64,000 nt of DNA from Muricea muricata (Eukaryota; Cnidaria; Anthozoa; Malacalcyonacea; Plexauridae), in contig OY979724.1 in the NCBI GenBank assembly GCA_963855995.1, positions 5,949,058-6,013,057 on the forward strand, read 5' to 3'. Positions within the stretch are counted from its first letter, which is position 1, and every line of letters begins with the position of its first letter. Positions 1-64,000 of the stretch are shown piece after piece. The notes under the pieces were generated by a model. That model did no database searches and was not told the origin of the DNA. It saw nothing but the letters and a program-made list of their open reading frames with translations. Position numbers and translations under genes: made by a program.

Positions 1-496
1 TATGACGTAACCGAAGAATAATTTTGGAATGTAAATGTAAAATATTCTGGGGACACGTTTGTGCCATATATGGTAGTTGGGGACACCTTTGTGCCATATA
101 TGGCAGTGTCGTTTCCTCTCGCTTCAAACGATTTGATAATCAGATGATCCTACCCTCTCATTATTCATGATTGTCACCTTATTATTATTCCTTGTGCGTC
201 GCTTGAAAGCTTGGGTTCTAATATAAAAAATATGGCGGATTCAAAAGTAGTTATTTACAAAATTCACGCAAAAAAATTACATATTTCTGGAATGAAGGCA
301 ATTTTGAGGGATGTATTTTTTAAGTACTTACAAGCAAGATATTAAACAATTCTGATCAGTGCATTTAGGTCATATATAAGGTAAATAGATCTAAATTAAA
401 CACCACAATAGACGAACCAAATTTGTCCTAAAGCCCGTGATTCAGTGTAAAGAAATAACGAAGATTAAAATATTTAGATATCTTCCCGTTTAGAAG
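1..496. other. Non-coding left flank of the BEL insertion
   Basis: I see no exon here on either strand. Positions about 50-112 hold two near-identical copies of a 31-bp unit containing 'ggggacacntttgtgccata'. This is the sequence into which the BEL/Pao element inserted. By position it may be intron of the ZNFX1-like copy A, whose first visible exon lies to the right of the element. Confidence 0.5.
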
Positions 497-639
497 TGTC
501 GCGAGTTTGGCATATTTGGTAGTAAAATAGTTGTTGACATGTATTTGGTAGGTGAGAAACGAGATCATATGATCAGCAATAAAGTATACTATAAACTGAA
601 CAAATGTGAGTTATTTGCCGAATTAAGCGAATCCCGACA
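497..639 (+). repeat. 5' LTR of the BEL/Pao element
   Basis: The 143-bp repeat begins TG and ends CA and contains an AATAAA signal near 580. It matches the 3' LTR except for a block of roughly 23 bp present only in the 3' copy, just after 'tttggcatattt'. Confidence 0.9.
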
Positions 640-643
640 TAAG

Positions 644-660
644 TGGTGACCTCGAACAGG
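644..660 (+). promoter_or_regulatory. Putative primer-binding site of the BEL element
   Basis: TGGTGACCTCGAACAGG lies five bases after the 5' LTR. A TGG start just inside the LTR is the usual form of a tRNA-primed minus-strand start site. The tRNA was not identified. Confidence 0.6.
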
Positions 661-1005
661 ATTTTATAAACATGAACTATTTGGAAAAGGTATTTTTAGA
701 GTGAAATATATCGACATTGAATGTTTATTTTATGTGACACCGAAAATATAAATTCAAGATGGCGGACGTAAAACAAATGTTAAATTAGATCGAAGCGAAG
801 CTACGTATGCTTGAACTTACGCGAAGTGATACACCGAGAATCCAAGAGAAAAACGAACTGAAGAGTTTAGAGCGACAAGAGAATAACGCCTGGCGCACAA
901 CAAGTCTTAATACAAACAGCGAAAATCGAGAAGGGAAAAAACCCAGAAGACGTTACACAACAGACACTTGAGATCGAAGGAAAGATTGCGAAGTATGAAA
1001 CAGTT
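661..1005 (+). other. BEL leader and decayed gag N-terminus
   Basis: This stretch lies between the primer site and the open gag fragment. From about 840 it reads as charged, glutamine- and lysine-rich sequence that runs in frame into the gag fragment at 1006. The gag N-terminus therefore probably begins upstream, in decayed sequence. Confidence 0.5.
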
Positions 1006-1254
1006 ATGGCTGAGTTACATGGTGATGTGGAAAAGTTACAGGCGAAAGCTAGGGAAGAAGAGGAACGGAGAGAAGATAATAAACGAAGACAGCGTTTTGA
1101 AGAAGAATTACAACTTGAGGAAGCGAAAATGCAAATGAAACATGATTATGAAAAGAAACTTAGGGAAGAAAGTAAATCAAGCAAAGAAAATCTTAGCAAA
1201 GTCAAGTTACCCAAACTAGTTATAACCAAGTTTCAAGGGACACCATTAGATTAG
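1006..1254 (+). pseudogene. BEL/Pao gag fragment
   Basis: About 80 residues form a highly charged coiled coil (E/K/R/Q-rich). It is followed by KLPKLVITKFQGTPLD, which matches the start of the Pao-type gag domain (DUF1759 family, LPKLxLPKFxG...). The frame stops immediately afterwards, where the 3' end of the minus-strand LINE-a begins, so only the N-terminal edge of the domain remains. In an intact element this would be the capsid precursor of the cytoplasmic virus-like particle. Confidence 0.7.
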
Positions 1255-1301
1255 AAGTCAAACAAGTGTCATGAAATGACTAATATTGTCTTGAGATATT
1301 C

Positions 1302-4257
1302 TCAATTGCAATCTTCCAAAATCTTGAAATAGTTATTAATTAAATTTTTAAATCTTGCAACAGAGAGAGACTCATAATCAGAAACTACATCACAAGGTAA
1401 ATCGTTCCATGCAAACGCTGCCCTATATGAGAAGGATTTTTTTATGAAATCAGCATTGGGTTTATTTAAGTGAAGTTTACGGTCGTTGCTTCCAAGACTA
1501 TAGGTGGCGTTGTTTATAAAAGTAAACATGTCTGATATATATTCTGGTAGTTGTCTTTTTAATGCTTTAAACGTCATGCTTATTTCCCTTTTCTTAAGGA
1601 TGTTTTCTATCGGTTCCCATTCTAAATGATCAAAGATCTCCTTTGTCCTAATATCATAACTAGAGCCTGTTATAATACGAGCAGCCCTCTTTTGTAGTTT
1701 ATAGAGTTTATTCAGATGTGAGCGACTACCATCATTCCATACATTTGAACAATAAGTAAAATGGGGTAAGACTAGTGAATTATAGATATTTATCAGTGCA
1801 TTTTGATTTACATATTGTTTTGACTTTCTTAATAAACAAATGGATTTAGATATCTTTTTGCACTGCTCATCATTGTGTTCGTGCCATTTTAATTCATCGT
1901 CAAGTGTGATCCCTAACACTTTCTTATTAATTACTTGCTTAATTGATTGCCTTCCGATTACAATATCCGGAGTTTCAGTAAATTGCTTCAGCTTCCTTTT
2001 TGATGCTATAAGCATAAACTCTGTTTTCTTAATGTTTAAAGTCAGCTTATTTGTTACCAACCAAGAGTTGACATTAAGTAGATCATCATTAATTTTGTTC
2101 TCAATGTCCGCTGGTGAAATGCCCGAAGTGGACAAGTTAGTATCATCAGCAAACATGGAAGCCTGAGTGTTTAGCAGGCAGTTAGGAAGATCATTTATGT
2201 AGAGGGAAAACAACAAGGGTCCTAAATTTGATCCCGGTGGAACACCACATATAACTTTTTTTTAGCTCTGATTCTATTCCCTCTACTACACAGATTTGAA
2301 TTCTGTTATCTAAATATGATTTAAAAAGACTAAGAGCCTGGTTCCTTATGCCATATACTTCAAGCTTAGATAAAAGAATTTGATGGTCTACCGTATCAAA
2401 CGCCTTCTTGAGATCAAGGAATAGTACACGGTTAATTAAACCTTTATCGATATTCATCAACCACTTGTCTGTTGTTTGCAGTAAAGACGTTTCCGTTGAA
2501 TGAAGCTTACGGAATCCTGATTGTTGTTTTGAAATGATATTGTTTTCATTTAGAAATTCTCGTAATTGATCACAAATAAGTTTTTCCAAAATTTTGGCAA
2601 TAACTGGCAGAACCGAAATAGGTCTATAATTTCCACAGTTACTTTTATCCCCTTCTTTATAGATAGGGGTTACTTTAGCCATTTTTAACTCATCAGGAAA
2701 TATACCAGTAGCTAAGACTAAGTTAAATATGTATAGTAAAGATTCATTTATAGTATATCCAGCTGCTTTTAGTAATTTGTTAGAAATTTTATCAAGGCCA
2801 GAAGCTTTAGATAGTTTTAAGCTCTGTAGCACCTTATTTAGTTCGCTTTCATAAATTGCTCTAAAAGAAAATTCACTTTTACTAGGAGTCAAATATTGCA
2901 ACGGATCCGGAACATTATTCGTTGGTATGTCTTTGCAGAGTCTGGGTCCAATCTCACAAAAAAATTTATTAAATTCATTAGCTATGTTCTGATTTCCTGT
3001 AATAGTTCTTTCACCAACTTTAAGTTCATTTATAGTCGTGGTATGTGATTTCCTATTAAGTAGTTCGTTGATATATTTCCAGCCATCTTTATTATTTGTG
3101 CAATTTTCTAAGTTTGTTTTGTAAAATGATGCTTTTGTTTCCCTTATGAGTGCAGTTACTTGATTTTTACATCTTTTATAAGCTTTATGATAGGCTGTGG
3201 AATTCAGTCGCACTGAATCTTCCTTTTTAAGAAAATCTCTGTGGTGGCTTAGTTTCTTAATATTTTCATTTAGCCATGGGCTACATTCACTTTTAACTTT
3301 CCTAATGCGACACGGAGCATGTATATCCGCAACCCTAAGAAAGATTGATTTCCACTCGTTCCACGCTATATTTGGATCACAATTATAATTGAAACATCTA
3401 AGAGCTTGCTCTAAATCATTTTGAAATTGAACAGTATTAAAGTTTTTGAATCGCCTTGTTTCTACTATTTTAGGTTTCTGTCTAGGAACACTAACTTTTC
3501 TACAGATATAAGCCATACTGTGGTCACTTATTCCTATCTCAATTACACTAGATTCACTTATTTTAGTATCGTTACTTTTTGTGATTATAATATCTAATAG
3601 TGTTTTAGTTGATGGTGTTATTCTTGTGGGCGTCTTTATATGCTGTTGTAGTTGATAAATATCAATGATGTCATTAAGCCTTTTCGAGTTATTATTATTG
3701 TAATCGGTCGTTTTAAGTAAGTCACAGTTGAAGTCCCCCGTTATTACTATTTCATTGTTTTCATCATCTATTTTCTTTAAGAAATTTTCAAAATGGGAGA
3801 AAAATTCGCAATTTGCATTTGGAGGACGATACCAAGTAGAAACTAATAAAGGTTTAACTATCGGTTTTCTAATTTCTAAGCAAACAGCTTCTGCATTGTC
3901 AGTGTTGAGGTCGGTTCTAATTATGTATGGAATACAGCTTCTTATATAAATAGCTACCCCACCACCCATTCGATTTCTATCTCGTCTAATAATTTCATAT
4001 CCAGGTAATTTAACCTGGGAATCATTAATAGATTCATCAAGTCTTGTCTCATTAATACAAAGTATATCGAATTGCAATTTCAAAATTAATATATTCAGTT
4101 CTTCAATGTGTTTGACCAAACTGGCAATATTCAAGTGGCCAATTTTAAATCCCTTAAGTTTTGGATATACTCTTTTCTCCTCGGATCTATCATGATCACT
4201 TGTTTGATTGAGTGGGCCTGTGCAATTTCTATTGACATCATTGTTAACTTTTACTAG
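1302..4257 (-). pseudogene. LINE-a ORF2: APE endonuclease-reverse transcriptase, one frameshift
   Basis: Read on the minus strand, the frame opens just after the ORF1 stop and runs to 2191, then shifts and continues from 2216 to 1302. The endonuclease has HLNIASL, the catalytic-type NETRLD, a RMGGGVAIY loop, TGDFNCD and ISDHS. The RT follows with SGFRKLHSTE, FLDLKKAFDTVDHQ, a GVPPGSNLGPLLF block and MFADDTNL, then a long thumb and C-terminal region. The break lies in a run of eight T on the plus strand (about 2258-2265). One extra base there puts the GVPPG block into the other frame; otherwise the gene looks complete. In an active element this protein nicks target DNA and primes reverse transcription. 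Confidence 0.88.
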
Positions 4258-4872
4258 TCAATTACCATTTAAGTATGTTTTAATATTCATAGCTAATTGC
4301 GCGGAACCATTTTTGTTAAGATGTAAACCATAATCATTTAAATGATCTTCGGCTAAATTGTTGTTATTAATCAACCCCCACCGTTGTTCTGAGCATATTT
4401 TTTCAAGCAGACTATTATAACGATCTATTTTCGCTTTTAAGCTCAGGACATCAGTTCTTATTATGATAGTTGAGAAAATTAATTCTACATTACCACAGTT
4501 CTGCTTAATATCTTTCCCAAGATCCAGCATCGATTCCGCTACTTTTTCAGGCGTACTATTTTTAATATCATTGGTTCCCACATGTATAATAACAGCGTCG
4601 GGATTTGTTGCCAAAGTTGGTTTGGTATAATGCTTCATGTCTTGAGTTTTGGCGCCTGGAAATGTTCTGATATTAATGTTTTTATTGACGCCGTGTTGCA
4701 ACCTTTGTTTGTCCAAGTATTTAATCATGGAATCTCCAAGAATTGCAACTGACGGTCGCTTACGTGTTCTGTAGTTTTTGTCAGCTTGTCTCTCCTGTGC
4801 GCCCTTTGAGTGATCATCAGATTGGTTCTTAGTTATCGTTAATCTACGAGCTGTTGCTTTATTGCGGTCATT
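4258..4872 (-). pseudogene. LINE-a ORF1, C-terminal half: SGNH/GDSL hydrolase domain
   Basis: The minus strand reads through AILGDSMIK (block I, catalytic serine in GDS), IIHVGTNDI (block III, G-x-N-D) and NDYGLHLNKNG (block V, catalytic Asp/His). These blocks mark the SGNH-hydrolase (esterase) domain known from CR1-type LINE ORF1 proteins. Block V has three residues between D and H instead of the usual two. A basic linker (TARR, RTRKRP) precedes the domain. ORF1 is cut at 4872 by LINE-b, and the N-terminal half is at 9707-10733. Confidence 0.85.
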
Positions 4873-6609
4873 ATGGATAGACCTTCTCAGTCGAGCCTGC
4901 TCGTTATTGATGAAAAAGACAAACTTAAGTGGCGGGGAAATTTTGAAGAATTTGAGTATTTTGTTGAGGATATACTACAGGTTGTTGGAAAGTGGAACGT
5001 TCCTGGTGGCGGTTCTAGGCAGATTACAAACGAGGAAATAAGAATCCGATTATATGACAACGGTTCTGTAACCTTACTTGGCCCGAAAGCTAAAGAAATT
5101 AATGAAAAGCTGCGGGATATGGTAGTGGTATGTAAGCTAAACTGTAAAGAATTCGGTCTAGTAAACATTGCTTCGACTTCGAGTACTAATGAGCTTAATA
5201 AATTAGACCAAGATCAAACATGCAATCGTCAGACAAGTTTGGTGAATGAAAGTTTGTTGAATACAGTAGATGAACGGGCTGTGTCTAACATATCTAAGAA
5301 TACTGACGCGGAAGTTAATTCCGAACTGATGAACGTGTTGCCTCTTGAAATTGTAGTAAAAGATATGCAAACTCAACTGAATGCTCTAAATAGTGCTTTT
5401 GAGAATTATCGGTCAGAGGCATCCATCGTTTTAACTGACCTGGTCAGTAATCAAGAGTCACTTAGTGAGTCAGCAGTAAGTAAACATAAAGAAGAAATAA
5501 GCCAACTTCGCTACGAAAACACTATTCTAAAAGATGAAAATAAGGCTCTTTGCGATCGATTAGAACAGTTACGATCTCAGAATGCAGAGCGTCTAAACTA
5601 TTCTGCCACTTCTCTTGAAAATATGACGGAAGAGTTGAACTCCCTTCGCAGTAGACAAAAAGATATGGAAGCCATTATACGTAAGCAAGAGGGAATAATA
5701 AGCAAGATACATGAAGATAATACGCTCTTTAAATCGAAATTATTGTCATGTGAGGCGTTAAATCCTATGACAAGTTATAATAGAAATGATGTTGACAGCT
5801 CGATAAGTGAGATAAACAATGCCTCAAAATCCTCTATTGTTGTTAGCGATCAAAATAAGAACTGTGCATCTGTTAGTATAATTAAGTCAGTGGGAAAATC
5901 ACTTTGTCTTGACGACAAACAATCGAATCATCTGAATATTCTGAGTACAAGCAGTACTGAAGATCTCCCACGCAATGCTGTTTCCACTGTTTACGATGCA
6001 CCGGTCGACTTTAAAGAAAAAAATATTGTTGACCTGACCAATCTCAGTCCTCCTCGCGAGAATCCTATAGAATTGAACTCAAAAGGTATAAGCCCCACGG
6101 AAGTGAGTAAAGAATTTAATAAACAAAAAGTACAGAAATCGGCCACAAAAGGACAATTTGAGCGTCAAAACAACAGAATAAAAGTAAACCAACCTGGTAA
6201 CTTTCCGAAAAAACTTACTCCGTGTCCGTTCCTATCACGACGAGGTTGGTGTGTAAAGGGAAATAGGTGTGATTTTCAACATCCATAGTCACTCTGCGAA
6301 AAATATAAACACACTACCCCATGTCCCTTCTTACAAAGGAAAGGCTATTGCGTGAAAGGAGATCAATGTGATTTCTCTCATGAAGGTCTGTACTATGAGA
6401 TGAAGCGACATGATTCTGAATATCCTTGTTCTTTTTTACCCCAATATCCACGGGTTGTGAACCCAATAAACATACAAGCCCCAAAATCGAGGACCAAATG
6501 GCGTCCCCCAAACTATTTGTGCAAAACACAGTTACACCACCAGCTCCCAATCCCGCCACTGATGGAAATCCCGGTACAACCACCCTTTCATCGTCGCTAT
6601 CGACATTAA
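4873..6609 (+). CDS. LINE-b ORF1: N-terminal KWxxPGG domain, coiled coil and CCCH zinc fingers, with an in-frame TAG
   Basis: The first 471 codons hold an N-terminal domain (KLKWRGNFEEF, GKWNVPGGGSRQI, IRIRLYDNGSV). This resembles the N-terminus of LINE-a ORF1 (KLKWKGSL, KWSTPGGYCK). A coiled coil follows at about residues 155-290, then a Ser/Asn-rich linker, and near residues 450-469 a perfect C-x8-C-x5-C-x3-H finger (CPFLSRRGWCVKGNRCDFQH). TAG at 6286-6288 interrupts the frame. Beyond it the same frame gives a second perfect finger (CPFLQRKGYCVKGDQCDFSH) and a proline-rich tail to 6609. The TAG may be a recent mutation or a readthrough point. ORF1 proteins bind LINE RNA; CCCH fingers would suit that role. 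Confidence 0.8.
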
Positions 6610-9422
6610 TACATTCTACTCGTAATAATGTTCCCCATGATATCACCCACTTTGAGAGAATACCTGTTAGAATTACTCAATGTTCACGATATAATAGTTA
6701 TACGAGTGCTTTCGATACCACCCAAATTGAAAGAATACCTGTTAGAATTACTCTACGTACTAGACATACCAGTCTCTCGACCTCTCGTAAGCACTCTGGT
6801 AATTTGAGAGCTATACAAGTTAATAAAGCTGCTCCGAGTCCACCACGCCTAATTCCTTCTTTCCTTGTGTTGAATGCCAGATCCATTGTTAAGCCAGATG
6901 CTTTTCCTGCTTTGTGTGCGGACATTAAATGTAACAACATAGACGTTTGTTGCATATCAGAAACATGGCTTAAACCGACTATACCTAACTCTCTCATTTG
7001 TCCACCAAATTTTTCCATCATCAGAAAGGATAGAGCAGACCGTCGTGGAGGTGGTGTCGCGATCTTATGCAGGAATGATTGGAGAATGCAGACAGTACGT
7101 GATCTAGATAATCCATTCGAATGCTTATGGACAAAAATCATTACACAGAACTCAGAATACTTTGCTGCAACTATTTATCACCCACCTGACTACAAATATA
7201 ACGAACTAGATTTAATTGAATTTCTTATTGACTCATGTGAACAGCTAATGTTATCCAAACCGGATTCAAAAATAATACTTGCTGGCGATGTTAATAATTT
7301 AAATATTCGAAGCGTTCTTAATCAACTATCATTTACCCAACTCGTTAAGGTTCCTACAAGAGGACAAAAAATATTAGATGTGTTTATTACAAATGCTCCA
7401 AATTATTGGAAGAATGTCAAAGTGGTGAAAAGTCTAGTAAGATCCGACCATGATATGGTAATCACATACCCCCGTGACATAGTAAAAGCAAAAAGAACAA
7501 ATTCCTATTTCAGAGATGTAAGAGATCACCGTAAACTGAACATGTTTCGGGAATTGGAATCAGTTGACTGGGATATGATTACTTCAAATTGTGATAACTT
7601 AGATGAAATGATTATCAAGTTTTATGAAATCGTATGGCCGAAATTTGACAAATGTTTTCCCTTAATTAAGGTTAGAACATCGTCACGCGACTCTCCATTT
7701 ATGTCTCCTCTTGTGAAACATCTCTTGAAACAAAGAAGGAAAGCCATTCGAAAGGGAAATACTGAAGCTAACCTACGATTGACAGATCAGATCAACAAGT
7801 TAATACGTGACAATCAACTAAACGCAGTTAAACAAGAGGTTGGTAGTCAGAAGGCTGGGTCGAAGAGATGGTGGTCTAACGTAAATAGTATCACCTCGAG
7901 GAAAAGGAAAGAACACATATCTGTGAGTGCCTTTATTGACCCATGTGATATCAATGCGTATTTTCAAAGTGTAAATACTGATCCGAATTATACGACTCCT
8001 GAGCCTGTTCAAATTCCGGAGGGTACAAGAATCCCTCTGTTATCTATAAATACAGTTAAGCACCATCTGCTGAATCAGAAACGCTCCTCTGCAGGTCCTG
8101 ATAATCTACCATACTGGTTCTGGAAATGTTTTGCTACAGAATTGGCTCCCATCGTTACGGAAATTTTCAATATGTCATTAAAAACTAGTAACGTACCCCA
8201 AATATGGAAATCTGCAAATTTATTACCACTACCTAAAGAATCACCTTTAAACTCGTGTAGCCAGCTCAGACCAATTTCACTAACAGATATTATTATGAGA
8301 TTATTTGAAAGATGTGTGTATAAAACTGAACTTGCACCTGCTATAAGACATAAAATTGGACCTGATCAATTTGCCTACAAAGAAGGTCATAATTCGACAA
8401 TGGCTTTAATTAAATGCCAACATACATGGTTAAAGTGGTTGGATAAAGAGGCCAAATACGTTAGAGTACTATCATTCGATTTTAGTAAAGCATTTGACAA
8501 TGTGCCACACGATCTGTTGTTTGAAAAAGTTAAAAAGTTACCCATCAATCCGTACGTTGTAAATTGGATAATTAGTTTTTTGGGAAATAGAAGACAGAGA
8601 GTTGTCGTTGACGGAATTGAAACGGAATACCTGAATATTAATCGAGGTGTCCCTCAAGGAACTGTCATTGGTCCTATTCTGTTTTCAATTATGGTTGATG
8701 ATATTAAAACAGTTGATTCAAAAAATGAGTTGGTGAAATTTGCAGACGATTTGACGTTGGGAGTTCTTGGTACTGAAAGTGGAGATACATCTCGAGCTGA
8801 ATTTGATAACGTACAAGCTTGGTCTGAAGAAAACAGAATGCCCCTGAATATGAAAAAAACGTACGAAATGGTTGTTCATGGTGTCACGCCTGTGACTCTG
8901 CCCGACCCTATCCCCTCGGTCGAACGAAAGACGTGGTTAAGGATCTTAGGAGTTACCTTGCAAGACAATCCATGCAACTGGGATTTGCATTTCGAAGAAA
9001 TGCTCAGGAAAGCAAGTGGAAGGATGTATATTATGAGAGTTTGTAAATATTATGGACTATCACTTGAACAATTAGATCTGCTGTTTGATAGCCTAATCAT
9101 GTCTATATTCACCTTTGCCATTGAATTGTGGGGTTGTGCGTATGAAAGTAAATATCTGAATCAAATAGATAAATTTATTAAGCGTGCGCACAAGAACGGT
9201 TATATATCAAAAAGAATATTCATCAAAGAAATTCGTGACAAGAGAGATACGAGACTATGGAGGAAAATAACATTATCTGATGACAATGCATTGCTTGAGC
9301 TATTGCCGGGAAAAAGGAACGAGAAACTTAGGCCAAGAGGACACGATTACGAACTGCCTCTAGTAAGAACAGAAAGGTATAAAAGGTCGTTTGTAAATCG
9401 TTGTTTGTTCAACGTAGTTTAG
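6426..9422 (+). CDS. LINE-b ORF2: endonuclease-reverse transcriptase, intact
   Basis: The frame is uninterrupted for 998 codons and overlaps the 3' part of ORF1 in another frame. The true start is uncertain because the first ~140 residues are low-complexity and Ser/Thr/Arg-rich. An APE-like endonuclease spans about residues 145-360, with LNARSIV, ISETWLK, DRRGGGVAIL, AGDVNNL (a variant of the usual GDFN) and RSDHDMV. The RT has SFDFSKAFDNVPHD near residue 684, RGVPQGTVIGPILF, and the catalytic FADDLTLG near residue 770. The C-terminal thumb and tail are complete to the TAG. By motif content it could be catalytically competent. The host copy is otherwise ordinary for CR1/L2-type LINEs. Confidence 0.9.
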   Translation: MFFFTPISTGCEPNKHTSPKIEDQMASPKLFVQNTVTPPAPNPATDGNPGTTTLSSSLSTLIHSTRNNVPHDITHFERIPVRITQCSRYNSYTSAFDTTQIERIPVRITLRTRHTSLSTSRKHSGNLRAIQVNKAAPSPPRLIPSFLVLNARSIVKPDAFPALCADIKCNNIDVCCISETWLKPTIPNSLICPPNFSIIRKDRADRRGGGVAILCRNDWRMQTVRDLDNPFECLWTKIITQNSEYFAATIYHPPDYKYNELDLIEFLIDSCEQLMLSKPDSKIILAGDVNNLNIRSVLNQLSFTQLVKVPTRGQKILDVFITNAPNYWKNVKVVKSLVRSDHDMVITYPRDIVKAKRTNSYFRDVRDHRKLNMFRELESVDWDMITSNCDNLDEMIIKFYEIVWPKFDKCFPLIKVRTSSRDSPFMSPLVKHLLKQRRKAIRKGNTEANLRLTDQINKLIRDNQLNAVKQEVGSQKAGSKRWWSNVNSITSRKRKEHISVSAFIDPCDINAYFQSVNTDPNYTTPEPVQIPEGTRIPLLSINTVKHHLLNQKRSSAGPDNLPYWFWKCFATELAPIVTEIFNMSLKTSNVPQIWKSANLLPLPKESPLNSCSQLRPISLTDIIMRLFERCVYKTELAPAIRHKIGPDQFAYKEGHNSTMALIKCQHTWLKWLDKEAKYVRVLSFDFSKAFDNVPHDLLFEKVKKLPINPYVVNWIISFLGNRRQRVVVDGIETEYLNINRGVPQGTVIGPILFSIMVDDIKTVDSKNELVKFADDLTLGVLGTESGDTSRAEFDNVQAWSEENRMPLNMKKTYEMVVHGVTPVTLPDPIPSVERKTWLRILGVTLQDNPCNWDLHFEEMLRKASGRMYIMRVCKYYGLSLEQLDLLFDSLIMSIFTFAIELWGCAYESKYLNQIDKFIKRAHKNGYISKRIFIKEIRDKRDTRLWRKITLSDDNALLELLPGKRNEKLRPRGHDYELPLVRTERYKRSFVNRCLFNVV

Positions 9423-9595
9423 ATCCTAATGTGTCTCAACAATTTACTGTTTTTTTAAAATCGTAAATAAATACAGTAAGAGTCTTTTTTAAATTGATTG
9501 TAAATATAATAGTAATTCGTTTTAACCATATACTGCAGACTGTAATTATTTTATCATTGTAAACTCAGACGGGTGTTTCTGAGTATTCTAATAAA

Positions 9596-9706
<111 letters not shown>

Positions 9707-10733
9707 CTTCTTTCACCTTTCTAGACTTTTTTTGTTTCGGAGCCGACGGTGGTGGTGGCTCTACTTCAATCATTTCCTCTGGCTCGCTTTCGTCGCTGAC
9801 GATAAGTGCTGAATAGCGATTACTTGTTGGTATATCTTCAGCTAAGCTATTATTCAAAGAACATACCTCCGATCGGCTTGTGCTTGCTGCATTTTGTGTA
9901 TGCCCCTCCTTTGTTTGCCATTGAGTTTCAAGGTTTTGTCGAGGGATTTCCGAATTTGCATCGGTATAAAGTAATTTAATTGCTGTTACAAGGCTCAAGC
10001 GCTCATTTTCGTAGTCCTTGAGTTTGCAATTTAGGTCTGAAACGATGAGAGATAAATTCATAACCTTTTCACTTAGATAACGATTCTCGTCTTTCAGTTG
10101 CTGCTTTTTGCGTTTCAGATCGTCAATAGACTTGTCTTGAGATGGACTTCCCATGCCATTTGCCTTCAGCCCAGAGATTTGCTGATTTAGTTCGCATATC
10201 TTTACCGTAAACTCTTTCTTTAGATTAAGAATTTTATTATCTACTTGCTCAATAATTGAGTCTGTATTGATTGAGTCATTCGAATTTGCCAAAGAGCATT
10301 CTTCACTATCAGTATTTCGCTCGAGCGTGTCGTCGTCATTATCATCTTTGTCATTGGCGCCATTTTGAGGGACTTCGCCAATTGAGAAAGCTTTTTCCTT
10401 GTTTACTTCAGCCGTTTCGGATTCTTTGCTAGCCAATAGGGGAAGTTTATCCATTTGTCGCTTACTATCCTCACCATTAATCGTGAGAGAGAAGCTGTCT
10501 GTATACCATCTGATGGTTAAATTCTCGTCTTCAAATTTTTTACAATAGCCACCAGGCGTTGACCACTTCGTATTAGCTTGGATTCCAAGCTCACGGATCA
10601 GACAAGATTGTAGATCACATAAGCTGCCTTTCCACTTAAGCTTTCCCTTCTTACTGACTGTTAAATTCTGCTTTATATCACATGTATTTAAACTAGTATG
10701 TAAGAGCTCTTCAGAAGCACCCTCACACGCCAT
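9707..10733 (-). pseudogene. LINE-a ORF1, N-terminal half
   Basis: The minus-strand ATG is at 10733. The N-terminal domain has KGKLKWKGSLCDLQSCL, KWSTPGGYCKKF and ENLTIRWYTDSF. An acidic Asp/Asn-rich stretch, a coiled coil (about residues 165-250, KKEFTVKICELNQQ...) and a basic patch (KQKKSRKVKEA) follow before the LINE-b junction. The same N-terminal domain is present in LINE-b ORF1, so both elements belong to related families with different C-terminal ORF1 modules. Confidence 0.82.
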
Positions 10734-10744
10734 GATCAATACCA

Positions 10745-11981
10745 GATCGGGACCACTGATGTAACCACTGACCAGAATCCAGCTGACGTTGGAAGCAGAG
10801 GGTGTCTCGGAAGCAATCTCCCCAAGGTTTGGTTAAACGGACCAGTGTGGTTACCATACCCCAACCAGTGGCCAGAGTCAATTGTTCCTAGGGCAAGCAA
10901 GCAAACTGAAGAAGAAGCGAAACTGAGCCGAGAATTATTCGCAGCTGCCGTGGAGATAAATGATGGGTTTGAAGAATTACTGTCGAAACATTGCTTTTGG
11001 TCTGCAGTCCGTATCATGTTTTGGATTAGAAGATTCTTAACGAAGTGTAAGTTGAAGAAACTAGCAAGAGTTACTGGTCCCTTGACAACTAAAGATATAA
11101 ATCAACAAGTTGAGTGGTGGATCAAGAGAGTCCAAGATAGCTCCAGCGGCACAGATGAGTTTCAAGAAGACAAATTAAGACTGAACTTACAACTGAACTC
11201 AGCTGGGTTGTACGAGTGCCGTGGTCGCATTCAAGGAGAATTTCCTCTATACTTACCACCTGCGGCACGTTTGTCTAAGAAGATCATTGAAGACGCCCAC
11301 ATCTTGACTCTGCACGGGGGAATTGGCCTCACAATGACTTTGGTTAGACGTGACTATTGGATTCCACGATTGAGGCAGTTAACAAAGAAAGTTATCAACA
11401 ATTGCTTCGGGTGCAAGAAGTTCCGTGCCACTGCGTTCCACAGTCCACCACCTGGAAACCTTCCAACAGACCGGACCATCGGTTCGACTCCAAGTAATCG
11501 GTGTCGACTATGCGGGACCAATGGAATACAAGATTAGTTCAACGAAAACCGGCAAAGCTCATATCCTGTTGTTCGCGTGTAGTCTTACCCGAGCCATCCA
11601 TCTCGAGCTCTTAAAAGATCAAACGACTGAGGGATTCATCAGAAGTTTAAAGCGGTTTGTTGCTAGACGTGGTAGACCTACTAAGATCTATTCCGACAAC
11701 GCCAAAAGTTTTGTAGCTGCAGCGAAGTGGCTCAGAACGATCATGAAAGATGAGAAGCTTCAGAATTATCTCGCCCACCAGTACATAAAATGGCAATTTA
11801 ACTTAAGCAGAGCTCCCTGGTGGGGAGGTCAATTTGAGAGACTAGTGAGGCTAGTGAAACGAGCATTGTATAAGTCGAGCGGACGTGCTAAATTAACATG
11901 GAGCGAATTCGAAGAAGTCATACTCGATGTCGAAATCGCACTGAATAATCGCCCATTGTCATTTGTGGCAACATGGCGGGT
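10745..11981 (+). pseudogene. BEL/Pao pol fragment: end of RNase H, integrase zinc finger and DDE core
   Basis: The plus-strand frame resumes with VTTDQNPADVGSRGC, the usual BEL RNase H/connection end. A WLNGPVWLPYPNQWP linker follows, then an H-H-C-C finger (HILTLHGG ... NNCFGCKKF). A one-base shift near 11490 moves the reading to the integrase core: GVDYAGPME (first Asp), KIYSDNAKSF (second Asp) and WWGGQFERLVR (Glu). The frame breaks after LNNRPLSFV, where LINE-d is inserted, and integrase resumes near 15264. The missing protease/RT and the frameshift make it a relic. Confidence 0.88.
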
Positions 11982-14900
11982 CGGTCATGCTGTAGTGGCT
12001 CTCTGATAATATATATTTTAGTTGTCTTATTTTCTGCCCAGTTCTTTAAATATCCCATGAAATTGTTGGGTAAGGATGCTGAGTTGCAAATGCTGATGGC
12101 AGCTGGTGATGCGAGTCATCCAAAGATTCCTGAATCTCGTCTACAGATGAGATGTAGCAGCTCTCCGACAAACACGACGATTGATGTTAAAGCTGTCATG
12201 GTCATACGCCTTCTAAATATGACGCTTGCGGCAAATCTTATACTGCTATCGAATGATATAGCATTAAACCCTCGTCCTTCGACTAATTCGCAAGCCACTA
12301 TGAAGGGAATGCGTGCGTTTCATCTCAATATATGCAGCCTAAGAAACAAGCTGGACGAGTTACGATTATTTTGCGATAAGTATAAACCACATGTTCTCTC
12401 GCTAAATGAAACATGGTTAAATGATTCAATTGCGGATAGCGAAATCTCTCTTCCTGGTTATAATCTGATGAGAAGAGATCGAAATCGTAATGGTGGGGGC
12501 ATAGCTGTTTATGTAGCTGAAAATATTGGTTTTGATCAGTTGGAAAATGATGCTATTGTACCATCGATAGACAAGAATACAGAGGCCATCTGGTTTGAGT
12601 TAATCCAACCCAACACTAAGAAGATATTAATTGGTGCTTTTTATAGACCCCTTCATCTTGATCCCTCTACATTTATAAATGATTTAGAAAGTGGACTGGC
12701 TAATTTTACAATGGATGGGATCAAAACGATTTTGTTGGGCGATTTCAACTTTGATTATGCAGCTCCAAACTTGTCGTCAACAACCAAAAATCTTCGACGC
12801 GTGACCGGGATCTATTGTCTTAAACAGATAATTACCACGTTCACAAGAGTTACGCAACATTCTAAAACGTTAATTGATCTATTCTTTACATCTAGACCTG
12901 AACTGTACTCTTCAGGAGTAATACAAATTGGTTTTTCAGATCACTTCGCCATCGTTGGAGTTAGGAAACTCCACAGGATAAAGTCTATACCGCCTAAAAC
13001 TGTTGAAACTCGAAACTATAAGAATTATGACCCTAAACTACTCACAACGGATTTGAGCTATGTCCCTTGGGACATATTAGAGATGGAATTAAATCCGGAA
13101 GAAGCATGGAATTCTTTTAAAGACTTATTTAAATCAGTAGCTGACAATCACGCACCAGTTAATATTCGTCGCGTACGTGGAAGATCCCTGCCTTGGATTA
13201 CCCGTGAAGTAAAAGACCTAATGAAAGAGCGTGATTATTACCACAAGAAAGCTATAAAGACAAACCAAGAGGTTTATTGGAGCAGCTACAAAAGGCTTCA
13301 AAATGCTTTTACCGGGAAACTACGAAAGAAAAAAGCATTTATTACTCTTCCAAATTGACTGGAAAACAAGATTCCAAACAATTGTGGAGGACATTAAATG
13401 ACCTTTTGCCAAAAGGAGAAAGAAATACTACCTCAACACGCTATCAAAATCTTACAGCGAATACGTTTAATCAGTATTTCACCCAAATTGCCAGTACTTT
13501 AAGTAAGCGTTTCCAAAACGTTTCGCTGCCACTTATTGCATCGCCTAGAGTTAGCCAAGATTGTGCTTTAAATGATGTTAGTTTAAGCTTTGTCTATGAT
13601 CAATTGAGAAATTTCAAAGGTAGTAAAGCAACTGGTCTTGATGGGATTCCTGCAAGGCTTTTAAAAGATGGTGCTAGTGCAATTGCTAAGCCAATTGCGT
13701 ATCTCATCAATTTGACAATTAGAAGTGGAGATATTCCTTCGGAATGGAAAGAAGCAAAAGTTACACCTATTTTTAAATCGGTTAAAAGAAATGAAGAGAA
13801 CAATTATCGACCTATTTCAGTTCTACCTTTGATCTCCAAGATAATGGAACGTACAATTCAAGTACAACTTGCGGCTTTTCTTAAAGAGGATGACGTTTTA
13901 TCCATATATCAGTCAGGGTTTCGAAGAAACCATTCTACAGAAACTGCTGTTATTCACTTTGTTGAGCACATATTACAACATATGGATAAACAAAAAGCCA
14001 CAGGTGCACTGTTTATAGATCTTAAAAAGGCTTTTGATCTTGTTGATCAAGAATGCCTTCTTTACAAGCTACAACATTATGGAATCAGAGGCCAAGCCCT
14101 TTGTTGGTTCCAAAATTATCTTACTAACCGGACACAAAGAGTAAAATATGCTGACGAATTGTCTCCTAGCTGCATGTTAAATTATGGTGTTCCCCAAGGA
14201 TCTGTGTAAGGTCTACTATTATTTGTTCTACATATTAACGACCTGCCAAAGTGTGTATTAAGTTGCTCAATCGGTATGTATGCCGACGATACAGTAATTT
14301 ACTTTTCTAGCTCTAATACTGGTGACATAGAGGAAACTCTCCAAAATGACTTAGATCGTGTTGCGCAATGGATGATCTCCTGTAGACTTGTTCTAAATGA
14401 AGTCAAAACTAAAGTTATATTTTTGGAACAAAACAAAAACTTGGTCTTTTTGGTGACATTAACATCCAACTACATGGCAAACAAGTTGAAAGAGTGCCAA
14501 AGTTTAGTTATTTGGGCGTAATGCTAGATGAACAAATATCATGGAAAGAACACACGGAAAAAATCTGCAACAAAGTGAGCAAACGATTGGGTCTACTGTC
14601 GCGAATACGGACGTGCTTGACAATTAAAGCATCTAAATGCATTTATAACACAATAGTGCAACCAATTTTTGACTACACTGATGTTGTATGGTCTGAGTTA
14701 TCTGTTGGGTGTTCTCAAATTAAAGTCTCCAAAAGCTGCAAAACCGTGCAGCAAGGATAATATTACAACGGAAAAGCTCTAGAAATACCTTTGACATTTT
14801 AAATTGGGTAGAACTATCTACTCGTAGAAAAATTCATAAGTGTGTTTTAGTTTTTAAATGTTTGAGCAATTTAGTTCCAGAATATTTAAGTGGATATTTT

Positions 14901-15263
14901 ACAAGGAATTCAAGTATTCATTCTTACAATACCAGAAGGAAAAATAATTTACATTTACCTAAACCGAATCTCAGCCTGGGCAGGAGATCTTTTATATATT
15001 CAGGGTCACTGCTTTATAACAATCTTCCTGATTAAATTAAAAATGCAGTGTCCCTGACTAAATTTAAGTCACTTGTACAAAGACATAGTTTTTAAGTGTT
15101 TTATACACATTGTGCGCCTGATCTTTAGTTTCATGTTATAGATATCGATATAATTAATTGTATTTTTTATTGTTGTAAATAGATATATAAGTTGATGCAG
15201 GGCCCCTATGGATATCAGCTTAGCGCTGAATGGGCTACCCTGCTGAAATAAAGTCACAACAAC
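11968..15263 (+). mobile_element. LINE-d: decayed CR1/L2-like LINE inside BEL integrase
   Basis: This is a plus-strand ORF2 relic with a typical 3' tail (15196-15255: 'gggcccctatggatatcag', then 'gctgaaataaag'). BEL coding sequence breaks at NNRPLS on the left and continues with YVEDD on the right, which places the insertion precisely. Several frameshifts and stops show it is older or less constrained than LINE-b. The 5' boundary is only approximate. Confidence 0.85.
11973..14760 (+). pseudogene. LINE-d ORF2: endonuclease-reverse transcriptase relic with a decayed 2A-like motif
   Basis: The first frame (11973-13358) has LLSNDIALNPRPST (12240-12284), which resembles a 2A peptide (D-V/I-E-x-N-P-G-P) with E and the last G replaced. 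The endonuclease follows: HLNICSLRNK, LNETWLND, NGGGIAVYV, LGDFNFDY and FSDHFA. A frameshift in 13277-13358 leads to the RT: ATGLDGIPARLL, SGFRRNHSTET, FIDLKKAFDLVDQE, NYGVPQGSV. A TAA at 14207-14209 interrupts the RT, and YADDTVIYF follows at 14276. Another shift lies near 14430-14530. Remnants of the C-terminal region continue to about 15060. Non-functional. Confidence 0.85.
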
Positions 15264-15804
15264 TACGTCGAGGATGACATTGGACCGTTCTAACCCCAGA
15301 TTCAATAATGTTCGAACAGTCCAATGTATTGCCAGAGGAAGATATCGAATCGATCGAAGGCGGTAATCTGAGGAAAAGAGCAAGATATCTACGGCGTTGT
15401 AAGGATGCATTGTGGTCCAGATGGTCTGGAGAGTACGTGAAAGGCTTGAGAGAGAGACACAACCTTAACCATAAGACCAAACAACTCTCTATCAAACCTG
15501 AAGACGTGGTATTAATAACATCGGATGAACGGAATCGAGGAAAGCGGAACATCGGGGTGGTCGTGAAGTTGATTAAAGGGAGAGATGGTGTTGTACGTGC
15601 GGTGAGGTTAAGAGCTGGGAAGTCATTTATTGAGAGAGCGGTGCAGCAACTATGTCCAATGGAGTTATCACGTGATATACCACATAAGACGGAGGAAGTT
15701 ACTGAACTTAATCCCAGAGCAAGAGAATTTCATCCTAGAAAGGCAGCCGTAGTCGCTAGGAAAGTGATGAAAGAAATTGCAAATCAAGAGGAACAAACCA
15801 TTTG
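15264..15804 (+). pseudogene. BEL/Pao integrase C-terminal domain (DUF5641-like)
   Basis: After a one-base shift near 15292, reading continues from LTPDSIMFEQ into RKRARYLRRCKDALWSRW, SGEYVKGLRERH, a conserved basic/hydrophobic block (KPEDVVLITSDE, RGKRNIGVVVKL), IKGRDGVVRAVRLRAG and VQQLCPME. This is the usual order in BEL integrase tails. The frame stops about 100 bases before the 3' LTR. It continues the integrase gene cut by LINE-d. Confidence 0.85.
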
Positions 15805-15885
15805 AACGATACAGTAAATTTATTCATAAACTTCTAGTTAATAAGGGTTTACATTACGGACAGGATCATATTTAATACATACAGT

Positions 15886-15902
15886 ATAAAATAGGGGGAG
15901 AG
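15886..15902 (+). promoter_or_regulatory. Putative polypurine tract of the BEL element
   Basis: A purine-rich AAAATAGGGGGAGAG run abuts the 3' LTR, where plus-strand DNA synthesis would be primed. Confidence 0.6.
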
Positions 15903-16068
15903 TGTCGCGAGTTTGGCATATTTAGTAATAATTTGGTTGATAGTTTGGTAGTAAAATAGTTGTTGACATGTATTTGGTAGGTGAGAAACGAGATCATATG
16001 ATCAGCAATAAAGTATACTATAAACTGAACAAATGTGAGTTATTTGCCGGGTTAAGCTAATCCCGACA
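15903..16068 (+). repeat. 3' LTR of the BEL/Pao element
   Basis: The 166-bp repeat begins TG, ends CA and carries an AATAAA signal. Relative to the 5' LTR it has one extra block of about 23 bp near its start and a few substitutions near its end ('gggttaagctaatcc' against 'gaattaagcgaatcc'). Confidence 0.9.
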
Positions 16069-16113
16069 GAAGCTAAAAACTGTCCATGTTGCAGCCGCCA
16101 AACAATTACTAGA

Positions 16114-16265
16114 GAGGTTCAGATTTGGCTTCCAATACCTCTACCGCTACCTTAATCTATCTTTTAGCCAATCAGATGTGCCGGACCTACCCGATTAACC
16201 AATCAAATTGTTTAAAGATCGGGAAAAGGTATCGGTAATGGTAGAGGAAGTCAAATCTGAACCTC
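16114..16265. mobile_element. Small inverted-repeat (MITE-like) element
   Basis: The termini GAGGTTCAGATTTGGCTTCC and the reverse complement of the right end (GAGGTTCAGATTTGACTTCC) form inverted repeats of about 40 bp around a short centre. No clear target duplication is seen. It lies between the BEL element and the first visible exon of ZNFX1 copy A. Confidence 0.75.
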
Positions 16266-16738
16266 ACTACTGTATAGTGGATAGTGGCGTTGACAAATTG
16301 CTATATCCATGCTAAGTTTGAAAGAGTTCTCTCAGTTATGCACAGAGATATTCAACGTTACATAAAATTGATGTAACTTAATATTCGTAAACAGATGACG
16401 TCAGATATACCTAAATTTCATTTTCAAAAAACCTTACATATATCTCTAAAATAAAACAAGTTATTGATAAAATAAATAAGCCATTAAAGCTTGAGTGGAT
16501 GTTGTTGTTCTCTTGCGTTTAAAATTGGATTAGATTGAATTATGTTCCACTCCTAATAACAAATTTCAGTCAGTTTACACGTTGTGTTTGTTATGAAATC
16601 TGATTTACAGTTGCTGATGAATCACGTTTTTTTTCTTTTATAGCTATATGACCTGTTTCTCTGATGAGTGCCGGATTCATAAGGCACCAGTATGGTTGTC
16701 TAACTTTGCATTAACATTACAATTCGTCCTCTTTTCAG

Positions 16739-16932
16739 CGTTGCCTTGTATATCGACAAACGCTTAGAGAGTCTTCAGTATCGGCACCTTCCAAAAGAGA
16801 CCCAACAGCATGAATTGAAGATAGGCATGGCTCCACTACGCTCAGGCCATCACTTGGTAAATTTTGTCGGGTCTATGAAGAAATGCATATATTACCGCAG
16901 CACCAAGTATAACGACATGATTATTACAAACA
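16739..16932 (+). CDS. Copy A exon: second half of the LamG-like domain
   Basis: The exon encodes [10 protein letters not shown], a polar loop, [30 protein letters not shown]. It has the same length (194 bp) and intron phases (2 in, 1 out) as the copy B exon at 38232-38425. Amino-acid identity to that exon is 38 of 64. Pattern: beta strands with LYVDxxL and F-x-G-x-hydrophobic ... V-x-Y-x-R, as in concanavalin-A/laminin-G-like jelly rolls. Confidence 0.75.
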
Positions 16933-19900
16933 GTAAGTATTTAGAAGCAAATAGTAAAATAAAAAGCAAATTCCCAGACATTTTTGAAAATGCAAGATAT
17001 ATGTATGCTTCAAAACAAGACGCAAGTTGAAACTGTATATTTTCGACTTCATTTCAAAGTTATCGTCAGACAAAATGATGAGCAAATAGCAAATGTGAAC
17101 TATAACTGTCTTGTCGCCATCAGAGATATATTTATATTTTCTTATTCGTGCTTGATCAGGATTCTACACTCCATTTGGTTTACCTCGCTGTTAGATAGCT
17201 AAATTATTAAGGAATTCCCAGCCTCATTCATTACGGCAGGACTTGTAGTGTATTAGGAATTAACTAATTATGTAGCTATATGTAATTCCAAGTATAAGTT
17301 GGCAGACACGTGTAATAATCATTCTAATATTGTCTCGTGGTGCTGATACATTGAACACAACATGGCTGCATGACATATGATCAGACATGTGCTATCCAGT
17401 ACAGCTATGTATTTCTATATTCAGCACATAAATATAGAAAAAAATACCTAGTCCTTCTGCTCTGTCAAGTACAGCCGGGAAATGTTAGAATAGTTCTGGA
17501 GGTGCTTAAGAATTATTAGTGATTTATGTGAGTATCTATATATAGTGTAGTATGCGAGTATATTACCTAATCATGCGATGTGTACAAATTGGGATTAATA
17601 AAGCGAGAGATGTTTGGAAAAATTAGGAAAATTTTCAAATATCACGAGTACTAATAATTATAATTAAATTGTATCAGCAATAGCGGATGATTATTTGTTT
17701 ATTATTACCATGACAAATTTATACATCTCAACAGCTCGACGTTTGAAAACATTTCGGAGCGCTTTATAGAAGACTGAAGCCAAAATTTAGAGCTTTTTTC
17801 GTATTTAGTGCTTTACCGCGTTAAATATCTGCCAGCCATTTCGTTTGTTTTGGAAAATGCAATAATAAATATTGTACTGCTGTACAATTGATGAAACAAC
17901 AGTATGCACCTCGACGAATCAGCTTTTCGTAATTTTGTAAGGCTAATAATAAAGTAAGAAGGGCTATTTGTCTTCAGAATTTAACCGCTACGTAAATATT
18001 TTTTATAGAGCAACGTAGTGTTAAGAGGTAGTTTAATAAAAGTAGGATAGAATCATGTTTAATAATTTAATCTGTCAGGATTTAGGCTGTTAGACAATGC
18101 TAGGGACAAATAAAACCATCCTGGCCTACATTAAAACAACCTATATTTGACACCCCCCCCCCCCCCCCCCACATTTCTTTCCTTAATAACATATATTTGC
18201 TACGTAGCCAATTCAAACTGATGCAAGGAATACGAACCTTTCATCTGACCTGAAAAGAGCATTTAAAAATTAGTAAAATGGTAAAGTGCGGTGGATAAAT
18301 GTTGTAAAATACGGAAAATACAGCCCTGTGAAAATTGCAAATTTGGCATATATTACTATTATGCACGCGGGAAAGTCTAACACATTTGAGGCGAAAGTGC
18401 ATGGTACTGTAGGCTTTCTCGTGCGTTCTACGAACATATAAAAAAATCACAACCTAGGAAAGGCTATACTCTCTTTGGAATAATACTGATTTTCAGATCG
18501 ATGCTCTTCATGAATCTCGATGCTGTCATTCATTAATGATTTTGTTCATACTGCTTACATCAAAATTTAGTCGATCATTGGAATTGTCTATTCATCTGCA
18601 TTATAATACCACAAAAATATGCAAAAAATCTCATACTAATTACATTAATTTTCAGGGAATGTGGAATACGAAACGGATTTCATGGAAGATCAACGGAGGA
18701 TTGACGATGGAACTGATACATTTGAAAATGAAGGTGTCCGTGCAGCCGACGACTTCGAAGTAGTTGATCCCACAAAATTGTCAGGGGGAGGAGCCGGCGA
18801 ATGGCAAGTGCAAAACAAGAGACGAGCCAGGAAAAAAGTCATCTTTGAAATAAAAAAACAGCTACAAAACGAAGATGTAATGACCGATGTAGAAGAAGAT
18901 ATTGTTCAAGACGTATGGGAGTTAGCTGTCAAAGATCGATGGCGTTTGTACCGCAAATGGGTCAGAACTATCAGTCAGCAGTACCAGGACACCATAGCAA
19001 GTGTGCAAGATGAATACGACCAGGGAATGAAAGAGCTACGAGATCTATGGAACGCGCAAGATTATGAACTTCTTCGAGAAGCACACGTCATAGGAATGAC
19101 AACAACGGGTAAGCAACATCACAATATTGAACTCATTGAATTATTCTTAACGAGAAAATAGGACCCCAAAACTCGATAATTCTAGAATCGAATATTTATC
19201 TTATTCTAGAATCTATTTATATCGTTTATGTCTTTTTATACTTTGAGGTTATTTCGGTACTCAAATGCACTATCATCCAAAGTTTCGGCTTGCGTTTTGT
19301 TTGGGCTGTTGCCATGACTATGTTATGTTTGTCTACACTGCATGTAATAGTCATCGTTGTTTTTATTTTTGTCTCTTGCTCTGTTTTTGGTTTAGGTACT
19401 TCAATAATTTTTTCTCTTTTTTGAATAAAAGGTGCTGCCAAATACCGTAACCTTTTACATCGCATAAAGCCAAAAATAACAATTGTTGAAGAAGCCGCTG
19501 AAGTTTTGGAATCACATATCGTAACGGCATTAACAGGAGGATGTGAACATCTAATTCTGATTGGAGATCACAAGCAGTTGCGACCAAAACCCACCGTGTT
19601 TCAACTGGGGTTGGATTATCAGCTGGATATTTCCCTGTTTGAAAGAATGGTTGAAAACGGTACGTGCTGAATCCTTTACATAAAAATATCTATAAATTGG
19701 TTCCTAATATACGCAATTTTAAAATTCACATACAATTTTCAATTCATTCACGGTTATAAAAACTTGAATAAAAAAGACATGCTTTATTTGTGAAGTTAAC
19801 CTAAAAACAGCAATATACAACACATGCATGCAGGAGAGGAGTTTAACAACTGCAGACAATACGACGTAAGGTTTTAAGAATTCGATTTCAGTTAAATATA

Positions 19901-22900
19901 TAAAAATATCAACCAAGTCTGTGTATTACTGGAACGACCTAATCTAAATTTTGCTATCTGAAAAGAACACTTATGTATGCTACAACATATTTAATGTTCA
20001 ATATTTGGGTTCAGCGATTCGCAAAATGAACGGGAGGGTCATCTAAATGTGATTTATCCGCCGTTTAAGCTAAACGGGCTTTCAGCAACCGGCCCGAGGA
20101 AGATAGTGTCATATTTGGCGGGGAGACTCAAGTGACTTGTATTCTTCATCAGGGGTGATTTGATGTTCAAACCCGTGACCTTATACTGCCAAGATAACGT
20201 CATCTGCCAACAAGATGTAAATATTCTTGTGGCAACTAGCTGCAGTCACGCCTATATAAGGTCACCCAGTTGCGGCATTAGATCAACCCTGATGAAAATA
20301 CTAGACTGGAGTGTCAAAACGTTGATTCGTGAATGCAATCATTGTGTGGTGATTGCATTCTTTAAATAAAACCAGTATGGCAGTTCATATGTTGGATTAT
20401 ATACCTGGTTGCGATATAGTCAGAAATTTCAGTTCTTTGTATACATTTTGAAGGAATAATTTTATTAAGAGACTTTCATAGAAAGTTTCATTAACTTTTT
20501 AGGTATGCCATTTGCTTGTCTCCAAGCTCAACACAGAATGCGTCCGGAAATATCGGTGATGATGCGTCCTATCTACAACAATTTGACGGATCACGAATCC
20601 GTGCGAAATTTTGAAAGGATCGAAGGGATCGGAAAGAATATCTTCTTCGTAGATCACCAAGTAAAAGAGGTAAATACTTAAATAGACGGTGACCAGAGCG
20701 ATGGTATAATGAGGGAGGGCACTGGGAGGAAAAGTGTGTGGTGAATCTATGCAAACACTCAGCCAGAAACTTCTATAAGTATTTGGAGTTGGCAGGAAAG
20801 TCAAAGGATTTTAGGGGAAAATATGTTCGAAAAATTATGCAATACTTTTCTCTTTCAGGATGCTGTTGATGAAAATCAAAGTCATTCAAATGTTCACGAA
20901 GCTAAATTTATCGGTTCTTTGTGTCGATACCTGCTGCAGCAAGGCTACTCGCCAACTCAAATTACAGTGTTAACACCGTACAGTGGTCAGCTACTCCAAC
21001 TTAAGAAGTTCGTACCAGATGCAGAAGGTTTAAGAGTGTGTGTTGTTGATAATTTCCAGGGCGAAGAAAACGAAATCATCCTACTGTCCCTAGTTCGAAG
21101 CCAAGATATTGCAGCTAAAGAAAAAAAGGACATACGCAGATCGATTGGGTTTCTTGCAATTGATAACCGCATTTGCGTGTCTTTGTCGAGAGCGAAGAAA
21201 GGTTTCTTTTGCATAGGCAATTTAACCTTACTGAGGTCAGCTAATGATCTTTGGTCGAAAATTCTTGACGACATAGAGAAAAGGGGTTGTGTAGCCAAAT
21301 CTTTACCACTAGCGTGTCAAAACCACCCAGCAACCATCACTCATGTCAGCAAGGACTCAGATTTCAATAAAGTCCCAAACGGTGGCTGCAGCGTCAACTG
21401 TAGAGCAAGATTAGACTGTGGTCATAAATGTGAGCAGCTCTGTCATCCAACTGATCCAAATCACGAAGAATACGACTGCAGGAAACCTTGTCCAAAAAAA
21501 TGCGAGCGTGGACATCCGTGCGAACGCCTTTGTTACCAAGATTGCCGTTGTTTTGTTGGCGTACCGAAGACTGTTCCCGAATGCGGACATGTTGTTGTAA
21601 TGCCTTGTTATCAGGATCCTTGTAAATTTCAATGTACGATACCATGTCCCAAGGAGCTTCTTTGCGGCCATAACTGTCCATTAAAATGTGGAGAACCCTG
21701 TCTGAAAATATGTCAAAAGAAGGTTACCAAAACCTGGTCTCCGTGTGGTCATGAATGTAAAACTCGATGTTATATTGACCCTACTGAGACTGGATGCCCG
21801 GAGCCTTGTAACAGCTTATTGAAGTGCGAGCACCTTTGCAAAGGTAGGTAATTCAGTAACAGGTATATAAAACTTAAAATTGTAAAAAAATAGTAAAATG
21901 GTTAGTACTTAAAGGCGACCGTACCAGAGCAGATGTGACCATTGATGAAGTGTTCATTACAAGTAAGCCTTTTAAAGGTACACGAATTGGATACCCTTAT
22001 ATTTCGAAATTACTGATAAGTGATAACCATACAACCGCATTATTTCATCAAGCAATAGACGAGCAATTTCAATGTCCCAATTTTTTTTCACTTGTGTAGT
22101 CAAGGGAAATTGACCATTTTTAAACGCCAGATGTACTACTATAAAACTCGCCTATTAGCTTTTATCTGACAAACAAGATGTCTGCTCAAGCCTTCACTTC
22201 GCCTGCGGGCCCGCGGAAGGAAAATAGGCAAAAGCTCCGTTTATACAATTGCTCAGTAAACTTACAGTTACACGTAATACGTGGATCAGGAATCCCCTTT
22301 AGTGTGGAAATTAACCGCACCATTAATCATTATAATATAATTCTGTGCGGGGTTTCGAGTTTTTACGTCTTACTAAATCACGTGTTTACGTCTGATCACC
22401 TATACGACGTGGTACTGTCTAATTCATGTATTGACACACAGTTTGCAGACCTCGCACCTAATTGACGATGGGGTCTATCAAATCTGTCGTTTTAAAGCAT
22501 TTAAGTGCAAAAGGATTTGTGCTAAAGAAAATGTTTTCCCCAAGAACTGACCAATTCAGTACCATTACGCATATAAAATTACCTTCACCACACACTCATC
22601 ATATAGTGGCCTTTGAACACCCAAGAATTACTTCTTTACTAATCGAGCTATTGAGAACATGACATTTGTACAGTAACTTCGAATTCGATAATTTCGTTTT
22701 CCGTTTTCCACGCTGTTTTAATAGGTACATGTGGTAAATGCAAGCAAGGCCGAGTTCACCAACCATGTTCTTCAAAATGTGGTCGTGTGTTGTTCTGTGA
22801 TCACAGCTGCAAAGTGCCTTGCACGAAGAACTGCCCACCATGTTCTGAAGAATGTGAAAACAGTTGCCCCCATAGTAAATGCCAAAACAAATGTGGGCTG

Positions 22901-25900
22901 CCATGTAAAGAATGCAAGGAACCTTGCAAATGGAAGTGCAGACATTTCAAGTGCACGAAGCTATGTGGTGAGATTTGCAATCGGCAGCGTTGTAATAAAC
23001 GATGTAGAAAAACCTTGAAGACTTGTGATCACCGCTGCGCCGGTCTGTGCGGAGAACCGTGCCCGAAAAAGTGCTTGGTTTGCGATAAAGACGAGTTGAC
23101 CGAAATTTTCTTCGGCACCGAGGAAGAGGAAGATGCCAGATTTATAGAGCTTGCTGATTGTGGTCACGTATTTGAAGTGAAAGGTATGGACGGCTATATC
23201 GATATGAAAGCGAAGGAGATGAAGAAAGGTGAATCGACCAGCATACAGATGATTAAATGTCCAAAGTGCAGCAAAGCAATACGGACGAGTTTAAGATACG
23301 GTTTGTAGTTTAATCATTGATATTTACATGCATGTATTTATTTTTGACACATTTTGCAAACTCAACGCATCTGGTTTTTTATATTCGGTTTCCAATGTCT
23401 GTTTCACACTGGTGTATTTGTCAGGACTTTTCTTTACCTGGCGCATGTGATTATAACATGCACTGCAAAAAATTCTGAGTAAAAATAACGCAAACCTTTG
23501 AGTAAATGAATGCACCCATAGTTACTCGTGATTTTGAGTAAATTATGCTCTTAAAATATCACTCGAAACCAGGTGTAAAAAACTACTCAAAATAATGGCT
23601 AAACGGAACTCCGAATTTGAGTAATTGTACTCGAAAAATGAGTAAAAGTTACTCAAAAATTGAGTTCAAATTACTCAAATAAAATGCACCCAAATTGACT
23701 CCTAACTTTGAGTAAATGTCCAATTTACTCAGATTTCGAGTAAACCTACTCACGACCACGAGTGAATGTTACTCGAAGAGCAACACGTACTCAGGCATAC
23801 AAACATACACAAAAAATCTGAGCAAACTTGTAAGGGGTCGTAGGTAAACTACATACGCACTAAAAATGGTAGTTAGAATACATCTTCCAAACAAGTTACT
23901 TGAGATAAAACTGTAATTAATCAAGTCGAGTATAATACTACACTGTAAAAACAGATTGGTTAAAACGACCAAAAAAAAATTGGTCGTTTGGATGCATCTG
24001 AGACAACCAGTTTAAATTGGCTGCTTTAACCAATCATTTTTAAAATAGATTTTGGTTAAAATGACCAATCTAAACTGGTTGTCTCAGATGCATCTAAACT
24101 ACCAATTTTTTTTTGTCATTTTAACCAATTTAAAATGACCAAATTTAAATTGGTTAGCCATTTTAAAATGTTTAAAAGACTAGCTATTTAACACAAAAAT
24201 TTAATTTGTGTTACAAAAAGGTGAAATGACATTAAGTAACATGCTTGTAATATTTGCACAGATTACCCCCAATGCATAAACATTTAAGTGTTGACTGGAC
24301 AATGAATCATAAAGATATTTACAAAGCTGACTCATTAAAAAGTGACCAAACTCTAACTGACAGCTATTATACTGATGATCAGCTCTAACCTGAAAGCTAT
24401 ATTATTATGCATGGCTCATATATGTTGCAAAAATAAGTTGTACTGAACTGTAAATGGACATGCAGTAAAAATGATCAGATCTTGCCATTTCATTCAAGAA
24501 CAGTAAAGTGTCAAATGTTCATATCTTATGGCATTAAACAAACTATACCAAACATCAGCATGCCCTTAAGCTTTGAAGTTAGAGCATTTATTTAATATCC
24601 AAATAACAGCTATACAGCTACTCACAATGGAAAAAAAAACTTTTTTGACTACAAGACAGCAGTACCAGCATTAAACATTGATGCATGCCAGCTGTCCCTC
24701 TCAATTTTATCATACCATACTTCTGTTCAATGTTTTGCGGTTTGGCTGCTAAAAAGCCTGGTTTTAGGCAACAAGGACATTCAATGTTTGTAACTAACCT
24801 AGTAAATTAATTACTTCTATAATATCCAAAACTGGAGTTGAAAATTGTGTTGGAACTTCCTGTCTTTCATAATCTGAATACTTTTGACAGCATGCAATCA
24901 GCAACTTGCAACCAATTGTTCGAGCCTTTTATTGAATGACGGAAGCATAACAAAGATGTTTCCATGCATTTACATGCAACATAAACTTGAAGCCAGTATA
25001 GCTAGCTAGCATGTTTTCATACACATAACTGCAATGAATAACACCTTAACACATCATCATCAGCAAAGCTTGAATGAACTTCAGTTATAATTGTCAAATA
25101 AAAAATACCATTAGAAGTATACTCATAGTCGACTTTAAGGTTTTTCTATTGAGTAGGATTTTGAGATAGGATTTTCTCCAATGCAGATTTTTGTAGTAAC
25201 GATACATAAAAAAGTCTCAACGCCGCGAAGCGGCTTGAAATATGAAGATTCTTATTAGTACAGTATAGATTGCTTGGGTACTTAACGTAATTCTCATTTC
25301 GTAGATGGAGAATTTGCTAACTGTTGCCTGAGCCAAAGTCACCTAAAACGTCGTGCGAACTTGTATTTTTCTAAATAAAGTTTTAAGAATGTATGTCTCT
25401 CAGAAGTTGTACGCAAATTAGGCAAACGCATAAACAATACATTTTGAACAGCAATACATTAAAGTGTCATGTGCAAGCTGTAATTAACTTGTTGTAAAAG
25501 ACACAACCCCCAGGGTTTTAAAACTTGAATTTTTCTGCTTATTTCAGAGTAAAGGCACCCAAAACAATCTATTTCAACTAAAACTTCGTACGTTGAGGCG
25601 CTTCGCGAAGTAGAGAGCGGACTGAGATTTGTTCACTTTTTATACACACCCTGTATAGATGTTTGATCCTCACCAAATATACTTAATGCTTTTCTTTTTT
25701 TAGGAAACGTCGTCAAGGCAATCCTTCGTGACTTTGAAGAAGTTAAGAAAGCCATATCATCTAGAGCTATTGCTTCCAACACGTTTCAGACAAAAATCAG
25801 GCAAGATATAGCTGGTGCTAATCTAACAACAGAGTTTCCCAAGGAAATCTTAGACATCGAAGGTAAATTACGGGGGTCAAACCTAACAGGTGAACAACAA

Positions 25901-27372
25901 AACCTCGTTGAAAATCAAGTTCAGTTTCTGAAATTTATTACCAAGCTTCAGCAGATCATCAATCAAGCGCAATCAGTCAAACGCAATGCCATTCGAAGAA
26001 GAAGAGGCTTTCTGGAATCAGAGGACGATTCTGATGACCAAGAAATAGAATGGATGGAATGGGAATTGAAGGATTTGTTGCAATGGATAACGAATAAGTA
26101 TCGATCTCGATTCAGTGACCAAGAACTGGAAGAATTCAATGAAGAACTTCACCGTGTGTGGCTATTGTTTTCGTATTTGGCACTGCGTTTAGAAGCAAGA
26201 AAAAGAAAAGTGAGTTTATCCGATACAGAGACCAGGTATATGGAATACCTGAAGAAAACTCTCGAAGATGGAAGTAAACTTGGTAAGTGTTATACAGGCT
26301 GCCCTAATCCTACAAAGCATTAAAATTCTATTAAGATTATATCGCGTTATCGAGAATGGCTTTCTATTTTTTAACCATACATCCAGACCACAGGTCACGA
26401 ATTCGATTTTAAAAGAGTATAAATTGTACCCAACTCTCTGCCTAAAGTCATGGGTCTCCTCCATAGGTGGGGGTGGAGGTCAACAAATATATAAATAAAC
26501 AAATTAAAGCGAATGGCTCTAAAATTCAAACTGAAAAAAATAAATCATTTACGTTTCACGCGATTGTGTAAATATGCATGATGTCGGTCCAACTTTATCG
26601 ATGTATAGCACTTGAACCCTATAATTTTTAGGCTAGCACTTTGACAATTTTATTGCATACATTTAGATGAACACAAGAAAGAGAAATGTACAAGACGTCT
26701 TAAGCTCATAACACGCAACAAATCACTCGGCGTGAATTATGGAAACGTAACCGAAGCAGAAAAGAAAGTTATTGTCAGCGCTATCGGTCTGAGTCAGGGG
26801 CACTGGTTTAAATGCCCAAAAGGTGAATGACTTATTACTTATAGTACGAATATTGCAATATACTATCATTCTATCACATAAATTTTACTTAAATATTATC
26901 ATTTAGCTGCGTTAATTGTTTGTATTAGATAATTATTACGTGTCAATTTTAAAAATGCCACAGACACCTCTACATAAATGCTGAAACAATAACTGTTGGT
27001 AAAACCCCATGTTCGCCTAAGGCCTATATGGCTGAACTTTACATCATATAATTCAACAGGATTATATACTGAACAGTTTCATTTAAAAAAAATATTAAAG
27101 GCAAATAGCCACAAAAGCTATTCGCGTCAACATACGTCGCCGTGAACTAATCAAAAGTTATTGCAATCTATATTTCAGGGCATATTTACTGTATTGGAGA
27201 ATGTGGTGGTGCAACTCAGGAAGGAAAGTGTCCTGAGTGCGGATCAAGAATTGGTGGAACCCAACATCGTCTTCGTTCTGACAATACTTTAGCTCCAGAA
27301 ATGGATGGTGCAAGACATGCGGCGTGGTCTGATACGGCTAACAACATGCGCAACTGGGACCACAACATTTAG
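16739..27372 (+). CDS. ZNFX1-like gene, copy A: 3' nine exons (5' part not in view)
   Basis: Nine exons join in frame with GT-AG introns: 16739-16932, 18656-19108, 19432-19659, 20503-20669, 20859-21843, 22725-23300, 25704-26282, 26667-26822, 27179-27372. Together they give 1,176 codons plus TAG. Order: second half of a LamG-like domain, acidic/coiled helicase region, motif II (VEEAAEVLE) and III ([10 protein letters not shown]), motif IV (QHRMRPEI), V ([11 protein letters not shown]) and VI (VSLSRAKKG), NF-X1-type zinc fingers, helical region, RZ-type finger. The first exon starts in phase 1, so upstream exons are needed. None is seen in 1-16738, where the BEL element sits. Either a long intron holds the BEL element or the copy is 5'-truncated. 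ZNFX1 proteins are UPF1-like SF1 RNA helicases; in mammals they sense dsRNA at mitochondria. Confidence 0.9.
16933..18655. other. Intron of copy A
   Basis: No coding homology was recognised. It contains an uninterrupted poly-C run of about 20 bases near 18151-18170. The nearby open frames have no family resemblance. Confidence 0.6.
19660..20502. other. Intron of copy A with a Penelope-like tail remnant
   Basis: Around 20289-20320 CTGATGA is followed by a short hairpin and CAAAACGTTG. This resembles the degenerate hammerhead-like tail of Penelope-like elements. A 'cttcatcagggg' segment near 20145 is in the opposite orientation. No coding sequence is seen. Confidence 0.45.
20859..23300 (+). 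CDS. Copy A exons: helicase motifs V-VI and NF-X1-type zinc-finger array
   Basis: Exons 20859-21843 and 22725-23300 carry [37 protein letters not shown] and an [13 protein letters not shown] hinge. Cys/His repeats of NF-X1 type follow ([46 protein letters not shown] | [37 protein letters not shown]). The array ends in the family-specific block [20 protein letters not shown] and [11 protein letters not shown]. The repeats bind zinc and, in the family, nucleic acid or ubiquitin-pathway partners. The intron 21844-22724 shows no recognised feature. Confidence 0.92.
23461..23830. repeat. Cluster of GAGTAAAT/ATTTACTC motifs with a CACTGYAAAAA end
   Basis: After CACTGCAAAAAATTCTGAG the sequence contains more than a dozen degenerate GAGTAA and TTACTC words in both orientations. 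This suggests a palindrome-rich non-autonomous DNA element. The right end is not clear. It lies in the copy A intron 23301-25703. Confidence 0.6.
23941..24180. mobile_element. Foldback element built from TTGGTTAAAA / TTTTAACCAA words
   Basis: CACTGTAAAAACAGATTGG starts a segment whose halves are reverse complements: 'gatgcatctgagacaacca' near 23991 pairs with 'tggttgtctcagatgcatc' near 24077. It shares the CACTGYAAAAA start with the preceding cluster, so both may be related DNA elements. Confidence 0.65.
24181..25703. other. Remainder of the copy A intron
   Basis: No exon or clear repeat was recognised. Short GC-rich words 'gcgaagcgg' (25225) and 'gcttcgcgaag' (25601) lie in opposite orientation next to 'ctcaacg'/'cgttgag', perhaps the ends of an old element of about 400 bp. 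Confidence 0.4.
25704..27372 (+). CDS. Copy A exons: C-terminal helical region and RZ-type zinc finger
   Basis: Exon 25704-26282 encodes a helical, charged region ([26 protein letters not shown], acidic [24 protein letters not shown]). Exons 26667-26822 and 27179-27372 encode [12 protein letters not shown] | [12 protein letters not shown] and [11 protein letters not shown], a C-H-C-C arrangement of the RZ-type finger. The family-specific tail is [14 protein letters not shown]. In human ZNFX1 the RZ finger is a ubiquitin-ligase module. The 3' exon is nearly identical to that of copy B, while the helical exon is much more diverged. Confidence 0.9.
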
Positions 27373-27964
27373 AATTTCATAAATGTCTTGCAAATCAATG
27401 ATTGATTTCTTTTTGTAATTTCCAGTTGGACTCTCTGCACATTTTTCCCACGAAAGGTGATTTATCAATTTTAAAAAAATTCAAGATTTCGGATGAATTC
27501 TTTAACACGAACTTTGAGAGGCAATGATATTATGCATCAGGGGCACTAAGGTTGTTTTAAACGGTGTTTTTTCCAGTTCCAAACGAAAACGAACTTTACT
27601 GTGCCATATGCGGCATATGCTGCAGTTAATATTTAAATTCAACAAAAAATATTCTTCCAGAAAGTGCTCAATTGGAGAACTGCTTTGGTATTTCGTACGA
27701 TTGAACAGGGATATTATGCTCCACTTATTATTTCAAAAATTCTGTGTTGTAGTGTAAAGTAAACAAACACAGGAATATAAAAGCGTCCAGTTGGGCCGTT
27801 AGTTCAATATATGATGTGATTACTGAAAATGCAAAACAAACCGATGCATTTAGTCAAATAGTTATCAAACGAGGGCCTATGTTTGACATATGCTATTAAG
27901 TCATAATATGCTATAGTGTTGCAGAGTAACTTTACAGACAAAATTCGAGTTCAAGGGCAAATTT
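27373..27964. other. Spacer downstream of copy A
   Basis: No gene was recognised on either strand. The stop of copy A is followed by AT-rich sequence; no canonical AATAAA was identified close to it. Confidence 0.4.
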
Positions 27965-28163
27965 CCCCTGGAGGGAGGTCCAAGTACACGAGTATCCACT
28001 AACATGGTTGTATGTAGCCCGGTGGAGAAGGGAGCGTACGGCGGGGAAGGAAAATCAAATTTTAGTACGCTAAACTGTTTTTTATTTTGAAGTCCATAGC
28101 AGCTGCCTAAAATGCATGTGATAAACGGCATGGATACCAATGCACTTGAACCTCCCCCAGGGG
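27965..28163. mobile_element. Foldback element X (about 199 bp), copy 1
   Basis: It begins CCCCTGGAGGGAGGTCCAAGT and ends with the near reverse complement ACTTGAACCTCCCCCAGGGG. Partial copies occur at 28702-28825 and about 31865-32093, so it is a dispersed family. It appears inserted in element Y, which continues on the right. Confidence 0.75.
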
Positions 28164-28713
28164 CGTAAATAGGGAACGACGGCAACGTACGTCTGCGGTA
28201 TAAACATACTGTATAAAAAACCTGTCGTTTGTTATCGATGATATGAATTGAATATGGCGTGAGATGATAAAATCCGGTGTTTTCTTGTTACGAAAAGGTC
28301 CAATTTAGTTTTAGCAAATTTTCTTAGTCTGTCATTCTAGCTGTCGAGTTGCAGACACGACGTAAAAGTATATGTTTTGGCGTTACAACGAGAACAAAGC
28401 AGACCTCTTCATCTTTCCTGAGACTTTGATTATTCATAGTAATTTTAAGGTCATTGTATTGCCAGCCGTTTTCATCGCGTTGACGACCTGCAGCTTAAGT
28501 TCCCTATACTATTAGGGAAGTGGGTGTCTCCCTCCAAATTTACAAATGGTGATTGTGTCGGACAAAATTTCATCGTCTCAAGGCCATATTCAATTCATAC
28601 CATCTATAACAAACGACAAGTTATTTATACAATCGATTATTTGAGTCAGCATGTTTTTACTGTAGACGTCGCGCGTTGTCGTCTTAAGTTCCCTATTTTC
28701 CCCTGGAGGGAGG
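28164..28713. mobile_element. Foldback element Y with ~140-bp inverted arms
   Basis: The left arm (28164-28285: 'gtaaatagggaac', 'cctgtcgtttgttatcgatg', 'atgaattgaatatgg') is matched in reverse complement by 28561-28700 ('ccatattcaattcat', 'aacaaacgacaag', 'gttccctat'). The arms are long relative to the centre, as in foldback/MITE elements. A further left-arm copy lies at 32094-32245 in intron 1 of copy B. Confidence 0.7.
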
Positions 28714-28825
28714 TCCAAGTACACGGGTATCCACTAGCATGGGTGTATATAGCCCGGGGGGAGAAGGGAGCGTACGGTGAGAAAGGAAAATCAAATTTTA
28801 GTACGCTAAACTGTTTTGTTTCCCG
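28702..28825. repeat. Element X, partial copy 2
   Basis: It starts CCCCTGGAGGGAGGTCCAAG and follows copy 1 closely through 'tagtacgctaaactgtttt', then diverges, so the right end is missing. It has the same orientation as copy 1. Confidence 0.7.
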
Positions 28826-30745
28826 AAATTTTACATATTTTTGGGATAATTACAGCAACGGGTTGACATAAAAACTTGGCACCAGAAACTTCAACAAAAG
28901 ATTTTTAACTTGAAAATACGTTACTTTACCCACATTTTTTATATAACATACTTTGAAATAAATTGAATTTAAATAAATTTCCCAATGTGTACAAGTTTTG
29001 GCTTAAATAGAATTTTTTAATATCGCCATCATCGATTAAAATTGTTTTTAGGCATTTCATCATATCACTGTGAGATTCTTTGCCCTTCAAAATAATCATC
29101 AAGAATTGTCTCCATTAGCGTTTTTGGCAATTACAACAATACAAACAGCAGCAAGTTGATTCTATACAAGCCTTTTTGTCAACAGCTGTAGAATTACAAT
29201 TGTAAATAACTTTTTCATGTCTACATGCATGCAAATGACGTCAATATCGTGAACGGATGCTGACATTAGATCGTGTGCATATTGGATGAATACTACATTA
29301 ATTGCTTGGACACAAGTCAACAAAGATGGCCAAGTTTTGTGCGAAGTTAGGAAACGTAAAGGTGGGCTACTTTATTCATATTATTTAGCAAAACGCTCAT
29401 AATAGAAGACTTTCCCTTAGATTGGCAAGGTTTGGGTAGTCAAACTGTGCGTTTGAAGATATTCTGAACTCTGCTCTTAACGTAACGACACCGGTATTCA
29501 ACACAATACAAAACTTATACTTGATTTGTTTCTCAGTGATATACACCTGTATGTTAGCGTAATCCCCTGGCAAATTATAGATACCAATATTTATCATCTC
29601 GTTCAGAAAAATAATATATTTATATATTGATAAAAGTTCGCTTCACATAGTAGTGTGGGTATAGTCATACGTAGATATTTTTAGATATATTTTACGTAGA
29701 TATATATATAGATATTTCTCTGTAAGGTCCAAAAGATAAGATAGCGGAATCCAACATTTAATACAAAGCATTGTGATTGTTTAATTGTTAAATTTCACCT
29801 CAAAGGCAGCGAGATTATGCTTTGACGCTTCGATATTTTCATAAAAATTAAATGCTTAGGTAAGCTGTTTCACTTTCGATATCATGCCCTTGACTTCTGG
29901 TTCCTGGAAAAAATAAGAGTCCCAGTTCCAATACGGAAGTTGGATTCAAGAACATGCTTGAGACTTAACCCTACGGAGAAATACACGCACGATAGTGTTA
30001 ACCAATACTATACAAATTGCTACATAATAAATACGTTAACCTGTGTGCCTTTTTGCTGTGCTTTTATATTCGGTGACTTTTCGTTGGGGAAAACCCTCGG
30101 CGATTTACATACTAATATACACTACATGCCTGCATAGTTATGAGGTCTCAAAGCACCCGCTTCTGAAATCTCACAGGAAAAATACTCGAATAATCATAAC
30201 AATAACGCGACCGTGCAAATATCATTGGTACAATAAACAAAGAGAGAACAGAAACTCATGCAAGCACAGTCCGGGAGGGTACAAAAAAGTAAGAAGTTAC
30301 ACGTTAGATGAGCGAGCTACAATCGTCTGCAAAATAAAATGGGCCACCATGATTTCCTGGGCCGTGTCCCCCTTTCCCCCCATTCAATGTTGGAATTTCA
30401 GGTAAAAATTCAATCCAAAGCCCTGAAATGATGCTCACACTCACTCACCAACATTGGGGAGGGTGCGCGTGCATTCGTGTCTCGTTTATTTTGCAGATGA
30501 TTGTAGGTTTCTGAGCTTTTGATTTTTATTCTCGTTGCTGTCAAGTGTCAAAAGTTTTGCTGTCTCTTTTCGAATAGTTGGGTTTTGTAAACAGCGTTTA
30601 AAATGCTTGCTCGATCTGCACAGTTTCAGTTCTGAATAGGAAGGGCATTCCATAAATTCCAAGCTTAAATGCAAATCCTGTTAATCCAACGTAACATTAT
30701 GTTCATTGCATTGGTAGGTACAAGTCATGTGATATCATTCTAATA
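28826..30745. other. Spacer upstream of copy B
   Basis: No coding or repeat feature was recognised. The promoter of copy B should lie in the right part, but I see no clear TATA box or initiator close to the ATG at 30746. Confidence 0.4.
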
Positions 30746-31427
30746 ATGGCGAGTGGATTTAACCGGCGCTACACTGTAGATAGTTTTTCCTCGCAGCCAC
30801 GGAGCTATGGAAGGGGCAGGGGAAGAGGAGGTCGTGGAAGGGGAAGACAAAATTTTCACGGTGGACAACGACAAGGTGGTAACGTTACATTTGGTTTCGG
30901 AGCCTTGCAAAAGCTACGAGAAGTAGATCCTGATGATATTGTTTTGGATTTGGCTTCTGAGCGGTGTCTCCCAGGTTTTCGAGAATTGTTAAGGAAGACG
31001 AATATGTCGGATGAAATGACTGAGCTTGTCCTGGAGGTGCTTGCTAGAGCATGTGACAGTAATAGTCCTGAGTATTTTAATAAACTTCTTGTTGAACTTC
31101 CAACATCATATTATGTTATGATATGTTTGAAAGGATGCATAACGCGCCTGGGTCGTTTGGCAGGCTTTAACTCAGACCCCCAGGTGTTCCTCGAAAGAAC
31201 TGTTAAACTCTTCACTATAATTCTTCAAAGAATACCAAATGCATACAATTCACTACCCCTCGGAGACCTTGAACAAGCCGTCGATAGATTGGCGAGGATG
31301 AAAAAGATTGCCCCACAAGTTATTCAGGACATAAAACAGCTTGAAGTTATTAAACAAGAATCAATGGAAAAAGAAATTCGCAAGAGAGAACTTGAAATTC
31401 AAAAACGATCGCGAAGTCGTAATCCAG
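30746..31427 (+). CDS. Copy B exon 1: RG-rich tail and helical N-terminal region
   Basis: The ATG was chosen because it opens the frame directly before an arginine/glycine-rich segment ([15 protein letters not shown]) typical of ZNFX1 N-termini. An armadillo-like helical region follows ([54 protein letters not shown]) and a charged helix ([19 protein letters not shown]). The donor is CCAG|gtttgt, phase 1. The RG-rich part probably binds RNA. Confidence 0.88.
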
Positions 31428-34400
31428 GTTTGTTATTTATTTTTTTACGCAGCCTTGTGGACATTGTTCAACGCGCATCCTTCCTTGATCTTAAATAATT
31501 CGCTAAAGGTTACTACTGTATCTTACTTTCTATAAGCGAAATGTCTGGCGAAATCACCGCATCAAGAGGCTTGAATTTTAGGTACAACATGTTAATATAG
31601 CATGAATATGACAAGTCAAGTGAGCGTCAGGGGAATCAATAAACGTTCAGTTTCTTCTATCTCATAATTCGGCAAGGGAATGGAAGGCTGCACTAGTCAT
31701 TCCAGCATTTGCTACACTTAGTGAAAAAATCGAGAATCTATAGAGTGGGAAAATCCTCAATAGTGCCGATTTACCGAATTCAATGCAATAGAATTTGCCA
31801 GAATCCATGGAATTGTCCGACAATTCCCACAGTATGGTAATGTGTAGTTGTAGAAACTTAGAATCCATTCTATCACCACTAACATGGTTGTAGCCGGAGG
31901 AGGAGGCAGGGGGGGGAGCGTGCAGCGTAGAAACATCAAGCTTTGGTGCGCTAAATATTTTGCTTCGCGAGCTTCAAGGAAATGATAACTTTTCCCCCAT
32001 GCAATAGTTTTTTATTTTTAAGTTCACAACAGCTGCCTTAAATGCATGAGATAAACTGCATGGATACCAGTGCACTTGAACCTCCCCCAGGGGCGTAAAT
32101 AGGGAACGACGGCAACATACGTCTGCGGTATAAACATACGATATAAAAAACCTGTCGTTTGTTATCGATGATATGAATTGAATATAGCGTGAGATGATAA
32201 AATCCGGTGTTTTCTTGTTAAGAGAAGGTCCAATTTAATTAAATTTGGTTGTCTCCCCCCCCCCAAAAAAAAAGTACAAGTATAGTGACTGTGTCACGAA
32301 AATATCGATAATTGCTCGCGCAAAAGTGCAGGAAAGCCTAAAAGTAAGGTTAAGCGGAAACTGAAAGTGACATTTCTAAGGCTCCAATTTTTCAAAATTT
32401 TTCTCACTCGGCGCTAACTATAGATGTCATCCATTGTTTTCGAAACAATCTAGATCACATACCATAATTTTTTATCCCTCTCAGTTTCACCCCCTATAAA
32501 AGTTTATACTCGAGTTACGGCCCTGCGCACCCCCTAACTACGGATTTTCATACAGTTCGTACTCCTTAAACATTTCTACCATTTTTAACAAAGTTGATGA
32601 AGTTGGACCTCCACCTGAGGATTTTAGAGAATTGACAATCATCCCCCACCGTGATGACATCTTCACTGAAAAGAAGCCTTACCTTCGAAAGAACTTAATC
32701 CAAGGAGCTTACCAAAACCTCGACCATTACTTGGACGTGCAGTTCAGGCTTTTGCGTGAGGATTTTCTACGACCATTGAGAGAGGGTATCATAAACCTTG
32801 TTCACAAGGGAATTGAACAACAGCAAGGCGTATTCAAAGACATTCGCATGTACAGAAATGTAAAGATCCTGTATCCAGTGTGTTCAAAATCAGGTCTACG
32901 CCATCATATTCAATTTGATAACTCAAGGCTGAAACGCGTGAAATGGGAAAACAGCAAGCGACTTATATTTGGCTCATTGTTGTGTTTGTCGAAAGATCAT
33001 TTCCAGACCTTTGTATTTGCAACGGTCGCCGACAGAGACCCGAGAGAACTTGCATACGTAAGTTTTCTACTTATTTACATCGATATTAGTAATCTGAGTT
33101 TGGAAAGAAAAAAAGGTTTATAGGGGAAGTGAAAAGGAAAATACAGAGCTAAAAGCAATTTTCACAGAATAGAAGAATTCTAGGATTAAGCTTTTTCATT
33201 TACAGACAGTGTAAAGGTTATTATATGTTGTAAGCCATTAATTTCAAGGAGTTAAACTAGCTCCACTATACATTTGCGCATGTGCGATATAATTGTTCGA
33301 GCCAACAACATCGTTGGTCCGTAAAAGGGGTACTAAGGTCCCTACAATTCATATAGAAAATTTTTTCGTTCTTCATTTAACTTATTTCAACGTGGGTTTA
33401 ACATTTATTCATGGGGGTAAGTTTGACAACTTAATGCGAGCGTTATTGCAATGTCAAAGAAGTAAAGTTGAAGCTGATTTTAGCTGATTTCGTCCAGCAT
33501 CCCTGGAAAAAGTATGATACCTTGCACGTTTTCTGCGATCTAACCGAAGAAAAAAAATTTTTACTTCCTAATGCTATTATTATTCAAGCTTAACGGAACT
33601 AACACTTTTTACGACAGGGTAAACTCACCGTGCAGTTTATGGACATGACGATTGATCTGCAAGATTTTTCACGCAAAAACATCTACGAAATGGTCGAGAC
33701 AACCGCATATTTTGAAGCTTACAATCCTATTCTGGAAGGACTACAACAAACAAAAGAGGAAGATTTGCCCTTTCAAGTGAGTAACGAAAGCTGGGACACT
33801 GATTTAAATATAAAAAATAGAACTAGCAATAGCTTTTTAGGGGGGTATACAAAACAATCTTTGAAACAAGACCATCGTAATTTTATTACTTGCAGAGGTA
33901 TTTGATAGAATGCAACAAAGACATTCAAGCACCACAATACCTGAGACATAATCGCTTTCAACTGGCACCAAGTTTTGACTTTTCTTCCATATTAATTGGC
34001 GATGCCGCATCAGATGTATATGCAAGTTTACAAAGGAACTTTCAAAGCCTTTCTTTACATGGTAATTCCAAAAGCGACTTTTTTCAACTGCATGTCCTGA
34101 ACTGTAAACTTACTAATGGATTTTTCCTAGGGTTTTACAGGAACAGGGCACCGCGATTTAAAAATGTTCCCGTACTAGAAGTGAATAGTTGGCCAAATAA
34201 GGAGCAACTTGGCCTTGACGAATCTCAATACGAAGCATTAAAGATTGCTCTTACGAAAGAAGTTGCTGTTATTCAAGGACCACCCGGAACAGGAAAAACA
34301 TTCCTTGGTCTCAAGGTGAGAAAGCCCCTTAAAAAGGCTCTGCGGAGAATCCTAAGATAAAGCATTCTGTTTGGTTCCTTCATGAAAGGTCAGACCCAAT

Positions 34401-37400
34401 TGGTTTTGATTTTACATTTTTGAAGATTTAAACACATGTTTGAACATTTTGTCCTTTTTTATAGCCAATGACGCTTAACAGCTCAATATTTAACAGGATT
34501 CTTTTGCTGTTCAGTTTACCCACTTCCTTGAAAATGTTGAAGTTTTTAAATTTGAATTTCTACTTTTACTTGGCTTCATATCTGTGTATTCCACAGTCAT
34601 CATTATTAAATCAAATGCTACCTCTTATGTGCCTTTGACTCATTCTTTTTCGCAGATAGCAAAGCTTTTGCTTAATAACACAAATACATGGATCCATGGT
34701 GAAGAAACAATTGTTGGAAGACATCGCGAAGTGCACCAAACTCCGATACTTGTTATATGTTTCACAAATCATGCATTGGATCAGTTCTTGGAAGGAATTT
34801 ATGACTTCCACGGAAGCAACGAAAACAAAATTGTACGAATCGGTGGCCGCAGCAAAAGTGAGAAATTAAAGAATTGCAATTTAAAAGCAATCAAAGAAAA
34901 AAGCAACAAAAGAGCACCGCGCTACGTGGGACGAGGCATAGCTGAGGTGTATTCAAGACTTGAGGGAGTTAAAAGTAAGCTAGCTACTTGTAGATGGTTT
35001 TCATTAGCATTCATAATTAGGATGTTTTATATACATCGCAAAAATATACACCAATATTGTACACTAAAGATATTGTTCACTAAAGATATTTATCGCTATG
35101 CGCATGTGCATAGACTAAGAGTCTTAACAAAGATTTTCGGGAGCGCGTGAAATGTTCACAATTGACCCCATACACCACAATATCAATTATTGGAGAAAAA
35201 TTGAATCCCAAAAGCTAATTTGCACCCAAATATGAGTGTCGTGGTTCAGTAAGTCAGCAATTACTAAATCAAGGGTGTTATTAAAGTATTTTGAGTACTA
35301 ACGTAAGGTGTGTACTGGGGGCATTTGTTTCCTACTTAAATAGATAGGGAGGGTACATTTTTTCAGCTCGCTTGGACATAATTCCCTCATTTCATCTATT
35401 TTACAATTAGAAAAAATGGAAATTTCTTCCAATGTAATCAAAAAATGTTGGCAGGACATATTGTACGAGAGGACACTAGAAAGAGCAGGAGTGGTTAATC
35501 AACATCATTTCTCTTCTCTCATGCGACCATTCATAACATTCGGAGGTGGTCCACCAGAACCAGGCTCTGTACTATTAAAATGGCTTAATCTTGTTGCAGA
35601 CGATGATCGGACAGAGCCAGGTAAGACCATTTAGCGACACAATTTGATTTTTGAGGAAAAAAAGGATAAAATAAGAATTGTCTCGTAACTTGATAGCTGT
35701 AGTATGGAAAGTATGCAATCATTAATATTGGAAAAAGTGAAAATTCTAATTCCAATAAAATAAAGGTTCCAATTATGGATCTCTTTACAAGGATAGTCAG
35801 GTCCTATATCTTGATTGCACAATATTCAATTAAATTCTTAACGGGCTGGAAAATATTCTTCTCTATAAAACACATCAATTTATGTGAACTAGTTCCTAAA
35901 TTGATTGTCCAAATTTGTTAAGCTGCATATAAACAGTCCTTGGGACACCGCGATACAATATTACAGTTAAAACTTTTCCTTATATTTATAAAATGTATAG
36001 AGGAACTTGAGATATTTGGAGACGATAATGAAGTCTCTTTCAATGGAATGCAAATGGTCAGCCTTGCAACACTACCGCTGGCGGGCGTTGACTTTTCATT
36101 CTGCGTCCACATAAAGACGAACCGGGCAGGAAACATAGTTAGCAATTTGCCAGAAGACAGAAGATGGACTAATGAATCTAAAGCTCTCTTTGTTGATGCA
36201 GCTGGGATTGTTAAATTCGTGTCCAGTGAAAATATCCTTTGTGAGAGTTCTTCACGTGTAGATGATGACAGTTGGCACGAAATTGCCGTGGTTTACTCAT
36301 ATGAGGACAATAGGTATGGTTTTGCAATGCGTTTTCGAATAGTTTGAAAGTAAACAATTTAACAAACTTAAAAACTTGTGGTTTCAGTCGCCATGTAGGG
36401 TGTCCCAAAAAACCTAACGCCTTCTAAATTCAAATCAGCCGTATAGCTAGATTGACCAAATTGGAGTTGCTGAAATTTCCTCTAAATTTCTGACGACAAC
36501 GGTATATATCAATATATACCGCACTCAAAAACGAAAATGGCCATGGGAACGGGATTGATACCGCACTGCTAGTTTGAAATACAAATACGTCCGTTTTTTG
36601 GCTATATACGGTGCATATATATTTTGGATATTCCTGACATCAGTTCTATAAGTTTCTATGCACTTCATCTTATTTCATTTAGTCAAAATAATTTTTCTCC
36701 ACCAGTATAATTTTTATCCAAGCATGTCATCTTATACATCTAGCCAGGACAAATATTTTTGTCGAATAATATTAAACGTTAACCCTCAACTTAACTCACA
36801 AAAGTTACTGAGATTGGATAATCATGGTAGATATTCTATTTTAAGACTGCGCGTACCTACTATCCATAATAGTTTTACTAGAAGTTGTTCGTGAACGCTA
36901 AGGTTCAGGCGATGTTGAACGTGTAGTTGAACGTGAGATAGTCTCGAAGCTAAAGGTTTCTGTTTACATTTTATGCTTGAAGTTATTTCAAAATTTGATG
37001 TTTTTCCACATGTTGTCGATTCATCTTGTTTGCAGTATCATTAATTATTATATGCCGAGCGGTCCATCCGCCAAAATAGTGCATTGTGGTAATTAGTATG
37101 CGTGAGTAGACGAAATGACAAGTTGTTTGCATGTTTTAAAACAATGAACTGCTAGAGAACGAGACATTTTTTTGAAAAACTAAAAACGCCTTGTTACTTT
37201 ACTTTAACATTAAGTTTGACTGAATTCAAGAATAGACAAATGATTTTTCATGACACTGCCCCTTTAAAAGATTATCTTCGTTGTGAAACGGGCTGAAGTA
37301 TAAATATCTGAAAGTGAGAAATACCCGAATGTTTTTATCATGCCCAAGAATTTTAAAAAACAATGTTTCACTAACTTCTTTCACACGAGGTTCTTAAACT

Positions 37401-40400
37401 AATCAACCATTTAGTAAGATTATTGAAAATGTTAAGTTTTTGTAAACAAGTTCTGTTTTTACCTTGCCATATAAATAGCTGATTGACCGAGCTTGTTTGG
37501 TCCGTACCTCTGGGTCCGTACTGGAAGATACTGTACGGTGTCGTTCTATTTATCGAGCCGTAGGCGAGGTCGACAAATAAGCGAAAAATGAACATGACCG
37601 TGCAGTATCTTCCTGTACGGACCTCTCGCTCAGTCAATAATATACAAATAATGAATGTTTATGAGTGCAATGGTAAGAATATTTTCGTGAGGTGAAAGAT
37701 TGATTGTTCCATAAATATCTGAAAACTTACAAAAAACGAGCTGCTGCAAAACCTGGCGAAAAGTAAACAAGAAAAATAGTTCTTTTGCATAATAAGCGTC
37801 GTTTCCATTACGCAAGAAGGCGCGGTTACTAAGTTTCGCAATTGGTCTATTTCGAACTTTAAATATGAAAATTTCCCGCCATTTTCCTACATTTAGTTAT
37901 GCGCGAGAGATCAGCGCATGGCTACGCGAAATACACCGAGTACAACGCTGGCGTGAGGAAAATTCGACAATAACTTTGTATAAACTAGGGTGTCCGACTG
38001 GACAATTTGAAGTTGAGATATAATATTTTGCTATAGTCAAATACCGTTCCAAAATGTTTTATGTTTACTTTTGGAAGTGACATTTGAGGGTCATATTGAG
38101 GCACCCATTTCCCCCTTGTGGGCCACTTCCCTTCCTGCGTAATCTTGTTAAACTTAAATCTTGTTGTTTATCACCTTGTTGCTGTGACGTCGCTCGAGGT
38201 TATAACTGTCACTACATCATTTACTTTTTAGCCTTACTTTGTACGTTGACAAACACTTACAAAGTTTCCAGAATTGTCGCCTCCCAGAAGAGACCCAATC
38301 GTACAACGTCAAGATAGGAGTTGCTCCATTGCATTCACGATATCGTGTGGTAAATTTCGTCGGGTCTATGAAGAAATTTGTATATTACCGCAGCACGAAA
38401 TATAACGACATGGTCAGGGGAGACAGTAAGTAAAGAATGTAGCAAGTGTAAGAAGTATATACTCATGCAGGTCAAGGATACTGTATAAACTAGAATCGAC
38501 AGAAATAGTACAGGTATAATAATAAACATGATAGAATTATTAGGATAGTTATTTGCACTTTTTCAGCGCTGCCATTTTTTCTCAGATATCTTCGAATGTA
38601 TTGAATAAATAAATAGATAGAAATGATAAACAAATCGCCAAAAATACTCACAAAAATGTCGGACTTAAAAGTTAACTTTATTTTCTTCATTCACGAGCGG
38701 GCAGAATCCTGTATAGCCTTTCCGGCAATCTGATTGGCTGCAGCAGCGGGCAGAATTTTACGATTTCTTGACCGCTATCTAAAAGTTGAGCGGTCCGTAT
38801 AGGAAAAAACCGGATCGCTCGTCATCCAATCAGATTATAGGATTCAGTGGAAAACCGGACCGGGAAAAAATAAATTAAATTATTAGCGGCACAGAAAGCG
38901 GTTGTTTTTACCTTAAATAAATCAACCTTCTTCATAATACCCCTTTTACAGCTATCAGAAACTTGTCGTATTGTTATTTCTAATCGATAGTCGGCCAATC
39001 TTGTGCGACGTTCGTGTAGCATTGTCGGTTTAATATATTCCTAAGACTGGTTAACTACAACGAACAAAATGTAAATAAATTGTCGACTGTTAAATACAAG
39101 CACTTAAAAAACATACAAATATTTTGGAAACTTAGAGCAATAACGAAACGAAAACTACAGGATATGGAACAAAGAAAACTTTACCCTATTCTTTACAATT
39201 TTCCCGTTTCAAATCCTTTCCGAAACACAGGGGGGGGAAACGAGGGTTCTGAAAGTTTTTCCAGCTACGGAAATATTTTTTCAAAACCTATGCCAGGGAC
39301 ACCTATCGTCATCTTTTTGAATTTCCCTGTTTTCACCTTTTGGCTGACATCCTTTTGCTACAACTTCAGCGGATAGGCGAAGGCAGAAAATTTCAAAAAG
39401 ATGGCCACTTATTCCTTTATTGTTGTAAACATTTGTTTCTATAACAGAAAATGTGGAATATGAAATTGATTTTATGCAAGACCAAAGAAGGATTGACGAT
39501 GGAAATGATGCATTGGATAATCATGGTCCCCCCGTAGCCGACGATTTCGATGTAGTTGATCCAACAAAATTCTCCCGCGGAGGATCTGGCGAATGGCAAG
39601 TGCAAGACAAGAGACGAGCAAGAAATAAAATCATTTTTGAAATAAAGAAACAGCTACAAAACGAAGATGTGATGACAGACAACGAGGAATTTGCGATTCA
39701 AGACGTATGGAGGCTAACAGTCAAAAATCGCTGGCGCTTGTACCGGAAATGGGTCAGAACTATCAGTCAGCAGCACCAAAACACCATAGCAAGCGTGCAG
39801 AATGAATACGACCAGGGAATGAAAGAGCTACAAGAATTATGGAACGCGCAAGATTATGAACTTCTTCGGGAAGCTCACGTCATAGGAATGACAACAACTG
39901 GTAAGCAACATCACAGTAAAATAGACATCATCATTATCATAATTATACCCAACGACACGGAATCAGCCGGCTTTTGTTATGGCTTACATGCTGTTTTGCT
40001 TTGTACGTACAAAAACTAAAATTCCTCATTTCTTTCAATACGGGTAAGAATAAGGTAAACTACGTAATAAAAGATTTGTGAAAGATCGCTTTGTTATGGG
40101 ACGGATTATAGAAATGTTTTATCTTAATGACCATACAATATGGTGGCTGGCAGCTAAATGACCCCGCAATACTATGGTGTGACAGTAAGCATTTAAAGAT
40201 AAAAGTTATTTCTTAGACGAGTTGAAACGAAATTAAATTAAATTTAATTATTTAAACATAATGAAACTGCTATGTCATACATTTAAGCTTATAATTGTAC
40301 CTAATTTTCAGTGAAACTAAAAAGCTCTAAACATATGCTTTTCGTATACATCTCATTGTTACAGGATTTATGTCACGACTTGCACTTGTTGAAGAGAAAT

Positions 40401-43400
40401 GGCAAGAAAAATTTCGTGTTTTGAAGAAATTTCTATATTCAAAACGTGTGGTAATATCATTGAGATGTTCGCCACCAAAAGATTATTGCCATTAGCTACT
40501 GTATCTTGCCAGAAGTTTCGGATCCAACTAGTAAAATATATCATCGTCAACGTATCAATGTGCGTTCATTTTGATTAAAGGGGCTGCCAAATATCGTAAC
40601 CTTTTACATCGTATAAAGCCGAAGATAACAATTGTTGAAGAGGCCGCTGAAGTTTTGGAATCACATATCGTAACGGCATTAACAGGAGGATGTGAACATC
40701 TAATTCTGATTGGAGATCACAAGCAGTTGCGACCAAAACCCACCGTGTTTCAACTGGGGTTGGATTATCAGCTGGATATTTCGCTGTTTGAAAGAATGGT
40801 TGAAAACGGTAGGTGAGAGGGTACCTCCTGTGATTAAATGGCCCAGTAACCCGAGGGAGTTACAAACCTGCCGACGGTAAGGGACATTTAATGACTAATC
40901 TCTCTCAAGCTATGCTATTAGTTTGTAATGGCATAATTGACCAGCGTTTTCAAGCGCATCATTTGTTTTTACTAATTGTTAAAACTGCAGTGTTTTGTTG
41001 TTGTGTAGAATGTAACTACTGCCATGTTTGACCATGAATAACCGAACGGCGGGCGATTAGTTAGTAATCGACCCGGTAAAAACAAAAACAAAACCAGGCA
41101 ACCTATGCTATTACATACATTGGGTAATGTAAAAATAAATTATCTTAAGACATCCATATCGTTCACACAACCTTTAACACTATTACCTACACACAATACT
41201 CATTTACGCACAACATTGAAGCTCCAAATACGCATAATTAATGAGAAGTTGAACCTCTGTATACCCTGTGCTTTGGCAGAGCGGAGCTAGTATTAAGATG
41301 ATTTTAAAATAATTCAAAATCAAATTTATAATACGGAACTCTGATTGGGCCACCACCATCACTCGATCTCAGACCTCCAATTATTAATTCAATATTGCGC
41401 GACGCGTCACAAACACTGGAAACGGGAGACTGGAGACGGGAAAAAAATAACGAGACCGAAATTATGACACGGTTCACTTCGTGACCCGTGCAATTAATCA
41501 ACACTGTTTATTAAAACGGAATACAACTCGTAGAGACCGTCAATATTTTTCCGTACGAGTCCTGCGGGTTGGTATCTGAACGTTAACATCATTTAAAATA
41601 AGATAATTTTGATTTTTAGGCATGCCTTTTGCTTGCCTGCAAGCTCAGCACAGAATGCGTCCCGAAATTTCGGTGATGATGCGTCCTATCTACAACAATT
41701 TGATGGATCACGAATCCGTGAAAAATTTTGAAAGAATTAAAGGAATCAACAAGAACATCTTCTTTGTAGATCACCAAGTAAAAGAGGTAGCTAAAAAATT
41801 TTTAACGGTATGCAAAGAAGGCCCGAGAAGTCTATTTTTTATTATATGCACGTACGAAAAAGCTGATGGGGTAGTCAGTTAATTTTGCAAATTAGGAAGC
41901 ACAGAAGCGCTTTCCATTAGTAATGATTAAGAGATAGAGGCAAAAAATTTTATACCTTCTAAATTTCTCCGAAGTTATTTAAAAAGTCTCAAACAATTGT
42001 TGCATTTTTTAAACCCCTGACTACTGGCGCATCAGAAACGATTCTGTATCAAAATTTTTAGGATGCTGTTGATGAAAATCAAAGTCACTCAAACATTCAC
42101 GAAGCTAAATTTATCGGTTCGCTGTGTGGATATCTACTCCAGCAAGGGTATTCGCCCTCCCAAATTACAGTGTTAACACCTTATAGTGGTCAACTATTCC
42201 AACTCAAGAAGTTTGTGCCAAATGAAGAAGGTTTAAGAGTGTGTGTTGTTGATAATTTCCAAGGTGAAGAGAATGAAATCATTTTGCTATCCCTAGTCCG
42301 AAGCCAAGATATTACATCTACAGAGAAAAAGAATATTCGTAGGTCGATTGGGTTTCTGGCAATAGACAACCGCATTTGCGTGTCTTTGTCGAGAGCAAAA
42401 AAAGGTTTCTTTTGTGTTGGCAACTTAACCTTGATGAGAGCGGCTAATGATCTCTGGTCGAAAATTCTTGACGACATGGAAAAAAGAGGTTGTGTGGCCA
42501 AATCTCTACCACTAGCGTGTCAAAACCACCCGACAACAATTACGCATGTCAGCAAGGACTTAGATTTCAACAAAGCTCCACTCGGTGGTTGCAGCGTCAA
42601 CTGTGGAGCAAGATTGGACTGTGGTCATAGATGTGAGCAGTTCTGCCATCCAACAGATCCAAATCACAAAGAATACGACTGCAGAAAACCTTGTCCAAAA
42701 ACATGCGAGCGCGGCCATCCCTGCACACGCCGTTGCTACCAAGAGTGCAATAGATGTACGGTTCCGGTTAGAAAGAGAGTTCCCGGATGCAATCATACCG
42801 TCACAATGCCATGTCATCGGGATCCTTCCACTTTTAAATGTACCGAACCGTGTCCTAAAAAGCTTCCTTGTGGTCATGCATGCCCAGCACAATGTGGAGA
42901 ATCTTGTGCAAGAAAATGCCTAAAGGACGTCACCAAAACCTGGTCTCCGTGTGGTCACAGATGCAAAACTAGATGTTATGTTGACCTTACGAAGACTCCG
43001 TGCCCGGAGCCTTGCAACGTTTTATTGAGTTGTGAACACAATTGCAAAGGTAAGTGTCTATGAATAAGACATTGAAAATCGTAAAGATACTTCAATGCAA
43101 TCTAACTTATTGGAATGGTCAATAGCAGACGTCGTAAGACTATGTATATAGCATTGCATACGAAAGTCAAGGTGAGCGACCAAGAAAAAATGAAGTCAAT
43201 ACCAAAGAGGTTACTGGCGTTTATTGATGTTGACGGCAGGCAGACACTCAGAGAGGCTCATTTCTATGTAATAGGAGGAAGAGGATGAGTTTCTGTGTAA
43301 ATTCTACGTTATAGACATCAACTCAATTCATTTACATTTTCCTTGTGCATTAGGTACTCAAACGCCTTAAGTTTTTGGAAATGGGAAAACCTGAAACCTG

Positions 43401-46400
43401 AAAAGCTTGGACATACAGCCATTTTAGGTTGAGCTTTTAACGGAAGTCGTTGTCGCGTTTGTTATGGGCGTTGCAACGTGACGTTTCTATGAGAGCAAAT
43501 ATGTGTTGGTTGTGCGGGAACGACGCATTGAACTCAGCTTCGTTAAACGAAAGCTGTATATTCATGTAAGTTACGCCAGTTAAAGAACGCAACAAATTGA
43601 CTGTTGTGTTGGTTGTTTCGCAGTATCTTTTTAATCCCACTGCTCGTTCACCTACAGGAGCGTGCCCACACGATCTTGATTCATTTGTTGGCAACTTTAC
43701 CCCGCATTCATCGTAGTATTTCAAGGTGTGGGGATCCTTTCAGTCTGAGTAATCTATAAAGACTTGTGTGTACGCCATGTTTTGAACTGTAAATCGTTCT
43801 TAAACAACGTGTGTCATTTTTTAAAAGGTCCCATCCTAGACATTCTGCACCGAACTGCATATGCTCAGTGCTGTACTGCACTGCATATGCTCAGTGCTGA
43901 CCAAATTCAAACAATTTTTCTTCTATCTCAGAATATGAAATAGAAGGCCTATGCATTTACAAGGCTTCAATAAACCTAAGTTGCTGGGGTTGCCGCCACC
44001 GTGTTTACGCGGCTGTAGTGACCCGGTCTCGCAAAACTGTCTTCAACATTTAGAAACAACTATCGAGGACAACTTTAATTCATTGGCAATTTCCCCATAC
44101 CGTTCGGGAAAATAGCCGTTGCCTCAATTCCACCTCTTTCGGTAATTCTGTCAATAATATTTGATCTTGATTCCTCGGACAATGCCTTGCTTGGTCGGTA
44201 AGACCTAACTTTTACATTAACTTTTCACATTGTACTTTCGGTAACGAACCTGAATTCAACGCCGATCCCGCCCTAGCAACACCTATTTACTCCCATAGGA
44301 ACGTCACGTTGCAACGCCCACAACAAACGCGACAACGACTTCCGTTAAACACTCAACCTGATTTGTCTCAACTTTGGTAAAGATTTTTGGCTATTTCAAC
44401 CAGCGCAACAAATAATGACTGCCCCCAGATTTACTAGTAGTCATGCATTTTAAACAACGCTGTATATAACTTTAAAAATAACTTTCGTTTTTCGTGTGGC
44501 TTCTAGGTACATGTGGTGGATGCAAGCAAGGCCGAGTTCACCTACCATGTTCTTCAAAATGTGGTCGTGTGTTATTCTGTGACCACAGCTGCAAAGTGCC
44601 TTGCACAAAGAACTGCCCACCATGTCCTGAAAGGTGCCAAAACAAATGCCCACACAGCAAATGCCAATACAAATGTGGGGACCCATGCAAAGAATGCAAG
44701 GAACCTTGCAAATGGAAGTGCAGACATTTCAACTGCACGAAGCTATGTGGTGAGATTTGCAATCGGCAGCGTTGTAACAGACGATGTACAAAAACCTTGA
44801 AGAATTGTGATCACCGCTGCGCCGGTCTGTGCGGAGAACCGTGCCCGAAAAAGTGCTTGGTTTGCGATAAAGACGAGTTGACCGAAATTTTCTTCGGCAC
44901 CGAGGAAGAGGAAGATGCCAGATTTATAGAGCTTGCTGATTGTGGTCACGTATTTGAAGTGAAAGGTATGGATGCCTATATCGATACGAAAGCGAAGGAG
45001 ATGAAGAAAGGTGAATCGACCAGCATACAGATGATCAAGTGTCCAAAGTGCAGTAAAGCAATACGGACAAGTTTAAGATACGGTTTGTTGGGAATATTTA
45101 TGTATTTATGTATACGTAACTGTAACACGTTTCATAGAATTTGCTGAAATCTCTTCATTTTCCTGCAGTTGTGCATGCTTTTTAGCTTAAAATATCATCT
45201 TCAGTTTCTAGCCGGACAGCGGTCTACGGTCTTCTCGGGGATTGAAAGCGATTGTCCTGCAGAAGACGCAAAAATCTCTGTTTCTGACCTGGTAAAATAA
45301 TAGCCATGTACATCTTAATTTACTTTCCATGGAACTTACTAATTGCGTTCGAATAATGTTCCTGCACGTACGGACAAGATATCTTAGGCTATTCTAAGCA
45401 TTACCAATATATATGGAATTATTTTCTCTCTTGTTACTAGGAAACGTTGTGAAGACAATCCTTAAAGATTTTGAAGGCGTTAAGAAAGCCATATCATCAA
45501 AACGCACCGGCTCTGCACCTATGTTTCGAGCAACAGTGAAACAAGATATTCGAAATCATCAATTAAAAATCGAGTTTCCTATTGAAATTTCAAAAATTGA
45601 AGAGAAGTTGGAGAAACCATTTTCAATTGAAGAACAAAACGTCATTGAAAATCAAGTCGAATTCCTGAAATTTATGATCAAGTTGAAGAAAGTCATCAAG
45701 GAATCAGAACCAGTCAAAAGCAACAGCCTGGTTTATTATTTCCAATGGCGCGAAAGAGTTGATGATCCAGAAATAACTTTGATGAAATGTGAATTGGATA
45801 GTTTGCTGGAGTGGGTGATGAGGGATCGGCAACGTTTTAGCGAACAGGAACTGGAAGAATTTAACGACGAACTTCATCGAGCGTGGCTGATGCTGTCGTA
45901 CCTGGCACTGCGTCTAGAAATACGAAAGAGAAACATCGAGCTATCCGATAACGAGACGAAATATATGAGCTACTTGAAGATACTATTTGACGCTGGGACC
46001 AAATTTAGTAAGTAGGTTGTTTGTCTGTTACGCCATCTTCGGAATATTCATAATGCCTTCACGAGCACCTTTTAATTAGTTATCGTTTAGTGATATTTCT
46101 TAAATACGCTATCTTCTCAAAGTTAAGTCAAACGAGATACACTAGCCAACGATCAAATTCTACATTATAATTAAGATAATAAAGAAAAAAAACATTTTGT
46201 TAAAACAGCAAATGCCATGGGTTTTTTAAATAACAGCATATGATCATTGTTTTTTCGTTCGAGGATTTCACAGTTGTAATTCTTGTTTGCAAGTAATGTG
46301 CAAAACGACTATATACAAACAAAACAATTAAATACACTAACTTTCATGCCTTAATGGTTTACAAAAATGTTAAATAATTTTATGCATAATTTTATTCTAC

Positions 46401-47885
46401 ATTTCTACATAGATTTCACGACGTTGTCGCATTCCAAATATGTTTTATTGAAGCATTTAATTTTACTATTTAGCTGAGGAGGAGAAAAATAACTGCGCAT
46501 TATGCCTGAAGTACTTTAAAGAAAATAAATCACTTGGTGTAAAGTACACAACCGTCACGGAAAAAGAAAAGGCAAACATTGTCAAAGCTATTGGTCTCAG
46601 TCAAGGTCATTGGTTCAAGTGTCCAAAAGGTAAAAACAAGTGTACATTTTTGTCTTAGGTGGGCGGGTTGGGGGATTTCAAGCAGTTGAATTCGGATTCA
46701 ATGCACAAGTTACTTTATAAACTCTAAAGTTAATGTTTTTCATCGCGTGTATTAACTCCTTTATTGAATTATGATAACTATCTGAATTGTCATAACTGGG
46801 AATATTATACCTCAAATTTGAAATTGTCCAATCAAAACTCCATTTGAACCACGTTACAATGAGATTTTTCGTGGTGTCGAATGCCCATTCCCCGGTTTTC
46901 GAGGGTGTGATATTAACTTTATCTCACACGTCCGGCGAGAGCTACACGGCAATTTTGAATATTATATATTTGAATAGCGTAATAGAGAAACAAACAACTC
47001 ATATTATTTGCATTAAATGTTAATCTTTTATCAACACTATAAGCTTAACATGTATTATTTAGAACTTTTGTGGTACTTTGTTCGATTCGAGCGGTTTTCG
47101 GCACTGACTTTTAGGGCTTATGTGGTACTGTTATAAATTAATGAGAAGGCAGGTAACTCGGCCGACAAGCGCCCTTATTAAAACGCAAATATCTCGAGGT
47201 AAACACGCTCCCTGCGAAAACAAATACCATCACAGCAAAGCCAAAAGATAGCTCTACACGCTCGATGCAGTTTTTCATGCGATCGAACAAATTCTGCGGC
47301 GTACGAAGCGATCGCAAACGATATTACACAGTTTTTAATTTTCAGCAATACGTGACGACATGAAAGCATGCTTAGCAACCAGGCAATAACAGATTTTAGA
47401 CCTGGTTATACTAAAATCGGTTCATGCAGGGAATTTCTTTTACTGTTCATTTATAGTGCTAAATTCTTTCCAAACATACAAATAAAATAGTACCATTTTT
47501 GCAATATCTTGTAAACTATTCTGTAATAATAAAGTACAACCCTGGAGCAACATTCTAAATGATTCTCGGACTGTTCAGACTGTAAGGAAATCTAATCAGA
47601 AATTAAGCAGCTTACAGATGTACTGCAGCAAATGAACTGATTTTTCCCAAGAAAAAGAAATTAGTACCAAACAGTTATTGCATCCTTATTTCAGGGCATA
47701 TTTACTGCATTGGAGAATGTGGTGGTGCAACTCAGGAAGGAAAGTGTCCTGAGTGTGGATCAAGAATTGGTGGAAGCCAACATCGTCTCCGTTCTGACAA
47801 TGCTTTAGCTCCAGAAATGGATGGTGCAAGATATGCAGCATGGTCTGATACGGCTAACAATATGCGCAACTGGGACCTCAATTAG
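30746..47885 (+). CDS. ZNFX1-like gene, copy B: complete, 16 exons, LamG module inside the helicase
   Basis: Exons: 30746-31427, 32594-33057, 33618-33776, 33896-34315, 34656-34974, 35411-35620, 36001-36313, 38232-38425, 39448-39900, 40581-40808, 41620-41786, 42062-43049, 44507-45082, 45441-46007, 46474-46629, 47695-47885. All introns are GT-AG and all phases match, giving 2,028 codons plus TAG; human ZNFX1 has about 1,918. Order: RG-rich N-terminus (1-40), helical ARM-like region, SF1 helicase with Walker A (GPPGTGKT, about residue 563), LamG-like insert (about 752-920), motifs II-VI (about 1085-1300), NF-X1 fingers (about 1350-1680), helical region, RZ finger and conserved tail. Known ZNFX1 roles are dsRNA sensing, antiviral signalling and small-RNA inheritance in germ granules. 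Copy A lies 3.4 kb upstream in the same orientation. Confidence 0.93.
31865..32245. repeat. Elements X and Y, partial copies in intron 1 of copy B
   Basis: The segment ends TGCACTTGAACCTCCCCCAG GGG at 32093 and continues into an element Y left arm. It is the same X-then-Y order as at 27965-28285, so the pair probably moved or was duplicated as a unit. The rest of intron 1 (31428-31864 and 32246-32593) has no recognised feature apart from a C-rich run near 32258. Confidence 0.65.
32594..34315 (+). CDS. Copy B exons 2-4: N-terminal helicase region with Walker A
   Basis: Exons 32594-33057, 33618-33776 and 33896-34315 encode the conserved segment with [17 protein letters not shown] and [17 protein letters not shown], a beta-rich domain ([16 protein letters not shown]), and the Q/Walker A part: [32 protein letters not shown]. 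The intron 33058-33617 has no recognised feature. Within exon 4, 34062-34130 is a 69-bp stretch starting GT and ending AG with no stop. It could be either a linker or a retained short intron. Confidence 0.9.
34656..35620 (+). CDS. Copy B exons 5-6: helicase motifs Ia/Ib and connector
   Basis: Exon 5 has [19 protein letters not shown] (motif Ia) and [18 protein letters not shown] (motif Ib region). Exon 6 (35411-35620) encodes a helical connector ending [16 protein letters not shown] in phase 1, where the LamG module follows. The intervening introns (34316-34655, 34975-35410) show nothing recognisable. Confidence 0.88.
36001..38425 (+). CDS. Copy B exons 7-8: concanavalin-A/laminin-G-like module inside the helicase
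   Basis: Exons 36001-36313 and 38232-38425 sum to 507 bp (169 codons). They begin and end at phase-1 introns, so the module can be removed without changing the frame. Motifs fit the LamG_3/ConA-like jelly roll: [42 protein letters not shown], the diagnostic [10 protein letters not shown] strand, [33 protein letters not shown]. In the family such domains bind glycans or proteins. They are normally extracellular, so an intracellular helicase insert is unusual. The split exon pair and the conserved second exon in copy A show it is not an annotation artefact. Confidence 0.8.
36314..38231. other. Intron within the LamG module of copy B
   Basis: The intron holds a foldback element at about 37477-37642. 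No other coding homology was recognised. Confidence 0.55.
37477..37642. mobile_element. Inverted-repeat (MITE-like) element
   Basis: The left end ATTGACCGAGCTTGTTTGGTCCGTAC matches the reverse complement of the right end (TTGACTGAGCGAGAGGTCCGTAC). The inner part is also palindromic ('gaagatactg...cagtatcttc'). Confidence 0.65.
38426..39447. other. Intron of copy B
   Basis: The segment 38690-38870 has related words in opposite orientation ('tccggcaatctgattggc', 'catccaatcagatta', 'agcggtccg', 'cggatcgctcg') and may be an old foldback element. The rest shows nothing recognisable. Confidence 0.4.
39448..41786 (+). CDS. Copy B exons 9-11: helicase motifs II-IV
   Basis: Exon 39448-39900 has acidic and coiled segments ([38 protein letters not shown]). 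Exon 40581-40808 has motif II as [12 protein letters not shown] (the family form of DEAA) and motif [13 protein letters not shown]. Exon 41620-41786 has motif [12 protein letters not shown]. Exon lengths (453, 228, 167) are identical in copy A. Exon 40581-40808 differs from copy A at only 7 of 228 bases, all silent. Confidence 0.92.
39901..40580. other. Intron of copy B
   Basis: No feature was recognised. It is unrelated in sequence to the matching copy A intron despite the near-identical following exon. Confidence 0.5.
40809..41619. other. Intron of copy B
   Basis: No coding homology was recognised. Short inverted words occur around 41450-41580, without clear ends. Confidence 0.4.
42062..45082 (+). 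CDS. Copy B exons 12-13: helicase motifs V-VI and NF-X1 zinc fingers
   Basis: Exon 42062-43049 has [34 protein letters not shown] (motif V) and [11 protein letters not shown] (motif VI). NF-X1 repeats follow ([60 protein letters not shown]). Exon 44507-45082 continues with [43 protein letters not shown] and the [13 protein letters not shown] block. Compared with copy A, the 12th exon is 3 bp longer and the 13th equal in length. Confidence 0.92.
43426..44359. mobile_element. Non-autonomous DNA element, 934 bp, with ~100-bp terminal inverted repeats
   Basis: The left end AGGTTGAGCTTTTAACGGAAG and the reverse complement of the right end AGGTTGAGTGTTTAACGGAAG extend as inverted repeats for about 100 bp. 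They share 'cgttgtcgcgtttgtt' and 'gggcgttgcaacgtgacgtt'. No transposase is seen inside. A 29-bp direct duplication ('gcatatgctcagtgctg') lies near 43857-43915. It sits in the copy B intron 43050-44506. Confidence 0.85.
45441..47885 (+). CDS. Copy B exons 14-16: helical region and RZ-type zinc finger
   Basis: Exon 45441-46007 is a helical, charged region ([44 protein letters not shown]). Exons 46474-46629 and 47695-47885 give [12 protein letters not shown] | [25 protein letters not shown] and the tail [16 protein letters not shown]. Introns 46008-46473 and 46630-47694 show no recognised features. The last exon is nearly identical to copy A, while exon 14 is only about half identical by eye at the protein level. 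Confidence 0.9.
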
Positions 47886-49680
47886 AATTTCATAAACATT
47901 TTACAAATCAATCATTGATAGATTAATTTTTTTGTAATTTAGGGTCATTGAAATTCTTGCACCCATACTTTGACTCTATATTAAACATTAATTCCTAGGA
48001 AAGGAATTTATGGGGGAGCTTGCTTAGATGAGTAAAAAAAGTTTTATTCTAGGAGAACAATTTGTCCACACTCTGAAAAAATGCCCCCCCCCCACTCAAG
48101 GAAATGGATGTTTGATTGAAAAACAATTCATTTAATCATTTATGCATTTTCTTGCACATATTAACAAAGTTTGTAAAAAGAACCACCTCTTCTGGAATTG
48201 TAGCTATTTTTTTAAATAAAATGTATATAAATAACAAGCTTAACATTCCCAGATATGTTTGTTATTTTACAAACTTTGTTACTCTCAGAAAAATGTGCAG
48301 AATGAATTAAATTGACTCCCTCTTTAACATAAATTGCATTATATAAAAAAGTGATTAAACTATAGTTAGTAGAAATGTTGACCTATCAGAACAATACTTA
48401 TAGACTGAATCATTAATTAACTACAAAAACAGTTGTGATAAAAATTGATTGAGAGGCCCTGATCAACTGGGTCTGATCAAGAAAGCTAATTTTTACACCA
48501 AATGCAATCTATATAGCACTACAAATTTTCTGCATTGCTCACAAAGGCATCCCATTTCCACCTAGCATTCTTTTTATGCACTTGTCTATCTATGGCTGTA
48601 GGTGAGAGGCATAGCTCAGGGGATTTGACTTAATATGCTTTCACATGTGTTGGCCATAGTGAAAAGTTCATAATTTACATGCCAAATACTTCTGCCAGAT
48701 TTTATTACTGAAAATTTGTACCCCAAAGTGTAAATGCTGTTATGCCTGAACCAAAGACCTACCTAAATTCCCAAGTGGATGTCACAAACATTGTGTTGTA
48801 TACTAGGTATATATAGTGATCATCATGATGATCTCTTTTTGCTATGCCACTTTGATATAGCCAAAGAAACAGCTAAATTATACTGCAGACATATCCGGCA
48901 TAAGATGTTCCCAGCATATGGATGTGTGGGAATAAAACTGCCAAATACCCCAGGGAATACCTGCCCCCTCCCCACAACTAAACTCATGATAGGTGCATTA
49001 CTTGAGGTTGTAATTATTGTTAATTGGGGGGGGGGATTATGAACCACTTTTTCTCCCCTCCTCCTGCCCCTGACTAGAATGCTTGATATTTGCACACCCG
49101 AAATTTTAAAATATATAGGCAACGTCAAAACTGCACAACCGAGATCTCGGTTGCACAATACAAACTTTCCATACTGGTGGAGCCCTGACTGCACCCATGG
49201 CTCCATGCATGAATAATAACCATTCTGTCACCAGTAAATACTCACAATAATCACCGAGCTACATGAGGCAAATACGCGGGTGCAGGGTTTGAGAAGTATT
49301 AATAAAAATAATACTTCACAAAATACTAACAATAAGATTTCACGTTTCCTGTCAACACAATATCAATTCATTTTATAATATAAATATTTCATTAAATACT
49401 GATTGGGGAACTTACCTCTTTTTGTGTGTGAACTGCCGTCGCTGATATTTTTTCGCAGTGAATACTTGAAAAATCATTTTTGACAAATTAATAAAGGGTA
49501 AAAAAGCTAACTTTCGATTGATTATTTAATATAGTTTTCAAGTTTTCTGCTCATATATGTTTAAACAGCTTACATGAAGTACTTCCACGCTCGCGACGTA
49601 AACACGTACTGCGAGCCTCCTGCGCGCAACAAGCGCGCGCGATGATCGACATGTGATGCGGAAATTAGGTTGTCGACTAG
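47886..49680. other. Spacer between copy B and the inverted-repeat element
   Basis: No gene was recognised. There is a C-run near 48082-48092, a G-run at 49026-49034 and a perfect short palindrome CAACCGAGATCTCGGTTG near 49137-49154. Confidence 0.4.
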
Positions 49681-51223
49681 GCCATAGACATAGTAGAGTA
49701 GGTCTAGATTGCGTACTCCTAGATCGGAGGCGTGACCTGTATGATAAATCCAAGATGGCGCGGGAACCGGGCAAAAAACTATAAGACTCTACAGGGAAAT
49801 CAATGTTTTTCGCGATTTAAAACGTCTCGTTGCTTGGAATCGCTTCGAATCAACATTTTTTGGAAACAACTAATTATTGCGGAAGTTTTGAGCACTATTT
49901 GTGTAATTTCTGCTGAATTCCTCGTGAAAATCTCGCTCGTGAAATGTGTTGTGAATTGGTCACTTGGTCAGTTCGTGACATTTGTGGTCCAAAGTATGTA
50001 TTTTTGACCGGCTTTGGCCTCTTGGGTGTTATTGTGACCTACAGCTATCCTCAATTAAACATTTACAGAACGATGGAGCAAGATCTTCGCGTACAAATCG
50101 ATTGTTCGCTTGATTTGTGTGGTGTGTGATACCTGATGCGTTAGTAATATTTACTACATAGATACGACTTCAAGCCAACGTACTGTTTCGAACTTCAAAG
50201 ACGGATAGGTTATTAAATAAATATTGTCTGAATTATGTAATATGCATTGCCAAAATATAATCGAAAACTGGTGTTACAGCTGCTAGTTTCGTTCGCGTGA
50301 ATCGTGTGTGAAATGTGGGTAGAATTAACTGAACTGTCCACAGTTTAATGACTGAAATTTTTTTATTTGAATTTAAACTATATGTTTACTTTAAAATCAA
50401 CATAATGGTAAACTTTGGCATACTTTTGCATACACTGTACATAGAATGCAACATGCACCTGCTTGCTAGCTTGTGCAACATTGGAGCAAAGTCTGCAAAC
50501 ATGCGAGTATGGTAAAGCAATATTCTAATGCCCATTTGCTATATTCCAATGAACAATTACTCGTGATTGTAAAATCATTAATAATTTCAGTCTGGGTAGT
50601 TTGCACACACTCAACACAAATTTAACCCAATTAAACATTGTATGAAGTGAACACAAATACCGTTAGAATAATTTTCAAATTGGCAACGTCAAAAAATGTA
50701 TCATCTTGCTCCATAGATTCATCGACACACTGACACTGCATTACAGTATACATGATTGTAAATGAAAATCACACACCACACAAATCAAGCGAATAATCGA
50801 TTTGTACGCGAACATCTTGCTCCATCGTTTTGTAAATGTTTGATTTAGGATAGCTGTAGGTCACAATAACACCCAAGAGGCCAAAGCCGGTCAAAAATAC
50901 ATATTTTGGACAACAAATGTCTCGAACTGACCAAGTGACCAATTCACAACACATTTCACGAGCGAGATTTTCACGAGGAATTCAACAGAAATTATACATA
51001 TTGTGCTCAAAACTTCCGCAATAACTAGTTGTTTGGAAAAAATGTTGATTCGAGGCGATTCCAAGCAACGTGACGTTTTAAATCGCGAAAAACATGGATT
51101 TCCCTGTAGAGTCTTATAGTTTTTTGCCCGGTTCCCGCGCCATCTTGGATTTATCATACAGGTCACGCCTACGCAATAGTAATTATACTATGAGTCAGCA
51201 ATCTAGACCTACTATATCTATGG
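49681..51223. mobile_element. Large foldback element, 1.54 kb, with ~450-bp inverted arms
   Basis: The left arm 49681-50129 and the right arm 50769-51223 are reverse complements with small differences, and both contain the same 'caagatggcgcgggaaccgg' segment. Apparent 5-bp target duplication ACTAG lies at 49676-49680 and 51224-51228. The centre (50130-50768) has no recognised gene. The open frames shared by both arms are a by-product of the repeat. Confidence 0.85.
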
Positions 51224-52326
51224 ACTAGGCATAGTTATTTTCTGCATATATTTATTTTTGAGGTCATAAATATTTCGCAGCGTTTTTCGTGTGGGCAAGG
51301 AAAAACTTCGTCAATACATCACTTTATTACTACTTTGGGTATGGGGTTTTTGTGACGTTAAAGTGCAAGTTGTTATAGAGAGTTTATTGTAAAAAATGTC
51401 ATTGCCTTGAACGGCTTTCCTGCAGACAAATTTTCAAACGAGATTATTCAGTTGTCGGTTTAGTGCCACCATCGAAGGAATAAGATAAGTTCATTTTATT
51501 ATTTTGTGTGATGGTATTTAAAGATTCATGAAAATTGTATTGGAATTCTCAGCATCTCATTCACAGCTGATATCTGGTAGTCATGATATCTATTTTCGCC
51601 CTTTGACCTGCACAATGTGACTATTAGTTTTCATGACTACCCGTTTTACTTAGTTTCGGGAATTCTGAGTAGCAATTAATGGCATTTTTTGGCAGTTTTA
51701 CTCTATAACGTGATTTATTTAAAAAGTAGTTTTCCACAAAAATCACTGACGCTTTATATAAAGGTTTTAAAACTGCCATCAGGATTATTGCATCGTATCT
51801 ACATTGTCAAACCAATAACAATGTCTTTGGAATAAAGACGAAATATCACTGACTTCGTCGTTTTCTTGTTTTTTTGAATACCGAGAATACAAAATGTCTT
51901 TTTTCGGAATTTCTTCTATTTTGTATGAGGTACGGTCTATGCACAATATATAGAGTCATAGAGAAGATAAGAGATAGGGTTAACAGTTTATCTACAATAT
52001 GGAGAGAAGATGGAGGTACAGTTTATGCACGATATAGAGAGAAAATAAAAGGTACGGTTTATCCACAATATAGAGGAGACTAGAGCACGGTTTATGAGCC
52101 GCGAGGAGCCACCTACAACGTCGACATTCAATATCGTGGATACATAAACATCCATAAGTATTTATGAAATTCCTATCCGTTTGTTTCATTAAACTATTGA
52201 CAGTACAATAATTTAGGAGAGAAATGATTTATATAATGTCATTAGATTACTTATTAATTGCCTGTACCAGCAATTACTACATTAGTACGTAAGTACATGC
52301 ATTATTAGTATTTATTTACAAATTTA
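51224..52326. other. Spacer downstream of GMDS
   Basis: No gene was recognised. About 51925-52100 holds three degenerate copies of a ~60-bp unit with 'acggtttatgcacaatatag'. AATAAA signals for the minus-strand GMDS gene are at 52311-52316 and 52323-52328. Confidence 0.5.
51925..52100. repeat. Short degenerate tandem repeat
   Basis: Units of about 60 bp contain 'acggtttatnnacaatatag' followed by a purine-rich stretch, repeated about three times. Confidence 0.6.
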
Positions 52327-61590
<9,264 letters not shown>

Positions 61591-61647
61591 CTGCCAGACA
61601 TACAAAAAATGTACTTTAATAATAAATGATGAGGTTGTAGCTATTAT

Positions 61648-61740
61648 TCATTGTTATGTAGTTAGTGTCAAAGTTCAATTTTTCTGTATTGCGATTGGAC
61701 AAAAGCGTATTACGTGCCGGTCCGCAAAACGCCGTGTTCA
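61648..61740. repeat. Dispersed repeat, copy 2
   Basis: It matches the repeat at 57125-57225 in the same orientation, with scattered differences. Confidence 0.6.
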
Positions 61741-62456
61741 CTCCATTGCTTTGGCAGCAAGGCAACCGGTCCGTAACAAAACATTTATTGACTGATCAAC
61801 GACAGAATGGGTGATCTGCGCATGTGTGTCAACCAGGAAGTTCTAAAGCCCATTCTCGTTTTTTTATTAAACATTTACGGCGTTCCAATTATCTAGTTCT
61901 ATTTTCAAAGTTGACTCCAATAACCGGTGAATTATTCATTCTTTGACAATATAACTATATAATAAAACACTTATTTACTGAAACCTTAGGAAACAGTAGT
62001 TTTGTGCCCCATCGAGCCACAAAACTACTGTTTCCCTCGCTACCAATAAATAAGTGATAGTTATATTGTAGATCAGATTATACAATAAAATTCTTTTAAA
62101 CATATGATTTGATCAACTTTATCACTGCTTTATCCTACTCACATGACCAATAAGTTCTTGCCATTTTATTTTATCGTCAATGGCCATGTCGAGACATTTA
62201 GCGGTCTTAACTCTCTTTACTGATAGACCACCAGATTATGGCGAGAACCGATAATCATAGATTAAAGGTTGGGTTATTAGATGCCACAACAAAAATAGGA
62301 GTGGGCCTAAATTATATTCCTGTGGAACACCACACTCAATATATCAAGTATATATATATTCCAAGAATTAACTGTACCAGAATGGTCACGAGACTTATCA
62401 ATGATTTTAGAGCGCTCAATAGAGCGGATATTTATTTATTTATTTCGTAGACCTGC

Positions 62457-63195
62457 TGTGCTACTCCGAGTTTCACGCTATAAAGCGATCGTCAGGCAAC
62501 TGACACTGAGATCTGGTGAAGCTAAAGTTTGATACTAGGTATCGTGTTACGTGTCTAGATTTGGTAAATAGTTGGGTTTGTTTGTTCAATAGGGTATTAT
62601 CTTTGTTTTTCATGATGGTCAGTTTTTCCTCAAGGCATATATATAGGTTACATCTTCTAGAACCAGCTTTGTGGGCAGGAACCTTCTTAAGTAACGACCA
62701 TTTGATAGTGAATGGCTTTTTTGCTGCCTTCAGTTCCCACACATGCTTTGATAGCTCCGTTTCCGTTGAGTACTTCTTGTTCGCGAGTGATTTAGCGTGG
62801 TATCTGAATTTTGTTTTAAAGTCATTGGCGGTGACTCCAATTGCAATGTACTTTACCGGCTTGTTGTTGTCTGCTGAAACTTCAACTTAGTATACCACGC
62901 TTTTTGTGAGGCATTTACCTTCGGCCGGGTATTTGTCGGGTTGTCTACAATTGCACTGTCGCGTGTTCTCTGTGTTGCTTACGTTCGTTTGTCTCGTGTG
63001 TTTGTTTAGTACTTTCCTGTTGTGCCCGTTTATGAACGAGTTCATGTTGTCTAGGCAACTGTTGCTAATTCGTACGTTGTGTCGATTAAAGATTTTGTGT
63101 AGTTTGTTAGAAGGAGGGAAGTGTTTGTCAATCAGTTGGAGGAATCGTTGTCCTATGTTTGTTCTGTTTTTAATTTTTACGTTTGTAAGTTATTA
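62457..63195 (-). pseudogene. Penelope-like element 3' fragment with GIY-YIG endonuclease
   Basis: The minus strand reads RFLQLIDKHFPP, LHKIFNRHNVRISNSCLDN, then CNCRQPDKYPAEGKCLTKSVVY, a TAA (near 62886), then the GIY-YIG core (KYIAIGVTANDF, FRYHAKSLANKKYSTETELSKHVWEL) and CRHVTRYL-type end. This is the C-terminal linker and endonuclease of Penelope-like elements. RT is missing, as in most 5'-truncated copies. Short in-frame duplications disturb the YIG strand and the CNLCLEEK segment. Confidence 0.8.
62470..62495 (-). ncRNA. Hammerhead-ribozyme-like core in the Penelope tail
   Basis: On the minus strand CTGACGA is followed by a short stem-loop (CGC-TTTATA-GCG) and GAAAC, the conserved hammerhead core order. 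Such ribozymes are known in Penelope-like elements. Helices I and III were not verified. Confidence 0.5.
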
Positions 63196-63701
63196 ATTTG
63201 AATTTTGTGGTAAAGTGGATGTCAAATGCTTTCCGGAGGTCTAAAAATATAACACCTTTTATAAGACTTTTGTTCATATCCACAAGCCAAATATTCATAC
63301 GTGGCATTTATAATGATTTTGAGATCGAGTGGCGCTTTCGAAATTTAAACTGTTCATCTGATAAAATTATTTTCATCAATTAATTGATTATAAACAAGTT
63401 TTTCGAAGACTTTTGTAATAGGTCTGTAACTACTAGTAATAGTAATATTTGTCTCGGTTTTTGTAAATAGGTGAATTTTATCTCTACGGTCGCGCGTGTT
63501 TGATTATTGGTAAGACCTTCTCAATCTGACTGGATATATAGATCACGTTTTCTATCGTCTTTGAAAACTAAATTATATACCCTGATCTACCCACACCTGA
63601 CCTACAGCAACTGCACTCGAAACCATGCTATTACTTATACATTTATATCCATGGTATTATTTTGTTGTGTTGGTGCCAATTACTGCGAAATCAAATTGAA
63701 T

Positions 63702-64000
63702 TCATTCATTCATTCATTCATTCATTCATTCATTCATTCATTCATTCATTCATTCATTCATTCATTCATTCATTCATTCATTCATTCATTCATTCATTCA
63801 TTCATTCATTCATTCATTCATTCATTCATTCATTCATTCATTCATTCATTCATTCATTCATTCATTCATTCATTCATTCATTCATTCATTCATTCATTCA
63901 TTCATTCATTCATTCATTCATTCATTCATTCATTCATTCATTCATTCATTCATTCATTCATTCATTCATTCATTCATTCATTCATTCATTCATTCATTCA
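63702..64000. repeat. (ATTC)n microsatellite running off the window
   Basis: About 75 uninterrupted ATTC units extend to the last base, so its true length is unknown. The preceding 63601-63701 has no recognised feature. Confidence 0.98.

Follow-up and report, generated by a model that had tools for sequence, protein, structure and literature searches.

A ZNFX1-family helicase gene of Muricea muricata with a LamG module probably gained by exon shuffling

The window, that is, the whole 64,000-nucleotide stretch of Muricea muricata DNA analysed here, contains a ZNFX1-family helicase gene (copy C, about 30746 to 47885, + strand) preceded by the 3' half of a tandem copy (copy B). The exons of copy C were set in genomic DNA by splice sites, reading frame, and comparison between the tandem copies. 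Its 5' part (30746..35620) encodes the ZNFX1 domain (PF25396; 107.1 bits, cut-off 27) and helicase motifs I and Ia, in exons 30746-31427, 32591-33057, 33618-33776, 33896-34061, 34131-34315, 34656-34974, and 35411-35620; no canonical acceptor fixes the exon 1/2 junction. The 3' part (39448..45082) encodes motifs II, III, V, and VI, with AAA_11 and AAA_12 both over their Pfam cut-offs, and a putative NFX1-type cysteine-rich region, in exons 39448-39900, 40581-40808, 41620-41786, 42062-43049, and 44507-45082. The C-terminal exons (45441..47885) lie at about 45441-46004, at a position ending at about 46632 whose start is not fixed, and at about 47692-47885. An intron splits the RZ-type zinc finger across two of these: the last exon matches PF20173 with 58.6 bits over profile positions 17-53, and similarity to a paralog on contig C7 places the first part of the finger in the preceding exon. 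Elsewhere in the window, a short stretch on the - strand (56065-56427) resembles GDP-mannose 4,6 dehydratase, at 21.5 bits and thus below the Pfam cut-off of 27.

Several features identify copy C as a ZNFX1-type protein. Human ZNFX1 (PDB 9q9z) is its best PDB match (E 1.1e-255), and the motif strings of a UPF1-like SF1 helicase core (I, Ia, II, III, V, VI) occur in order. Human ZNFX1 also aligns with the first cysteine-rich stretch; for exons 12 and 13, Pfam reported no NF-X1 zinc-finger family at E 0.01, and no relatives of exon 12 were found in the viral or genome contig collections scanned. One part of the gene model concerns a 69-nt stretch without stops (34062-34130) within what looks like a single exon (33896-34315). 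Copies A and B can be aligned to this exon only in two separate pieces, and the copy B equivalent contains 6 stops if read straight through. The stretch is probably an in-frame intron of copy C.

Between the two halves of copy C, on the same strand, lie two exons that encode a LamG module. The first (exon 7, 36001..36313, 313 nt, phase 1 in and phase 2 out) is bounded by tag/AG at 36001 and AG/gtatgg after 36313, and the second (exon 8, 38232..38425, 194 nt, phase 2 in and phase 1 out) by ttttag/C at 38232 and A/gtaagt after 38425, where slashes mark the splice points. Both were assigned from their consensus splice sites, frame, and Pfam match, the first also from a fold of the exon alone. They are open in frame over 507 nt in total, and are separated by a phase-2 intron (36314..38231). 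The upstream neighbouring exon ends at 35620 and the downstream one begins at 39448, such that the intron phases are 1 (35620/36001), 2 (36313/38232), and 1 (38425/39448). The first-pass annotation had described two exons of these lengths and positions, with phase-1 outer introns, compatible phases throughout, and removal possible without a frame change, all of which was reproduced by computation on the genomic DNA. It had also numbered the module as codons 752-920; this numbering includes 23 codons of the probable 69-nt intron, and the module is therefore nearer residues 730-898. The intron between the LamG exons also holds a 39-nt inverted repeat (37513-37623, 82% complementary), perhaps a small transposon remnant, which was set aside as having no bearing on the LamG insertion.

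The spliced module scores 29.5 bits against Laminin_G_3 (PF13385), narrowly passing the curated Pfam cut-off of 27.6, and 27.2 bits against Laminin_G_2 (cut-off 22.9), while each exon taken singly scores under the Laminin_G_3 cut-off. The match spans module residues 17-156 and therefore covers both exons. When exon 7 was folded alone, the partial fold was an all-beta model with neurexin LNS domains as its best structural matches. A PDB search with the module as a single sequence returned only noise. The LamG assignment proposed earlier is thus supported by profile scores over the cut-offs and by the resemblance of the partial exon 7 fold to neurexin LNS, and the whole module would be a beta jelly roll.

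The module is also present in copy B (C9:5939887 to about 27363 of the window), which has the same exons as copy C. The 5' half of copy B and its first LamG exon lie upstream of the window (C9:5939887-5948467, with exon 7 at C9:5948155-5948467), and are followed within the window by the second LamG exon (exon 8, 16739..16932, + strand, 194 nt, phases 2 and 1) and the rest of the 3' half (18656..27363, + strand), with motifs II, III, V, and VI, the zinc fingers, and the RZ finger. The two LamG exons measure 313 and 194 nt, identical to those of copy C, with phases 1-2-1 and no stops. They are separated by an intron of 17,328 nt, the in-window part of which (1..16738) carries retroelement genes, with open frames matching reverse transcriptase, endonuclease, integrase, and DUF5641 families (1302-15802). 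Copy A (C9:5875619-5885001) was found to have exons 1-5 only in the stretch searched, and may be truncated. Short dispersed direct repeats occur at 27962-28310 and 32007-32240 of the window, one pair being 94% identical and 3.9 kb apart.

Within copy C, the module lies downstream of the strings matching motif I (34277) and motif Ia (34764) of the helicase, and upstream of those matching motif II (40634) and then III, V, and VI. The earlier placement of the module inside the helicase, between motifs Ia and II, is supported by these positions, and the statement that human ZNFX1 has no such domain there is supported by the alignment of copy C with human ZNFX1. This alignment breaks at human residue 851 and resumes at 966, with 240 residues, including the module, between the aligned blocks of copy C and 114 unaligned residues (852-965) without a LamG counterpart in human. 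No LamG was found at this site in three ZNFX1 paralogs on C7 and C2, read as open frames; one C7 paralog has a strongly acidic stretch, the other C7 paralog a very long low-complexity stretch, and the remaining paralog a shorter stretch. Six more distant ZNFX1-like places in the genome, covered by the genome-wide module search only, gave no module match. Four distant ZNFX1-like matches lie within 30 kb (C6:14349563-14379196), possibly a further expanded helicase family.

Relatives of the module were sought throughout the genome (453 Mb, 74 contigs). The ZNFX1 module as query matched seven places: the two ZNFX1 copies accounted for four, and the other three lay on C1 (two) and C6 (one). A reverse search with one of the non-ZNFX1 modules led back to these five genes, again with seven places. 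The three non-ZNFX1 genes (L031, L032, and L033) are thus the closest module relatives found in this genome, with 26-30% identity to the ZNFX1 module. Tectonin domains are encoded in nearby exons of all three and VWA domains in two; VWA was not found in the stretches scanned for the third, and no helicase was found in the exons neighbouring LamG in any of them. At each place the tectonin, VWA, and LamG exons appear to form one gene, the product of which would be secreted. In all five modules (two ZNFX1 and three tectonin-bearing), the borders are in phase 1 and the inner intron is in phase 2, interrupting the same codon, 13 codons plus 2 nt from the start of a conserved W codon. In contrast, three control LamG_3 genes, selected among 73 places in the genome for matches that ended at a similar profile position, have the exon break at other positions and in other phases, as read by eye. 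The exact inner intron position and the shared 1-2-1 phases are the strongest evidence for exon shuffling. The absence of LamG from human ZNFX1 and from the three paralogs suggests that the direction was into ZNFX1, and since identity to the candidate donors is only 26-30%, a lost third donor is possible. The same genome contains one GFP-like gene with DsRed-type fluorescent proteins as its nearest sequences in the PDB, in line with a cnidarian, perhaps anthozoan, source.

Taken together, these comparisons argue with fair confidence for a ZNFX1-family SF1 helicase that gained its LamG module by exon shuffling. A class 1-1, two-exon LamG module would have entered an intron of phase 1 that separates motif Ia from motif II of the helicase, at a site that appears to be a variable linker in the other ZNFX1 proteins compared. 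The most likely donor would be the LamG of the small tectonin- and VWA-bearing, secreted-type gene family, and the insertion would predate the duplication that gave copies B and C. The same exon structure is also compatible with cassette use, in which the module is included in some transcripts only and canonical and LamG-bearing isoforms coexist. Skipping of 507 nt between two phase-1 introns would be frame-neutral, and this symmetry is kept in both copies, but it is equally expected from exon shuffling, and isoforms of this kind are regarded as somewhat unlikely. Alternatively, an older cnidarian ZNFX1 could already have had the LamG, with later loss from the intron-poor paralogs. The absence was read in only three paralogs of one genome, and these, being intron-poor, could be derived; however, human ZNFX1 has no matching stretch at the site, and the module has its exact inner intron position in common with the tectonin-bearing genes. 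An ancestral module is therefore considered unlikely.

Copies B and C were compared for selection. The LamG modules are 62% identical in amino acids over 165 codons, with dN 0.224, dS 1.046, and dN/dS 0.21 (bootstrap 0.12-0.35), and the rest of the gene is 80% identical over 1793 codons, with dN/dS 0.22 (0.19-0.26). The module is therefore faster in absolute change than the rest of the gene, but under similar constraint. Accelerated or positive selection on LamG was rejected, since the lower identity is accompanied by a higher dS, and dN/dS is equal. Exon 10 (about 40580-40808 of the window; 19431-19658 in copy B) has identical amino acids in the two copies and a dS of 0.14. Values of dS are low in exons 10, 13, and 16 alike (0.14-0.17), possibly as a result of gene conversion.

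Purifying selection has thus maintained the module in both copies, which speaks against a dead insert and makes it very probable that the module is translated and used, although selection for folding alone would look alike. This constraint bears on the possibility that LamG is a neutral passenger, shuffled into a tolerant disordered linker and translated without a function of its own. Such an origin would accord with the natural variability of the linker, which ranges from an acidic stretch in one C7 paralog to very long low-complexity sequence in the other, and with symmetric phases that preserve the reading frame. However, a passenger that could decay freely would approach a ratio of 1, whereas the observed dN/dS is well under this value, with no stops and unchanged exon lengths over about one synonymous substitution per site. 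Selection for proper folding alone is still compatible with a passenger, which is on balance judged quite unlikely. Finally, it is highly improbable that the two exons are open by chance or belong to a nested gene unrelated to ZNFX1: the gene structure was derived from genomic DNA only, but the Pfam scores exceed curated cut-offs, the strand is the same, all phases are compatible, and a second copy has the same arrangement with identical exon lengths, which already makes this explanation hard to sustain.

The helicase ZNFX1 takes part in antiviral immunity, and most LamG modules are found in extracellular proteins. In copy C, LamG would form a separate folded lobe on a flexible loop and leave the helicase motor unbroken. 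The lobe could dock the helicase to a partner, which may be a protein, as it is for neurexin LNS domains, or a cytosol-exposed glycan, and docking might place or gate this antiviral-type helicase. This docking role is put forward tentatively, and the second ligand suggested in the first-pass annotation is likewise a possibility. Mammalian ZNFX1 is established as a dsRNA sensor whose P-loop region binds NLRP3 (PMC11574294). Placed in a variable loop of that region, a folded lobe could provide an additional surface for docking and leave the motor undisturbed. A bolder and quite unlikely version is an innovation of the cnidarian lineage: an extracellular recognition domain, recruited into the motor of an intracellular antiviral helicase, would make a two-input sensor, with RNA read by the helicase, a protein or glycan ligand read by LamG, and the lobe gating RecA1. 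One candidate for this second ligand would be glycans from the ruptured vacuoles of microbes or of algal partners.

A literature search that did not cover Blasi et al. 2022, reportedly a survey of metazoan ZNFX1 helicases, gave no paper linking ZNFX1 to a domain of LamG or concanavalin type. Among the papers searched, 'ZNFX1' and 'laminin G' occurred together only in a gastric-cancer review. The architecture may already be present in databases or in the survey. Overall, a LamG module probably shuffled into an intracellular helicase motor, constrained in two copies, and with a source traceable in the same genome would be a clear case of domain grafting in innate immunity, and it raises the question of whether the ZNFX1 of this animal lineage reads something besides RNA.

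Among known systems, human ZNFX1 shares with copy C the ZNFX1 domain, the SF1 helicase core, and, as far as the first cysteine-rich stretch aligns, a probable NFX1-type region, and differs in having no LamG counterpart at residues 852-965. Neurexin LNS and laminin LG domains resemble the module through the best partial-fold matches of exon 7 and weak profile similarity, but they belong to extracellular proteins and are not inserted into an enzyme. An insertion of a LamG-like lectin domain inside an enzyme does occur in the Vibrio cholerae sialidase (PF09264), a family matched weakly by two of the five modules (best E 4.4e-4); its host is a bacterial extracellular enzyme unrelated to ZNFX1. Like copy C, the tectonin-bearing genes encode LamG_3 by two exons, with a 1-2-1 phase pattern and the inner intron in the same codon, but the neighbouring exons encode tectonin (all three) and VWA (two of three) domains instead of a helicase, and module identity is only 26-30%. 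As for the mode of origin, according to a 2021 review (PMC8001218), the proteins assembled from phase-1 modules are mostly extracellular, and muscle proteins are examples inside the cell. The class 1-1 modules of titin-type intracellular muscle proteins are similar to the present case in that phase-1-bordered modules were shuffled into intracellular proteins.
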